NCBI GenBank assembly: GCA_016745075.1
Contig: JADGDD010000001.1
Coordinates: 1,125 to 65,124 of the forward strand
Source of the DNA: Planctomycetota bacterium
GTDB taxonomy: Bacteria; Planctomycetota; UBA11346
DNA: 64,000 bases
Direction of reading: 5' to 3'
This document shows positions 1 to 64,000 of the stretch, in pieces. The notes under the pieces are model-generated. The model was not told the DNA's origin and made no database searches. It saw only the letters and a list, made by a program, of their open reading frames with translations. Position 1 is the stretch's first letter, and every line of letters starts with the position of its first letter. The translations under genes were made by a program, and so were the position numbers.

Positions 1-3000
1 AGTTTTGCCGCAGGTGAAACGAGTAAGACGATCAAACTAACGGTGGTGAATGACAGCACCGCTGAATCTTCAGAGACTGCAATTGTTACCTTATCGACTT
101 TGAGTAATATTTCCTCAATAACAACTGCATCTCAAACGCATACTATTACCGATACCGATGCCAATCCAACGGTCGCTCTTTCAGTGAATTCCTCAACGAG
201 CGCTGAAAATGATACGACGACAGTGACCTATACAGCGACATTAAGCGCGGCTAGTGGTAAAGTGTGTACGGTAAATTATGCCGTCAGCGGTACGGCCTCT
301 TTAACTTCCGATTATACCAACGCATCCGGTGATTATAGTATCGCTTCTAACGGTACGATCAGTTTTGCCGCAGGTGAAACGAGTAAGACGATCAAACTAA
401 CGGTGGTGAATGACAGCACCGCTGAATCTTCAGAGACTGCAATTGTTACCTTATCGACTTTGAGTAATATTTCCTCAATAACAACTGCATCTCAAACACA
501 TACTATTACCGATACCGATGCTAATCCAACGGTCGCTCTTTCAGTGAGTTCGGCAACGAGTGCTGAAAACGATACGACGATCGTAACGTATACGGCAACG
601 TTAAGTTCAGCATCAGGTAAAGTGTGTACGGTGAACTATGCGGTCAGCGGTACGGCCTCTTTCACTTCTGATTATACGAATACCTCAGGTGATTATAGTA
701 TCGCCTCTAACGGTACGATCAGCTTTGCCGCAGGCGAAACGAGTAAGACGATCAAATTAACGGTGGTGAATGACAGCACTGCTGAATCTTCAGAAACCGC
801 AATTGTGACGTTATCGACTTTGAGTAATATCTCCTCAATTACGACTGCTTCTCAAACACATACTATTACTGATACCGATTCTAATCCAACGGTCGCTCTT
901 TCAGTGAGTTCCTCAACGAGTGCTGAAAATGATACGACGACTGTAACGTATACGGCAACGTTAAGCGCAGCATCAGGTAAAGTGTGTACAGTAAATTATG
1001 CCGTTAGCGGTACGGCCTCTCTAACTTCCGATTATACGAATGCCTCTGGTGATTATAGTGTTGCTTCTAACGGTACGATTAGTTTTGCCGCAGGTGAAAC
1101 GAGTAAGACGATCAAACTAACGGTGGTTAATGACAGCACCGCTGAATCTTCAGAGACTGCAATTGTTACCTTATCGACTTTGAGTAATATTTCCTCAATA
1201 ACAACTGCATCTCAAACGCATACTATTACCGATACCGATGCTAATCCAACGGTCGCTCTTTCAGTGAGTTCCTCAACGAGCGCTGAAAATGATACGACGA
1301 CAGTGACCTATACAGCGACATTAAGCGCAGCTAGTGGTAAAGTGTGTACAGTAAATTATGCTGTTAGTGGTACGGCCTCTTTGACTTCCGATTATACGAA
1401 TGCCTCTGGTGATTATAGTATTGCTTCTAATGGTACGATCAGTTTTGCCGTAGGCGAAACAAGTAAGACGATCAAATTAACGGTGGTTAATGACAGCACC
1501 GCTGAATCTTCAGAAACCGCAATCGTGACCTTATCGACCTTAAGTAATATTTCCTCAATCACGACGGCTTCTCAATCACTTTTTATTGCCGAGGCGGATG
1601 CCGATACAAAGGCGGCTAAGACCGTGAGTTCCTCAACGAGTGCTGAAAATGATACGACGACAGTGACCTATACAGCGACATTAAGTGCGGCCAGTGGTAA
1701 AGTGTGCACGGTAAATTATGTAGTCAGCGGTACGACTTCTTTAACTTCCGATTATACCAACGCATCCGGTGATTATAGTATTGTTTCTAACAGTACGATT
1801 AGTTTTGCCGCAGGTGAAACGAGTAAGACGATCAAATTAACGGTGGTTAACGATGGTAGTGCTGAACCTTCAGAAACCGCAATCGTGACTTTATCGACTT
1901 TGAGTAATATCTCTTCAATTACGACGGCTTCTCAAACGCATACGATTACTGATTCAGATGCTAATCCAACGGTTGCTCTTTCAGCGAGTTCCTCAACGAG
2001 CGCTGAAAATGATGCAATCACAGTGATCTATACGGCAACGTTGAGTGCGGCTAGCAGTAAAGTTTGCACTGTAAATTATGCGGTCAGTGGGACTGCTTCT
2101 CTCGGCTCCGATTATACGAATGCCTCTGGTGATTACAGTATTGCCTCTAGTGGCGTGATTAGTTTTGCTGCGGGTGAAACAACAAAGACAATCAAATTAA
2201 CTGTGGTCAATGATGGTACTGCTGAATCTTCAGAAACCGCAATCGTAACGTTATCGATCTTGAGTAATATTTCCTCAATAACAACTGCATCTCAAACACA
2301 TACGATTACTGATGTCGATGCAGATCCAACGGTAGCCCTTTCAATGAGTTCTTCGATAAGTGCTGAAGATGACACGAAAACCGTGACCTACACGGCAACG
2401 TTAAGCACGGTGAGTAGCAAGATCTGCACCGTGAATTATGGAATAAGCGGTACGGCCTCTCTAACTTCCGATTATACGAACGCCTCTGGTGATTATAGTA
2501 TAGCTTCTAACGGTACGATCAGTTTTGCCGCAGGTGAGACGAGTAAGACGATCAAATTAATTGTGGTGAATGATGGTATCGCAGAACCTTCTGAAACGGT
2601 AACGGTTACGCTTTCTACCTTGAGTAATATCTCTTCAATTACAATGGCTTCTCATACACATACTATTACCGATGTGGATGCAGACCCAACGGTCGCTCTT
2701 TCAATGAGTTCTGCAACGAGCGCTGAAAACGATACGACGACCGTAACGTATACGGCAACGTTGAGCACGGTGAGTAGCAAGATCTGCACTGTGAATTATG
2801 GAATAAGCGGTACGGCTTCTTTAACTTCAGATTACATCAACGCCTCTGGTGATTACAGTATAGCTTCTAACGGTACGATCAGCTTTGCCGCAGGTGAGAC
2901 GAGTAAGACGATCAAATTAATTGTGGTGAATGATGGTATCGCAGAACCTTCTGAAACGGTAACGGTTACGCTTTCTACCTTGAGTAATATCTCTTCAATA

Positions 3001-3240
3001 ACGACTGCTTCTCAAACACATACGATTACTGATGTGGATGCCAATCCAACGGTCGCTCTTTCAATGAGTTCTGCAACGAGCGCTGAAAACGATACGACGA
3101 CCGTAACGTATACAGCAACGTTGAGCGCGGCCAGTGGTAAAGTGTGTACGGTAAATTATGCCGTAAGCGGTACAACCTCTTTAACTTCCGATTATACGAA
3201 CGCCTCTGGTGATTATAGTATTGCTTCTAACGGTACGGTC
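1..3240 (+). repeat. Nine in-phase 360-bp tandem repeats (120 aa each), array continuing off the left edge
   Basis: AGTTTTGCCGCAGGTGAAACGAGTAAGACGATCAAA-like sequence recurs at 1, 361, 721, 1081, 1441, 1801, 2161, 2521, 2881 and, diverged, at 3241. Confidence 0.95.
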
Positions 3241-5184
3241 AGTTTTGCCGCTGGTGAAACTGCGAAGACGATATCGTTTGTGGTTGTTGATGATAACGTT
3301 CCTGAAGATACAGAAACGGTCGTTATTACATTTTCTTCTGTAAATAATATTACATCAATAACAACCGCTTCATCGCTAAGCCATTCAATCATTGATGCAG
3401 ATAATGTTGCTCCCATTATTACGGAAGGTGAATCTATTTCAGTAGTGATGGATGAAGATGGAGTGCCCACAGCCTTTAATCTTGTATTACATGTAAGTGA
3501 TGCGGACGGTGATAGCATCCAATGGCAAATTTTATCAGCTCCAAGTAAAGGCAGTGCGGAGGTGTCTGGTGTTGGGCTGACGAAATCAATTGCATATACA
3601 CCAACAGCAAACTGGAATGGGGCAGATTCGTTTGTCGTGGAGGTAACAGATGGTATTGAGACAGATACAATCACAGTTATGGTTACTGTTGCGCCAAGAA
3701 ATGATGCGTCAGTGAATACAATAGTACCTACAGTGTCAGGCTTGCTCTATGATGGGCAGGAACTTGTTGCAACAACAGGCACCTGGTCGGATGTAATTGA
3801 TGTAGCTGTTTCTGGTTCTTCGCTTATTTCCTATACGTATCAATGGCAGCGAGCAGATAATCAAAGTGGAGCAAATACGACTACGATTACAGGTGCAACA
3901 AATGCCACCTATCTACTCGCATCAGAGGATATAGGTTTTTCTGTGCGAGTGGTAGTTACAGCAATAGACACTGGGGTTGGTCTTCCGAGTACGTCGACTG
4001 CGGTGATGGCTAGTGATTGGAGTGTAGCGGTGATCAATAATACAGCGCCAGTTATTACAGAAGGAGATGCTTTCACTTTTGTGACCGATGAGGATGTTTT
4101 TGCTCAAGCAAGTATACATGCGAGTGATGTGGATAACGATGTATTAACATGGAGTATTGAGTCGCCTGCCCAAAATGGTTTGGCTACGGCAGCAGGAACG
4201 GGTACAGAAAAAATAATAGGTTATACACCAAATATAGATTGGAATGGTACAGATACATTCGTTCTTCGTGTGAGTGATGGAAAAGAATTTGATGATATAA
4301 CTGTTACAGTCACGGTCTCTCCACGTAATGATGCCCCAGTGAATACGGTAGCACCAAGTATTGTTGGAACGATGCGTGAATGGCAAACACTTACTGCTGT
4401 TGTTGGAGAGTGGAATGATGAGAAAGACACTCTTGTGTCTGGATCTTCTTCTTTGACGTATTCTTTCCAATGGCAGCGGGCGGATGATGCGAGTGGAACA
4501 AACGCGAGTGATTTGAGCGGAGCAACGCTTGTGTCTTATCAATTACAAACAGAAGACGTGCAGAAATTTATTCGTGTGGTTGTGACTGCTTCGGATAATG
4601 GTGTTGGCTTAAATGCCGTAGCATCTGCTGCAATAGAATCTACATGGTATGGTATTGTTGTAGAAAATGGACCGCCAACCATTATAGATCAATCGTTGTC
4701 GGTTATGGAAAACGTTGCTATTGGAACTGAGCTAGGGCTTATCACCGCTCAAAACTCAGAATCAGACGGTCTTCATTTCAGTATAGATGCGGAAGTACCA
4801 TTTGCTATAGATGTGAATGGAAAGCTCACCACAACAGATATGATTGATTATGAAAGTAAATCTTTGTGGGTACTAACTGTTTCTGTCGCAGATGATTTTG
4901 GAATGACGGCAAGCGGGCTTGTGACCGTTGTGGTTACTGATGCTGATGAGGCAATTGATATTACGGAAATTGTGATTACAGGTAAAGTAATTGGTTCATT
5001 GCCACAAACAGTAACCGTAGACGGTGTTCCTGTTGTGATGAATAACAATCAGTACCAATGGGTCGTACCTACTGGAGCAGATGGAACAACAACACTCACA
5101 GTACGTGTTTCGGATACAGAGGGACAAGTAACTAAAACGGTTGATATTACGGAAACAACAATTCCGACAGGAGGTGTCCAATGA
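1..5184 (+). CDS. Large Calx-beta repeat / cadherin-like surface protein, 5' end outside the window
   Basis: Frame 1 is open from base 1 (SFAAGETSKTIKLTVVNDS...). Repeated Calx-beta type units (YAVSGTAS..SDYTNASGDYS..NGTISFAAGETSKTIKL) are followed by tandem cadherin/Ig-like domains (SDADGDSIQW..., YTPTANWNGADSFVVEVTDG). Confidence 0.9.
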   Translation, partial: SFAAGETSKTIKLTVVNDSTAESSETAIVTLSTLSNISSITTASQTHTITDTDANPTVALSVNSSTSAENDTTTVTYTATLSAASGKVCTVNYAVSGTASLTSDYTNASGDYSIASNGTISFAAGETSKTIKLTVVNDSTAESSETAIVTLSTLSNISSITTASQTHTITDTDANPTVALSVSSATSAENDTTIVTYTATLSSASGKVCTVNYAVSGTASFTSDYTNTSGDYSIASNGTISFAAGETSKTIKLTVVNDSTAESSETAIVTLSTLSNISSITTASQTHTITDTDSNPTVALSVSSSTSAENDTTTVTYTATLSAASGKVCTVNYAVSGTASLTSDYTNASGDYSVASNGTISFAAGETSKTIKLTVVNDSTAESSETAIVTLSTLSNISSITTASQTHTITDTDANPTVALSVSSSTSAENDTTTVTYTATLSAASGKVCTVNYAVSGTASLTSDYTNASGDYSIASNGTISFAVGETSKTIKLTVVNDSTAESSETAIVTLSTLSNISSITTASQSLFIAEADADTKAAKTVSSSTSAENDTTTVTYTATLSAASGKVCTVNYVVSGTTSLTSDYTNASGDYSIVSNSTISFAAGETSKTIKLTVVNDGSAEPSETAIVTLSTLSNISSITTASQTHTITDSDANPTVALSASSSTSAENDAITVIYTATLSAASSKVCTVNYAVSGTASLGSDYTNASGDYSIASSGVISFAAGETTKTIKLTVVNDGTAESSETAIVTLSILSNISSITTASQTHTITDVDADPTVALSMSSSISAEDDTKTVTYTATLSTVSSKICTVNYGISGTASLTSDYTNASGDYSIASNGTISFAAGETSKTIKLIVVNDGIAEPSETVTVTLSTLSNISSITMASHTHTITDVDADPTVALSMSSATSAENDTTTVTYTATLSTVSSKICTVNYGISGTASLTSDYINASGDYSIASNGTISFAAGETSKTIKLIVVNDGIAEPSETVTVTLSTLSNISSITTASQTHTITDVDANPTVALSMSSATSAENDTTTVTYTATLSAASGKVCTVNYAVSGTTSLTSDYTNASGDYSIASNGTVSFAAGETAKTISFVVVDDNVPEDTETVVITFSSVNNITSITTASSLSHSIIDADNVAPIITEGESISVVMDEDGVPTAFNLVLHVSDADGDSIQWQILSAPSKGSAEVSGVGLTKSIAYTPTANWNGADSFVVEVTDGIETDTITVMVTVAPRNDASVNTIVPTVSGLLYDGQELVATTGTWSDVIDVAVSGSSLISYTYQWQRADNQSGANTTTITGATNATYLLASEDIGFSVRVVVTAIDTGVGLPSTSTAVMASDWSVAVINNTAPVITEGDAFTFVTDEDVFAQASIHASDVDNDVLTWSIESPAQNGLATAAGTGTEKIIGYTPNIDWNGTDTFVLRVSDGKEFDDITVTVTVSPRNDAPVNTVAPSIVGTMREWQTLTAVVGEWNDEKDTLVSGSSSLTYSFQWQRADDASGTNASDLSGATLVSYQLQTEDVQKFIRVVVTASDNGVGLNAVASAAIESTWYGIVVENGPPTIIDQSLSVMENVAIGTELGLITAQNSESDGLHFSIDAEVPFAIDVNGKLTTTDMIDYESKSLWVLTVSVADDFGMTASGLVTVVVTDADEAIDITEIVITGKVIGSLPQTVTVDGVPVVMNNNQYQWVVPTGADGTTTLTVRVSDTEGQVTKTVDITETTIPTGGVQ

Positions 5185-5483
5185 GATATGTGCTTGGGTG
5201 TTGCCTGATAGGTATATTAAGTGGATGCAGTGGCCTCATTTCAACGCCAACAATACCAGTTGGTACAGAAATTATTACAGCAGAGTTAAAAGGCGCATTG
5301 CCTGCTGTTGGAGGTGGAGTGGAGCGTCGAGTAACCGTTGATGGAGAAGATGCGCTTATTGATGGAGAAACTTGGTCACATAGCGTTGCTGTTAGTAAAG
5401 GGCAGAATACCTATGCTGTTGCCATTTATATTGGTGGTAAAGTAACTCCAGAACATGAAAAAGAGATCCATATAGATTATTGA
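5181..5483 (+). CDS. Small lipoprotein, ATGA-overlapping with the upstream adhesin
   Basis: MRYVLGCCLIGILSGCSGL has a lipobox-like LSGC; the start overlaps the adhesin stop. Confidence 0.75.
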   Translation: MRYVLGCCLIGILSGCSGLISTPTIPVGTEIITAELKGALPAVGGGVERRVTVDGEDALIDGETWSHSVAVSKGQNTYAVAIYIGGKVTPEHEKEIHIDY

Positions 5484-5624
5484 TACAGGTTAGTGATGAG
5501 TAGAGAGCACTCAATACTCGGAAGCTTGCAATTGATAGTGAGATTACAGGATGCCCTTATAACAGAAAGAAGCGCTTCTTTTCTATCTGAGGTCGTGGCT
5601 TTCGCGCAAAATAGGAATTCAGTC

Positions 5625-6083
<459 letters not shown>

Positions 6084-6098
6084 TATACTCCGGTCTTT

Positions 6099-6860
6099 TT
6101 AGAGCGGATTTGGTATATTAATGCAACTGTGTTCTAGGCCAAATTCCTGTGCAATATTTTGGCCAAGAGCATGAATAGCATGTGTTTCCGTGGCAGCATG
6201 ACCACAGGCAAAACAATGAGTCTTACATTCGGCAGCTTCATGCCAGGTTTGCTCACTTGTTTCCCCAGTGATAAGTGCATCAAGGCCGGCATCAGCAGCG
6301 GCGCATAAATAATTTTGTCCACCACCAGTTACGACACCAATACGCTTTATTTTTTTTGGGCCACCAGGAACGTGAATAACATCATGATCAAAAAGTGTTG
6401 CACAACGTGCTGTTAATTCCTCTGCGGTGATAGTTTCTGGTAGTGTGCCGTAGAGGCCAACATCTACGTTTTTATATGGGGCAAAACTGCCTTCTTGCTG
6501 TGCACCCAATCCAGAAAGGGCATGGGCGTTGTTGCCGTGCTTGGGGTGGGCATCAAGCGGTAAATGCCATGCCAACAAAGAACAGTGGCCTTGTAGCAAG
6601 GTCCGTATGCGTTTTCCGGTAAAGCCGCCAATATGGTCAATGCTGCCCCAGATAATGCCATGATGAACAACAAGTGCTTGGGCTCCAATATGAATAGCGT
6701 GCTCAATTGCACTCAGGCTTGCGCTGGTTGCAGTCGCAATATGAGTGATGCTGGTGTCGCTATCAACTTGGCAGCCATTGTGACAATAATCATTTCGGAA
6801 GAGATGGCTGTCGAGTAGATTATTAGTAAAGGTACACAGGTCTTGTTGTGTGCAGGTCAT
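6099..6860 (-). CDS. NIF3/YbgI-like dinuclear metal centre protein
   Basis: ALVVHHGIIWG, LLAWHLPLDAHPKHGNNAHAL, DALITGETSEQTWHEA and FACGHAATETHAI are NIF3 metal-site motifs. Confidence 0.85.
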   Translation of the reverse strand: MTCTQQDLCTFTNNLLDSHLFRNDYCHNGCQVDSDTSITHIATATSASLSAIEHAIHIGAQALVVHHGIIWGSIDHIGGFTGKRIRTLLQGHCSLLAWHLPLDAHPKHGNNAHALSGLGAQQEGSFAPYKNVDVGLYGTLPETITAEELTARCATLFDHDVIHVPGGPKKIKRIGVVTGGGQNYLCAAADAGLDALITGETSEQTWHEAAECKTHCFACGHAATETHAIHALGQNIAQEFGLEHSCINIPNPL

Positions 6861-6893
6861 GATGCTTGTCCTCAATAAAAGCTTTCACAATAA

Positions 6894-6925
6894 AAAGCCC
6901 TTCGCTAGAAACAACGAAGGGCTTT
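6894..6925 (-). terminator. Rho-independent terminator downstream of the HU gene
   Basis: AAAGCCCTTCG...CGAAGGGCTTT hairpin followed by T-rich sequence on the minus strand. Confidence 0.7.
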
Positions 6926-6966
6926 AGGCTATTACGCTTTACGAATAACGTTTTAATAAGCAGTGC

Positions 6967-7326
6967 TTATTTGTTCCATTCGTCTTTAGCAGCTTTTGCA
7001 ATACGGAAAACAAGTTTGCGGCCAGCTTTCTTGGCAGGAACTTTACGCTCTTCACCAAAGATAACACGAGTTTGTGCTTTACGAGCAGGTGTCTCGCGAA
7101 CAACCAGTTTGCCGATACCTGGAATGGTAGCGCCAACGCCAGCGTATTTCATTACAACGTCGCCAAGTTCTTCAACAAGGGCAGCAGCTTGTTTTTTGCT
7201 GACTTCACCGATGTCGCGTTTGTTGACTGCTTCGGTCAAATGAGCAATGAGTTGAGTTTTTGTGTAGCTCTTCTCGCCTTTTTTAGGCTTTTTAAGAATA
7301 GCTGTTGGTGCTTTGGCTGTTGCCAT
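6967..7326 (-). CDS. HU family DNA-binding protein
   Basis: YTKTQLIAHLTEAVNKRDIGEVSKKQAAALVEELGDVV..GVGATIPGIGKLVVRETPARKAQ is HU-like; start at MATAKAP. Confidence 0.85.
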   Translation of the reverse strand: MATAKAPTAILKKPKKGEKSYTKTQLIAHLTEAVNKRDIGEVSKKQAAALVEELGDVVMKYAGVGATIPGIGKLVVRETPARKAQTRVIFGEERKVPAKKAGRKLVFRIAKAAKDEWNK

Positions 7327-7562
7327 GATGCATTCTCCACAGTGAGAGGTTAAAGGATGAAGAGTGCTTTTTATCGGTGTTTTTGAAATGTCCACATAAA
7401 AATACCCGTAAATAACAGGGGATTGTGTTGCATGTGTCACAACGTCTCATGAAATACGCTTCAAAAGGCATGAAGGGGTGCAAATGATTCATGTAAAGAA
7501 GGCTTGCGAGTCGTTCTGTATTCGAGTACCCTGTTGTGCAAAGAATGAGAGGGGGCCTGGCA

Positions 7563-8648
7563 ATGGCATGGATTGACCAATTATTTGTTCGGATGAGTGA
7601 AATGGGCGCAGCGGATGTTCATATAACGAGTGAGCATGTTCCACATATACGTGATTCTGGTGATTTGGTGCCGATGGAAGGGGTTCCTGCCTTATCGGCA
7701 TCACAGGTGGAACAAATTCTGAAAGAAATCATGCCAGAGAAAAATCAGGCTGAATTCGCTGACTGTAACGATACAGACTTTGCCTATGCCTTAGAGGGAA
7801 TGGGGCGCTTTCGTGCTAATATATTTAGAGACCGTTTTGGTATGGGCGGGGTCTTCCGTCGTATTCCAGAAGAAATTCTTACGGTAGAGCAACTCGGTTT
7901 ACCAGATGCCGTGGTGAATTTAACCAACTATAAGAAAGGGCTTGTTTTAGTAACGGGTCCAACTGGTTCCGGTAAATCAACAACCTTGGCGGCGATGATT
8001 GATCATATTAACGCTACTCGCCACGAGCATATTATTACTATTGAAGACCCGATTGAATTTGTACATCCAGCCAAGAAATGTTTATTAAACCAACGCGAAA
8101 TTGGTAAGCATACGCAGAGTTTTAACGCATCGTTGCGTGCAGCTTTGCGTGAGGACCCAGATATTGTGTTAGTTGGTGAAATGCGTGACTTAGAGACAAC
8201 GCGTATTGCAATCGAAACGGCAGAAACTGGCCATCTGGTTTTTGGTACTCTGCATACCAGTACCGCGGCGAGCACTGTGGACCGTATTATTAATCAGTTT
8301 CCAGCAGAAGAGCAGGAACAAATTCGCCTCATGTTGGCTGGCTCTTTACGTGGTGTGGTTGCCCAGAACTTATTGAAGAAAAAAGGCGGCGGTCGTTGTG
8401 CTGCCCTTGAAATTATGATCTGTACTCCAGGTGTAGCTGCAAATATCCGTGAAGGTAAAACCTACCAGTTACCATCAGCCATGCAAACGGGTGCTAGATA
8501 TGGTATGCAGCTTCTGAACGATGCGCTATTTGATTTGATTAAAGCAGATCGTGTTGATCCACTGGAAGCCTACGATAAGTGCCTAGATAAAGAAGATATG
8601 GCTAAGAAACTAGAAGGTATCGGGGTAGCAGTCGAGGAATCTTTTTAG
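7563..8648 (+). CDS. pilT: PilT-type retraction ATPase
   Basis: VTGPTGSGKSTTLAAMIDHIN, ITIEDPIEFVH, LREDPDIVLVGEMRDLETTRIAIETAETGHLVFGTLHT. Confidence 0.9.
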   Translation: MAWIDQLFVRMSEMGAADVHITSEHVPHIRDSGDLVPMEGVPALSASQVEQILKEIMPEKNQAEFADCNDTDFAYALEGMGRFRANIFRDRFGMGGVFRRIPEEILTVEQLGLPDAVVNLTNYKKGLVLVTGPTGSGKSTTLAAMIDHINATRHEHIITIEDPIEFVHPAKKCLLNQREIGKHTQSFNASLRAALREDPDIVLVGEMRDLETTRIAIETAETGHLVFGTLHTSTAASTVDRIINQFPAEEQEQIRLMLAGSLRGVVAQNLLKKKGGGRCAALEIMICTPGVAANIREGKTYQLPSAMQTGARYGMQLLNDALFDLIKADRVDPLEAYDKCLDKEDMAKKLEGIGVAVEESF

Positions 8649-8675
8649 TAATTCGACCCAGACTGCATTTGTATA

Positions 8676-8710
8676 AAACGACCACCATAGAAAACCTGTG
8701 GTGGTTGTTT
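8676..8710 (+). terminator. Hairpin between convergent pilT-like and STAS genes
   Basis: AAACGACCACCA...TGGTGGTTGTTT. Confidence 0.5.
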
Positions 8711-8726
8711 AGTATGGGGGGTGTTT

Positions 8727-9095
8727 TTAGCGAACAGCAGCAACAGCTTCTTCTCGTGTTGGGAAACACTCAATTAATGCTTCAAGACCAAGTAGAGAGA
8801 ATACTTCAGAGACCACATCGCTTGGAGAGGCAATGGCAATTTTCCCAATTCGGCCTTGCTTCACTTCACTCTCTGCTTGTTGAAAGTAGTTGATGAGCAA
8901 GCCAACACCTGCGCTAGAAATATAGGTTAAATTTCTTAGCTCAAAAACGACTTGGAAATGCTTGGTGGCAGCCATGCGTTCAAGGTGACTGTCGAGAATT
9001 GGTGCAGTGTGGCCATCAAGCATACCAGCAAGGCTGATAACAATAACGGATTCGTAAACGGTTTCTTTAAGGTCGAGTTTTGAGCTCATGGCCAT
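8727..9095 (-). CDS. STAS-domain anti-sigma factor antagonist-like protein
   Basis: VIVISLAGMLDGHTAPILDSHLER..FQVVFELRNLTYISSAGVGLLINYFQQAE. Confidence 0.85.
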   Translation of the reverse strand: MAMSSKLDLKETVYESVIVISLAGMLDGHTAPILDSHLERMAATKHFQVVFELRNLTYISSAGVGLLINYFQQAESEVKQGRIGKIAIASPSDVVSEVFSLLGLEALIECFPTREEAVAAVR

Positions 9096-9166
9096 CCTGT
9101 GAAATATATTGAGGTTACGCTTCTGTACTCAGTACAGCGACTTGAGTTACGATTGCAAGCCCTAGC

Positions 9167-9400
9167 ATGTCGAGTATGGCTAAATTGAAATCTATAGAGG
9201 GCTGCTTCGCTGAGATAGAGCAGGTTGTTGATGATCTGGAGGGCGGCGACCTTCCTTTAGAACAAGCTTTTAAACGATACGAAGCTGGTCTGAAACATTT
9301 GCAGGCAGCAAGAAAGCAACTAGACGCTTATGATGCACGTCTGAAAGAATTACAAGATGATGCTGTGTCCGATAAAGATACAGAAGAAGACGTGTTGTAG
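9167..9400 (+). CDS. xseB: Exodeoxyribonuclease VII small subunit
   Basis: FAEIEQVVDDLEGGDLPLEQAFKRYEAGLKHLQAARKQLDAYDARL. Confidence 0.85.
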   Translation: MSSMAKLKSIEGCFAEIEQVVDDLEGGDLPLEQAFKRYEAGLKHLQAARKQLDAYDARLKELQDDAVSDKDTEEDVL

Positions 9401-9445
9401 AAACACTGTACAACAGCGAAAAATGATGCATATGATAGGTATATT

Positions 9446-10453
9446 TTGACTATTACCGAGGCTCCAGCATTGGCGTTATTGTGGGATGATGGAGTTTTAT
9501 TGCCAGAGCCAACATTATGTTGGCAGTGCTGGCGACCAGCCCTCATGTATGGTGGCTCGGCGTGTTTGCATTGGCGTGCAGATGCGCTTGCCGCACAGGC
9601 GGCGGGCGTTTCGTGTTTCACAACCGAGCCAGCACATGGATGTGCTCAACAAGCCGTTGTCTATACACGCAAAGAACGTGAAGCGAGTTGGAATGATGTG
9701 GTGCAGGCTTGGAATGCTTTGCCAGTTGGTGGCCGTCTCGTACTTGTGGGTGGTAATGATACCGGAATTAAAACTACAGCAAAGATCTGTGGGCAACGTT
9801 TAGGGGTAGAAGGCATTGTTGTAGCAAACCGTGCTCGTGCTCGTGCGTGTGTGTATAGCAAAATTACAGATCTCTTGGTAGAACCAACTTTTTTGCCTCC
9901 CGTTGTATTATCTGCGGAACGGTCAGAGATGTGTACAGTGGTTCCCGGTGTCTTTAGCGCTCGTGGCTTAGATGGCGGAACGGCTTTATTACTTGACGTG
10001 TTGAGTACATATGAAGGAGCAGTCTCTTTCATTCTGGATGTGGCTTGTGGCGTTGGGCATTTAGGGCTTAATGCTGTTAGACAGTGGCCGATGGCAGAGG
10101 CTCTTTTACTTGATGCTGATGCACGAGCGGTGTCCTGTGCTGCAAAAAATGGAGCACAGCTTACACCAACATCTATTGTGCGAGCTGAATGGTGGGATAC
10201 CAGTGAGGCGATTCCAAGTTGTTCCCCAGATCTCATCCTCATCAATCCACCTTTTCATACGGGTGTGCACGCGGATATGGATGTGGCTAAACAGATGTTT
10301 CAGCGGATAGAAGCCGTTGCTCAAACAGGCGCAGTTATGTTGGTTGTTGCGAATCGTCATCTGCCGTGGGAACGAGAGCTCGAACACTGTGGTCATCGTC
10401 AGGAATTGTTGTCTCAAAAAGATGGTTATAAAATTATTCGAGTAGACTGGTAA
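9446..10453 (+). CDS. Class I SAM methyltransferase, RsmC-like
   Basis: ILDVACGVGHLGLNA and LILINPPFHTGVHADMDVAKQMF (NPPF motif). Confidence 0.75.
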   Translation: MTITEAPALALLWDDGVLLPEPTLCWQCWRPALMYGGSACLHWRADALAAQAAGVSCFTTEPAHGCAQQAVVYTRKEREASWNDVVQAWNALPVGGRLVLVGGNDTGIKTTAKICGQRLGVEGIVVANRARARACVYSKITDLLVEPTFLPPVVLSAERSEMCTVVPGVFSARGLDGGTALLLDVLSTYEGAVSFILDVACGVGHLGLNAVRQWPMAEALLLDADARAVSCAAKNGAQLTPTSIVRAEWWDTSEAIPSCSPDLILINPPFHTGVHADMDVAKQMFQRIEAVAQTGAVMLVVANRHLPWERELEHCGHRQELLSQKDGYKIIRVDW

Positions 10454-10466
10454 AGAAGGAGCGGCT

Positions 10467-11216
10467 ATGGTAGTTCGATTAGATGCGTATTTAGCATATG
10501 GTGGCCTTGGTTCACGTAGTGAAGTTCGAGTTTTTGTAAAAAAAGGACTGGTTACAGTCGATGGTGTTGTCTGCAAGAAGCATGCTAGTAAAGTGGACGA
10601 AGGGCAGGTTGTGCTCTGTGATGGTACGCTTGTAGAACTGCCGCCTCGTTCTGTGGATGCGGTGCTCTATAAACCAGTTGGTTACGCCTGTAGCCATGAT
10701 CCGAATGAAGCCCCCGTGGTTGACGATTTACTTGACCCTCTTTGGGTGCGAGGGGGCGTGCAAAGCGCAGGACGTTTAGACCGTGAAACGTCAGGGCTTT
10801 TGGTCTTGTCGCTTGATGGTCAGTTTATTCACCGCCTTATTAAACCAGGTAAAGAAGTGTTTAAGCGTTATTGCATTACTTACACAGGAGAGCTTAAACA
10901 ACAGGCTGTTCGCGCTTGTGAAGAAGGTCTTATCATTGCTGGCGATTTAGAGCGGCCAACCCGTCCTGCGCGGTTAATCTTGGGTGAGACTGATGAAGAT
11001 GGCCATGGCCATGCCACCTTAGAAATTTGTGAGGGCCGCTATCACCAAGTTCGTCAAATGATAACAGCCCTTGGTGGTCAGGTAATTGCATTACATAGAG
11101 ATCGAATAGGTGCTTACACCTTACCTGTGGATATGGAGGCAGGAGAAACAGTCCTATTAAGCGAATCGGATAAACAAGATTTACTGGTTGCGGGTTTAAG
11201 AGCTGTAGAGGCATGA
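10467..11216 (+). CDS. Pseudouridine synthase, RsuA/RluB family with S4 domain
   Basis: N-terminal S4 (RLDAYLAYGGLGSRSEVRVFVKKGLVTVDG), SAGRLDRETSGLLVLSLDG, and EGRYHQVRQMITALGG. Confidence 0.85.
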   Translation: MVVRLDAYLAYGGLGSRSEVRVFVKKGLVTVDGVVCKKHASKVDEGQVVLCDGTLVELPPRSVDAVLYKPVGYACSHDPNEAPVVDDLLDPLWVRGGVQSAGRLDRETSGLLVLSLDGQFIHRLIKPGKEVFKRYCITYTGELKQQAVRACEEGLIIAGDLERPTRPARLILGETDEDGHGHATLEICEGRYHQVRQMITALGGQVIALHRDRIGAYTLPVDMEAGETVLLSESDKQDLLVAGLRAVEA

Positions 11217-11365
11217 CTGTTTGAGTGAGTCGTTTTTCCTGAGTCATCTGTTCTATTCTATAATCATTCATCGTGCGCGGGCATGCTCATACACTCTGAA
11301 TATGAAGAAGAGAGCTTACAAGATTACTACTCGACAGAGCGCGGGTAACAAGAGGATGTAGGTCT

Positions 11366-12382
11366 ATGATGACGAGTCACCACTCTGTAGACAGGCCTCC
11401 TGTAAGCGATGAACAGCGCCTTCAGCTTGCTGAATTGATGTTGCGTTCTCGTATGCTGGAGCAACGCATAGCAGCGCTCTATCGTCAAGGTCGCATTGCT
11501 GGTGGTGTCTATCTTGGATATGGCCATGAACTCTCCAGCGCAGCCTGTGCTATGCAGCTTGAGCCGTCAGATGTTTATGCGCCACTCATTCGTGATATGG
11601 CAGGTCGTTTAGCAAAAGGTGAAACGGAACTTGATGTGCTTCGGGTCTATCTTGGACGAGAAACAGGAACGATGCGTGGTCGTGATGGCAACATTCATCG
11701 CGGTGATTTACGTCTAAATATCTTACCGATGATCAGCCATTTGGGCAGCATGCTGGCGGCAGTAAACGGTGCATTGCTTGCTAAAAAGCTGGCAGGGGAA
11801 ACTGGCATGGTTGGCATGGCCTGTGTTGGTGAGGGTGGTATTAGTACTGGTGCTGCAAGCGAGGCGCTCAACCAAGCTGCGATTGAGCATTTGCCACTGG
11901 TTGTGATTGTGAGTAATAATCAATATGCCTATTCCACCACCAATGATAAGAGTTTTGCTTGTGAAGATTTAGCCCTGCGTGGGCCTGCCTTTGGTTTGCA
12001 ATCGCGGTCATGTAATGGTAATGATGCAGATGCTTGTCTGTCCACTGCTCAGGCTGCTGTTGCCGCCGCTCGTACTGGTGCGGGTCCACAGCTCATTGTT
12101 GTCGACGTTTTGCGTCGTTGTGGTCATGGGGAACATGATGATGGTGCTTACATGTCACAAGAATTGCAGGAGAACTATCCAGATTGCATAACCGCGAGTC
12201 TGGCTGCATGGTTGGAATCTGGCCTTATTGATGCCGAATGGGAAACAACGCAGCGGAGCGGCATAGAAACACATATACAGAGTATTGTAGAACAGGTCTT
12301 GGCAGAGCCAGAGCCCAGTCCTCACACAGAAGAATGGACAGCATTATCTAATCCAGGACAATTGTATGAGGTGAATCTCTAA
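11366..12382 (+). CDS. 2-oxoacid (pyruvate-type) dehydrogenase E1 alpha
   Basis: TPP-binding region VGEGGISTGAASEALNQAAIEHLPLVVIVSNNQYAYST. Confidence 0.85.
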   Translation: MMTSHHSVDRPPVSDEQRLQLAELMLRSRMLEQRIAALYRQGRIAGGVYLGYGHELSSAACAMQLEPSDVYAPLIRDMAGRLAKGETELDVLRVYLGRETGTMRGRDGNIHRGDLRLNILPMISHLGSMLAAVNGALLAKKLAGETGMVGMACVGEGGISTGAASEALNQAAIEHLPLVVIVSNNQYAYSTTNDKSFACEDLALRGPAFGLQSRSCNGNDADACLSTAQAAVAAARTGAGPQLIVVDVLRRCGHGEHDDGAYMSQELQENYPDCITASLAAWLESGLIDAEWETTQRSGIETHIQSIVEQVLAEPEPSPHTEEWTALSNPGQLYEVNL

Positions 12383-13413
12383 TGGCCGGTGTTACAGCAG
12401 AACAATTGGCAGCATCTGTAGGTACAACCACCTATCTTGATGCTTTACGACAAGCCATGTTTGACGCGCTTGCCCAATGGCCAGAAGCTTTTATCTACGG
12501 CCAAGATGTAGAAGACCCGTTTGGTGGTGCCTTCAAAGCAACAAAAGGTTTATCCACTGCTTATCCAGAACGCGTTCGTAATGCGCCTATTTGTGAAGAT
12601 GCTATGGCTGGCTTGGCAGTTGGCGCAGCCATTTACGGTGCCCGCCCCATCCTTGAATTTCAATTTTCAGACTTTGCCAGTATTGCCTTTAACCAACTGG
12701 TGAACCACGCGGCAACTACATTTTATCGCACAGGTAAACCCTGCCCACTGGTTGTTCGTTTGCCTATGGGGGGGACCGCAGGCGGTGGGCCATTCCATTG
12801 CCAATCACCAGAAGCATGGTTGACCTACCATCCAGGTCTCATCGTAGTTGCGCCGTCATCAGTTTTTGATGCTTATCATATGTTAAAGCAATCCATTGCC
12901 TGTGATGACCCAGTGATGTTCTGCGAAAATAAACTGCTCTATTTTCACGAAAAAGAAGTAAGTGAAGCTGGCAAGAGCCTCAACGAAAGTACTCCACAAT
13001 TGCCGCTGGGTAAAGCAGCTGTTGTGCGTGAAGGGGATGCTTGCACGGTTGTTGCGTATAGCGGTATGGTCAAAGAAGTCATGGAAGCGGCGGAGCGTTT
13101 ATCAACGCGCAATGGAATCTTAGTTGAGGTTATTGACCTGCGTTGTTTAAAGCCCTTAGACATGCAAACCATTTATGATTCGCTTGCACGTACAGGTCGC
13201 CTCGTGATGGTAAACGAAGCTTGGAGCTACGGCGGTGTTGGTGCTCAAGTGATTTCCCAAGTGACTCAACATGCTTTTCATTTACTTGATGCCCCGCCTC
13301 GCCGCGTAAGTGCTCTTGAAACCCCAATACCATATCATCCGGAACTATGGCGCTCGCACCGTCCACATGCTCGCCGTATTGTTCAAGCCATCATCGAAAC
13401 CGTTCAGTATTGA
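12382..13413 (+). CDS. 2-oxoacid dehydrogenase E1 beta
   Basis: YGQDVEDPFGGAFKATKGL, NAPICEDAMAGLAVGAAIYGARPILEFQFSDF, RLPMGGTAGGGPFHCQSPEAW; TAATG overlap with E1 alpha. Confidence 0.9.
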   Translation: MAGVTAEQLAASVGTTTYLDALRQAMFDALAQWPEAFIYGQDVEDPFGGAFKATKGLSTAYPERVRNAPICEDAMAGLAVGAAIYGARPILEFQFSDFASIAFNQLVNHAATTFYRTGKPCPLVVRLPMGGTAGGGPFHCQSPEAWLTYHPGLIVVAPSSVFDAYHMLKQSIACDDPVMFCENKLLYFHEKEVSEAGKSLNESTPQLPLGKAAVVREGDACTVVAYSGMVKEVMEAAERLSTRNGILVEVIDLRCLKPLDMQTIYDSLARTGRLVMVNEAWSYGGVGAQVISQVTQHAFHLLDAPPRRVSALETPIPYHPELWRSHRPHARRIVQAIIETVQY

Positions 13414-13420
13414 GAAACGT

Positions 13421-14587
13421 ATGACAAAAACAGCAATTCGTCTTCCGCAGTTAGGAGAGGCCGTCGCCGAGGCAACCATACAAGAATGGCTGATTGCTGT
13501 TGGTGATAGCATAGAGGCAGATGCCGATATCGCCGAGGTTGAGACAGAAAAATCTGTGTTAGCAATAACCTCACAGCATACGGGTGTACTTGTTGAGATC
13601 GTTAAAGAAGCAGGTTCCGCTTGTGAAGTTGGTGATTTACTTGCATGGCTTGAGGTTGAAGGAATTGTTGAAGAGACGGAACAATCAGAAGAAATAGATA
13701 CCCACCAAACATCAGACCCGACAGAGCCGAAGCCAATGCGTGCGCCAACCGCGCCAGCCTTGGCTCCAGCAGGAAGCAGTGCAGGTTTTTTAAGCCCGCG
13801 TGTACGGAGCATGTTAGCAGAGACGGGTTTGCGTGAAGCAGATCTCCATTTAGTACGTGCGACTGGTACAGATGGTCGCGTGACCGCTCGTGATATAGAG
13901 CGGCTACAAGCGCATTTAGATACCTATATTGCACATGATGCCAGCTCATTGCGCCGTGCTGTTTCTGATTCTATGAGCCGTGCTTGGGAACGCCCTCTTG
14001 CCACTGTCTCATCACTTGTGCAGATGGACCCAATTCTGAAACATCGCCGTAGCATTCCGGGCCGACCATCAGCAAGTATTTATGCATTGCGCGCGTTGGC
14101 ACTTGCCCTGCGAGAAGATGACCGCCTTGTGCGTATTATTGCTGGGGATCATATTTATGAACCAAAACATATGGATATAGCACTCGCGGTAGATGCAGAA
14201 GACGGTGTGCTGAACCCTGTTATTCATAAAGTTGATACGCAAGGTTTAGCGGAATTAGATGAGTCGGTCAATAATGTTATAGAACAAGCACGTAGTCGAA
14301 AACTGTCACCAGATGCAGGTGAAGGTGGGATTGCCACTATTTCAAATTACGGAAGTCTTCGCATTACCTGGGCAACTCCTGTGCCACCGCCAGGACAAAG
14401 TTGCTTGCTCGGGCTTGGCAGCGTTCGTCGCCACCCAAACTGGAATGCTAAAACCAACTCATGGGATTGCGTTCGTGCCTGTGAAATAACCATGACCTTT
14501 GATCACCGTATTGCTGATGGGGCTGCTGCTGCACATCTGCTTCACGCCGTTGTCAAATATCTTGAGCATCCCGAACGACTGGATTAA
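13421..14587 (+). CDS. Dihydrolipoamide acyltransferase E2
   Basis: Lipoyl domain (AEVETEKSVLAI), peripheral subunit-binding domain (LSPRVRSMLAETGL..GTDGRVTARDIE), catalytic DHRIADG. Confidence 0.85.
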   Translation: MTKTAIRLPQLGEAVAEATIQEWLIAVGDSIEADADIAEVETEKSVLAITSQHTGVLVEIVKEAGSACEVGDLLAWLEVEGIVEETEQSEEIDTHQTSDPTEPKPMRAPTAPALAPAGSSAGFLSPRVRSMLAETGLREADLHLVRATGTDGRVTARDIERLQAHLDTYIAHDASSLRRAVSDSMSRAWERPLATVSSLVQMDPILKHRRSIPGRPSASIYALRALALALREDDRLVRIIAGDHIYEPKHMDIALAVDAEDGVLNPVIHKVDTQGLAELDESVNNVIEQARSRKLSPDAGEGGIATISNYGSLRITWATPVPPPGQSCLLGLGSVRRHPNWNAKTNSWDCVRACEITMTFDHRIADGAAAAHLLHAVVKYLEHPERLD

Positions 14588-14727
14588 GTCGATCGTTTTG
14601 TTTGACTCCCTATGCCATAGCAGGGGGGACATGTGCGAAACAACCCTCTTAGAGTATTTTGTTATTTACAGGAACAATTGTAAGTGATGAAAAGTCTGAA
14701 TTGCAAGAACAGCTCAGTACTTTAAAT

Positions 14728-16074
14728 TTACAATACTTCAGCGGCAACACCAGCTAGCTCAGAGCGCTCGGCTCGTTTTAAGGTAATGTGTCCCGCAATG
14801 GAGTGGCCGCGCATGCGTTCGGTTACATAGGTGAGGCCATTGGACGATGCATCTAAGTATGGGTTGTCGATTTGGTAGGGGTCACCAGTGAGCACGATTT
14901 TTGTTCGTTCACCTGCTCGAGATACGATCGTTTTTATTTCGTGAGGGGTGAGGTTTTGTGCTTCATCAACAATAAGATATTGGTGGGAGATTGAACGGCC
15001 ACGGATATAAGTGAGTGCTTCTAAAGAAATCGTTTCGTTGTCAATGAGGCTGCGGATAATGTCATCTGGATCACGTTCTTCATGGGCGAGGATAAAATGG
15101 AGATTATCAAAAATTGGCCCCATCCAGTGCGTCATTTTTTCGTCTTTTGTGCCAGGTAAATAACCAATGTCTTGACCGAGTGGCATAATAGGTCTGCTGA
15201 CAAGCATTTTATTATAGGCTTCTTCACGTAGGGTCTTTTGCATACCAGCAGCAAGTGCGAGTAATGTTTTCCCAGTGCCTGCTGTTCCAACAAGAGTGAT
15301 TAATTTCACATTGTCATTCAGTAATAAATCAAGGGCAATAACTTGTTCAATATTGCGTGGATGAATACCAGAGACGTGAGCAATATGACTATCTATAGGA
15401 GTGAGTGTTTGTGTCTCGATATCAAATCGACCAACAAGGTGTTTGTCTTCCTGTGTAGCATCTTCTTCTCGTATGATAAGATATTCATTTGCTGCAATAT
15501 CAAGGTCTTCGAGACAGGGGTCATCCGCAGGAATCGGGATACCTTCTTTGAAATCATGAAAGATGCCGCTGCTAATTGTTGCACGATGAATACCTGTTGG
15601 TAATTCATCAATATTCACTTTCTGAACGTCATAGTCGTCGGTATCAATGCCTAGAGAATCTGCTTTAATGCGTGCGTTAATGTCCTTAGAGATAAAGGAG
15701 ACATTATGCCCTTCTTCTTTCAAAAGGTGGGCACAGCCAAGGATTTTATTATCCATGATTCCAGGTAAAAGGCCATCAAGGGTGGCATACCGAAGAATAA
15801 CTTGAATGATCCCGCCTTTTTCTGTGGCAACTCCTGCGCGTAATGATCCTTTTTTGCGGAGTTTATCAAGGAGGCGTACAACTTCACGAGAGTTGCGACC
15901 AAGTTCCGTGCTTTTGGTTTTGAAATTATCAAGCTCTTCAAGAACAGTCATTGGGATAACAACGTGGTTATTTGCAAAATCGAGCAGAACGTTTGGATTG
16001 TGTAGAAGGATGTTGGTATCAAGTACAAATGTTTTGCGTTCATTGCCGTCTTGGGTCAGGCTGTTGCTATTCAT
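14728..16074 (-). CDS. PhoH family protein with N-terminal PIN domain
   Basis: PIN: KTFVLDTNILLHNPNVLLDF; PhoH: LVGTAGTGKTLLALAAGMQ, VSRPIMPLGQDIGYLPGTKDEKM, LIVDEAQNLTPHEIKTIVSRAGERTKIVLTGDPYQID. Confidence 0.9.
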   Translation of the reverse strand: MNSNSLTQDGNERKTFVLDTNILLHNPNVLLDFANNHVVIPMTVLEELDNFKTKSTELGRNSREVVRLLDKLRKKGSLRAGVATEKGGIIQVILRYATLDGLLPGIMDNKILGCAHLLKEEGHNVSFISKDINARIKADSLGIDTDDYDVQKVNIDELPTGIHRATISSGIFHDFKEGIPIPADDPCLEDLDIAANEYLIIREEDATQEDKHLVGRFDIETQTLTPIDSHIAHVSGIHPRNIEQVIALDLLLNDNVKLITLVGTAGTGKTLLALAAGMQKTLREEAYNKMLVSRPIMPLGQDIGYLPGTKDEKMTHWMGPIFDNLHFILAHEERDPDDIIRSLIDNETISLEALTYIRGRSISHQYLIVDEAQNLTPHEIKTIVSRAGERTKIVLTGDPYQIDNPYLDASSNGLTYVTERMRGHSIAGHITLKRAERSELAGVAAEVL

Positions 16075-19052
16075 TTGGTTTCCTCTGTTTGTTCTGGTGC
16101 CTGGTCCGGTGCTTGGTTTTGTAGTTGCGCTTCTGGTTCAGATTCAGGCTGAACGTCTTCAACTTTGGGGATTGTGGCTCGTTTTTCTCGGATGCGTTGT
16201 ATTTGAGTGTATATCTGTTCTGCCCGTCCTTGGTAGGTCGGGTTTTTATCAAAACGGTGTGGAGCGATTAGCATAAGTATTTCGGCAGCAATGCCGGTGT
16301 CGGATGGGTTCTGTTCGTAATCTTTTAACAAGCTATCAGCACGTTGCAGCTTTTCGATAACGGTTTCCCTCGTGACACCAATTTTTTCTTCTCGTGGCTC
16401 CGCTTGTTCTTCAGTCTCAAGTTCTTCTAGAGTGTCTGCGGTTGGTGCTGGTGGAGTTAGCTCTGCTGTTGTTGCGTCTTGAGTTGTGTCTTGAGTGGGT
16501 TCTGTTGCTGTTGAAGCAGGCTTCTCTTCTGGTAGGTTTTCTTCTGCTGTTGGTGCTTGTTGTGCTATATTTCCCTCGTCCTTTGTTTTTTTCTCGTCTT
16601 CCGTCTTTTTTCCTTTTTGTTTGGTTGGGTCAGAGCTTGGTAAAACATGGACTAAAGCAGAGGGTTTTGTGTTTTCTGCCTGTTGTACTTCTGTCTGTTG
16701 TGCACCTTTTCTTGTTTGTTCTGTGTCTGAGTTTTCATCGGGCAGAGTACTTGGTTGTGGTTTGATGACAACAAGAACTGCAAGAGTTATAATAATTGCA
16801 AGTAGCACGATGATGATGATAATAATAGGCACCATGCTGCTTTTCTTTTTCTTGCGAGAAGGTCTTTCTTGTTCTTGTGCTTCGCTCTCGAAGTCTTCAT
16901 CAAAAGTGTCGTGGCTACGTCTACGGCCACCAGCACGTGCAGGGGTGCGGTTCAGAGTACCACGACGTTTTGATCCAGATATATCCTCTTTCACATTGGT
17001 ATTATTGTCTTTTCGACGGCCTCTGCGGTCGTGAGAGGCTTCTTGGCCTTTATCACTTTTTTTGCCACGGCGATAGGTAGATTGAGTTACTTGTCGGTTT
17101 GAAACTTGTGCTGTGTTGCTTTTTGCCGCTTGCATGGTGTTTCGTTGGGCGCCACCACCAAAGAATTCAAGCCGATTAATCAGATCGCTATATTCTTGGA
17201 AGCGTTCGGTGCGTTGGGCTTCTGTAAGCATGGCGCAGAAAGCATCTAATTGTCTGCTGACATCAGATTGTTGTGAACGGAGACTTGGTGCACCACTGGT
17301 GCGTACTTGAACAAGTGCCTCGTGGGCACTGTACCCTTTTACTAAACCACCACCGGTAATCATACGGAAGAGCAGCGCGCCAAGGAGAAATATGTCAGTA
17401 CGTGAATCAGCGGGTTCGTTATTTAAGACCTCTGGAGCAAGGTAGTATTCGGTAGCAGCGCTTGAGCCCATACGTTGGTTGAGCAAGAAGTTAAAGGCGG
17501 TTGGTACCCCAAGTTCATCAAGGTAAATACGACCTGCCGCACTCATCAGAATACAGTCGGGCCGAACCCAGCCATGAATAACGCCATTGCGTGCGGCTTC
17601 CTCAAGAGCAAGTGCGACTTGGCGAACAATCCCCATCGCTTGTGGTGGGGCGAGCGTACGACGGCGAGCAAGTACTTGAGTCAACGTTTCTGATTCAGGA
17701 ATATTGCTGCTAATAATAACTGGTGTTTGTCCAGACCAACGTAGAGCCACAATCGGTACAAGATTGGGGTGTTTGGCATTGCTGGCAACGGTAACGTATT
17801 GTTCTAAGGATTCTCTTATGCCTGGTTGGGCTAGGTAGGTTTCACTGAGCGCGAGTGCACGAAATAGTTCACCAAAGGCATTTTTTACGATAAATCGACT
17901 ACCATGAATGCCAATATCAAGAGTTGAAACAATGGCATAGCCAGGAATTTGTAAGTTTTGAGTAATGGTGTTGCCAGCAAAAAGTGTATCGTTGCTACCA
18001 GAGCCATCGCTGAGTGTGCTGACTTCCAGTGGTTGTAAGGGTGGCGGGTTATTACTCGGTAATGACTGCGGAATTTGTTGCTGTGGATACGGAGTTGGTT
18101 CTATCGATTGTGGTACCGTTGATGAGACTGATTGCGGCGGTAATTGTGGTTGAGGAGTTGGCTGAGGTGAATGTTGAGGTAGTGGTGTTGGAGTCTTGGG
18201 TTGAACAACACTAGTTTGACCGGTTTCTCGGTTTCGAACCTCAATAAGTGTGCTGCACTGTCCGCAGGAAAAAACATCGCCAACCTGAACGCTAGGAACT
18301 TCTAAAATTGTTTCGCATGAGCAGCAGGTAATGAGCCATGATTCTGGTTCAGTTAATACCGCAAGAGTATTATGGCGTGGGCGTAATGCTGGTGGTTCTT
18401 CGGTTGGGGACGGTACTGCTAAGGCTTGTTCTTCTGCATCTTGTTCCTCTGCTTGTTTGCGAAGGCGAGAAAGGTTTTGCACAGTAATAGACTCAACGAG
18501 TAATTTACAAATGGCGTGTAATGTTTCGATAACGCCGCTGCCATGTTCTGCATCCGCAGGAAAGGACGGTAGTAAATTGCTATTTAATAAAGGGTTGAGC
18601 TGGGTGTATTCAAGTGCATCCGTGCTGTGTTGTTTGTTAAATTGAATGACAATGGGAAGTGTGTCTGCGGATTCATTGTGGTTAATGAAATCCCACATGT
18701 CGTTGAGTGAGTCAATGTTTTCTTCAATAGCGCTACGGGTAGAATCAGCAACAAAGACAATGGCATCAGCTTGTTCAAGGATTTTACGTCGGTTGGTATT
18801 GATGTAACTTTCACCAGGGGTCGTCAAAATATGGAGACGAACAGCAAGGTTGTCCATTTTGGGAAGAAAAGATGGAAGTATATCGAGAAAGAGTAGACGC
18901 TCTGAGGCAAGTTCCGTTGTCGTGATTTGACTTGGGCTATGCTGGCCAGCATGTGCTTGGATATGGCGCAGATTCGTGCTTTTACCTGACATCCCTGGGC
19001 CAAAATAGGCAAGGGTGCATACGAGTTCCTGTGTTTGTAGGTCGATATACAT
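16071..19052 (-). CDS. MglA-like GTPase fused to zinc ribbon, pseudokinase, TM segment and C-terminal region
   Basis: MYIDLQTQELVCTLAYFGPGMSGKSTNLRHIQAH and TTPGESYINTNRRKILEQADAIVFVADST are MglA-like; CCSCETILEV..CGQCSTLIEV; kinase-like fold with HGWVRPDCILMS and YLAPEVLNNEPADSRTDIFLLGALLFRMITG; MVPIIIIIIVLLAIIITLAVLVV TM. Start set at the internal ATG (ORF opens at 19130). Confidence 0.8.
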   Translation of the reverse strand: MYIDLQTQELVCTLAYFGPGMSGKSTNLRHIQAHAGQHSPSQITTTELASERLLFLDILPSFLPKMDNLAVRLHILTTPGESYINTNRRKILEQADAIVFVADSTRSAIEENIDSLNDMWDFINHNESADTLPIVIQFNKQHSTDALEYTQLNPLLNSNLLPSFPADAEHGSGVIETLHAICKLLVESITVQNLSRLRKQAEEQDAEEQALAVPSPTEEPPALRPRHNTLAVLTEPESWLITCCSCETILEVPSVQVGDVFSCGQCSTLIEVRNRETGQTSVVQPKTPTPLPQHSPQPTPQPQLPPQSVSSTVPQSIEPTPYPQQQIPQSLPSNNPPPLQPLEVSTLSDGSGSNDTLFAGNTITQNLQIPGYAIVSTLDIGIHGSRFIVKNAFGELFRALALSETYLAQPGIRESLEQYVTVASNAKHPNLVPIVALRWSGQTPVIISSNIPESETLTQVLARRRTLAPPQAMGIVRQVALALEEAARNGVIHGWVRPDCILMSAAGRIYLDELGVPTAFNFLLNQRMGSSAATEYYLAPEVLNNEPADSRTDIFLLGALLFRMITGGGLVKGYSAHEALVQVRTSGAPSLRSQQSDVSRQLDAFCAMLTEAQRTERFQEYSDLINRLEFFGGGAQRNTMQAAKSNTAQVSNRQVTQSTYRRGKKSDKGQEASHDRRGRRKDNNTNVKEDISGSKRRGTLNRTPARAGGRRRSHDTFDEDFESEAQEQERPSRKKKKSSMVPIIIIIIVLLAIIITLAVLVVIKPQPSTLPDENSDTEQTRKGAQQTEVQQAENTKPSALVHVLPSSDPTKQKGKKTEDEKKTKDEGNIAQQAPTAEENLPEEKPASTATEPTQDTTQDATTAELTPPAPTADTLEELETEEQAEPREEKIGVTRETVIEKLQRADSLLKDYEQNPSDTGIAAEILMLIAPHRFDKNPTYQGRAEQIYTQIQRIREKRATIPKVEDVQPESEPEAQLQNQAPDQAPEQTEETK

Positions 19053-19165
19053 AGATGTGTTTCGCCTTTGTGTCATGAACGGGGATACCCAGCGCTGGCC
19101 CGAGTAGAGTTGGGAGGCTGAATGAACCATAGCCAGTATGAGGCGTGCAAGTGTATAGCAATAAG

Positions 19166-19777
19166 CTATTTGGGCTGATTACTGGTGGAATCTTCTACAT
19201 TTTTATTAAAAAAGGAGGTGGCCAGTAAAATCATGAAACCAACCGATATCCCTGCATCGGCAATATTAAAGGTTGGCCATGGGTCAAATGGTGGAAACCC
19301 AAAATCCACATGAATGAAGTCTCGTACGCCATAGAGGGTGTCACTCATATGGGCTCCAAGACGGTCCCAAGCATTGGCAACCGCACCACCAAGAACAAGA
19401 CCAAAAGCAATGTTTTCAGAGAGGCCTAAGAGGCGGTACCAACGAAAGTAGACCCAAGCAATGAGGGGAATAAGTAGCATGGTCATAACAGCAACGACTA
19501 CTGGCATGCTGCTCATGAAAGACCAAGCAACCCCAGTGTTCCATGCAGGGTTAAACCATGATGGATAGTCCGGTTTGCTGGCGGTCCAAAAGCAGCGCAA
19601 TGTCTCTGGGTCGGTGAAAACATGAGCAAAAACGGCGTATTTTGACCACAAATCGAGTATGCAGGTGAGGAGCGCAGCGAGCCAAAACCCAAGAACCCAT
19701 GATCGTGCCATATGCGTTGGAGCTGTCTGATCAGACGTTGATAGCGGAGTTTCATTCATTAGAGTACTTCTATACAT
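19166..19777 (-). CDS. lspA: Lipoprotein signal peptidase
   Basis: DLWSKYAVF, NPAWNTGVAWSF, GGAVANAWDRL, FNIADAGISVG. Start may be the internal ATG at 19759. Confidence 0.9.
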   Translation of the reverse strand: MYRSTLMNETPLSTSDQTAPTHMARSWVLGFWLAALLTCILDLWSKYAVFAHVFTDPETLRCFWTASKPDYPSWFNPAWNTGVAWSFMSSMPVVVAVMTMLLIPLIAWVYFRWYRLLGLSENIAFGLVLGGAVANAWDRLGAHMSDTLYGVRDFIHVDFGFPPFDPWPTFNIADAGISVGFMILLATSFFNKNVEDSTSNQPK

Positions 19778-20699
19778 GAATGTTCAGACAGCGCAATCAG
19801 GTCCTTATTACGGCCAGCAGTGGACTCTACGCTGCTCGGGGAGCCCCGTTCTTGCTCACGGGAGTATTGACGGTCAGGCTTCAGTGCCTCAAATCATGGC
19901 GATACTTAATTGCACACCAGATAGTTTTTCCGATGGAGGCCAGCATTTTCGGCATGACGCCGCCAGAGATGCTGCTCGTCAAGCTGTTGAAGATGGGGCT
20001 ACATGGTTAGATATTGGTGGCGAAAGTTCCCGTCCTGGCGCACAGCCAGTGTCAGAAGCAGAAGAGCAGCGACGTGTTCTTCCAGTTATCGAATCGATAG
20101 TTCAAGAGCAGATCAATGCCGTTATTAGTGTTGATACCTGTAAGGCCAGTGTTGCCGAATTGGCGTTACAGGCAGGTGCACATGTAATCAATGATATTCG
20201 TGCTGGTGCAGATCCTGACATGTTTTCTGTGGTTGCAGATGCGAATGCGGGCATGGTGCTTATGCATATGCAGGGTACGCCCAAGAATATGCAAGATCAA
20301 CCGCAGTATACTGATGTTGTTGATGAAGTTATTGCTTTTCTACAGAATCGCATGGATGCGGCCTGTGCAGCAGGTGTACCAGAATCTGCTATTATCCTCG
20401 ACCCTGGTATCGGCTTTGGCAAAACCGTGGAACATAACCTTGCGCTTATGCGCGGACTTGAGCGCTTGCTCATAAGTTGCGGACGGCCATTATTGCTTGG
20501 AGTGAGTAGAAAATCATTTATCCCAGCCCTGCTCAGTCAGGCAGTGTCAGTCAACTTTGGTGCAGAGCGAGACATGCCAAGTCACGTTGTGCATGCATTG
20601 CTTGCGCCACACAGTACCATTATGCGCGTCCATGATGTGCCTGGTACGCGTGATGCGCTTACCATATGGCAAGCGCTTGGAGGGCACACGCATGCCTGA
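19776..20699 (+). CDS. folP: Dihydropteroate synthase
   Basis: MAILNCTPDSFSDGGQHF, DIGGESSRPGAQPVSEAEE, ILDPGIGFGKTVEHN, GVSRKSFI. Confidence 0.9.
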   Translation: MNVQTAQSGPYYGQQWTLRCSGSPVLAHGSIDGQASVPQIMAILNCTPDSFSDGGQHFRHDAARDAARQAVEDGATWLDIGGESSRPGAQPVSEAEEQRRVLPVIESIVQEQINAVISVDTCKASVAELALQAGAHVINDIRAGADPDMFSVVADANAGMVLMHMQGTPKNMQDQPQYTDVVDEVIAFLQNRMDAACAAGVPESAIILDPGIGFGKTVEHNLALMRGLERLLISCGRPLLLGVSRKSFIPALLSQAVSVNFGAERDMPSHVVHALLAPHSTIMRVHDVPGTRDALTIWQALGGHTHA

Positions 20700-21483
20700 G
20701 TGGTATATTTTGTATGGTGCCCCTGCGATTCAAATCGCTGTCTTAAGTGCACTTATCTACTCCATCTTTTTATCTGTCGACCGGCATAGTGCTGGTGGTA
20801 AAATTAAAGGTATGGCGGTTATTCTTTTAATCGTAGCTGTTGCCGCATGGGGTGCTCAACGCGCAGAATTACACGCTGTGCAGGCCATGTTAGAAGCACT
20901 GTTGGTCGCTTCACCCTTGTTGCTGGTTATTATCTTTCAACCGGAAGTACGTCGTTTATTTATTCGTATGGGCGGTGTACTTACTAAAAATGATATTATG
21001 GCAGCAAGTTCTATGATCGACCGTTTGGTGGAAGCGATGCATTTACTTGCTGAAGAAGAAACTGGCGCGCTTATTGTGTTAGAGCGTGGTGACCATTTTG
21101 ATGATTATATTGCAGCGGGGCCGTTTGATTGCGCTATATCAGTACGTAGTTTGCGTACTATATTTTGGAAAAACTCTCCAGTGCATGATGGAGCCGTTAT
21201 TATCCGAACGATGGCTGGTGAAGAAGGCCGTGTTGTTGCCGCTGGGGTTATTTTACCGCTCACCCAAAACCCTGTTTACCGTGCTATGTCTGGTACTCGT
21301 CACCGTGCTGCTATTGGTATTTCAGAAGAAACGGATGCTATTGCCATTGTTGTGTCTGAAGAGAATGGCGACATTAGTTTTGTATCTTCGGGTAAAATAG
21401 AGCGTGGTTTATCTCGTGATGAATTGGCGGATAAATTACACGGAAACTTCGGTGCGCGAGCACGAAGGAATACAGCAGAATGA
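20692..21483 (+). CDS. cdaA: Diadenylate cyclase (CdaA/DisA_N)
   Basis: N-terminal TM helices, then FQPEVRRLFIRMGG, NSPVHDGAVIIR (DGA) and GTRHRAAIGISEETDA (RHR). Confidence 0.92.
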   Translation: MPEWYILYGAPAIQIAVLSALIYSIFLSVDRHSAGGKIKGMAVILLIVAVAAWGAQRAELHAVQAMLEALLVASPLLLVIIFQPEVRRLFIRMGGVLTKNDIMAASSMIDRLVEAMHLLAEEETGALIVLERGDHFDDYIAAGPFDCAISVRSLRTIFWKNSPVHDGAVIIRTMAGEEGRVVAAGVILPLTQNPVYRAMSGTRHRAAIGISEETDAIAIVVSEENGDISFVSSGKIERGLSRDELADKLHGNFGARARRNTAE

Positions 21484-22583
21484 ATATTTTCGGCCTTTTC
21501 ACCAACTGGGAATATAAGTTAATTGCCGTTTTATTGGCATCTGCTTTGTATGTCTATACGTCAGATAGAATTAGTGAAAAGAAAGACTATCCGTTCACAG
21601 AGATTCTTCCTGAGCATATTCTCTTGCCAGAAGGAGGAGACCGTTTTGTGGTGCGTAGTATTCAGCCACAAAATGTAGATATACGGGTTGCTGGTTCGCG
21701 CGAGTTTATAGAGGACTTAGCAGAACAGCAAACATTAACGATAGACTTATCTGGTCGGCAAATTATTGAGTCTGGTGAGATCATTGTTGAGATAGCAGAC
21801 CGTATGCTTGGCACAGGTCCGAATATTCGTGTTGAAAGTATATTGCCAAGAACTTTGCGTATTAATGTTGTGAAAGAAATACGTCGTCCAATTATTGTTT
21901 CAGACAACGTTTTAGTGAGCCATGCGCCAGAAGGCATAGAGGTCGTATCGCAATTAACGAAGAAGGTAGAAGTCTGGGTTCGTGGACCAGAAGATTTGGT
22001 TGCTAACATTAACCGTTTAGAATGTGAGCCAATTGATTTAGCTGAGTCACAGGTGCAGTTTGAACAGCCAACGTTAGAAAAACAATCGTATAGCACTTAT
22101 ACACGTATTAGTCCGATAGGCGGTGTGGTGTTTGAGGATGTATCAACGGTTCCAGTAGAGTTGGTCGTAGAACATAAAACATCAGAAAAAAGAAAAATGG
22201 TTCCGCTCAGTTATGCGCTGCCAGAAAATCTTGTAGATGAACGAGATATTGTTGTTCGTTGTGATAAAGAAGTCTCTATTACCTATACCTTGCCAGATAA
22301 ACGAATTGATGATTTTGATCCAGAGAGTTTACATGCGATCTTTCGTGTCTCACCAGAAGCAGCAATGAATACGGAAGAACCAGCAATTGTAGAAATAACC
22401 GGTAACCCACCAAGTTATGTTAAAATAGGCCAAGTTGATAAAGTGTATTATAAATTAGAACTGCGCAAAGAAGAAGTGATTAACCAGCCGCAGGAAACAG
22501 TGTCTCCTGTATTTGATGAGGATCAATTTTTGCTTGAAGAAGAATACGACCCCGCCACAAGCGTTCCGAATTTTTCTGAATAA
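21480..22583 (+). CDS. YbbR-domain (CdaR-like) protein
   Basis: One N-terminal TM (NWEYKLIAVLLASALYVYTSD) and YbbR-like beta repeats; ATGA overlap with cdaA. Confidence 0.8.
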   Translation: MNIFGLFTNWEYKLIAVLLASALYVYTSDRISEKKDYPFTEILPEHILLPEGGDRFVVRSIQPQNVDIRVAGSREFIEDLAEQQTLTIDLSGRQIIESGEIIVEIADRMLGTGPNIRVESILPRTLRINVVKEIRRPIIVSDNVLVSHAPEGIEVVSQLTKKVEVWVRGPEDLVANINRLECEPIDLAESQVQFEQPTLEKQSYSTYTRISPIGGVVFEDVSTVPVELVVEHKTSEKRKMVPLSYALPENLVDERDIVVRCDKEVSITYTLPDKRIDDFDPESLHAIFRVSPEAAMNTEEPAIVEITGNPPSYVKIGQVDKVYYKLELRKEEVINQPQETVSPVFDEDQFLLEEEYDPATSVPNFSE

Positions 22584-22610
22584 AACATAACAGGACAGCC
22601 AGTATATAGA

Positions 22611-22651
22611 AACAGCGGACACATCTTTTATGTGCCCGCTGTTTGTTTTTT
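22611..22651 (+). terminator. Rho-independent terminator after the folP-cdaA-ybbR operon
   Basis: AACAGCGGACACAT-CTTTT-ATGTGCCCGCTGTT then GTTTTTTG. Confidence 0.75.
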
Positions 22652-22665
22652 GTGTAATGTTTTTT

Positions 22666-23214
22666 CTATTGTGGAATTTTATATATCTTCGATGCGTTAA
22701 TAATGTATGCCTCCGCAGTAGATTTTTGTGCGATGGTGCCGGTTATGCTAACATGGTCTCCAGCCGCAAGGCCGCCATAACCTTTGAGGCCAGTTGGAAG
22801 AACCGTTCCCTTTTCATCAATGACTTGAATTAAAGCGGCAGCTGCAAGTATGGTCTCTTTCTTTTCACAACAGAAGTCCCAAGGCATGGAGCAGTGATCA
22901 TCCTCTCCGACATCACAGGCAATTGCTTTTTTGTCATCCATAAGGAGGAAGGCGGCTTTTTTAGATAAGAAAGGCAGTTTACGTCCACCAATTCGTCCAG
23001 TAATCGTGATGTCATCACCAACTGTAATCTTCTTCTTTGCATCAGTAATGCTTATTGGAGTAGATAATGCGGTTGTTGTTATCAGGTCGGCAGGAATGGC
23101 AACTGCTGGAGTTGTGGTTCCGGAGGCTTCTTGAGTATCTGGTGTAACTGTTGTATCTTCCGTACAGCTACTAAAGAGTGAACAGAGAACCAGTGGGATA
23201 AGTGTATATTTCAT
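22666..23214 (-). CDS. Putative lipoprotein with two OB-fold-like segments
   Basis: MKYTLIPLVLCSLFSSCTED lipobox; VGDDITITGRIGG and AGDHVSITGTIAQ repeats. Confidence 0.6.
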   Translation of the reverse strand: MKYTLIPLVLCSLFSSCTEDTTVTPDTQEASGTTTPAVAIPADLITTTALSTPISITDAKKKITVGDDITITGRIGGRKLPFLSKKAAFLLMDDKKAIACDVGEDDHCSMPWDFCCEKKETILAAAALIQVIDEKGTVLPTGLKGYGGLAAGDHVSITGTIAQKSTAEAYIINASKIYKIPQ

Positions 23215-23311
23215 ATGTTTATGATGGTAACGGATAGCGAGGGTCAAGGGTGGTGCAGAGCTGATGTCTGTGTGTTGGTTGCGTTTCTCTGTACAAAGAT
23301 ATTTTGTGGCT

Positions 23312-24511
23312 ATGAAGAGTCTTTATTGCTTACTTGTGTGTGTCCTCATTGGTTTGTGTGTAACCAGCTTGAATGCTGCTGATCTTGGTGGTGTGATGCC
23401 TAAGCATGTCCGGGTTGTTTGGACGAAAGACCCACAGCACGCTGCTGTTGTTTCATGGTCTACTGACGAGAAAAGTCAGACTAATGGCCTATTGCTTGGA
23501 ACAGAGCCACACCTGACAGGTGTTTCTGCACAAGAAACAGAAGTTGATGGACAGTTCACAGGTCGAGGTGATGAAGTGTTTTACTTTCATCATGTTCGTT
23601 TGAGTAATCTTGTGGCTAATACGACCTATTATTTTTCGGTTCAGAGTGGAGACCAGATATCACGGGTCTATCACTTTAAGACTGCTCCGGATACAGATGC
23701 TCCTTTCACCTTATTAGTTGGTGGAGACTCTCGTACGAATAGAGCGGATCGGCAGAAGGTGAATGTACTCATCAAAAAAACGCTGACAGAGCAGCCGCAG
23801 GTTTTGGCGTTTTGTCATGGTGGAGATTATGTTACGCATGGAACGAACCTGAAGCAATGGAAACACTGGTTAGATGATTACGAGCAAACAATAACGGATG
23901 AAGGCCGTGTTGTGCCGATTATGCCAACTCGTGGTAATCATGAAAAAGGTGGGGAAACCTATGATCAAGTTTTTCATAGCCCTGGCGATGGGTTTGGTAA
24001 AAACTTTTTTACAACCATGTTGTCACCCCAAGTCGCGGTTATTACCTTAAATACAGAGTGCTCTACAGCGGGTCGACAGCGCATGTTTTTAGAACATCAA
24101 CTCAAGCAATTGAAGACACAACAGGTTCGTTGGCAATTGACGAATTATCATCGACCTGCGTATCCTGCTATTAAAAAGCCATCATCTGCAAAAGTGGATT
24201 GGGTGCCTCTGTTTGAACATTACAATATTGATATAGCGATAGAATCCGATGGCCACTGTGTGAAGCGAACACTTCCGATTCGAAAAGATAAACCATCTGA
24301 TGATGGAGTGGTTTATGTCGGTGAGGGAGGTCTTGGTGTGAAACAACGTTCACCAAAGCTTGATCGTTGGTTCTTGCAGGCACCCGGCAAAGCAGGTTCT
24401 GAACATCATATACAGCTTATGCATTTCACCGCAGAGAAGATGACGTTCCAAGCGGTTCTACTAGATGGAAGTATATGGGATGAACATATTTTCTTACCAC
24501 GCGTTCGCTAA
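23312..24511 (+). CDS. Secreted metallophosphoesterase (purple acid phosphatase-like N-terminal domain)
   Basis: Signal peptide MKSLYCLLVCVLIGLCVTSLNA; FTLLVGGDSRTN, CHGGDYVTHG, MPTRGNHE motifs. Confidence 0.8.
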   Translation: MKSLYCLLVCVLIGLCVTSLNAADLGGVMPKHVRVVWTKDPQHAAVVSWSTDEKSQTNGLLLGTEPHLTGVSAQETEVDGQFTGRGDEVFYFHHVRLSNLVANTTYYFSVQSGDQISRVYHFKTAPDTDAPFTLLVGGDSRTNRADRQKVNVLIKKTLTEQPQVLAFCHGGDYVTHGTNLKQWKHWLDDYEQTITDEGRVVPIMPTRGNHEKGGETYDQVFHSPGDGFGKNFFTTMLSPQVAVITLNTECSTAGRQRMFLEHQLKQLKTQQVRWQLTNYHRPAYPAIKKPSSAKVDWVPLFEHYNIDIAIESDGHCVKRTLPIRKDKPSDDGVVYVGEGGLGVKQRSPKLDRWFLQAPGKAGSEHHIQLMHFTAEKMTFQAVLLDGSIWDEHIFLPRVR

Positions 24512-24515
24512 CAAT

Positions 24516-24881
24516 TTACTCGTTATATTTGCGGCTTGATCCACGGAATACATCAGCGGGGTATTTTTCACCCGCTTTTTTTAGTTTTTGTTCAAAGGCG
24601 GCTGTTAGGTCTACCCCAGAACGGTCAGCAAGCCTTGTTAGGAGAATAAAAACATCGGCCATTTCATCAGCCCAGTCTTGCTCTTTGCCAACGGGTATTA
24701 AAGGACCACCGTTGCTGTCATCATGCCAGCGGACAATATCAGCAAGTTCACCCATTTCTGAAATAACAGCGAGTAAGAGATTGCGCGCAGAATGGAATTG
24801 ATCCCAATCTCGTTCTGCGGCAAAATCAGCAGCCTGTTGTCGTATATCTTCAAGGGTAAGGTGGTCTGAAAACTTGGGCAT
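24516..24881 (-). CDS. MazG-like / XTP3-type nucleotide pyrophosphohydrolase
   Basis: FHSARNLLLAVISEMGELADIVRW..DEMADVFILLTRLADRSGVDL (EExxE..ExxD pattern). Confidence 0.85.
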   Translation of the reverse strand: MPKFSDHLTLEDIRQQAADFAAERDWDQFHSARNLLLAVISEMGELADIVRWHDDSNGGPLIPVGKEQDWADEMADVFILLTRLADRSGVDLTAAFEQKLKKAGEKYPADVFRGSSRKYNE

Positions 24882-24886
24882 ATGTT

Positions 24887-25474
24887 TTACGAGAGCGTCT
24901 TTACACAAAGATCAGTAACAGAATCGGTGTAGGTGTTGAGCGGGCCTTCCATGCGGCCATAAATAACATAAGTAGCGACTTGTAAAAAGATGCCGATAAT
25001 TGCAGCGCTAACTAAGATTGATTCTTCTTGATCTTTTTTGCTCAGTTTTTTCTGAGCCTGATGTTCTCGTTCTGCAAAAATAGCATCAGCAAGAACATCT
25101 TGTGGCATCCGCATGTCTTCTGGTAGTACTTGAGCAAGTTCATGCTGAACAAGCAAGACTAAGCGAAATACGAGTGGCTGTTCATCGTAAAGAGTAAACA
25201 TTGCAGCGACTGAAGCGCGTAAGCGCTCAAGAAAAGGCGCCTCGCCAGCCATCGCTGTATCGAGCAGTTGAACAACTTCGCTGAGATGTTCTTGGAAGAG
25301 GGCCAGTGTTAGCGCGTCTTTATTTGGCCAATGGCGGTAGAGAGCAGCTTCAGAGCAGCCGGCATGTTTAGCAATTTCCCGAATGCCCGTAGCATGGACC
25401 CCACGTTCGACAAAGAGTTGAAGGGCCGCTTGTTTTAGCGGTTCACGAGCTTTTGGAGGACGAGGCATAGCCAC
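24887..25474 (-). CDS. TetR family transcriptional regulator
   Basis: LKQAALQLFVERGVHATGIREIAKHAGCSEAALYRHWPNKDAL. Confidence 0.9.
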   Translation of the reverse strand: MAMPRPPKAREPLKQAALQLFVERGVHATGIREIAKHAGCSEAALYRHWPNKDALTLALFQEHLSEVVQLLDTAMAGEAPFLERLRASVAAMFTLYDEQPLVFRLVLLVQHELAQVLPEDMRMPQDVLADAIFAEREHQAQKKLSKKDQEESILVSAAIIGIFLQVATYVIYGRMEGPLNTYTDSVTDLCVKTLS

Positions 25475-25516
25475 ATGTTGGCGAGCGTCCGTTAATAAAT
25501 CAAGCGCTGATTTTTT

Positions 25517-26434
25517 TTACTCTCGGTAATCAGCTGCGTTGAGAGCGTACCATTCGTAGGCGCGTTCAATAGCATTTAAGCGATTGATTCGGTTGGCAAG
25601 TGGGTTAAAGCCGATGTCTTCATTGGTGAGGGCAAGGAAGGTCGAATAGATATGTTTGCCAGCAACGTTTGCTTCTAGAGCTGCAATCAGGTAGATAACA
25701 GCAGGCTTATATTCAAGACGACGAATGCTTTCGGCAGCAAAACGGCGAACACCAGGATTGCGGTCAGTCAGTGCACGGACCAGTGCATCGCCGTGGTTCA
25801 AGTCGCCAAGATCACCAAGGGCAATTGCAGCCATACGGCGTGTGTGCGAATCTTCGTGATGAAGGAGTGCATCTACTAATAGCGAACCTGCTTCATGGCT
25901 ATCAAATTTGCTAATTTGTACAATCGAACTGGTTTTGAGGCCGGTGTTATCTTGTTGAATTTGGCTGATGTGTGTTTGTGCTTCTAGCGCTTTTAGGCGT
26001 TCAAGAGCATTCACCGCAGGCATGCGCATTGCTTTGTATTTACCTGTTTCATCAGTACAGTAAAAAGAAAGAGTTGGTATGGCTTCACGTGCGTTCAATT
26101 TGCCAAGGGCATCGATAGCGGCAATGATTTCCTCTTTGGTGTTGAGGACAGGATCAAGGAAAGGCATAATATGCGGAATAAACGCGCTATCATTGAGATT
26201 GGCACTACGTGCGATGGCATCAACGCGAGCGGCAATACCTTTTTTATCATGAATGTTTTTGATTTTTTCTTTTGTGGCAAGAATACGCAGTAACGCTGCT
26301 TTATTAAGGTGGTAGCGTTGATTGGCTAGGCGTGCAGCCATGACGATAGGATCATCTGTTGGCGGTGTTAGCGTAGTTTCCGCAGCAGAAAGTCCGCAGC
26401 AGAGAAGTATGGCAAGCACAACGATTGAACGCAT
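25517..26434 (-). CDS. Secreted HEAT-repeat protein
   Basis: Signal peptide MRSIVVLAILLCCGLSAAE; HEAT units such as RRMAAIALGDLGDLNHGDALVRALTDRNPGVRRFAAESIRRL. Confidence 0.8.
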   Translation of the reverse strand: MRSIVVLAILLCCGLSAAETTLTPPTDDPIVMAARLANQRYHLNKAALLRILATKEKIKNIHDKKGIAARVDAIARSANLNDSAFIPHIMPFLDPVLNTKEEIIAAIDALGKLNAREAIPTLSFYCTDETGKYKAMRMPAVNALERLKALEAQTHISQIQQDNTGLKTSSIVQISKFDSHEAGSLLVDALLHHEDSHTRRMAAIALGDLGDLNHGDALVRALTDRNPGVRRFAAESIRRLEYKPAVIYLIAALEANVAGKHIYSTFLALTNEDIGFNPLANRINRLNAIERAYEWYALNAADYRE

Positions 26435-26546
26435 AAAGAGTCTCCTAGAACAAATATAAACTACCTGCTGATATGATGGGTGCTAGTGCTGTCCTATACG
26501 GAGGATAGGGGTGTAATAGACAATCATGAGTGTACTCAAGGTCGAG

Positions 26547-27617
26547 TTAGTCTTGTTCTTCTTCAGATGGGGCCTTGGGAAGTTCTGACAGAATAAAGCC
26601 ACCACTGTCAAAGGGGTTGTCTGAGGTGTGAGCTGGTTCGTCCTGTGGCTTCGGCTTTTCAGTCTTGGCTTGATCCGTTTGAGTGGTGACAGCGGCTAGG
26701 CGGCTGGAGCTTTTTTGTTGGCGGCGGCTACGGATACTCGGCGGTACTGCTGTGTGTTCGCCAGAGGTGGCAGCTCGAATGCGGTCCCATGTTTGTGTTT
26801 CTTGTTCGCGGGGTATGGAACTAAAGCGGGCAGTGTCTATGCGTTCACTTTCAAGTGCCTTCCCAGAAATGAAGGATTGCACCCATGGATTATCACTGTG
26901 TTGTATATCTGCTGGAGTCCCACTCGTCACGATGCGTCCTTGATCGAGCATAATAATGCGGTCTGCGATGGTGAAGGCACTGGCAATATCATGAGTGACG
27001 ACAACAGAAGTGACAGAGAGTTGTGAGCGTAGTCGTAAAATAATTTGGTTGATAACATCTGTGGTTAGTGGGTCGAGTCCAGAGGTTGGCTCATCATACA
27101 AAACAATAGGTGGGAGATTAATGATAGCTCGGGCAAGCCCAGCACGTTTACGCATCCCACCAGATAATTCGTCTGGATATTTTTCAAGCGTATGGGACAG
27201 CCCGACCATGCTCAAGCGCTCACGGACTTGTCGCTCAATAATATCGTCGTCCATTCTATCTTGATAGAGGGGAAATCCGACATTTTCTAAAATAGAGAGC
27301 GAGTCAAAAAGGGCGGCATATTGAAAAACGTAACCAATGTTTTTTCTATAAGCTAATCGCTCATGTTCAGAAAGCTCTTGTGGGCTTTGTCCAAGTACTT
27401 CAATGTGGCCGCTGCTCGGTTCAAGTAAGCCAATAATACTTTTAAGGGTGACACTTTTTCCCGTTCCTGATCGCCCTAAAATAACTAATGTTTCACCGCG
27501 TTGCACTTCAAAACTAAGGTTATCGAGTACTAAATGTTTATCAAAACGTTTGCAGAGTTTATCAACAATTATAGCGGGAGGGCCGGATGGAGTAGCGTGT
27601 GAGAAAGAAGAGGTCAT
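26547..27617 (-). CDS. Mla/Ttg2A-type ABC transporter ATPase
   Basis: VILGRSGTGKSVTLKSIIGLL, FQYAALFDSLSILENVGFPL, LSGGMRKRAGLARAI, LYDEPTSGLDPLT; extended low-complexity C-terminus. Confidence 0.85.
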   Translation of the reverse strand: MTSSFSHATPSGPPAIIVDKLCKRFDKHLVLDNLSFEVQRGETLVILGRSGTGKSVTLKSIIGLLEPSSGHIEVLGQSPQELSEHERLAYRKNIGYVFQYAALFDSLSILENVGFPLYQDRMDDDIIERQVRERLSMVGLSHTLEKYPDELSGGMRKRAGLARAIINLPPIVLYDEPTSGLDPLTTDVINQIILRLRSQLSVTSVVVTHDIASAFTIADRIIMLDQGRIVTSGTPADIQHSDNPWVQSFISGKALESERIDTARFSSIPREQETQTWDRIRAATSGEHTAVPPSIRSRRQQKSSSRLAAVTTQTDQAKTEKPKPQDEPAHTSDNPFDSGGFILSELPKAPSEEEQD

Positions 27618-28405
27618 AGTGAATCTACTTTCTGAATCCATTTCCGAGCGATTTTTTTTATTCGTTTATCAATGGCTGGTTCTGCTTTCATTGTTACGTT
27701 CATGTTCGGTGCGAGTATAGTGGCGGTGGGGTGGCCAATAGATAATAAAGCAGCATCGTCTTCACTTTCTATGTTTTCTACACGGGTACCGCGCAGGTGC
27801 CAGCCGACTCGGTTGTTTTCTCGAATGGGAACATAGTGTTCGTCAAAGCCGTCATGGCCGTGAGGGCAGAGTAGTAACTCTTCCCAATCAATACGTTTAC
27901 GGTTTGGGAAGTTACAGTTGAGTACATACCCGCGAAATTCTTGACGTTTTAAACAGACTAGCGCCAACTCTGCACCAGCTTCAGCAGCTTCAGTCCATGA
28001 ACCCTCGTCGCCATGGTCTTTGCTGAGGGCGAGTGCTGCCGATTGGTTTTCAATGCAGGATTCTAGGGCCGCACCTACAGTTCCGCTATAAAAAATACTA
28101 CGGCCAACGTTTGGACCATTATTAATACCGCTTACCACCAACAGTGGAGGGCTTGGACATAATATATCGAGAGCAATTTTTACGCAATCGGTTGGGGTGC
28201 CATCAATGGAAAACCCAAAGAAGTCTTCGCTATGAACTGGAGTAATGGTGAGTGCACGATCAAGGGTAATAGCTTGGCTTTGTCCACTGTGTTCAGTAGC
28301 AGGAGCAACGGCCAATACCGGTTGCTTACACTGTTTGCGTAGTGCTGTGTAGAGCTCTCGCAGGCCAGGTGCATGAATGCCGTCATCGTTCACAAGGAGT
28401 ATCAT
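27614..28405 (-). CDS. surE: 5'-nucleotidase SurE
   Basis: MILLVNDDGIHAPGLREL, VAPATEHSGQSQAIT, VSGINNGPNVGRSIFYSGTVGAALE. Confidence 0.93.
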   Translation of the reverse strand: MILLVNDDGIHAPGLRELYTALRKQCKQPVLAVAPATEHSGQSQAITLDRALTITPVHSEDFFGFSIDGTPTDCVKIALDILCPSPPLLVVSGINNGPNVGRSIFYSGTVGAALESCIENQSAALALSKDHGDEGSWTEAAEAGAELALVCLKRQEFRGYVLNCNFPNRKRIDWEELLLCPHGHDGFDEHYVPIRENNRVGWHLRGTRVENIESEDDAALLSIGHPTATILAPNMNVTMKAEPAIDKRIKKIARKWIQKVDSL

Positions 28406-28408
28406 TGT

Positions 28409-29833
28409 TTATCCAGCATCCGTTCCGTATTTTTCAAGTTTACGGTACAATGTTTTTAGGCCAATCTGCAATAGGCGTGCTGCTTTGCTTTTATTACCGT
28501 TGCAGTGGTCTAGTGTTGCAAGAATGTGACGGCGTTCAACTTCATCAAGTGGTAAGCCAATAAGTGTTTGAATGTCATTCAGACTGTTGGTTGCAGGGTC
28601 TTGTGATGCAGGGCTGGCTTGAGGTACTTGTGGGTGCGCTGATGGTACCGCTGTTGGACTGGTTGGAGCTTCCCAGTTATCTGAGGTAATATGCTCGGCT
28701 CCAATAACGGAGCCAAGGCTAAGGATATAACATTTTTCTAACGTATTTTCTAATTCGCGAACATTACCATGCCAATCTTGCCGCCTTACAACTTGTAATA
28801 ATTCATCACTGGCGGTTTTATTGCCACCGTGTTTATTATTAAAGCGGTCAATAAAAAATGTGGTAAGGACGGGGATGTCTTCGCGGCGCTCGCGTAGGGG
28901 AGGAACACGGATAGTAATGACGTTGAGACGGTAATATAAATCCATGCGGAAATTGTTTTCTAAAACTTCTTCTTTTAAATTTCGATTGGTTGCACAAATT
29001 AGTCGAACGTCTGTGTTGAGTTCTTGGGTGCCGCCAACGCGATGAAAACGGCCATCTTGCAACACGCGTAATAACTTAACCTGTGCGTCTAATGGCATTT
29101 CACCAATTTCGTCAAGAAATAAGCTGCCGTTATCACAAGCTTCAAATTTCCCTTTTTTCTGTTGAATTGCGCCGGTAAATGAACCTTTTTCATGGCCAAA
29201 TAATTCGCTTTCAATTAAGTCATGTGGAATGGCGGCGGTATTTATTTTAATGTAAGGAAGTGAGCTTCGTTTAGACAGAGCGTGTACGGCATCTGCAATG
29301 AGTTCTTTACCAGTGCCGCTTTCGCCTTCAATAAGCACGGTGGTATCCGCGCTGGCCACTTGCCGAATCATAGCTTTCACGTTTTTGATTGCAGCGGAGG
29401 TGCCAATAATACGGTCAAGTGCCTCGTCAAAACCAAGTTCTTTACGTAGTGCTTGGTTTTCTCTGGTGGTGGAAGCAAGTCTAGTGGCGCTTTCAAGAGT
29501 TGCGCGCAGGCGGCTTAAATCTACGGGTTTGGTTAAATAATTAAAGGCACCTTGTTTAATCGCAGAGACGGCAGTCTCTTCATTCCCGTGGCCAGTAATA
29601 AGCACCCATGGCAAACCTGGGTGTTTCTCGTGAGCAAGTTCCATCGTCCCCAGGCCGTCTAGGTTTGGTAGCTTCAGATCGCACAAAACAACATCAACAA
29701 TGGCAGCTGTTAATTTGGCTAAGCCCTCTTCACCACTGCTGGCGGTGAGACAAGAATGGCCATCACTGGTAAGAATATCATCGTAGGTATCGCGGTTAGT
29801 AGGGTTATCATCAATGATAAGAATGGTTGCCAT
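28409..29833 (-). CDS. NtrC-family sigma-54 dependent response regulator
   Basis: Receiver ([16 protein letters not shown]), AAA+ with [22 protein letters not shown] (GAFTGA variant GSFTGA), C-terminal Fis-type HTH ([26 protein letters not shown]). Confidence 0.93.
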
Positions 29834-30702
29834 TAGGAATCACTTTCATGAACAAAAAAATCAACAGGTATACTGGGTTCTGGTAGGCCATCACGCGTGC
29901 GTGCGGGGCCAAGGCCAGTAGGGAATTCAATGGTGAAATTAACACCTTGGTCTGGGTCGCTGGTCACATGAACTTTGCCATTATAGAAATCAACAAGGCG
30001 TTTAACAATGGCAAGCCCGAGGCCAGTGCCACCATCTTTAGCGGAGTAAAACGGATCAAAGAGGTGGGCAGCAGCAGAACTATCCAAAGATGGCCCGTTA
30101 TTTGCAATCATAATCCGAATAGAGTCTTGCCCATTTCTAGTCATGATAATAACTTGTTTACGAGCATTTTTGGTTGTTGTGTGGGCAAGCAGCGCATCAT
30201 GGGCATTAACAATGATATTGAGAAAAATCATTCGTAAATGGGTGACATCAGCAGGAACAGCGCGGAGATCTTCTGATGGCCGAAAACTAATATCTATATT
30301 GCCTTGTTGGAACAATTCTTCTTGTTCGTGAATAATGTGTTGAAGCAGTTCATTAATATCAACGCGTGCGTGTTCTGCCTTTTTCGGGCGAGCAAAGCTC
30401 AGGAAAGAAGCGATGATGTTATCTAATTGTTTGGTAGAATCGGCTACTCGCTGTGCCCTTTTTTCTAATTTGTCGGAATCAATAGTCCCGCCAGAGTGGC
30501 ATTGCTGAAGAATCATATCCATAGTGAGACTAATTGCCCCAAGTGGGTTTTTTAATTCGTGTACAAGCCCGCTGGCTAGTTGGCCAATTTCAGCAAGACG
30601 ATCACGGTGCGCTTCATCTTCCGGAAGGGCGAACCCCATGTTGTGTGGAGAGTTGTGTGAAGAGTTTTGAGAAGAACTCTGTGTGTTGGGGTCCTCATTC
30701 AT
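29833..30702 (-). CDS. Sensor histidine kinase (NtrB-like, soluble)
   Basis: LASGLVHELKNPLGAISLTMDMI H-box, FLNIIVNAHDAL, DGGTGLGLAIVKRLVDFYNGKV. Confidence 0.9.
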   Translation of the reverse strand: MNEDPNTQSSSQNSSHNSPHNMGFALPEDEAHRDRLAEIGQLASGLVHELKNPLGAISLTMDMILQQCHSGGTIDSDKLEKRAQRVADSTKQLDNIIASFLSFARPKKAEHARVDINELLQHIIHEQEELFQQGNIDISFRPSEDLRAVPADVTHLRMIFLNIIVNAHDALLAHTTTKNARKQVIIMTRNGQDSIRIMIANNGPSLDSSAAAHLFDPFYSAKDGGTGLGLAIVKRLVDFYNGKVHVTSDPDQGVNFTIEFPTGLGPARTRDGLPEPSIPVDFFVHESDS

Positions 30703-31361
30703 CGTCGTAAAGCGGCCCCTGTTTTCCCTGTGCGTTTTTTGTATTGTTTCTCGAGGTCTTTTAAGCGTCGTCTTACGAGGTTGAGCTGCATGGGTGAAAG
30801 GTAATCAATAAATTGTTTTCCAAGCAGGTGGTCTAATTCATGTTGGACAATGGTGCCAAGAAAATCCCCACCAGTCACATCCAATGTTTGTCTTTTTTCT
30901 TCACCATCAACAGTCGTGTAAACAAGATCAAAGTTATTATGGCGTTCTACTTTCGCATAAACATCAGGTATGCTCAGGCAGCCCTCTTCGTAGGTGGAGC
31001 TCCCACCAGCATGCTCAATGCGTGGATTGATCCAAATACGCGGTTCTTGCTGATCTTCACTACCGGCTAAATGGTCAGTGACAAATATTTGATAGAGCAC
31101 GCCAACTTGCGGGGCGGCAAGGCCAACTCCTTTGCAGTTGTACATATAGTCGACCATTCTTTGACAGAAGCGACGTAGTTCATCGTCATAGGTCGTGACG
31201 GGTTTACACGGTTTCTTGAGGACAGGGTCAGGATAGGTACAGAGCTGTAATTCTGTGGGCCACTTTGGCGCAGGGAGAGATGAGGGGGCTTGTGCGTCAG
31301 TCACGATTCTGGTTCCTGTATTCCTGTCTTGAGGGGCGGAGAAGAGCCTATAGACTAGCAT
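30699..31361 (-). CDS. def: Peptide deformylase
   Basis: CKGVGLAAPQVGV, YEEGCLSIPDVY, IVQHELDHLLGKQFIDYLS. Confidence 0.92.
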   Translation of the reverse strand: MLVYRLFSAPQDRNTGTRIVTDAQAPSSLPAPKWPTELQLCTYPDPVLKKPCKPVTTYDDELRRFCQRMVDYMYNCKGVGLAAPQVGVLYQIFVTDHLAGSEDQQEPRIWINPRIEHAGGSSTYEEGCLSIPDVYAKVERHNNFDLVYTTVDGEEKRQTLDVTGGDFLGTIVQHELDHLLGKQFIDYLSPMQLNLVRRRLKDLEKQYKKRTGKTGAALRR

Positions 31362-31416
31362 AGAAAAGCAATCCAGAACTCTATCGTTCTGACACAGACC
31401 AAGAAGGAAGTGAGTC

Positions 31417-32769
31417 ATGCCCGACCTGACCAAGCACAAGCAGTCGATCAAGAAGGCTATTCAGAGCCGTAACTATGATCTTGCTATAGAGCAAGCGCTG
31501 CAGTGCCAAGAAGTGGACCCCGTAGATGTTGAGGTCTATCAGCTTGTTATCGATGCGGCTAAACGCCGTGCTAAAGAAGGTGGCAAGAAGGGTTTTGGTG
31601 GATTGGGTTTTGGCTCAAAAGACCCACATAAGGCACTTACTACGGCTGTTAAAAAACTGAGTAGATCTCCAGAAGTGAAGGAATTTATTGCCTGTGGTGA
31701 TGCTGCTCGTAATGTACAAGATGCTGGGGTTAAGGGTATGGCATCTGTTGCTGTGCTTTTTTATGAAGAAGGGCGTGCAACAGGACTTTTTGATAAAAAA
31801 CTGTTATGGAATGCAGCGCAAACCTATCATGATTTGTTTAAGCAAAGCAAAGATGTGGATTGGTTAAACAAAGCCATTGAAACGGTTGCCGAATTGGATG
31901 CAGGTGATCCGCATCATCCAGAGGCAAAACGAACGTTGAAAAATTGGGAAGCAGAAAAATCTATTAACGTTCGCTCTGTGGCTAAAGGAGACGGCGGTAA
32001 AGAAGACTTTAGTAATCAATTGTCTGGTGATAGAGAAGCCCGTCGTAACGAAGTGATGAATCGGATTATTCGTACTAAAGAAGATGCAATGGAAGTGGTT
32101 GCATTTATTGATGAAGACTTGGTTGATGATCCAGAGAACAAGCAGCTCTGGATGAAAAAAGGTGATATTTATCGCCGAATCAAATCGTATGCAGATGCGC
32201 GTCAGTCATATGAACGTGCGGCAGAAATTGACTCTCATGACTTCTTGTTGGTGATCCGTGTTGGTGATCTGCTCATAGAAGAAAAGAGAGACGCTATTCG
32301 TGCGGCAGCTCAAGCGGGTCAAGATGTGAAAGCTGCAAAAGCAGAGTTGGTCGAACTTGAGATTAAAGAGTATCGTATTCGTAGTGAACGTCAGCCAACA
32401 GAAATGAGCCATCGTTATAATCTTGGTAGTCGACTATTCTCTCAAGGGTTGATTGATGAGGCGGCGGGTGAATTGCAGCGTGCGGTAACAGATCCACGTT
32501 ACAAACAAAAATCATTTAAATATCTTGGTCACTGTTTTGTTAAAAAGAAATTGTACGACATGGCTATAGAACAGTTCAGCAACTATATTGATATGGTTGA
32601 AGACCCGCACGAGCCGGAAGCAAAAGAGATGGTTTATAACCGTGCACGTTTGCTTGAACAAACTGGTAAAACTGATGCAGCTATCGCTGATTACCGTAAG
32701 CTGGTAGAAATTGATCTTGGTTTTAAAGATGCGGCAGAACGGATGTCTGTCTTAAAAGGAAACAGTTAG
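31417..32769 (+). CDS. TPR-repeat protein
   Basis: Multiple TPR-like segments, e.g. PENKQLWMKKGDIYRRIKSYADARQSYERAAEIDSHDF. Confidence 0.75.
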   Translation: MPDLTKHKQSIKKAIQSRNYDLAIEQALQCQEVDPVDVEVYQLVIDAAKRRAKEGGKKGFGGLGFGSKDPHKALTTAVKKLSRSPEVKEFIACGDAARNVQDAGVKGMASVAVLFYEEGRATGLFDKKLLWNAAQTYHDLFKQSKDVDWLNKAIETVAELDAGDPHHPEAKRTLKNWEAEKSINVRSVAKGDGGKEDFSNQLSGDREARRNEVMNRIIRTKEDAMEVVAFIDEDLVDDPENKQLWMKKGDIYRRIKSYADARQSYERAAEIDSHDFLLVIRVGDLLIEEKRDAIRAAAQAGQDVKAAKAELVELEIKEYRIRSERQPTEMSHRYNLGSRLFSQGLIDEAAGELQRAVTDPRYKQKSFKYLGHCFVKKKLYDMAIEQFSNYIDMVEDPHEPEAKEMVYNRARLLEQTGKTDAAIADYRKLVEIDLGFKDAAERMSVLKGNS

Positions 32770-32785
32770 AGATACTTATTTCGTT

Positions 32786-32826
32786 AAAAAAAGGCGGTTC
32801 CATCAAAAGATGGAACCGCCTTTTTT
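32786..32826. terminator. Bidirectional rho-independent terminator
   Basis: A7 / AAGGCGGTTCCATC-AAAA-GATGGAACCGCCTT / T-rich tail between convergent genes. Confidence 0.9.
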
Positions 32827-32850
32827 ATTCTTGTTGTGTCTTTTGGGGCT

Positions 32851-33717
32851 TTATGCCTCTGTTTGATGTTGATATAAATGTACATCGCGTTGTGGATATG
32901 GAATACCAATACTTGCAGCATCCAATTGTTTTTTGATTTCTTCAAGCACAGCAAAGCGAACGTTCCAGTATTCTGGGCCACTACACCATGGACGTACTAC
33001 AAAGTTGACGCTATTGTCGCCAAGTTCCGCAACGGCAATTTGAGTACCCGGTTCTTCCAATACGCCTTCCACACTTTTAACTGCTTGGGTTAAGACATCA
33101 CGTGTTTGTTGGAGATCTGCATCATAGGATACCCCAATAAGCAGATCAATACGACGAGTTTCTTGGCTAGAAAAGTTTGTAATGACACCTTCCATAACTT
33201 GGGCGTTTGGAATGATAACGTCTTTGTTGTCTGTGGTACAGAGGCCGGTGGTAAAGATTTCAATGCTGTTAACAACACCTTGGGTTCCAGCAATTTCAAC
33301 GTAATCACCAATTTTGAAAGGACGGAAGATGACCATCAGGAAGCCAGCAGCAAAGTTTGCGAGAGAACCTTGTAGTGCTAAGCCGACGGCTAAGCCAGCG
33401 GCACCAATGATAGCAACAAATGAAGTGGTTTGTACACCCAGCGTACTGAGTGAGGCAAGTACCCCCATAGCTAAAATAGCCATAGATGTCATATTGCCAA
33501 CAAAACGAATAACGGTTTGTTCAACTTTGCGTGCAGCGAGAGATTTACTAATGAGTTTTTCAATAAGCTTACCAACCCATCGGGCCAGTATTAAAATGAT
33601 AATAGCACCAAGTATTTTGCCGCCGTAGTTGATGACAACTGTCCATAGGAAGTCTAAGTTAGTCCAGTCTATATTGTCAGGAGTGCTACTGCTTACTGCA
33701 GAAGTGTTTTCGTTCAT
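32851..33717 (-). CDS. MscS-family mechanosensitive channel
   Basis: IGAAGLAVGLALQGSLANFAAGFLMVIFRPFKIGDYVEIAGTQGVVNSIEIFTT..NAQVMEGVITNFS. Confidence 0.92.
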   Translation of the reverse strand: MNENTSAVSSSTPDNIDWTNLDFLWTVVINYGGKILGAIIILILARWVGKLIEKLISKSLAARKVEQTVIRFVGNMTSMAILAMGVLASLSTLGVQTTSFVAIIGAAGLAVGLALQGSLANFAAGFLMVIFRPFKIGDYVEIAGTQGVVNSIEIFTTGLCTTDNKDVIIPNAQVMEGVITNFSSQETRRIDLLIGVSYDADLQQTRDVLTQAVKSVEGVLEEPGTQIAVAELGDNSVNFVVRPWCSGPEYWNVRFAVLEEIKKQLDAASIGIPYPQRDVHLYQHQTEA

Positions 33718-33915
33718 GGTAATCCTTTGTGAAAGAGTGTGGGTAGATGGTGGTAATGCTGATCATCCAAGGCTGGAATCAGCTCTTGTGGTGAAGGCAA
33801 AACATGCTTAGGGTGTGCACAAAACAGCAAGTGGCATTTTGTAGACTCTGTAAGCCCTGTGTTGACGATCCTTATATGTATCGTATTACCTATCTATTGT
33901 TTTGAGGGAGGTGTT

Positions 33916-36144
33916 ATGATTCGGTCTATCGTACTTTTTACCTGTTTGATGAGTGTGTGTGCTGGGCTTGTAGCAGCAGAACGACGTACAAAAGAAGTGT
34001 CTCCATATAAGAAAGAACTTACAGCGCTTTATAAAGAAGCATACAAGACCTGCGACTTTTGGACGGCGTTACAAGTGTACCATTATGGTATTGACCATAA
34101 TCTGAAGTTCAAAAACCCATTGGGTGCATCTACTTTAGTGCTTGGCCAAAGCACCTTAGCTACACCAACATGGATGGAGGGTTATTGGGACAGAGGAGAC
34201 CGTATTTTTTATACCACTGATGAACGCCTTTCTGTAGCAGCAGCAGACGGTCGGCCGACATCAGTGACGCTCAAAAAGCGTGATGCAGATATCCAAGCTT
34301 TAAGTGCTGATGCAGGCCATCTCTTGCAGGTTACTGAGTGGTTTGATGAAGATAATAATAAACAAATGTATTCGGTGTATATGCTTGATACTAAGGATGG
34401 GGGTAATCAAAGGCTGGTGCATCGTGCCGATCTCTCTGGTCATCATCATTATGAATCGCAAGGTGTGTTAAATAATGATGGTCGTACGTATGTTCTTCCG
34501 TTTGAGAGAGATCGAGATGTGAAAGACTCTCAAACGCTCTGTTTGGTGTATGTGTCTAAGAAATTAATTCAAACTTATGAAGGCTGTCGACGACCACGTG
34601 CGGTTGGTCCTCATGGCAAGTGGTTAATAGCAGAGATTTTTAATAAAAAGAAGGAGAAGCATGAACTTTATTTTGTGACAGATCAGAAAAGTCATACTCC
34701 TGTGCGTTCTGCGGCCAGTTATGATTCGAATGTTTTGTTTCAAGATGTAAAAGGTGTTTGGAATATGGTAAAAGGGAGTAAACGTTCTGTGTGGACTGCT
34801 CCTATTGTATTGTCTCCACAAGCCCAAGCATACACCGCAGGAGATTGGTTAGCAGTTGCTTCAGGTTTTGATCGTGAGAGCAAACGAACGGTAGATATGT
34901 TTGGCAATGAGGAAGTGGAAGAAGTCTATCCAGAAGTTGCTTTATATCATTGGCCAACATTCATTGCTGATCCGACGAGTGAACCTTATCAAATTTTCCG
35001 TGGTTCTTGTTTTGTTGACGAAAATAACCCTCATAGTTTTATGCTCTATAATGGCCCATCATTGGATCGTTTACGAGGTACACTTACAGAAGTTGAGGTT
35101 GAGGAGGAGAAAACAAAAAAACGTAAAGAAAAGCCGACACGCCTTGTCCCAACACTCATTCAAGAAACGGTTGTATCGTCTACAAGAAGTATTTCAGGTG
35201 CTTGGTGCCATGCCTCGTATTATCGGGTTCGTCTTGTTGGTGATGTCTCTGAAGATGTCGTGTATAATTGCATTGGTCGGCAAATGTGGCATGGTCCGAG
35301 CGATGACATCAGTGATATTCGTGTTGGTAGTTTGTGGCTAGAAAAACATCCACAGACGGAATTTGAGGAAAGCGGGTATGCGCTGGTTGTTTTTGGAGAA
35401 AGTGAAGAGACCAATACGGTTATTCCGGTTGCCGTTCCAGCAGGTTTAGACCCATGGTTATCATACGATTTTTACGGACGTTTCCTTGTCGGTGAATTAG
35501 AGGAGGAATGGTTGTCATTTGATCCGGAAACGGGTGCTCTACTTGGACGGTTTCCACTTGATACAGCGATGCCACCGATCTATGGCGCGTCATCTGGGCA
35601 AGGACGACATTACCTCTTTTCCGGTAAGTTAATAGAAAAGGCTACGTTTACTGATAGAGAAAGTCTTTCCTGTCGTTTGTATAATGATGCAGCCCATATT
35701 TCAAAAGGGTTAGTACAAAGTACGGAAGACGGCCGTATCTTCTATTACGATAAACGACGTAAAGAACACTCGCAGCTTGCCGCTACTCAGGAAGAGCGAC
35801 CCCATTTAGTAACGAGCAAAACACCATATGTGTACGTCAATGCACGAAAGACTTTAATTGGGGTTGTAGACGGTAAGGGAGAGTATCGGGATGATATGAT
35901 GAATACCAGCTATCAAGAAAGAAAACGTCCTGAGGGCATGTGGCAAGTTGACTATAGCACATTTCGTGTCCCGAAAAAAAATGAGTACTATTGGAAAGAG
36001 AACTCATTGACTCCGTTTGCCTTTAGAAGCCATGTGTTGTTCCCAACCTTATTAGTTGTGACACCACCATGCATTATTGAAATTACCGGAAATGATATGT
36101 CCTCAATTATTAAACGGTTGGATTACTTAAAGCGTAAACGTTAA
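33916..36144 (+). CDS. Large secreted protein of unknown function
   Basis: Signal peptide MIRSIVLFTCLMSVCAGLVAAE, upstream SD GGGAGGT; long ORF without a recognisable family. Confidence 0.7.
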   Translation: MIRSIVLFTCLMSVCAGLVAAERRTKEVSPYKKELTALYKEAYKTCDFWTALQVYHYGIDHNLKFKNPLGASTLVLGQSTLATPTWMEGYWDRGDRIFYTTDERLSVAAADGRPTSVTLKKRDADIQALSADAGHLLQVTEWFDEDNNKQMYSVYMLDTKDGGNQRLVHRADLSGHHHYESQGVLNNDGRTYVLPFERDRDVKDSQTLCLVYVSKKLIQTYEGCRRPRAVGPHGKWLIAEIFNKKKEKHELYFVTDQKSHTPVRSAASYDSNVLFQDVKGVWNMVKGSKRSVWTAPIVLSPQAQAYTAGDWLAVASGFDRESKRTVDMFGNEEVEEVYPEVALYHWPTFIADPTSEPYQIFRGSCFVDENNPHSFMLYNGPSLDRLRGTLTEVEVEEEKTKKRKEKPTRLVPTLIQETVVSSTRSISGAWCHASYYRVRLVGDVSEDVVYNCIGRQMWHGPSDDISDIRVGSLWLEKHPQTEFEESGYALVVFGESEETNTVIPVAVPAGLDPWLSYDFYGRFLVGELEEEWLSFDPETGALLGRFPLDTAMPPIYGASSGQGRHYLFSGKLIEKATFTDRESLSCRLYNDAAHISKGLVQSTEDGRIFYYDKRRKEHSQLAATQEERPHLVTSKTPYVYVNARKTLIGVVDGKGEYRDDMMNTSYQERKRPEGMWQVDYSTFRVPKKNEYYWKENSLTPFAFRSHVLFPTLLVVTPPCIIEITGNDMSSIIKRLDYLKRKR

Positions 36145-36146
36145 AT

Positions 36147-36186
36147 AAAAAGCCGCTCTGGTAGTATCTACGAGAGCGGCTTTTTT
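36147..36186. terminator. Rho-independent terminator
   Basis: AAAAGCCGCTCT...AGAGCGGCTTTTTT between convergent genes. Confidence 0.85.
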
Positions 36187-36204
36187 CAGATTGAATTATT
36201 GAAT

Positions 36205-36861
36205 TTATCGAACAGCAATAAGTTCGACCAAGAAAATGAGGTTGGCTTTTGGTGGAATGGTAGAGCCAGTGCCTTGTTCGCCGTAAGCCAATTCCCAAGG
36301 AATGTGGAAACGGAAGGTAGAGCCGGTTGGCATAAGTTGAACTGCTTCAGTCCAGCCAGCAATGACTTGGCTCAAGCCGAATTCGATTGGCTCGCCGCGA
36401 ATGATAGATGAATCGAAGATAGTACCGTCTTCTAAAGAGCCTTCGTAATGAACTTGAACCGTAACTTCTGCGCTTGCAGGTTTTTCGCCAGTACCTTCGG
36501 TGATCACTTCATAAGAAATGCCGCTCTCGGTTTTAGTGATATCGTCAGCGCCATCGGTAACTTTTTTCATGAAGGCATCAATGACAGTTTTGTTTTCAGC
36601 TTCTTTTTCTTTCTTGCCAGCTTCCATTTCAGCTTGTTTTTCAGCCTGTATACCTTGAGCAAGTTCATTGAGTTGTTGCGTTAATGCTTGGCGGTCAAAG
36701 TCAGCCGTCGCTTCAGTTGCTTTAGATTCCATTGCCTGAACAAAACCTTTGAGAACGTCAGCTTGGTCTATGCCAAGTTGCTCACTATGGTGGGCGATGT
36801 CTACAAAGAGCATTTGTCCGAATTGCTGTGCGATAGTTGTTTTGTCGAGAGTGGCAGTCAT
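36205..36861 (-). CDS. FKBP-type peptidyl-prolyl isomerase with N-terminal dimerisation domain
   Basis: VTVQVHYEGSLEDGTIFDSSIIRGEPIEFGLSQVIAGWTEAVQLMPTGSTFRFHIPWELAYGEQG. Confidence 0.92.
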   Translation of the reverse strand: MTATLDKTTIAQQFGQMLFVDIAHHSEQLGIDQADVLKGFVQAMESKATEATADFDRQALTQQLNELAQGIQAEKQAEMEAGKKEKEAENKTVIDAFMKKVTDGADDITKTESGISYEVITEGTGEKPASAEVTVQVHYEGSLEDGTIFDSSIIRGEPIEFGLSQVIAGWTEAVQLMPTGSTFRFHIPWELAYGEQGTGSTIPPKANLIFLVELIAVR

Positions 36862-37016
36862 GTGTGGCTCCATATGGGGCGGTTTGAGGTAGGGGCTCAA
36901 CACTGGGAAGTCCGAGAAGCGAGTAGCCCTAACGTGTCCGCGCGATGGTAGAATGGAAAAAAAATGCACAAGTCTTTCTCTTTGCGCTTTAAGACGCTTA
37001 CCTACTATGCCGAACT

Positions 37017-38471
37017 ATGACAGATATCATCCTTGCTACGGCAAATGCACGGTACTCGCATGCATCTTTTGGCCTTCGGTGCCTGTTTGCACAGATGGGC
37101 GACTTGCGGCCGCAGAGCTGTATTCATGAATTTACGATTGCAGATAAGGCGACGACCATCGTAGAAGGGCTGTTAACAGAACAGCCACGTATTATTGGTT
37201 TTGGTGTGTATATTTGGAACATTACCTTGCTGACCGAAGTTGTGCATCTCTTGAAAATGGTTGCGCCGAGCGTGGTTGTTATTCTTGGTGGACCAGAGGT
37301 CAGTTATGAGTATGAACAGGTTGAGCTCGTGAAATCTGCCGATATTCTGATTACTGGCGAGGCAGACCTTGTGTTTGCAGATACCTGTCGTCGTCTATTG
37401 GCAGGGGAGCAGGTTCCAGCCTGTATCCAGTCAGAGTCTCCAGATTTGAAGACAATGGCATTACCGTATGCAGAATACACCGATGACGATATTGCACAGA
37501 GGTTGGTGTATGTTGAGGCAAGTCGTGGTTGTGCCTTTCGGTGCGCCTTTTGTTTATCTTCCTTAGATCAATCTGTTCGTGCTTTTCCCATAGATTCTTT
37601 TTTGGAAGAAATGGCAACATTGCTTAAGCGTGGCTGTACGTGTTTTAAGTTTGTAGACCGCACTTTTAATTTACGTTTATCGCATTCCTTGCGTATTCTG
37701 GATTTTTTCCTTGAACGTTTTGATGCAGGTCAGGGTGAAGGAGTCTTCTTGCACTTTGAGATGGTGCCAGACCGCTTGCCAGATGAAATACGTGAACGAA
37801 TAAAACGTTTTCCTGCTGGTGCGATTCAGTTTGAAATTGGTATTCAAACCTTTACATCAGAAGTTTGTGACACCATAAACAGAAAAATGGACGTAGCAGC
37901 TACAGAGGCCAACTTTGCGTATCTAACAGAGCAAACCGCTGTTCATATTCATGCTGATTTGATAGCAGGTTTGCCAGGAGAAACGGTGGCTACCTTTGCC
38001 GATAGTTTTGACCGTCTTTGGCATTTACATCCGCATGATATTCAGCTTGGTATTTTGAAGCGCTTAAAAGGTACAACTATTGCCACTTTGGATATGTGTT
38101 TTAATCCAGAACCACCCTATGATATTATCAGGAGTGATACGTTTAGCTTTCTTGAATTACAGCGGATTAAACGACTTGCCCGTTTTGTTGATATCTTTGT
38201 TAATACTGATCGCTTTTTGAAAAGTATCGATTATTTACTGGGGCAAAGCCCTACCGATTCACCGTTTGCTGCCTTGCTTGGCTTTTCTGATTGGATTTGG
38301 ACGAATGCCCATGCTGAACATGGCATATCATTGCGTCGCCAATTTGATTTCCTGTATGATTATATGACCAAGGTACTTGGGTGTGCTACATCAGATGTGG
38401 CAGAGATCATCCGTATAGATTTTATGAAGCTGCCAACCAAGAACGGGATGCCCGACTTTCTCCGGAACTAG
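37017..38471 (+). CDS. B12-binding domain radical SAM protein
   Basis: N-terminal cobalamin-type domain (IGFGVYIWNITLLTEVVHLLK..VVILGGPEVSYEYEQ), CAFRCAFCLS cluster motif, radical SAM barrel. Confidence 0.88.
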   Translation: MTDIILATANARYSHASFGLRCLFAQMGDLRPQSCIHEFTIADKATTIVEGLLTEQPRIIGFGVYIWNITLLTEVVHLLKMVAPSVVVILGGPEVSYEYEQVELVKSADILITGEADLVFADTCRRLLAGEQVPACIQSESPDLKTMALPYAEYTDDDIAQRLVYVEASRGCAFRCAFCLSSLDQSVRAFPIDSFLEEMATLLKRGCTCFKFVDRTFNLRLSHSLRILDFFLERFDAGQGEGVFLHFEMVPDRLPDEIRERIKRFPAGAIQFEIGIQTFTSEVCDTINRKMDVAATEANFAYLTEQTAVHIHADLIAGLPGETVATFADSFDRLWHLHPHDIQLGILKRLKGTTIATLDMCFNPEPPYDIIRSDTFSFLELQRIKRLARFVDIFVNTDRFLKSIDYLLGQSPTDSPFAALLGFSDWIWTNAHAEHGISLRRQFDFLYDYMTKVLGCATSDVAEIIRIDFMKLPTKNGMPDFLRN

Positions 38472-38494
38472 AATTTTCTATATGTAAATAACTG

Positions 38495-38523
38495 TTGACT
38501 TACGTTTGAGGCGCGTTTATAAG
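38495..38523 (+). promoter_or_regulatory. Sigma70-like promoter (TTGACT-N17-TATAAG)
   Basis: -35 38495-38500, 17-bp spacer, -10 38518-38523; the ATG follows at 38531. Confidence 0.6.
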
Positions 38524-38530
38524 TAAACGT

Positions 38531-38695
38531 ATGATACTAAATAAAAGGTCTGTGGTCTGCCTGTTGGTGTTGTCGGCAGCATTTTTCTGCATGACGGGAT
38601 GCCACGGGCATCATCATCGTAGACATCACCATCATCATCACTGTCATAGTGATGGCAACTTGATCACTGACATTATTATCTTTTGTTTAGAGTAG
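38531..38695 (+). CDS. Histidine-rich 54-aa putative lipoprotein
   Basis: MILNKRSVVCLLVLSAAFFCMTGCHGHHHRRHHHHHHCHSDGNLITDIIIFCLE*; signal peptide with lipobox MTGC; below the ORF track cut-off. Confidence 0.6.
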   Translation: MILNKRSVVCLLVLSAAFFCMTGCHGHHHRRHHHHHHCHSDGNLITDIIIFCLE

Positions 38696-38710
38696 TAGTG
38701 CTCCGCAGTC

Positions 38711-38739
38711 TTGAAAACTACGTGTTTATCACGTATACT
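38711..38739 (+). promoter_or_regulatory. Sigma70-like promoter (TTGAAA-N17-TATACT)
   Basis: -10 ends 5 nt before the ATG at 38745. Confidence 0.6.
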
Positions 38740-38744
38740 GAGCT

Positions 38745-39296
38745 ATGGATGGTGAAGTTCTAACAGTATCGTTTCTTATTGTTTTAGGCCGTGTCTTTGA
38801 TGTCTCACTTGGGAACCTTCGTATTCTGTATATGGTACAAGGCCAGCGTTTATGGACTTTTTGTGCTGGTGTTCTTGAAGTTTTGATCTGGATTTTTTGT
38901 GTTTCACAGGTTATTAAAGAACTAGACAATATGTGGTATATGGGGTCATATGCAGTTGGTTTTGGCCTTGGCAGTCTTTTGGGTATGTGGGTTGATGACC
39001 GACTTGCCGTCGGTAGTCAAATGGTTCGCCTGTTTACCCGTGAAGGAGAGCTGGTGGCAGACCATTTACGGGAGCGAGGTCATGTTGTGACCTCTATTTG
39101 TGGTTCTGGTAGAGATGGTCCTGTCGATATTTTGATGATACAAGTCCGTAGAAAACAAGTGAGCGCGCTCATAGACCTTGCCTGTTTAATTGATTTTGAA
39201 TGTTACTATGTGGTTGATGATGTGAAAAAAGCCGCCCGAGCCAGTAAACATTTAGAGCGACCGACAGCGATTACGCAAATGTTTCAGAAAAAATAA
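38745..39296 (+). CDS. UPF0316 / DUF2179-type membrane protein
   Basis: LGRVFDVSLGNLRILYMVQGQRLWTFCAGVLEVLIWIFCVSQVI, then a DUF2179-like C-terminus. Confidence 0.8.
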   Translation: MDGEVLTVSFLIVLGRVFDVSLGNLRILYMVQGQRLWTFCAGVLEVLIWIFCVSQVIKELDNMWYMGSYAVGFGLGSLLGMWVDDRLAVGSQMVRLFTREGELVADHLRERGHVVTSICGSGRDGPVDILMIQVRRKQVSALIDLACLIDFECYYVVDDVKKAARASKHLERPTAITQMFQKK

Positions 39297-39373
39297 GACA
39301 CTCAGTTTGTCTCATAAAAGACAGAATAGATTAACACGGTAGGGGCTCATAAATGGGTTAAAGCCTTATATGC

Positions 39374-39718
39374 TCAATCATCAATAAGAGTGCACACATA
39401 CAGTTCTGTATCACAGTAAAAAATGACATCAAAAAATGCTGTGCGTGGATGGGCGCGTGAGCCTTCACTACAACAAGCTTGTTCGCGTTCTTCAAAACCG
39501 ATACAGGCTTGTGTATGTAATTCGGTATCGGTACTTGTTGCTGATTGAAGACTTATTGATTGCAATTCCACTGCATCAGGAAAACCAACAGTGCAGAGCC
39601 GTTCTATTTTCCAGGCTTCCTGTGCCAAGAGATGCAGACAGAGATTCTGTATGGTGGAAGTTGGCGTTTTTTCCTTAAGAAGTGCCTGTCGGAGTTGTTC
39701 CCAATGGTGTCTATTCAT
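39374..39718 (-). CDS. Hypothetical protein
   Basis: Overlaps the start-side end of the next gene by 4 bp (ATGA) on the same strand. Confidence 0.5.
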   Translation of the reverse strand: MNRHHWEQLRQALLKEKTPTSTIQNLCLHLLAQEAWKIERLCTVGFPDAVELQSISLQSATSTDTELHTQACIGFEEREQACCSEGSRAHPRTAFFDVIFYCDTELYVCTLIDD

Positions 39719-40899
39719 TGTTTTTTATCTGCTGTGTCAGGCATGAGGTCATTAAGGATTGTTTGAACAACTTTCGTTTCAAGTATTCCTCTGAGTAATA
39801 TATGCTCTTTATGTGCGTGTGTTTTGAGACAGATGCGATTATGTATGGTTTGGCCAGATTGCATACCGTCTTTTTTATGGATGCTTTTAATCTCAGAACG
39901 TGGAAATATGGTCTTTCTCCATGGGATTAGCCAACCGCTGCGATGAGTAATTTTTTCAGGTGTCGACTCAACCAGATCGGTGGTGAGTAAGTTATTGATG
40001 GCTGCATAAATACAGATCAAACCAATGGCGACAAAGATGAGCGAGAAAAAATAAGATTTTTCAGTATAGAAAGCAGCACCTCCAGCTCCTGAGAAAACAA
40101 GACCTGTAAGGGTCAGCAGAAAGGCTACGCCAATATGTCTGAATGGTGGAGTGTGAATACGAGTAACATTATCCGAATGTTGGACACGTTCAATTTTTTC
40201 ATCTTTAAAAAGACTCTGAATGGCTTCGTCATTAGACTGGCCTAGTATGGCTGTATTTATAGTAGAGCTGTCTATTTGCGGGTTACTTGTTTCTGTTTTT
40301 GTGACTGGTAATTCAAATAGAGCTTTAAAGTCAATGCCTGTTGTTGGCGCAGATAATTCGAGTGTCCACTCTAAGTTATCGCTATCGCAGGTGGCTGGCA
40401 TGTCAAATGGGATAGCTAATTCAATTGGGATGTGGGTTTCATGCTCTTGATAAGATGTGGTGTCATGAGAAATAGTGGTTGCTGCTGACCACAATGTGCG
40501 AACTATTGTGTTTTTCTGTTTCCCGCTGCCAGTAGTTGTGGTTTTTGTACATTTAAGAAGACAGCGTATTGGTTCTTCTGGATGTATACGTGCTCGTATG
40601 TAGGCAGTTGCATGCTGCATGCTTCCTAAGGCAAGTGTCTGTTGTGAAATACATAATTGAGGAATACCGTACTTACGACGGAAAAAAACAGTATATACGG
40701 CTAGCGCTATTAAGAGCAGACCGATAGCAGGAAATATATAACCGATGGCAGCCAGCTTATTCCCTGATGCAATCTCATCAGGAAGAATAAAGAAGAGCGG
40801 CAGAGATACGAGGTTCCAAAAACAAGCGCAAATTATCGCAACAAGCATAGTAGCGCCTGTTTTGGCAGAGAGAAAGATACTCTGTTCTTCTTTATTCAT
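39715..40899 (-). CDS. Membrane protein with four or more TM segments, unknown function
   Basis: Hydrophobic segments at N-terminus (TMLVAIICACFWNLVSLPLFFIL) and mid-protein (HIGVAFLLTLTGLVFSGAGGAAFY). Confidence 0.6.
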   Translation of the reverse strand: MNKEEQSIFLSAKTGATMLVAIICACFWNLVSLPLFFILPDEIASGNKLAAIGYIFPAIGLLLIALAVYTVFFRRKYGIPQLCISQQTLALGSMQHATAYIRARIHPEEPIRCLLKCTKTTTTGSGKQKNTIVRTLWSAATTISHDTTSYQEHETHIPIELAIPFDMPATCDSDNLEWTLELSAPTTGIDFKALFELPVTKTETSNPQIDSSTINTAILGQSNDEAIQSLFKDEKIERVQHSDNVTRIHTPPFRHIGVAFLLTLTGLVFSGAGGAAFYTEKSYFFSLIFVAIGLICIYAAINNLLTTDLVESTPEKITHRSGWLIPWRKTIFPRSEIKSIHKKDGMQSGQTIHNRICLKTHAHKEHILLRGILETKVVQTILNDLMPDTADKKQ

Positions 40900-40906
40900 C
40901 TTGTTG

Positions 40907-43900
40907 TTAACTTTTACTTAATGCAAAGGTTAAACTACGGCCATTTAATGTCGCTTCTGTTCCATCAATTTCTGCTTGTTCAATGGAGTGAGCAAGCACT
41001 TCCGTAGAAATCAGATGTTCAAAACATTTAAGAGAAGAAATAACTGTTTGGTCAGCACTGGACCATTGCAGATTGACGCGGTCGGTGATGTCAAAGCCCT
41101 TGTCTTTACGTGCATTTTGTAGAGTGCTGATAAGCTCGCGGGCAATGCCTTCTTTTTCTAAGGTATCATCCAGTTGCGTATCCAAGACAACGGTAATAAA
41201 GCCGTCAGTAGCTACCGCAGCACCGTCTTTGGCGGAGCGTTGTAGCAGTACATCATCTATGCCAAGAGCTTCTTCAGCGACAGTAATTGTTTCACCAGCT
41301 TCTAATTTGGCAACTTCGGTAAAACTCCATGTGCTCAGAGCAGCACCAATGTCTTTCAGTTTGGCACCGCAACGTTTTCCTAATACTTTAAAGTTTGGTT
41401 TTACGCTGACTGTTGCAAAAGAATGCTCATCGGCATCAACTAAAATATTTTTGACGTTGAGTTCGCTTTTCAAACGTTCAGCACCATCAAGAGCCGCTTG
41501 GCGAATAGATTCATCCCGATGAACAATAGTGACACTAGCAAGTGGTTGGCGTACTTTAATTTTATTGTCTTCGCGGATTTTACGACCCAGACTGGCAGCA
41601 GCGCGAATAACGGTCATTTGTTCTTCGATGGTATTATCAATTAAAGATTCATTTGCTTGTGGGTAATCTGTCCAGTGAATACTTGCATCGGCATCAGCAT
41701 CAACAGTACGAACTAAGCGTTGATAGACCTCTTCCGTTACAAACGGCATAAATGGCGCGAGTACTTTTGCGAAAGTAATCAGTACGTCATAAAGTGTGGC
41801 GTAGGCTGCACATTTATCCGAATCCGAATCCGATTTCCAGAAACGACGGCGGCTGGAACGGATATACCAGTTAGTGAGGTCGTCAATAAAACGAACCAAA
41901 CGCGGAATAACATTATACAGACGGTATTGTTCCATCTCGGTATTTACGTCACGGACCAAACTTTGTAGCATGGAAATAATCCAGCGGTCAAGGTCTGGGC
42001 GGTCAGCTACGGCAGGGGCATCCCATGTGCGTGGATCAAAATTATCGACATTGGCATAGGTGGTAAAGAAGGATAAGGCATTCCAGTAAGGAATAACGAC
42101 TGTGCGTAGAATCTCTTTTAGGCCGGTTCCTGCAAAACGTAATTCTTCAGCGCGAACCACGGGAGAATTGATCATGTAGGCGCGCAGAGCATCTGCACCG
42201 TATTCATGAAGAACTTCATTGGGGTCGGGGTAATTCTTTTTACGCTTGGACATTTTATGTCCGTCTTCGGCTAGAATCATCCCATTTACGACAACATTTT
42301 TGTAGCAAGATTTCCCAAAGAGGGTGGTACTTAAAATAAGTAGGGTGTAAAACCAACCACGTGTTTGGTCAAGACCTTCAGCAATAAAGTCTGCTGGGAA
42401 AAAGTCTTCCAATTCTTTACCAGAGAATGGAAAATGCTGTTGAGCAAACGGCATGGAACCAGATTCAAACCAACAGTCTAAAACCTCTGGAGTACGTTTA
42501 TAGGTTTTACCATCTTTTTTGATGAGTACATCATCAACAATGTGTTTGTGTAAATCATCAACACGCACGCCACTGAGTTCTTCAAGTTCATCAACGGAAC
42601 CAATGCACAGCATGTCGTCTGGATTTTCAATATTGATCCAAATAGGAATACAGCTGCCCCAGAAACGGTTGCGGCTAATATTCCAATCGTTGGCGTCTTT
42701 GAGCCAGTTACCAAAACGTTTGGCACCAACATACTCTGGAATCCAGGTGATTTCTTCATTAGCGTCAACCAGTTGATCGCGCATGTCTTCCACCTTTACG
42801 TACCACGCCGAAATAGCGCGGTAAATAAGTGGCGTCTCTGTACGTTCGCAGAATGGGTAGCTATGATTAATAGTGGCTTGATGAACGAGTGTGCCGTTAT
42901 CTTTCAGGGTTTTAATAATAGCTTTATCTGCATCCTTACAGAACTGTCCAGCAAAGTCTGGAACGAGGTCAGTAAAACGAGCATCATCATCAAGTGGGTC
43001 AATCAGCTCAATATTGGCTGCGCGGCAAATGCGATAGTCATCTTCACCATAGGCTGGGGCTTGATGAACAATGCCAGTACCCGCGTCGGTGGAGACGTAA
43101 TCATCCAATAAAATTTGGAAGGCGTTTTCATGGTCTGCAAAATATGGGAAGAGTGGTTCGTAGGTCCAGCCTGCTAAATCACTGCCCTCATGAGTGGACA
43201 GGATTGTGCAGCTTCCTTCTTTTTTGAAGATGCTTGAAACAAGATCTTCTGCCAAGATATATAAATCATTTGTGCTTGTATCTTGAACCAAAGCGTAACG
43301 AACCGCTGGTCCAACACAGAGCGCTAGGTTAGAAGGAAGGGTCCACGGAGTGGTGGTCCATGCGAGTGCGTAAACATCTGTACCATGTGTTTGCAAGTTG
43401 TGTGTTTTCAATTTACAGCGAATAGTAATAGCTGGATCTTGCACATCTTTATAGTTGGAGTTGGCTTCAAAGTTAGAGAGTGGGGTAGTGAGTTTCCAGC
43501 TATACGGCATAATACGATGGGCACGATAAATGCGTTTTTTATCCCACAATTGTTTGAAGACCCACCAGACACTTTCCATGAAACTTGGGTCCATGGTTTT
43601 ATAGTCATTGTCAAAATCAACCCAACGGCCCATACGCTTAACCGTTTTACGCCATTCACCGACATAGGTTTGCACCATGCTGCGACATTGTTCGTTAAAG
43701 GTGTCAATGCCCGCTTCATGAATGGCAGCAGTACCTGCAAGGCCAAGAGATTCTTGGGCCAAGGCTTCAATTGGTAGCCCGTGACAGTCCCAACCAAAAC
43801 GACGTTCAACGGTGTGGCCACGCATGTTCCAGAAACGCGGAACAATATCTTTAATAGTGCCGGCAAGCAGATGGCCATAGTGCGGCGTGCCTGTGGCGAA

Positions 43901-44059
43901 AGGAGGGCCATCATAGAAGACAAATGGTTTACCATCTTGCTCTCTGCGTGTATTAGACTCTTCAAAGGCGTGAATCTCATCCCAAAGCTTCAGAATTTCA
44001 TTTTCCATCGCGGGGAAGTCGGCAGTGGCAGGCGCTTTAGCAAAAACGGGGGTCGTCAT
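40907..44059 (-). CDS. ileS: Isoleucyl-tRNA synthetase
   Basis: PPFATGTPHYGHLLAGTIKDIVPRFWNMRGHTVERRFGWDCHGLPIE, GWFYTLLILSTTLFGKSCYKNVVVNGMILAEDGHKMSKRKKNYPDP. Confidence 0.95.
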   Translation of the reverse strand: MTTPVFAKAPATADFPAMENEILKLWDEIHAFEESNTRREQDGKPFVFYDGPPFATGTPHYGHLLAGTIKDIVPRFWNMRGHTVERRFGWDCHGLPIEALAQESLGLAGTAAIHEAGIDTFNEQCRSMVQTYVGEWRKTVKRMGRWVDFDNDYKTMDPSFMESVWWVFKQLWDKKRIYRAHRIMPYSWKLTTPLSNFEANSNYKDVQDPAITIRCKLKTHNLQTHGTDVYALAWTTTPWTLPSNLALCVGPAVRYALVQDTSTNDLYILAEDLVSSIFKKEGSCTILSTHEGSDLAGWTYEPLFPYFADHENAFQILLDDYVSTDAGTGIVHQAPAYGEDDYRICRAANIELIDPLDDDARFTDLVPDFAGQFCKDADKAIIKTLKDNGTLVHQATINHSYPFCERTETPLIYRAISAWYVKVEDMRDQLVDANEEITWIPEYVGAKRFGNWLKDANDWNISRNRFWGSCIPIWINIENPDDMLCIGSVDELEELSGVRVDDLHKHIVDDVLIKKDGKTYKRTPEVLDCWFESGSMPFAQQHFPFSGKELEDFFPADFIAEGLDQTRGWFYTLLILSTTLFGKSCYKNVVVNGMILAEDGHKMSKRKKNYPDPNEVLHEYGADALRAYMINSPVVRAEELRFAGTGLKEILRTVVIPYWNALSFFTTYANVDNFDPRTWDAPAVADRPDLDRWIISMLQSLVRDVNTEMEQYRLYNVIPRLVRFIDDLTNWYIRSSRRRFWKSDSDSDKCAAYATLYDVLITFAKVLAPFMPFVTEEVYQRLVRTVDADADASIHWTDYPQANESLIDNTIEEQMTVIRAAASLGRKIREDNKIKVRQPLASVTIVHRDESIRQAALDGAERLKSELNVKNILVDADEHSFATVSVKPNFKVLGKRCGAKLKDIGAALSTWSFTEVAKLEAGETITVAEEALGIDDVLLQRSAKDGAAVATDGFITVVLDTQLDDTLEKEGIARELISTLQNARKDKGFDITDRVNLQWSSADQTVISSLKCFEHLISTEVLAHSIEQAEIDGTEATLNGRSLTFALSKS

Positions 44060-44196
44060 GAGGTGGTCTCCGTGTGAGCGCGCTTTTCTATGGAGAAATC
44101 AGGTCAGGGCAACGAGGCATTACGCATGAGGGGGGTGATCCGTTCATTGGCTGTCTTTTGTATTTGCAGTGGCAAAACCCGAACTGAGAGTAGTCT

Positions 44197-45879
44197 GTGC
44201 CCATGATAACTTTTCGTCGTTTGCTGTCGCCTTCTTTGACACTGTTACTTGCTGCTGGGGCAGTCTCGCCTCTGTGTGCTCTTGAAGCCTCTGTTGAATC
44301 TGCTCTCCAGCTAGAGAACCAAGGTCGTTCTGAGGAGGCAGTTAGCAGCTTGCAGGCAGAACGGAATCAAGCTGTTCAAGATGAAAAGAGCACACGTTTT
44401 GCTACAGCAAGCCTTGCTCTATCCTATTGCTACTTTCACCAAAATGATTTGTCGCAGGCAGAATCATTTGTTCGTGAGTTTTGGGATCAAGACGAACCCA
44501 TAGACCCAGGATTGTGGAGTTTGGTTGATCAGCCATTTCGCGATTGGTATAACGGGCATGGAAAAGCCGTGTATGGAGAGAACTGGGAGTTTGTCCCCAA
44601 TCCGCCAAGGCGCTTTCAGCCGTCATCTACGCCGCTTGTACCATCATACCGTTTAGGCACTCGTTGGTTTGTAGATGGCCAGTTTCATGATAGCTCTGCT
44701 GATGGAGACAATCTTGATACACATATAAGTACGCGCCTTGGTCTAGAGTTTGATCCAAGCGATGAGCGACATGGATTGTTATATCGAGGCATGGCTCGTC
44801 TGTCTTATTTGGATAACTCAGATGAGGACGTAGGTCTCTCCATTTCGGCTGATCTCGGCTATAAATATTGGCTGGATACAGCGGCAACGTGGCGACTTGA
44901 TGGTTTTACCGGTCTTGGTTATGGCATTGGTTTAAGTGGTGGTAATTCTCCTTCTTTCTTATCTGGACACATGGAGGCTGGAATTAGTTGGCATCGCCCC
45001 GTTTCTGATCAAACATGGCGGTTTATGTTGGGCTATGAGCATGCTACGTGGTCATTTGACGGACGAGGGGACGAAGATGTTTCTGGTTTGTATTGGGGTT
45101 TAGGGTGGGCAACGACTTTTGGTCAGAAATCTTTACCTCCGGCTCCTGTCTATATGGGTGAACGACCTGCAACGGAACTACCTGATGACGAGCTCTATCC
45201 CGTTGGCAGCCCTGATAAAAACGGTCCAGTACAAGACTCCACAGGGAATGTTGTTGGCGATACGGCTGGTGCTAGTCATCCAGATATGGAGAGCACCGGT
45301 GAACATGGTACCAATTATTCACCAGCAAGGCCTGAGTCGAATCCAACAAGAAGAGACCCACCGTCTTCATCAGATTGGAATAGTGATTATATTGTGGGCG
45401 CACATGCGACCTTTGGATCATCAGACCGGAAGCTTTCTCGTGTGTATCTGGGTGTACCTATGACCTCTTCTGCGGAAGAGGTTACCGATCTACGGATTGT
45501 GTATACCTCGTATTCTGTCGATGATTTAGATTATGTAGGAAACAGCAACACGAGCTTAGAGGCTTGGGATATTGGCTTAATGTATACCTTTGGCCGACGT
45601 TGGTTGTTCACAGAAAGCTTTGGGGTAGACGGCACCATTGGCCTTGGTTACGGAATTGGCAATGCCGAACTTGATATCGTCGCTGATGATTTCTTGATGG
45701 TCAGCCTGTCTGGTAGTGCAGAGCTTGGGGTTTCTTGGTCTGTGGCCTCTGATTTATCACTTCGTGTTTATGGTGCCTATCTTGGTACATGGATCTACGG
45801 CAACTCCAGCGAAGTGAATGTAGATGAGTTTGATGATGTGATTAAGGATATTGCTCTTGGAGCAGAGATTCGTTTTTAG
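44197..45879 (+). CDS. Putative outer-membrane protein with N-terminal TPR-like and two beta-barrel-like regions
   Basis: Signal peptide; repeated aromatic/Gly beta-strand patterns (TGLGYGIGLSGG; TIGLGYGIGNAEL); C-terminal ...LGAEIRF. Confidence 0.6.
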   Translation: MPMITFRRLLSPSLTLLLAAGAVSPLCALEASVESALQLENQGRSEEAVSSLQAERNQAVQDEKSTRFATASLALSYCYFHQNDLSQAESFVREFWDQDEPIDPGLWSLVDQPFRDWYNGHGKAVYGENWEFVPNPPRRFQPSSTPLVPSYRLGTRWFVDGQFHDSSADGDNLDTHISTRLGLEFDPSDERHGLLYRGMARLSYLDNSDEDVGLSISADLGYKYWLDTAATWRLDGFTGLGYGIGLSGGNSPSFLSGHMEAGISWHRPVSDQTWRFMLGYEHATWSFDGRGDEDVSGLYWGLGWATTFGQKSLPPAPVYMGERPATELPDDELYPVGSPDKNGPVQDSTGNVVGDTAGASHPDMESTGEHGTNYSPARPESNPTRRDPPSSSDWNSDYIVGAHATFGSSDRKLSRVYLGVPMTSSAEEVTDLRIVYTSYSVDDLDYVGNSNTSLEAWDIGLMYTFGRRWLFTESFGVDGTIGLGYGIGNAELDIVADDFLMVSLSGSAELGVSWSVASDLSLRVYGAYLGTWIYGNSSEVNVDEFDDVIKDIALGAEIRF

Positions 45880-45923
45880 AGTAGGGAAATGGACATGACA
45901 CCGTCTCCTCTATGGATTATTAT

Positions 45924-47036
45924 ATGAATGCTATTTTCAGTTCTCTCTCTGCCTTTTTGGTGCTGCTTCCTTTCTGTCTTTCTGCAACGTTCGCAGCGGA
46001 ATCAGAGCGGACGCAACAAGAGCGAGATGCTTCGGCTCCAGAGATTGTTGCAGGTATGCTGCCCAGTCCGTCTACCCATGATGGTAAGCGTATTTGGCAG
46101 CCACCACAATTTACCCATTGGCCAGCTATTATGTATGCAGATGAGCAACGCCATTTTGCTTTTTCTGTACCCATTCAAAAGGCAGGCTTAGTTCGTGTGG
46201 GTTGGCGAGATGCAGAGCTTGCCGAGATACAGGTTGGTAAAGAACGGGCGAATACCGTTCAATCTGGTTTACTTATGCGAGGTGCCAACATTGGCCGCTT
46301 TGAAGCCGTGGTAGCCTTAGCACAGAATGAAACCACTTTACCTGTGCAGGTTTTGAGCGTAACTGAACCACACTGGCCGCATATGGCTTTGCGGAATGGA
46401 ATGACGGTTGATGCGGATGGTAACCCCGTTGTTTTAATTCTTGAGCGCCGCAACCAAGAACGGGAACGGCGCTGGAAATTTTTGTCGAAAGGCTCTTTAC
46501 CGCGCCCAACTGGTCGTGCCGTGATGGTTGGTGATCCGCTTACTGCGTTAAATGCCTCAGCATGGGATGGTCTTGATGCAGATACCATTGTTGCCGAAGA
46601 TGAGCGCTATCCTCAACATGCGGTAATCGTTGCTTTGGCTGCTTACACTACAGAACTAGAGCTGGAAGCCTTGCCGCGAACGGTCATCTGGTCTCCTGGA
46701 AATGCGCCTTTGTATGCACAAACAGTAAGTGGTGAAGAAGAGCGGTTGCTGCATCTTATCAGTGCGCGTTTTGAAGCCCTCGCTTGTATACCACAATGTA
46801 TTATAGCCTTGCCGCCTTTGCCGGTGGAAGAGCGTTTGCGTGAACAAGCAGAACAACGTCGTGAGGCCCTCCGTTCAAGTGCCTTATTCCAAGGCTGGCA
46901 GGTGGTGGACCTTGGCGCGCGTGCTGGTGATCCAGAAGACGCAAACCGAGTCGCAGATGGTCTCTATTGCCGTTACCCCTGTGGTGAATCTCAAGAAGTG
47001 TTACGGGTAGCTTTACGCGCCGCACTTGCGCAATGA
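45924..47036 (+). CDS. Secreted protein of unknown function
   Basis: Signal peptide MNAIFSSLSAFLVLLPFCLSATFAAES. Confidence 0.6.
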   Translation: MNAIFSSLSAFLVLLPFCLSATFAAESERTQQERDASAPEIVAGMLPSPSTHDGKRIWQPPQFTHWPAIMYADEQRHFAFSVPIQKAGLVRVGWRDAELAEIQVGKERANTVQSGLLMRGANIGRFEAVVALAQNETTLPVQVLSVTEPHWPHMALRNGMTVDADGNPVVLILERRNQERERRWKFLSKGSLPRPTGRAVMVGDPLTALNASAWDGLDADTIVAEDERYPQHAVIVALAAYTTELELEALPRTVIWSPGNAPLYAQTVSGEEERLLHLISARFEALACIPQCIIALPPLPVEERLREQAEQRREALRSSALFQGWQVVDLGARAGDPEDANRVADGLYCRYPCGESQEVLRVALRAALAQ

Positions 47037-47074
47037 TAAAAAAATACATAGTGGCAAGCATCAGGAGAAAGACC

Positions 47075-47455
47075 ATGAAAACATGCGCCCTCATCTGCCT
47101 AGCGATACCGCTGCTCTCTTTAACAGCTTGTTTGGAAGAGCGTCAGGATATGGCTTCAGTACCAGATCGCGGAGCGCATGCTTATAATCCGGGTCGTCCT
47201 GCGGTAAGCACCAGTCGTTCTACATCACGTCAACCACGGGCTACGCAGAGCCAGAGCAGAACGCAGCAGGTAGCTGTTGGCCCTGTTCAGGCAGGCCGTG
47301 AACAAGTCGTTACGGTAAAAGCTGGCGAACATCTGTATCAAATTGCTGAACGTCACGGAACTGACCTTTGGTGGCTAATTCAGCGCAACAACATCCAAGA
47401 CCCTGTGCGCGTGGGTGATAAGGTTATTGTCTTACGTCGCGTCGCTATGCAGTAA
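47075..47455 (+). CDS. LysM-domain lipoprotein
   Basis: MKTCALICLAIPLLSLTACLEE lipobox; VKAGEHLYQIAERHGTDLWWLIQRNNIQDPVRVGDKVIVLR. Confidence 0.85.
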   Translation: MKTCALICLAIPLLSLTACLEERQDMASVPDRGAHAYNPGRPAVSTSRSTSRQPRATQSQSRTQQVAVGPVQAGREQVVTVKAGEHLYQIAERHGTDLWWLIQRNNIQDPVRVGDKVIVLRRVAMQ

Positions 47456-47582
47456 GTGATAGTCGCTTCAAGAACACTGTTTTTTAGATAATCTTGCAAC
47501 GTACATGTGTATGGGGTGGGTACTCCAGAACAGTTATTGACAGTAAATCATCTTATATCAGCAAGTAGCACAGGATATTTTC

Positions 47583-48173
47583 ATGATCCCAGAGAAAATA
47601 GTATTAGCCACAGGCAACGCCCACAAACTTCGTGAAGTACGGGAAATCTTAACGCCCCTAGGTATAGAAGTTTGTGCTCCAGCAGATGTAGGAGGTTTGC
47701 CAGAGGTCATAGAAGACGGCGACACCTTCGCTGCAAATGCCATCAAAAAAGCGGTTTCAGGTATGAAGGCCTGCGGCTTACCTGTGCTTGCTGATGATAG
47801 TGGTATAGAAGCTCTCGCTTTAGATGGTGCTCCGGGCATCTATAGCGCTCGTTATGCAGGTCCAGCTTGTGATGACCAAGCCAACAACGAAAAGCTGGTG
47901 AGAGAGCTAGCAAACAAGGACGACAAGCGTGTCCAATACCGTTGTGTCATTGCCTATGCTACTCCAGAAGGCGAACTGCTTACATGGGACGGTATCTTTG
48001 CAGGCATCCACACAGCTGAGCCGCAAGGTGCAGGTGGTTTTGGTTATGACCCCTATGTGTACCTCCCAGAAAAGCAAAAAACCGTGGCAGAACTCAATGC
48101 AGATGAAAAACACGCACTCAGCCACCGAGGCCAAGCATTACGTAAATTTGTGAAGTGGATACAAGGTAAGTAA
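47583..48173 (+). CDS. rdgB: XTP/dITP diphosphatase (RdgB/HAM1)
   Basis: IVLATGNAHKLREVREIL, DGDTFAANAIKKA, LADDSGIEALALDGAPGIYSARYAG, FGYDPYVYLPEKQKT. Confidence 0.95.
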   Translation: MIPEKIVLATGNAHKLREVREILTPLGIEVCAPADVGGLPEVIEDGDTFAANAIKKAVSGMKACGLPVLADDSGIEALALDGAPGIYSARYAGPACDDQANNEKLVRELANKDDKRVQYRCVIAYATPEGELLTWDGIFAGIHTAEPQGAGGFGYDPYVYLPEKQKTVAELNADEKHALSHRGQALRKFVKWIQGK

Positions 48174-48262
48174 TAACAGCAACTTACGGAAATGAAAAAT
48201 TTACACTTGCGTATCTCAGAAAGCCCATAAAACCTGCGACACAAAGCAAGAAAACGCTACAT

Positions 48263-48337
48263 TCCCCTGTAGCTCAGTGGTAGAGCACTAGACTGTTAAT
48301 CTATTGGTCGTTGGTTCGAATCCAACCGGGGGAGCCA
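48263..48337 (+). tRNA. tRNA-Asn(GTT), CCA encoded
   Basis: Acceptor TCCCCTG/CGGGGGA + G + CCA, D-arm GCTCAGTGGTAGAGC, anticodon loop CTGTTAA, T-arm GTTGGTTCGAATCCAAC. Confidence 0.95.
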
Positions 48338-48338
48338 C
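48329..48338 (+). repeat. att core, left copy (GGGGAGCCAC; tRNA 3' end)
   Basis: 10-bp direct repeat with 61297-61306. Confidence 0.75.
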
Positions 48339-48342
48339 ACAG

Positions 48343-48380
48343 GACACCGTACGAACTTATTTCGTACGGTGTCTTTTTTT
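48343..48380 (+). terminator. tRNA-Asn terminator embedded in recombinase coding sequence
   Basis: GACACCGTACGAA-CTTAT-TTCGTACGGTGTC followed by T7, 6 nt after the tRNA CCA. Confidence 0.85.
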
Positions 48381-50064
48381 GATGGCCGTCCACGTTTGCC
48401 GCCACTGCTTAAATCAAGAAATCCATTGAGCTTACAGACGTACAACTTTGATCCGTAGATGTTAAGCTCTAGTTCGTCGGGATAGAGGTTAACACGTTCT
48501 ATAATGGCGCTTACTAAGGCAACTTTTTCTTGTGGCTCTAGTGCCTCGAGGAGCAATGTAGCATGACGAAGCATTGTAATCAATTCACGACTATCAAAGT
48601 CTAGTTCCTGTTCCCTTTTGATCTCTTCTTCGGTATCTTGAATGGCTGCTACAAGTTCTTTTTCGTGCTCTATTCGTTCGTCTATGATCTGGCTATTTCG
48701 TTCTATTTGACTGTTAGATGTCAGGGTTACTTGGGCGTCTAGGGCTGTCTCGACGGCTTTCTTGGCTTGCTGCCATGCGTGGATTTGGCTTTGAAGCTGT
48801 CCCCTTAATTTTGGCAAGAGTTCTTCCGAGCATTTGCGGGCCTCTTGTATGGCTTCGTTTAGCAGTTCTTGATTGTCAGCTAGTCCATCAAGGCGGCGGA
48901 TTACAAGGTTTTCCAAGCTCTCGGCGGGAATTCGATTTGCAAGAGGACAATCCTTTTTTTCTCCTTGGCGTGTTTGTAGTACCGATGTTTCTTGCCAGCT
49001 TTGTTGCTTGAATCAATTCCGAATCCAGTTGAGCAATGTGGGCAATAGAGAGAGTCTCTAAGGTAGTATTGTCCTGCTATGCGTGTGGCTGCACTATTTC
49101 GAGAAGTGTTCTTTTCTAATATAACTTGAGTTTCATCAAACGTTCTTTGATCTATTATGCCATCCCATACTCCTTTTACTAATGCAGTATCTTTTTTTCG
49201 GCTGTCTCCACCGGCTTTTAGATCAACGCGTAATCCAACATAAACGGGCCTAGAAAGAATTGCGCGTATACGACCGCTGTTCCATTGATTTTTTTTGCTG
49301 AATGGCCCATTGTCGCTTTTCCATGGTATCGCTTCAGATATAAGTTGATCGGATACGCTTTGGGGAGATTGTAGTTCCACATAAAGATCGAATACGCGCT
49401 TTACTCTCTTTGCGTCTACTGGATGAGGAAAGAGGTATCCTTTTTGATCCTTGTCTAGCATATATCCAACGGGTGCTGGCTGACCCGCCAGTCCACTTCC
49501 CTTCATTGGAACGCATGACTACTGAGTCAGAAACCCGTTCGGCCAATTGTTCCCGTTCAAATTGAGCTAGCTGAACTAGCAGCAATGTCATAAATTTACC
49601 CGCACTTGTGCCTGTATCGATCTGTTGACTGTAGCAAACCAAATCAACTTTATTATCTTCGAGTTCCGTATAAATTTTAAGGAAATCAGATACGGATCGA
49701 GAAATACGGCTCAGTTCTTTACTGAGTACAACGTGCAACGTTCCATTGTGGACTTCTTCCATCATCCGGTTGAATTGAGGGCGATTTTTCCTGTCTTTGC
49801 CACTACCTATGTCACGATAAATGCGCTGTATAACATATTTAGAATCGGTTGACGTTGCGTTTTTTAGCTCGATGACTTGTTCACAAATTTTAATCTGGTT
49901 ATCAATGGAGTTTTGATCCCCAACGTCTTCAAGTTGTTTTTTATCTGAAACACGTACATAGATTGCGACTTGCTTCGTCGGTCTTAAATCACCACTTTTT
50001 TCGATTCCCATAGATCCTCTCAATGCTTGTAAACAGCTCGATTGCTAGCATGCTCGCTTTTATA

Positions 50065-50100
50065 ATGAATGCAATGAATGCAATGAATGCAATGAATGAA
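50065..50100 (+). repeat. 9-bp tandem repeat (ATGAATGCA)3-ATGAATGAA
   Basis: Read directly from sequence. Confidence 0.9.
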
Positions 50101-50340
50101 CGTGGCGCTCAAATAGCAAGGCTTTTAGGGAAAGCTTATGCAAACTTGAAGTATAGCGAGAGTTTGGCGGAACTTAGGGCGGACTTGAGTGGGCGCTGGG
50201 ATGAAGGCAAGTTGCCAGACAGCGGAATGCTGAGAAGCTCAGATAGTAGAGAGCGCACTCGTGTCCTTTCAAGCAAAGCACGGGGGCTTCTTGATGATGA
50301 CGAGTTAAAGGGAGTTGATGATGGTACCGAGGATTGGTGA
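50065..50340 (+). CDS. Small hypothetical protein, possible start within an ATG-rich repeat
   Basis: MNAMNAMNAMNERGAQIARLLGKAYANLKYSESLAELRADLSGRW; divergent from the recombinase. Confidence 0.5.
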   Translation: MNAMNAMNAMNERGAQIARLLGKAYANLKYSESLAELRADLSGRWDEGKLPDSGMLRSSDSRERTRVLSSKARGLLDDDELKGVDDGTEDW

Positions 50341-51367
50341 GCCTCCAGTATCCTTTCTGTCTGGTAGAGGCTACGTGTTGACGTATAAACAAAATAAAGA
50401 CTGTAGAGGTGTTGTTCTGGGTAAATTGGAGTCTTCTTCTGATCCTTTTTACCGCGATGTGCTAGAGGGAGTAAAAGGCAAAACGGGCTATAGAAACTGC
50501 GGCGCTTGGGGAATAATGGAGAAGAGAAACAAAATGGGTAAAAGTAAGGAAGATATTCCTTATACCACACGATGTAAGAAGAAGATTTGCGTATGCTGTG
50601 AGGAGATTGAAAAGAGAAGAAGATTCTCCGCTTTTAAGAAAATATATGAGCCGTTGATGTGTGACGATGCCTTAACGATGACAATAAAGTACAGTCTGTT
50701 AAGGGGAAATGAAGACGGGCTGCTGCTTTCAGGGTTGGACGACTTTAAGGAAATGTTCACTAAGTTTCTGAGGAAATTCATCTACCAAACAGGTTCATAT
50801 GGGATTCATCGTTTACATATTAAAAGAAATTATGACGCAACTGGCTGGGATCTTCATCGGCATCTATATTTTGTGCCTAAAGTGAATTCTTCTCAATGGG
50901 AGAAAGATCTGAGAGAATACTGGAAGGACTTGTCAAAGAGAAAGGACCGGCATGTCTTTTTTTTAGACCGAGTTGAATACAATTCATTACCTACTTGGCA
51001 TAGAGAAGTTCGGATGGAGCATTTTATCGATTATTTGTCAGCCTCTCAGTTGCGAGGGATGTATGGAAGTACGAGAACAAAGGTACAAAAAGAAAGTAAA
51101 AATTTCATATTACAGGGTCTCGTTAAGCTTTTAGACGACCCCGTAGGGTTCAAGCAATATATGCATGCATGCCATGTTAACGGAGTCGAGTCAAAGGCAG
51201 TGAAGCGGCAATACTATGGGCGGTATATAGAGGTATATAGCATAACTTTACGAAGAGTTTATCGGTCAGCGAAAATGGCATTGCATTTGAATGCTCGTTG
51301 CTATGCTTCATGGTATGAAAACAAAGCTATCAGACAGAGGTATTGCTTGGCTTTTACAGGCGCATAA
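50315..51367 (+). CDS. Putative HUH/rolling-circle replication initiator-like protein
   Basis: Cys pair region (KKKICVCCEEIEKRRRFSAFKKIYEPL), ALTMTIKYS, GWDLHRHLYFVPKV (HxH-like) and a Tyr-containing HFIDYLSASQL; family not confirmed. Confidence 0.4.
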   Translation: MMMVPRIGEPPVSFLSGRGYVLTYKQNKDCRGVVLGKLESSSDPFYRDVLEGVKGKTGYRNCGAWGIMEKRNKMGKSKEDIPYTTRCKKKICVCCEEIEKRRRFSAFKKIYEPLMCDDALTMTIKYSLLRGNEDGLLLSGLDDFKEMFTKFLRKFIYQTGSYGIHRLHIKRNYDATGWDLHRHLYFVPKVNSSQWEKDLREYWKDLSKRKDRHVFFLDRVEYNSLPTWHREVRMEHFIDYLSASQLRGMYGSTRTKVQKESKNFILQGLVKLLDDPVGFKQYMHACHVNGVESKAVKRQYYGRYIEVYSITLRRVYRSAKMALHLNARCYASWYENKAIRQRYCLAFTGA

Positions 51368-51581
51368 CGAAGGCGAATTATTCTTTGCCTCGCTTGTAGC
51401 GGGACACGCAAGGTATGGTGGAAAGAAAACGGAGCTCTTATTCTCTGAATTAGCCAAGGCAGGCTATTCTCGTTCTGTAACGGCTCGCGCACTTCTTCGC
51501 TTATCCAAGGCAGGGCTGCTACGATATGGCTTCTCTGGTGGTAGGGACAAGATTATTGTTTATCTAAACGTAACGAGTTAG
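51315..51581 (+). CDS. Small winged-helix-like protein
   Basis: KTELLFSELAKAGYSRSVTARALLRLSKAGLLRYGFSGGRDKIIVYLN resembles wHTH; overlaps the upstream gene. Confidence 0.5.
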   Translation: MKTKLSDRGIAWLLQAHNEGELFFASLVAGHARYGGKKTELLFSELAKAGYSRSVTARALLRLSKAGLLRYGFSGGRDKIIVYLNVTS

Positions 51582-51582
51582 G

Positions 51583-51600
51583 CATCAAAGACTTTTTGAA
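51583..51600 (+). repeat. CATCAAAGA-type motif copy 1 (CATCAAAGACTTTTTGAA)
   Basis: Begins 2 nt after the stop of 51315-51581. Confidence 0.6.
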
Positions 51601-51950
51601 GGCTATTGTTCTGAATGGAGTCTTGTAACGACCCTCAATAGTATGTGGTTAGCACACCGGAAGCACACCGGAAGTACATGGACGTGACATTGGGCGAGCA
51701 AATAATGTGCTTTATATTCAAATTTAAGACTAAAAAAAGAGCATCGCTGCTGAATCTTAGGTGCAATAAGTATCAAGGTTAGGCACACGCCCGTGCCGAG
51801 CCCAAGCAAGTTCAAGTGCAGACCACCACCATCCTTTTAATCGGTGGTCGTGAATGCCTAAATAAGAATTACTCATGTATGAGTTGGTCGGTATGGCCGA
51901 TCGGGCCCAGAGTGCTGTTTATATGTGTACAGTAATCTATTGTTTATAAC

Positions 51951-52301
51951 TTAGTTCCGTTTTTTTTGAAATGCTCGGTAACGGTCTTGAATGAGTGTAG
52001 GACAGCCCGATAGTAACCCTGCTTCAATAAAAGCATTTTTTGTCGCATCTTCTAATTGAAGTGCTGTAGCAGCTTTTTCTAGAAACGCCTCTGTGGGAAC
52101 TCTTTCTCCTCGAACGATACGAGAGACAGTCGCGTGACCAACCTCCGTCATGGCTCCTAATTGCCTGTGTGAAATATTTCTGTCTTGAAGCATCTTAATA
52201 AGACATTGGGGGAAGAAGAGCGTCATCCTATGAGTATGCAGCTTTTTCTTAAAAGGAAAAGTCTTCCATTGACATGTCTCCGAAGTGGAGACACTGCGCA
52301 T
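51951..52301 (-). CDS. XRE-family HTH regulator
   Basis: MLQDRNISHRQLGAMTEVGHATVSRIVRGERVPTEAFLEKAATALQL. Confidence 0.8.
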   Translation of the reverse strand: MRSVSTSETCQWKTFPFKKKLHTHRMTLFFPQCLIKMLQDRNISHRQLGAMTEVGHATVSRIVRGERVPTEAFLEKAATALQLEDATKNAFIEAGLLSGCPTLIQDRYRAFQKKRN

Positions 52302-52351
52302 TTGAATTACTTGCGTGCAATTTGTCGATGCTGGATCATAGAGGAGTTAGA

Positions 52352-52888
52352 ATGGGCAGTGAAAACCTGTTTGTAGAGTGTGGGAGCTGTGGCAAAGACA
52401 TTGCTCGATCTGCTTCGGCTTGTCCTCATTGTGGGGCTACTTCTGGATTGAAGAAATGGCAGTGGGCTCTTATTTTGGTTGTCGTTCTGCTTCTTATAGG
52501 CCTTTTGTCTGATGATGAGAAGAAGGATATTACAGTTCATCAGAGCATCCAAGCAGAGGAAGAGGCTGGAGAGGTTGATGTCTTGAGGGTGTTGCCAAGC
52601 TCGTTGCTCTTAGCGTATACCACAAACGAGATTGCAGCCGATAATACATACAAAGGGCGTCTTGTCCAAATAACGGGCATCATTGAAGATATTGGTAAGG
52701 ACATCATGGACAATGCCTATCTAACAGTGCGTGCAGGTAATGATCAGTATGAGTTTCGCAAGATACAAGTATTCACTGCCGATATGATTGCTATATCTCG
52801 TTTGTCGCGAGGAGAGCAGGTCACGATAACAGGAAGAGTCGATGGACTGCTTGTTAATGTTATTATCAGAGAAGCCGTCATTCATTGA
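52352..52888 (+). CDS. Zinc-ribbon, single-TM protein with tRNA_anti-like OB fold
   Basis: CGSCGKDIARSASACPHCG; TM WALILVVVLLLIGLL; YKGRLVQITGIIEDIGKDIMDNAYLTVRA..RGEQVTITGRVDGLLVNVIIREA. Confidence 0.75.
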   Translation: MGSENLFVECGSCGKDIARSASACPHCGATSGLKKWQWALILVVVLLLIGLLSDDEKKDITVHQSIQAEEEAGEVDVLRVLPSSLLLAYTTNEIAADNTYKGRLVQITGIIEDIGKDIMDNAYLTVRAGNDQYEFRKIQVFTADMIAISRLSRGEQVTITGRVDGLLVNVIIREAVIH

Positions 52889-52934
52889 TGGTGATTCTAA
52901 TCCATAAGCATCTCAACAATAAAAGGAGAATAAG

Positions 52935-53261
52935 ATGCCAATTATCAAATGCCCAGAATGTAGCGTAGATGTTAGTGATTCTGCGATGAAGTGTCCAAGC
53001 TGTGGGGTCCAGCTACGAAAGCCTACGAGAAGTGGGTTTGGAAAGATCGTTAAATGGGGGTTTATCGGATTTAACTTCCTGATGCTTCTCTGGCTGGTCA
53101 TGGGGATGGGACAGGCGGCAGAAGGAATAGAGTCTATGTCGGAAGCGGAACAGGCTGGAACAGCAATCGGTGCAGGGATCGGGGCTGTTTTGATTATAGG
53201 GCTTTGGGTCGCAGGAGATTTTATACTGGGGCTGTTTATGTTCTTTACTCGTCCGAAGTAG
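52935..53261 (+). CDS. Zinc-ribbon membrane protein
   Basis: MPIIKCPECSVDVSDSAMKCPSCGVQLRKP plus two hydrophobic segments. Confidence 0.7.
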   Translation: MPIIKCPECSVDVSDSAMKCPSCGVQLRKPTRSGFGKIVKWGFIGFNFLMLLWLVMGMGQAAEGIESMSEAEQAGTAIGAGIGAVLIIGLWVAGDFILGLFMFFTRPK

Positions 53262-53266
53262 AGCAT

Positions 53267-53284
53267 CATCAAAGAGTCTTTGAG
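53267..53284 (+). repeat. CATCAAAGA-type motif copy 2 (CATCAAAGAGTCTTTGAG)
   Basis: 6 nt after the stop of 52935-53261. Confidence 0.6.
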
Positions 53285-53600
53285 CCTTATCGGTAGATGG
53301 CTGCGTGATAAACGCATTTGTACGATGCCTTCGTTCCGTTAAGGCTTTTAATATGACGACGACAGGTAGTGAATGTACCTTTTCCGTGGATGCTCACTCG
53401 TGGAGTGCGCACAGTCTCCAGTTGGCCTATGTCAGGAAGGAAGATGTGCTCTGCCTGTATACAACATGCGCCCATATTGCTCTAGCGATGCTCGTATGAG
53501 CCTCGTTAAGGGCGATCTGAGGCGTTTTCTGTTCAAAGTCGTCCTTATCACGCAAAGGGGCCCTAAGTCCCGTCACTAAGCTGTACGAGCCGCATCCTTG

Positions 53601-53616
53601 CAAAGAATCTTTGAAG
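53601..53616 (+). repeat. CATCAAAGA-type motif copy 3 (CAAAGAATCTTTGAAG)
   Basis: Upstream of the resolvase, abutting the inverted repeat. Confidence 0.5.
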
Positions 53617-53655
53617 TGTTACATTCTTAAACGAACGACTGAAAGGATGTAACAC
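53616..53655. promoter_or_regulatory. Inverted repeat GTGTTACAT...ATGTAACAC immediately upstream of the resolvase gene
   Basis: 9-bp perfect arms 53616-53624 and 53647-53655. Confidence 0.7.
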
Positions 53656-53656
53656 T

Positions 53657-54334
53657 ATGCAAATACCAGAGAGGTATGTTTCTTATCTTCGAGTATCAAC
53701 AGCTCAACAAGGACGGTCAGGCCTTGGCCTCGAAGCCCAACGAAAGGCCATTGAGGACTATCTACAGCAAACAGGCGGTGAACTAGTCGCCCCCGAGTTC
53801 TTAGAGGTGGAAAGTGGCAAGAAGAAAGAGCGCCCCATCCTAAGGGATGCGATCCAGCACGCCAAGCAAAATAATGCCATTTTGTTAGTCGCCAAACTCG
53901 ACAGACTAGCAAGAAACCTTGCCTTCATTACTCAGCTGCAAGAGGCGGGTGTAGCCTTCCGAGCTTGTGATATGCCCGAAGCAAACGAGTTTATGGTGCA
54001 TATCCTTGGAGCAGTAGCTCAGTATGAGCGTAAGATGATAAGTGAGCGAACTAAGGCAGGGCTAGCCGCTGCAAAGGCGCGAGGAGTAAAGCTAGGACGT
54101 CCAGAGAACCTTGTGCATGGACTTGATGATCCCGCCGCTATCTGGAACTCCAAGCAGAGAGTTATGGCACTAGAGGCGGCTGAAAGGCTACGTCCAGTTA
54201 TCAAGGAGTTGCAGGAACGGGGTATAACAGGAGTTCGGGCAATATGTAGAGCCTTGCAAGAAAAGGGGCATAAGACGGCACGAGGTGGAGTTTGGCATCC
54301 CGCAAGTGTATCGCGGTTACTAAAACGCTTATGA
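53657..54334 (+). CDS. Small serine recombinase (resolvase/invertase family)
   Basis: YVSYLRVSTAQQGRSGLGLEAQRKAI, LLVAKLDRLARNLAFI, GAVAQYERKMISERTKAGLAAAKARGVKLGRP. Confidence 0.92.
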   Translation: MQIPERYVSYLRVSTAQQGRSGLGLEAQRKAIEDYLQQTGGELVAPEFLEVESGKKKERPILRDAIQHAKQNNAILLVAKLDRLARNLAFITQLQEAGVAFRACDMPEANEFMVHILGAVAQYERKMISERTKAGLAAAKARGVKLGRPENLVHGLDDPAAIWNSKQRVMALEAAERLRPVIKELQERGITGVRAICRALQEKGHKTARGGVWHPASVSRLLKRL

Positions 54335-54342
54335 ATGAACGA

Positions 54343-54360
54343 CATCAAAGACTGTTTGAA
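54343..54360 (+). repeat. CATCAAAGA-type motif copy 4 (CATCAAAGACTGTTTGAA)
   Basis: 9 nt after the resolvase stop. Confidence 0.6.
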
Positions 54361-54598
54361 ATCGAACGTTACTAACAGAATTATAGATTCCTTCACGCTT
54401 GAGAATGAAAAATATAGCAAGCGTAATGCCAAAGATTAGGAGTCTGCATTAAAGCAAAAAATAGTGCTGTAGAATTTAAAGGCAGGAGACTTGTTCCAGT
54501 AGCAGCGTCTTGCATAGCAGTATTTAGGCGAGTAACCTGCTTTTGAAAAAGGATTATTCATAATGCTGAGTGATTGCTTTAGCTAAGGAGGGGCTTCC

Positions 54599-56236
54599 AT
54601 GGGCAACGTTTCTTATGATCAACAGAAGAAGTCAGAGGCAAGAAGGCGCCTTCTTTCACATGCTGTCCATACCCTTTCGGGAAACAGTGGCTCAGGCCCT
54701 ATTCTTTCAGGGCAAATTGTTCAAAGGGTGGCAATGGATGCGGCTGCTTATTTGGAAAATAATTGTATAAAAGGAAAATTGACGGGGCTTACTCGATCCA
54801 TGAAGCCATTACTTGACGAATGGAGAAATGAATTCGCTATTACTCAAAAGTATGTGTCTGCATCAGCAATGAGAGTTCTTATTCTGGCAGGGCCGACTCC
54901 ATCTAAAGATGTAACTGAGCTGATCTCACTTGGCGTTTGTCAGGAGAATATTGTGGCCATCGAAAAGGACGCGACTATCTTCAGCTTGGCTCAGGAGGAC
55001 CTTAAAGAGGCAGGTCTTTGCATTACCCTGAATAAGGTTAGTCTTGTTGATTATCTTAAGAGTAAGCCAGATAAGTTTGATATATTTTACTTTGATGCAT
55101 GTGGGCCATTTATGGGTGGACATCCAAATACTTTAGCTCCATTGCTTGAGGCGTTGGTTAACGACTGCCTTGCAGATAGATGCGCTTTAATATCCAACTA
55201 TTGTCGTGTGCCTCCAGAGCAAATTGATCGGTATGCATCACTATGTGCAGCATACTTCGCCCCACGATACAACGATTTACCAAAAGCATTCTGGGAATCT
55301 AACCTAGATCCAACAATCATCCAACATCAGCCAGAAGCCCTCTTAGATTTGATTAAATCTGACATTGACTCTTATTACGGAGACTTCATCACTAGGTTCA
55401 CTATAGATCTGGCCCGTTATGTGATACCTGTATCCCGAAGCCTTTCATTCAAAGAGACAAGGAATTGGATGTTGGCTAAACCGCGTAAAGACGTAGATAA
55501 AGCTACGGAAAGCATATTTCGGCCCAAGACCCTGATATGGGACATGGGGGAACAATTGGAACCCGAAGAAATGGGAAAGCGATTTGAGGCATGGCATCAA
55601 GAGGCTATGGAGCGACATACCTGGGAATGGAACCCAAGTTCCTATCCACTTTACACGTTCCTTGAAGAATCACGCCGAATAACTGAAGATGGCACAGACC
55701 CAGTCGGCGATATATTTCGGAACTATTCGATCAACCGAACTCCTATCAAAAATGTGCTGCCATTAGCGTTCACACTAAATGCAATCTTTGCGGGACATTG
55801 GGATGTAGCCAGTGAGAGACTCAAGGAAATATTGGCAGTTTCTTGGTTTGATGCAAAGGGAGGTGTTTTTTGTGATGTGCCTATGCCGCATCTTTTAATT
55901 CATGCTTTAATGGGCAAATCAGGAAGGCCATTTCACCCTGTGGCAAAGGATTGCCTTCGTGTGAAATACACGGCAAAAGCTAATGCCATGTACAGCGATT
56001 GCCTGATTGTTGATTCCTGTAGACCAATGTATGATTACCTTCCCGATCCATCTTCTATCGCAGAAGAGTTGTATTCTGATGTACGAAAGCAGCTCATTGT
56101 ACGAACAATGATGGATAGAATTAGCTGGCAAGACTTTGGTTCTTCCACTCACCCGTTTAGAGGATCTGCTTTATTTAGCATTGGGGAAAAGTCTTATTCA
56201 CAAGAATCTTGCTATCCAGACCGATTGGAACTGTAA
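54599..56236 (+). CDS. Orphan protein with a Rossmann/SAM-methyltransferase-like segment
   Basis: MRVLILAGPTPSKDVTELISLGVCQENIVAIEKDATIFSLAQEDL..KFDIFYFDACGPFMGG resembles a class I MTase core; SD-like AAGGAGG upstream. Confidence 0.6.
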   Translation: MGNVSYDQQKKSEARRRLLSHAVHTLSGNSGSGPILSGQIVQRVAMDAAAYLENNCIKGKLTGLTRSMKPLLDEWRNEFAITQKYVSASAMRVLILAGPTPSKDVTELISLGVCQENIVAIEKDATIFSLAQEDLKEAGLCITLNKVSLVDYLKSKPDKFDIFYFDACGPFMGGHPNTLAPLLEALVNDCLADRCALISNYCRVPPEQIDRYASLCAAYFAPRYNDLPKAFWESNLDPTIIQHQPEALLDLIKSDIDSYYGDFITRFTIDLARYVIPVSRSLSFKETRNWMLAKPRKDVDKATESIFRPKTLIWDMGEQLEPEEMGKRFEAWHQEAMERHTWEWNPSSYPLYTFLEESRRITEDGTDPVGDIFRNYSINRTPIKNVLPLAFTLNAIFAGHWDVASERLKEILAVSWFDAKGGVFCDVPMPHLLIHALMGKSGRPFHPVAKDCLRVKYTAKANAMYSDCLIVDSCRPMYDYLPDPSSIAEELYSDVRKQLIVRTMMDRISWQDFGSSTHPFRGSALFSIGEKSYSQESCYPDRLEL

Positions 56237-56469
56237 AATACTCTTTTTACTCGGCATTCAGGTTGGTTTTATGTTACTCGTGGTTGAGATGGATGTTTTA
56301 ACCGCATAGCCTATAGGGAGTTCCCCTAATATATATTGATATGTTCTTGTAGGTCAAAAAGTACTATATAAAGTTTTCATTCTAGGCTATGGGACCCTGA
56401 GTGTTTACGTTGAATGTAGGGCCATTTGTTTTAGGCTGAATCATATGTATATCGTAAAGGAGACAAAGA

Positions 56470-56871
56470 ATGAATAAAGAGGATTTTGTGGATGCTTTCT
56501 TGTACGGTGAACATCATGTGCAGGAGGGGTGTTGGTATAAATGTATTGATGGGATGGGACCAAAGGATGCATATTTAGCAGGGATGTCTGCTCTTCATTC
56601 GATAATATCTGGCCATGTTAGGGAAGGAGAGGCCTTGCGCTCATTGATGAGATTCCATGACGAGTTACAAAAATGGAATGATAATGGAAGCCCAATTTTA
56701 GGCGAGGTATTTGATCCTATTAGAGAGATTTATCTGGCTGCTTTGCGGAATCGGATTACACCAGTTCTTCTTGATGGAATTATGATGCTGAGAATCTGTG
56801 AATGTATTGTGCGTAAAGGTGAGGGGTTAGATTGGGTGGAAAATGACCCATATAGTTATTTTGATTGTTGA
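56470..56871 (+). CDS. Hypothetical protein
   Basis: ORF with upstream AAAGGAG; no recognised family. Confidence 0.5.
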   Translation: MNKEDFVDAFLYGEHHVQEGCWYKCIDGMGPKDAYLAGMSALHSIISGHVREGEALRSLMRFHDELQKWNDNGSPILGEVFDPIREIYLAALRNRITPVLLDGIMMLRICECIVRKGEGLDWVENDPYSYFDC

Positions 56872-56977
56872 AATTAACTCGGGTACGACTTCTGCCGAAC
56901 ATCATCATTTTAATTAAGAGGCTGTGTTAAATATTTCTATAGAATTATAATATAATCAGATTACAAGGGTCGACAGT

Positions 56978-59188
56978 ATGCACATTACAAAACTTTCACT
57001 AGTAAATTACAGAAACTTCAAGAACGTTAAATTGCTGTTTCGTAAGGGGGTAAATACAATAATTGGCGAAAATGGTTCTGGTAAGACTAATATATTTCGA
57101 GCGCTGAGACTGCTGCTTGATAATTCAATGCGGCGTTCTTCAGCAAAACTTGCGGAAGATGACTTTTGTAGAGTATTGGGTGATTGGCGCGGTCATTGGA
57201 TCGTTATTAGCATCGAGTTTGACGAAATTGATAGTGATGAAGCTAGTCAGTCTCTATTTCTTCATGGTGTAGGAAATGCAGAAGATGACGTTGTTACTAG
57301 AGCAACATACAGCCTTATCTTCAGGCCTAAGTCACATATTAGGCAAGCGTTGTCACAGCTTCCATTAGGAGATGTAGCAGGGTTGAAAAACTATTTGGCA
57401 AGTATAACTATTGATGGTTATGAAACTGTCCTAACTGGTAAAAGTGTTGCAGATTTTAATGATCCGGCAGTATATAAAAGTATAGTTGGCGACTTTGAGA
57501 GAGTTGTTTTCCCTAGTGTTTTAAATAATACTGATATTGGTATACGCTTGCCAAATATCCTTAATATGTCAAATGAAGTGTCGTTCACATTTATTAAAGC
57601 TATGAGGGATGTGGTATCGGACTTCCATAATAATAGGACCAATCCTCTACTGACACTGCTAAAAAGTAAATTGGGTGATATTAGTCAAACAGATTTCAAG
57701 CCTATTGCTGATTTAATTGGAACATTAAATAGTGGAATTGAGAGCTTATCTGACATATGTGATATTCGTGATGGTATTGTATCTACTATAGGTGACACTG
57801 TCGGCGATACATACTCGCCTAACTCAGTTTCTATTCGTTCAAGTTTGACCGACGAGCCAGAGCAGCTATTTCAGTCACTAAGGTTGTTTGTCGCTGAATC
57901 AAACGATGATTATGAAGGCGCTATTCATGAAATGAGTTTGGGAGGGGCGAATCTGTTATATCTTACATTGAAGCTATTAGAGTTTAAATATCAAAAAGCT
58001 AATCAATCAATTGCGAATTTCTTGTTAATTGAAGAGCCAGAAGCGCATATTCACACTCATATTCAAAAATCACTTTTCGATAATATTAACTACGAAAACA
58101 CACAGACCATATATTCAACCCACTCATCACATATATCAGAAGTTAGTAATATTGAAAACATGAATATTATTGGATTTATCGGTGGCGTCTGCGAGGTATT
58201 TCAGCCGTCAACAGGACTTAGTAACGAAGAGACTGGATTTGTTCAGCGTTACCTAGATGCCATCCGTAGCAACTTATTGTTTGCCAGAAGTGTTGTTTTA
58301 GTAGAGGGTGATGCTGAAGAGATTCTTGTGCCTGTTTTGCTTAAGGAAGTTCTAGGGTTGAGCTTAGATGAAATGGGTATCAGTTTAGTCAATATCAGAA
58401 GTACTGGTTTCGAGAATATTGCAATGTTATTTAGCGATGAAAGAATCAAGAAGCGTTGTAGCATCATCACAGACCTTGATGATTCGTTTTTTGATACTAC
58501 GATTTTACCGGCAGATAGTGACCCAGAGAAGAAGAAGAAGGAGAAAGCTATTGGTTCTCAGTCTTCTGGGCTTGCTCGGAAGGGAAGACTTGATGACTTC
58601 TGTCAAAATAACCCTTGGGTTACTCCTTTTTATGCAGATCATACGTTTGAAGTTGATTTTATTAAATCATCTAACAGTATTTATCTTAAAAATATTATTG
58701 GTGATGTTTACATTCAACAAGCAACAATAAACACCGCAGAAATTGAACTATCTTCAGCTGATATTGCTGTATCAGGCTCAAGAGCATTAACTATGGCAAA
58801 TCATCAAGGCAAAGGTTGGTTTGCCCTTACGCTAGGTAAAGCAATTGATTTTAAAGCAGCTATTCCTGAATACATTTTTGATGCTATTAAGTTTGCACAT
58901 GGTGATTTTAATTCAGGACTTATTTTCAAAATACTTAAGCATCGTTATGAATCAGTTGTAGAACATGTCCAATGCGGCAGAGAAACTATCGAACAATTGG
59001 GTGTTCAAGGTAGCATGGATCTAAAACAGAAATGGGAATCATACTTGGTTCCATATGAAACTGGCTTAGCAATGTTTACTCCAAAATGGGAAGCATTTGA
59101 TCCATTACATGACGATATCGGTGCTATCAAGATTGACTTGATGAATGATCTACCTTCTGAGCAGAATGAGATATTAGCAAGGATCTAA
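56978..59188 (+). CDS. OLD-family ATPase with TOPRIM domain (Gabija GajA-like)
   Basis: Walker A IIGENGSGKTNIFRAL; EMSLGGANLLYLTLKLLEF signature; Walker B FLLIEEPEAHIHTHIQKSL; TOPRIM VVLVEGDAEEILVPVL..IITDLDD. Confidence 0.85.
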   Translation: MHITKLSLVNYRNFKNVKLLFRKGVNTIIGENGSGKTNIFRALRLLLDNSMRRSSAKLAEDDFCRVLGDWRGHWIVISIEFDEIDSDEASQSLFLHGVGNAEDDVVTRATYSLIFRPKSHIRQALSQLPLGDVAGLKNYLASITIDGYETVLTGKSVADFNDPAVYKSIVGDFERVVFPSVLNNTDIGIRLPNILNMSNEVSFTFIKAMRDVVSDFHNNRTNPLLTLLKSKLGDISQTDFKPIADLIGTLNSGIESLSDICDIRDGIVSTIGDTVGDTYSPNSVSIRSSLTDEPEQLFQSLRLFVAESNDDYEGAIHEMSLGGANLLYLTLKLLEFKYQKANQSIANFLLIEEPEAHIHTHIQKSLFDNINYENTQTIYSTHSSHISEVSNIENMNIIGFIGGVCEVFQPSTGLSNEETGFVQRYLDAIRSNLLFARSVVLVEGDAEEILVPVLLKEVLGLSLDEMGISLVNIRSTGFENIAMLFSDERIKKRCSIITDLDDSFFDTTILPADSDPEKKKKEKAIGSQSSGLARKGRLDDFCQNNPWVTPFYADHTFEVDFIKSSNSIYLKNIIGDVYIQQATINTAEIELSSADIAVSGSRALTMANHQGKGWFALTLGKAIDFKAAIPEYIFDAIKFAHGDFNSGLIFKILKHRYESVVEHVQCGRETIEQLGVQGSMDLKQKWESYLVPYETGLAMFTPKWEAFDPLHDDIGAIKIDLMNDLPSEQNEILARI

Positions 59189-59191
59189 GTT

Positions 59192-60991
59192 ATGTTTGTT
59201 TGGGATGAAAATGATCTAAACGATGAACAAGAAGCGGCGATTAACGAATCGGGGAATGTATTCTTAGTGGCATGTCCGGGAAGTGGTAAGACCCGGGCTC
59301 TTACTTATAGAATCGCTCTTGAACTTTCAAGGATAGACGACTCTAAAAAATGGGTCGTAGCGATTACATATACACACAGAGCTGCGGATGAGATACGTGA
59401 ACGAATCGAGATTTTAGGTGTTGATACATCTCAGTTGTGGATCGGAACAATTCATGCATTTTGTTTGGAATGGATATTGAAGCCTTATGGTCTATATCAT
59501 GAAAAGATAAAACATGATTTTAAAATAATAAATTCTCGTGATTCTGAGGAGGTAATATCCGAAATATGTTCTAGTATTGGATCGAAAAAAGTAAAGTATG
59601 TAGAGTGTGGTCATTATTTCACTTCACAAGGGTTGATGCTGATGTCTGCTGGAAGTAAATCTGCGTTGGTGAATCGAGTAATAGAGGGTTATCATGACCG
59701 GATTATGCAGAACAATCAGATCGACTTTGAGCAAATTCTTTACTTTGCTTATGAAATATTATCTGACAATTCGTCTATTTCTAAGATACTAGGTAATTTG
59801 TTTTTGCATGTCCTTATTGATGAATATCAAGACACAAAGGAGATACAATATTCTATTGTTGCCAGCATCATAAGAGCTAGTCAAGGCAAGGTTGGCGCAT
59901 TTGTTGTTGGCGACCCCAACCAAGCCATCTATGGCTCACTTGGAGGTTATGCAATTTCAAAGTCAGAGCTCGAAGATATGGCGGGTGTACCGTTTGTCTC
60001 AATGTCGCTAGATAAGAATTATAGAAGCTCTGCTAAGATCATTAAGTATTATAGTAATTATAATGTTAACCCTAGTAAAACTGTAGCAGCAGGCAAATAC
60101 AAGAATTGTCAGAGCGTTATCACTTATGATCAAATTACTCCTAAGGATGATTTAGTTGAGAAAGTTAGTCAGTATATTGAGCATAGTGTTCAAAAGCTGG
60201 GTATCTTAGAGAAAGAAATCTGTGTTATTGCACCATGGTGGATGCACTTAGCTATGCTAACCCGTAACTTGGTAAATAGGCTGCCTCAATATGACTTTGA
60301 TGGACCGGGTCTAGTGCCTTTTTCAAGGGATATTGACAACTTTTGGTTTAAATTAACAAGGATCATACTGACCGAGCCTTCACCTAATGTTTATGTTAAA
60401 CGTTTAAGGTGGGCATGTGATATCTTATCAGATATGGAACTAGCGCTTGTTGATGTCCATTCGATAACCTCAAAGCACCTACTGAAAACGGTTAATTCTA
60501 TTTCAATAGGTGAAGATGACGGCATGTCATATCTCAGCGAGTTTTTTAATAAATTATTTTGTGAATTAGGTATAGATTTCACGTTGTACCCAATGCTGAA
60601 AGAGCATTATGAATCGTTCTTTAATAGTTCAAACGATAGAATTAAAAGGCTAAAAAAGGATAATGCATCATTCGCAATAGAGATAGAGTCTTTTCGTAAA
60701 GCGTTTAAGCCTAGAACTGGCATTAAAGTATCAACAATACATGGGGTAAAGGGAGGTGAATATGATGTAGTTATTTCCTTTGGTCTGCTTCAGGATCTAG
60801 TTCCGAATTTCAATGATCCTTCTGTAGATAGTGCTAAAAAGTTGCTTTATGTAATTGGATCTAGAGCTAGAATGAATCTGCACCTTATTTCAGAGAAAGG
60901 AAGGATGACTGGTTCTGGTAAATACAGAAGAGAGCTTCAGCCTACAGAAGTCCTGCATCAGTTAAATTATTTATATGATACACCAATATAA
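59192..60991 (+). CDS. UvrD/Rep-like helicase (Gabija GajB-like)
   Basis: LVACPGSGKTRALTYRIA, WVVAITYTHRAADEIRERI, HVLIDEYQDTKEIQY, FVVGDPNQAIYGSLGG, KVSTIHGVKGGEYDVVI. Confidence 0.88.
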   Translation: MFVWDENDLNDEQEAAINESGNVFLVACPGSGKTRALTYRIALELSRIDDSKKWVVAITYTHRAADEIRERIEILGVDTSQLWIGTIHAFCLEWILKPYGLYHEKIKHDFKIINSRDSEEVISEICSSIGSKKVKYVECGHYFTSQGLMLMSAGSKSALVNRVIEGYHDRIMQNNQIDFEQILYFAYEILSDNSSISKILGNLFLHVLIDEYQDTKEIQYSIVASIIRASQGKVGAFVVGDPNQAIYGSLGGYAISKSELEDMAGVPFVSMSLDKNYRSSAKIIKYYSNYNVNPSKTVAAGKYKNCQSVITYDQITPKDDLVEKVSQYIEHSVQKLGILEKEICVIAPWWMHLAMLTRNLVNRLPQYDFDGPGLVPFSRDIDNFWFKLTRIILTEPSPNVYVKRLRWACDILSDMELALVDVHSITSKHLLKTVNSISIGEDDGMSYLSEFFNKLFCELGIDFTLYPMLKEHYESFFNSSNDRIKRLKKDNASFAIEIESFRKAFKPRTGIKVSTIHGVKGGEYDVVISFGLLQDLVPNFNDPSVDSAKKLLYVIGSRARMNLHLISEKGRMTGSGKYRRELQPTEVLHQLNYLYDTPI

Positions 60992-61065
60992 GACAACATT
61001 GTGCAGGTTAAGGACAGGCAGTAGAACGGTTCTGTTAGGGGAATGTAGGAGTGGAATTGGTTGAT

Positions 61066-61306
61066 TTAATCAAAACGCCGTAGTACTTGTGTCACATAAG
61101 CACGGGAGACGCCCTCTTGGCGAGCAATCTCCGCTCTTGACTCATAGCGACCATTTTCAAGACCGTCTATCCACTTGCGGCCCTGTGTTATCCAACTCAT
61201 TTCCTTGGCAGTGCTTACGGTTTTCCTTGAGCGTTTCCGGAGCAAGTTTTCGCTGACGACAAAGCGCACCAATAAAGTTCGTTTACTGTCCTCTTTGGGG
61301 AGCCAC
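61066..61306 (-). other. Displaced C-terminal HTH tail of the island recombinase, ending at the att core
   Basis: ...WLPKEDSKRTLLVRFVVSENLLRKRSRKTVSTAKEMSWITQGRKWIDGLENGRYESRAEIARQEGVSRAYVTQVLRRFD*; same codon phase across the core as the left recombinase. Confidence 0.7.
61297..61306 (+). repeat. att core, right copy (GGGGAGCCAC)
   Basis: 10-bp direct repeat with 48329-48338, followed in both cases by a related hairpin and recombinase 3' sequence. Confidence 0.75.
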
Positions 61307-61912
61307 TAAGGACACCGCACGAAATAAGTTCGTGCGGTGTCTTTTTTTGATGGTCTGCCGCGTTTCCCTCCATTACGCAAGTCAATAAATCCATTGAGTT
61401 TACAGACGTACGGCTTTGATCCATAGATGTTAAGTTCTAGTTTGTCAGGACGCAAGTTAACATACTCAATAACAGCGCTCACTAGGGCGACTTTCGTTGC
61501 GCGTCTCTAGCGTTTTGAGCAGCAGCGCAGCATGACAGAGCATTAACATTAATTTCCGCACATCGAAGTCTAATTCCTGCTCTCTTGCAATCTCTTTTTC
61601 AGTTTCCTCAACTTCAGCCGATAGAGCCTTTTCTTCGGCTATGCGCCTGTCGATAAGTTTGCTGTTTCGCTCGATCTGTTCTGGAGTTGTAAGGGTAGCT
61701 TGATTGTCCAGCACCGTTTCGACAGCCTTCTGGGCTAGTTCTAAGGTATGTCGCTGGCTTTTGAGCCTGCCTAGCAGTTCCGGCAACATTTTTTTGAGCA
61801 TTGCTGCGCCTCTCGTATGACTTCTTGGAGCAGCTCTCGATCTCTTGCTAACCCATCCATGCGCCGCAAAACTGTAGGAGCAGGGATGCGATTGGACAGT
61901 GGGCAGTCATCC
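61307..61912 (-). pseudogene. Degenerate C-terminal part of a second, related large serine recombinase
   Basis: ELLGRLKSQRHTLELAQKAVETVLDNQATLTTPEQIERNSKLIDRRIAEEKALSAEVEETEKEIAREQELDFDVRKLMLMLCHAALLL and GGKRGRPSKKDTARTYFVRCP* parallel the left recombinase; frameshifted near 61490 and truncated near 61912. Confidence 0.8.
61311..61348 (+). terminator. Second copy of the att-adjacent hairpin
   Basis: GACACCGCACGAA-ATAAG-TTCGTGCGGTGTC followed by T7. Confidence 0.75.
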
Positions 61913-61919
61913 ATCTACC

Positions 61920-62222
61920 GAAATCAGGGAGACCGGCGGTGACGAAGCCTACCCCACTGCCAACCCGCACACCGGACTCTACAAGGTGGTGCACTCCAGT
62001 TATCTGAGCTAGCACCCCAGCCCCCAGGCCAGGCCCCGCGCCTGGTACCTGTTGGCCGACCCTCACGACCTGCCAGTGATCGAAGTTCCTGACCCGGGGT
62101 GGGGCGGCTAGGACCGCCCCACCATCGACCATGCCGTCGCCGACATCAACTACCTCGGCATCCAGATGCGCGGTTACATCGACTTCGGCGTCGCCCTGCA
62201 CGACACGCGAGGGGCGGAATGA
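61920..62222 (+). pseudogene. Remnant of a phage major capsid/head protein gene (3' part), two in-frame stops
   Basis: EIRETGGDEAYPTANPHTGLYKVVHSSYLS*HPSPQARPRAWYLLADPHDLPVIEVPDPGWGG*DRPTIDHAVADINYLGIQMRGYIDFGVALHDTRGAE*; AWYLLADP..LPVIEV resembles capsid C-termini. Confidence 0.5.
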
Positions 62223-62418
62223 AAGTGGTTGGGGAATAAGGTTTCGGCTGTTTCAATGTGCCTGTGTAACAGCCACTCCGGGCCCTCTTGCGGGGGAGCT
62301 CGGAGCACCTACGCTTTGCTTTGAAGCCTCATCCGCATTGCTTGCTTGGAGAATGTGGAAGGCTGCGAGATCGGCAAAAACCCCGAGGATACGATGAAGC
62401 GAGTTCAGGATTGCATGT

Positions 62419-64000
62419 ATGACCACCACTGAAGCCCAGATCGAACGCGACTTCATCGCCAAGCTGCAAGAGCTGAAGTACACCTATCGCGACGATATCC
62501 GCGACCGTGATGCCTTGGAGCAGAACTTTCGCGAGAAATTCCAAAAGCTCAATGCCGCTACTCTTACCGACAGTGAGTTTGCTCGCCTCCTTGACCAAAT
62601 CACCTCCGCCGATGTCTACAAGTCAGCCGAAACGCTCCGCACCCGCAACGATTTCGAGCGCGATGACGGAACTCCGCTCAACTTCACCCTCGTGAATATC
62701 AAGGACTGGTGCAAAAACGACTTCGAAGTCGTCAGCCAGCTGCGCATCAATACCCAGAGCAGCTACCACCGCTATGATGTCATTCTGCTTATCAACGGTA
62801 TTCCCTGTGTGCAGGTTGAACTGAAAACCTTGGATGTCAGCTCGCGCCGGGCCATGCAACAGATCGTCGATTACAAGAGAGAGCCCGGCAACGGCTATAC
62901 CAACACCCTGCTGAGTTTCATGCAGCTCTTCATTGTCAGCAACCGGACCAACACCTACTACTTTGCCAACAACAATAGCCAGCACTTTGCCTTCGATGCC
63001 CAAGAACGCTTTTTACCGGTCTATCAGTTCGCCGACCGCCAAAACCGCTCCATCGCAGACCTCAATCGTTTCGCTGCGGCCTTCCTGCCTAAATGTACCC
63101 TTGGTCACATGATCAGCCGCTACATGGTCCTGGTCGCTAGTGAACAGAAGCTACTCATGATGCGGCCCTATCAGATCTATGCCGTTCAGGACATCGTGGA
63201 TTGCATCAATCAGAATTGCGGTAATGGCTATATTTGGCATACCACGGGATCGGGCAAGACCCTTACCTCCTTCAAGGCATCGACCCTCCTCAAGACCAAC
63301 TCTGACATAGACAAGTGCCTTTTCGTTGTCGATCGTAAGGACCTCGACCGCCAGACACGGGAAGAATTCAATAAATTTCAGAAAGGCTGTGTTGAGGAAA
63401 ATACCAACACTCATACGCTGGTTCGCCGTCTGCTTTCTACCGACTACGCCGATAAGGTCATCGTCACCACCATCCAGAAACTCGGCCTCGCCCTCGACGA
63501 GAACAGCAAACGCAATACCGGTCGCAAGCGACGAAACCAGCAAACCTACAAAGAGCAGCTCGCTCCGCTTGCCGATAAGCGCATAGCCATCATCTTCGAT
63601 GAGTGCCACCGTTCCCAATTCGGTGAAAACCACAAGGCTATCAAGGACTTCTTTCCCAACTCTCAGCTCTTCGGCTTCACTGGCACGCCTATCTTCCCCA
63701 AAAACTCCACTGTTCGTCAAATTAACGGCACAGAAGCCACCAACAAGACCACCGAAGACATCTTCGAGAAAAAACTCCATCAATACACCATCACCCACGC
63801 CATCGAAGATAAAAACGTCCTCAAGTTTCACGTCGATTATTTCAAACCAGAGGTCGAGAAGGGTAAGAAAGCTCCCAAGCCCGGCGAAGCCCTCGCCAAA
63901 AAGGCCGTCATCGAAGCCATTCTCGAACGTCACGACCAGGTCACTGCGCACCGGACCTTTAATGCCATCCTCGCCACCGCTTCAATCAATGATGCCATCG
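62419..64000 (+). CDS. hsdR: Type I restriction endonuclease R subunit (3' end outside the window)
   Basis: MTTTEAQIERDFIAKLQELKYTYR..; YDVILLINGIPCVQVELK (PD-(D/E)xK); YIWHTTGSGKTLTSFKAS; IIFDECHRSQFGE; LFGFTGTPIF. Open to the window edge, hence absent from the ORF track. Confidence 0.93.
   Translation, partial: MTTTEAQIERDFIAKLQELKYTYRDDIRDRDALEQNFREKFQKLNAATLTDSEFARLLDQITSADVYKSAETLRTRNDFERDDGTPLNFTLVNIKDWCKNDFEVVSQLRINTQSSYHRYDVILLINGIPCVQVELKTLDVSSRRAMQQIVDYKREPGNGYTNTLLSFMQLFIVSNRTNTYYFANNNSQHFAFDAQERFLPVYQFADRQNRSIADLNRFAAAFLPKCTLGHMISRYMVLVASEQKLLMMRPYQIYAVQDIVDCINQNCGNGYIWHTTGSGKTLTSFKASTLLKTNSDIDKCLFVVDRKDLDRQTREEFNKFQKGCVEENTNTHTLVRRLLSTDYADKVIVTTIQKLGLALDENSKRNTGRKRRNQQTYKEQLAPLADKRIAIIFDECHRSQFGENHKAIKDFFPNSQLFGFTGTPIFPKNSTVRQINGTEATNKTTEDIFEKKLHQYTITHAIEDKNVLKFHVDYFKPEVEKGKKAPKPGEALAKKAVIEAILERHDQVTAHRTFNAILATASINDAI

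Follow-up and report, generated by a model that had tools for sequence, protein, structure and literature searches.

A stretch of 64,000 nucleotides from the genome of a Planctomycetota bacterium was analyzed and is termed the window here. It harbors a gene at positions 16071 to 19052 encoding a protein of 993 amino acids, in which an MglA-type GTPase is followed by a four-Cys zinc ribbon, a disordered Pro/Gln linker, a kinase fold, a basic stretch, a transmembrane (TM) helix and a Pro/Glu tail. The single uninterrupted frame spans positions 16071 to 19130; the start was assigned by alignment to the ATG at position 19052, which agrees with every orthologue, and the further 26 upstream residues are not common to the orthologues. 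Directly upstream and in the same orientation lies lspA encoding a lipoprotein signal peptidase (19166 to 19777); directly downstream follows the conserved neighbor phoH2 (14728 to 16074), which encodes a PIN-domain RNase combined with a PhoH RNA helicase. These three genes, and hence all parts of the fusion protein described below, are located on the minus strand. In the sequence ATGA, the stop codon TGA of the fusion gene shares bases with the start codon ATG of phoH2. Scans for promoters and terminators gave matches at chance level only.

An earlier note on this DNA had proposed a one-chain fusion of GTPase, ribbon, kinase fold and TM helix. Domain search and structure prediction bore this out, and the motifs GPGMSGKST, TTPGESYINTNRR, NKQH, CxxC..CxxC and HGWVRPD as well as the hydrophobic helix were all found in the protein. 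A model of the core obtained with AlphaFold2 from a 20-sequence alignment reached a mean pLDDT of 80; the placing of the domains relative to one another is uncertain, with a pTM of 0.48 for the core and 0.40 for the extracytoplasmic part. A frameshift or an assembly join of separate genes, raised in the same note as an objection, was checked and found no support: the same domain order recurs, each time as a single open frame, in independent genomes from many genera, and such an artifact has practically no chance of being the explanation.

The GTPase domain and its variation

The MglA-type GTPase domain comprises residues 1 to 188 (18489 to 19052), with the P-loop GPGMSGKS and the intrinsic Arg (R52) kept. 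A phmmer search matched the protein to the MglA entries 6hjh, 5ymx and 3t12, with E-values of 1e-28 to 1e-30, the latter for Myxococcus MglA; a profile comparison gave an E-value of 2e-55, and MglA 6hjo was the solved-structure match of the core model in Foldseek (TMt 0.94). The G3 motif of the window copy reads TTPGE, Glu replacing the catalytic Gln, and its guanine-specificity motif NKxD reads NKQH with His in the Asp column. A fused paralogue in the same genome has Gly at the catalytic Gln position and reads NGQ, the NKxD Asp column being gapped.

Across the fusion family (n = 20), the catalytic Gln was found in 15 members, the intrinsic Arg in 18 and the NKxD Asp in 18. Most members carry TVPGQ or TIPGQ together with NKQD; therefore, NKQH and TPGE are a decay special to the window genus. 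Other changes of the GTPase motifs were seen in genus g7 and genome G003 (alignment A1), and of the extra paralogues of genome G009 one has a remnant GTPase only and another is devoid of any GTPase. Judged by these residues, most members have an intact GTPase, and in some it is changed. Since it is altered or missing in part of the family, the pseudokinase, not GTP turnover, is the persistent core.

The domain shares fold, P-loop, TxPG-type G3 motif and intrinsic Arg with Group 1 of the MglA proteins (Wuichet and Sogaard-Andersen 2014, PMC4316618). Unlike these, the fusion protein contains a zinc ribbon, a pseudokinase and a TM helix and has no Roadblock gene alongside; in the window copy, moreover, neither the Gln nor the NKxD Asp is present. 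The MglA family of small GTPases is taken here to comprise single small domains of up to 240 amino acids; the fusion protein is multidomain and has 993.

Zinc ribbon, pseudokinase and membrane anchor

The zinc ribbon (residues 239 to 283, 18204 to 18338) retains its four Cys in 20/20 fusion members; the orthologue ribbons resemble LysW with an E-value of 2e-5, slightly under the Pfam cut-off. It is followed by the Pro/Gln-rich linker (residues 284 to 362, 17967 to 18203), which is predicted to be disordered with a pLDDT below 50. The pseudokinase domain (residues 363 to 631, 17160 to 17966) was delimited by Pfam, the AlphaFold model and alignment to PknE. It matched Pfam Pkinase with an E-value of 2e-15, above the Pfam cut-off, and PknB was its solved-structure match (Foldseek on the AlphaFold model, TMt 0.84).

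Catalytic residues were compared through the alignment to PknE. The beta3 Lys, the HRD Asp and the loop Asn are each kept in 0/20 members, and the DFG Asp, the APE motif and the subdomain IX Asp are kept in 20/20. As the earlier note had stated, HGWVRPD (17556 to 17576) stands in place of the HRD motif; compared with HRDLKPEN, catalytic Asp and loop Asn are absent. The note's reading of LDELG as a lost DFG did not hold, as DEL (17511 to 17519) retains the Asp when compared with PknE. The motif HGWLRP(D/E) is nearly invariant in the family, with HG[WHFY] in 19 members and HSW in one, and the beta3 Lys position is occupied by Ala in the window copy and by V, A, S, T, R, I or E across the family. 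By these residues the kinase is dead throughout the family and is classified as a true pseudokinase, in agreement with the inactivity that the earlier note had considered probable. The objection that a canonical active kinase was wrongly read as degenerate was checked as well. An intact DFG Asp and APE motif, together with the other activities that exist among some pseudokinases, speak for it, but with none of the 20 members keeping the Lys, the HRD Asp or the loop Asn we consider it very improbable. Mean pairwise identity was 59% for the C-lobe, 55% for the ribbon, 48% for the GTPase, 39% for the N-lobe and 21% for the linker. A C-lobe conserved without catalysis suggests a role in binding.

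The functions of bacterial pseudokinases are largely unknown according to the part of O'Boyle et al. (2025, PMC12599244) considered here. In the GLW pseudokinases described in that part, GLW replaces HRD and Leu or Trp replaces the beta3 Lys; the fusion family instead has HGW(L)RP(D/E), does not show the latter trait and, unlike them, keeps the DFG Asp. For the seven pseudokinase families, the same part of the article makes no mention of a GTPase partner domain, in contrast to MglA in the fusion. Receptor kinases of the PknB/PASTA type likewise combine a kinase fold, a basic juxtamembrane stretch, one TM helix and an extracytoplasmic region. In the fusion, however, the kinase is inactive and preceded by MglA and the ribbon, and its orthologues have lectin-like in place of PASTA domains. 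LRRK2/Roco proteins likewise join a Ras-like G domain to a kinase fold within one polypeptide; the fusion differs in having MglA and not Roc, an inactive kinase and a TM anchor. No COR domain was detected in Pfam scans of the fusion protein, and the best solved match was MglA. The likeness to LRRK2/Roco is one of plan only and thus convergent.

Membrane anchoring, also claimed before, is supported by hydropathy, which indicates one TM helix (residues 740 to 763, 16764 to 16835) preceded by the basic stretch. Hydropathy likewise suggests a single-pass topology with GTPase, ribbon and pseudokinase in the cytoplasm and the C-terminus outside. To call MglA normally a standalone protein, as the earlier note did, is misleading here: 18 of 19 distinct ordinary MglA sequences examined from the phylum carry a C-terminal TM helix of their own, and their genes sit among Roadblock genes. 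Therefore, the anchor is not the novelty; what sets the GTDB family of the window's genome (f1) apart is a G domain separated from the TM helix by ribbon and pseudokinase, together with the outer region.

This outer region comprises about 650 predicted extracytoplasmic residues with galectin/CBM66-like beta-sandwiches in most orthologues and was found whole or in part in 21 of 24 f1 genomes with alignment A2; the same search did not detect it in the window's genome or the window copy. It matched no Pfam family. The AlphaFold model of an orthologue's outer region had a pLDDT of 84, and its beta-sandwiches matched galectin LEC-6 and CBM66 with a TMt of about 0.6 in Foldseek. The modeled folds suggest that the outer region of the orthologues may bind carbohydrates. 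The Pro/Glu-rich tail of the window copy (residues 764 to 993, 16074 to 16763) is shorter than that of most orthologues and has no beta-domains. A match to PF05014 at residues 899 to 957 lies within this tail, below the Pfam cut-off.

Distribution and gene neighborhood

Searches with the family alignment A1 detected the fusion in 17/17 sampled f1 genomes with E-values of 4.7e-111 or better, and in 0/231 other genomes of the phylum, where the best match had an E-value of 1.1e-66; the strong matches listed outside f1 span the GTPase part only. The 16S probe PLA46 for Planctomycetes has an exact match in two members of the phylum and matches with 1 to 3 mismatches in four others, which points to Planctomycetota. 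In a tree of GTPase domains, a branch with 100/100 support separates the fused from the ordinary MglA sequences, as expected from one origin. The inner order of this tree is unsure because some fused sequences have very long branches. The two copies of the window's genome are sisters (99/96); the second one is located at C11:488307-490064, directly behind an intact Ser/Thr kinase gene and an FHA-GAF-cyclase gene and not beside phoH2. A scan of the genome's contigs with the fusion protein returned unrelated kinases only. PADLOC matches to PD-T4-6 and mad6 were rejected as a sign of defense, being generic kinase similarity.

Where sequence is available on the upstream side, lspA directly precedes the fusion gene in 20/20 loci; phoH2 follows it immediately in 16/18 loci, the exceptions being G004 and G013. 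These two loci and the paralogue, none of them adjacent to phoH2, indicate that the fusion protein can exist without the phoH2 linkage. Nine phoH2 loci outside f1, two of them on short contigs, had neither lspA nor the fusion gene beside them. PhoH2 is the sole PhoH protein of the window's genome; a strong match to classical PhoH was missing in the four f1 genomes searched and present in most other members of the phylum. Additionally, a divergent folP-cdaA-ybbR cluster adjoins lspA. A gene neighborhood is no proof of function.

Mycobacterial PhoH2, the role of which is poorly characterized, is a PIN RNase coupled to an RNA helicase, and phoAT, located upstream and co-transcribed with phoH2, encodes a protein which interacts with PhoH2 (PMC7390352). 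The fusion gene resembles phoAT in lying directly upstream of phoH2, with which it is probably co-transcribed. In contrast to the short, antitoxin-like PhoAT, the fusion is a membrane protein of about 700 to 1500 amino acids and, by synteny, a candidate partner of PhoH2.

A PilT-family ATPase is indeed encoded in the region, at positions 7536 to 8648 (TIGR01420, above cut-off), as the earlier note had said; the link drawn to the fusion gene did not stand. The ATPase gene lies 7.4 kb from the end of the fusion gene on the other strand and had no match in the other f1 loci examined, the flanks of which cover a few kb. The conserved neighbors are instead lspA and phoH2, and the immediate downstream gene encodes PIN-PhoH2. 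The name PIN refers to the PilT N-terminus. The Roadblock genes of the window's genome occur only in a cluster on C30, together with a separate ordinary MglA gene.

Proposed role and alternative readings

No description of an MglA-ribbon-pseudokinase architecture was found in the open-access literature. The parts are already known; as far as this literature shows, their combination is new. It may have escaped description because the survey of prokaryotic Ras-like GTPases left out sequences longer than 240 amino acids (Wuichet and Sogaard-Andersen 2014, PMC4316618). The MglA-type switches known so far are free proteins that act on separate effectors; in the fusion, such a switch shares one polypeptide with a conserved dead kinase, at a locus that also encodes an RNA-decay enzyme. 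The protein thus offers a natural system in which to study how a kinase fold and a G domain act on each other within one chain, and raises the questions of what bacterial pseudokinases do and whether PhoH2 can be membrane-controlled.

The anatomy of the protein is firm, and a mechanism can be proposed on this basis. We favor, with a probability of about 0.45, a membrane-anchored, single-pass GTPase-pseudokinase scaffold which relays signals to cytoplasmic partners. According to sequence and model, its cytoplasmic side would consist of the MglA-type GTPase, the zinc ribbon and the pseudokinase, followed by one TM helix; on the far side, most orthologues would expose beta-sandwich domains of the lectin or carbohydrate-binding-module type together with a helical region. 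The cytoplasmic part of a typical member may be rearranged by a signal from the envelope or by the GTP state of its MglA domain, and the pseudokinase C-lobe would offer a docking surface for proteins instead of acting as an enzyme. As a client, PhoH2, co-encoded downstream, is the leading candidate; in mycobacteria, too, PhoH2 interacts with a protein whose gene lies upstream and is co-transcribed. The cell's active Ser/Thr kinases come second, and we regard the two candidates as nearly equal. The window copy would be a derived member from which the outer sensor has disappeared, along with the residues that hydrolyze GTP and confer guanine specificity, and therefore probably is a constitutive or nucleotide-insensitive platform.

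The pseudokinase might instead act as an adaptor which binds and allosterically controls an active Ser/Thr kinase, the phoH2 linkage being incidental. This is a tentative alternative. The genome gave 48 Pkinase matches, 46 of them above the cut-off; among the 30 best of its remaining kinases, HRDxKxxN is kept in 29, the paralogue follows an intact kinase gene as well as the FHA-GAF-cyclase gene, and neither APE nor the core of the C-lobe varies; however, the conserved neighbor at the ancestral locus is phoH2 and no kinase gene. Rather unlikely is the more far-reaching proposal of a glycan or cell-wall receptor, in which the Ras-like switch and the pseudokinase, acting through PhoH2, would make mRNA decay respond to a signal from outside, in a separately evolved parallel to LRRK2; later members would have given up both sensor and GTP cycle.

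A role in polarity or motility, with the fused MglA acting together with Roadblock (MglB) proteins and PilT like MglA/SofG in Myxococcus, would fit the Group 1 features of most members, among them the Gln in 15/20 and the Arg in 18/20, the PilT ATPase in the window and the Roadblock proteins of the genome. We regard it as improbable: the Roadblock genes accompany an ordinary MglA gene away from the fusion gene, the distant, oppositely oriented PilT gene was not found in the other f1 loci examined, and neither the catalytic Gln nor the NKxD Asp is retained in the window copy. Likewise improbable is a decaying duplicate that is losing its function in the window genus. The missing outer beta-domains, G3 Gln and NKxD Asp, the presence of two copies in the genome, the altered GTPase motifs in g7 and G003 and the G009 paralogues with a remnant or no GTPase are consistent with decay. 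Against it, the reading frame of 993 amino acids is intact, and the P-loop, the four Cys, the core of the pseudokinase and the position between lspA and phoH2 have all been preserved.

Additional pseudokinase copies and ordinary MglA

The genome containing the window (G000) carries a second copy of the fusion gene on contig C11, in the region 4981-11181 of locus L059. In this region the copy is directly preceded by a gene for an FHA-GAF-nucleotide cyclase and one for a Ser/Thr kinase that is intact. Additional pseudokinase paralogues were found in G009, another genome of the same GTDB family (f1), at L177 777-2534 and L178 548-2785; a GTPase remnant was present in one of them and no GTPase in the other, the GTPase-less paralogue containing part of the extracytoplasmic outer region of fusion orthologues.

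Non-fused, ordinary MglA is encoded in G000 by a 487-aa open reading frame with Roadblock genes on both sides (G000:C30:14839-17252, locus L004). Ordinary MglA of the phylum possessed a TM anchor in 18 of 19 distinct sequences; a description of such TM-anchored proteins was not found in the literature.

Genes flanking the fusion

Divergently from lspA, the plus strand of the window carries at 19776-22583 folP, a gene for a diadenylate cyclase with a DAC domain, and a YbbR gene; lspA was again neighboured by folP and YbbR in some members of f1. A PhoH search which included four f1 genomes revealed PhoH2 in place of classical PhoH in all four; most other members of the phylum gave a strong match to classical PhoH, and these four genomes gave none.

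Other genes of the window

A type IV pilus ATPase of the PilT/PilU family is encoded at 7536-8648 (+; TIGR01420, score above cut-off), without a match in the other f1 fusion loci examined. Two open frames of 761 aa (33859-36144, +) and 545 aa (54599-56236, +) gave no Pfam match at E 1e-5. The Gabija anti-phage pair GajA-GajB was identified at 56978-60991 (+); this region may be mobile, because a serine-recombinase-like gene is located at 53657-54334. The gene at 43-5184 (+) encodes a probable surface protein of 1713 aa, in which Calx-beta domains are combined with cadherin-like or Ig-like ones.
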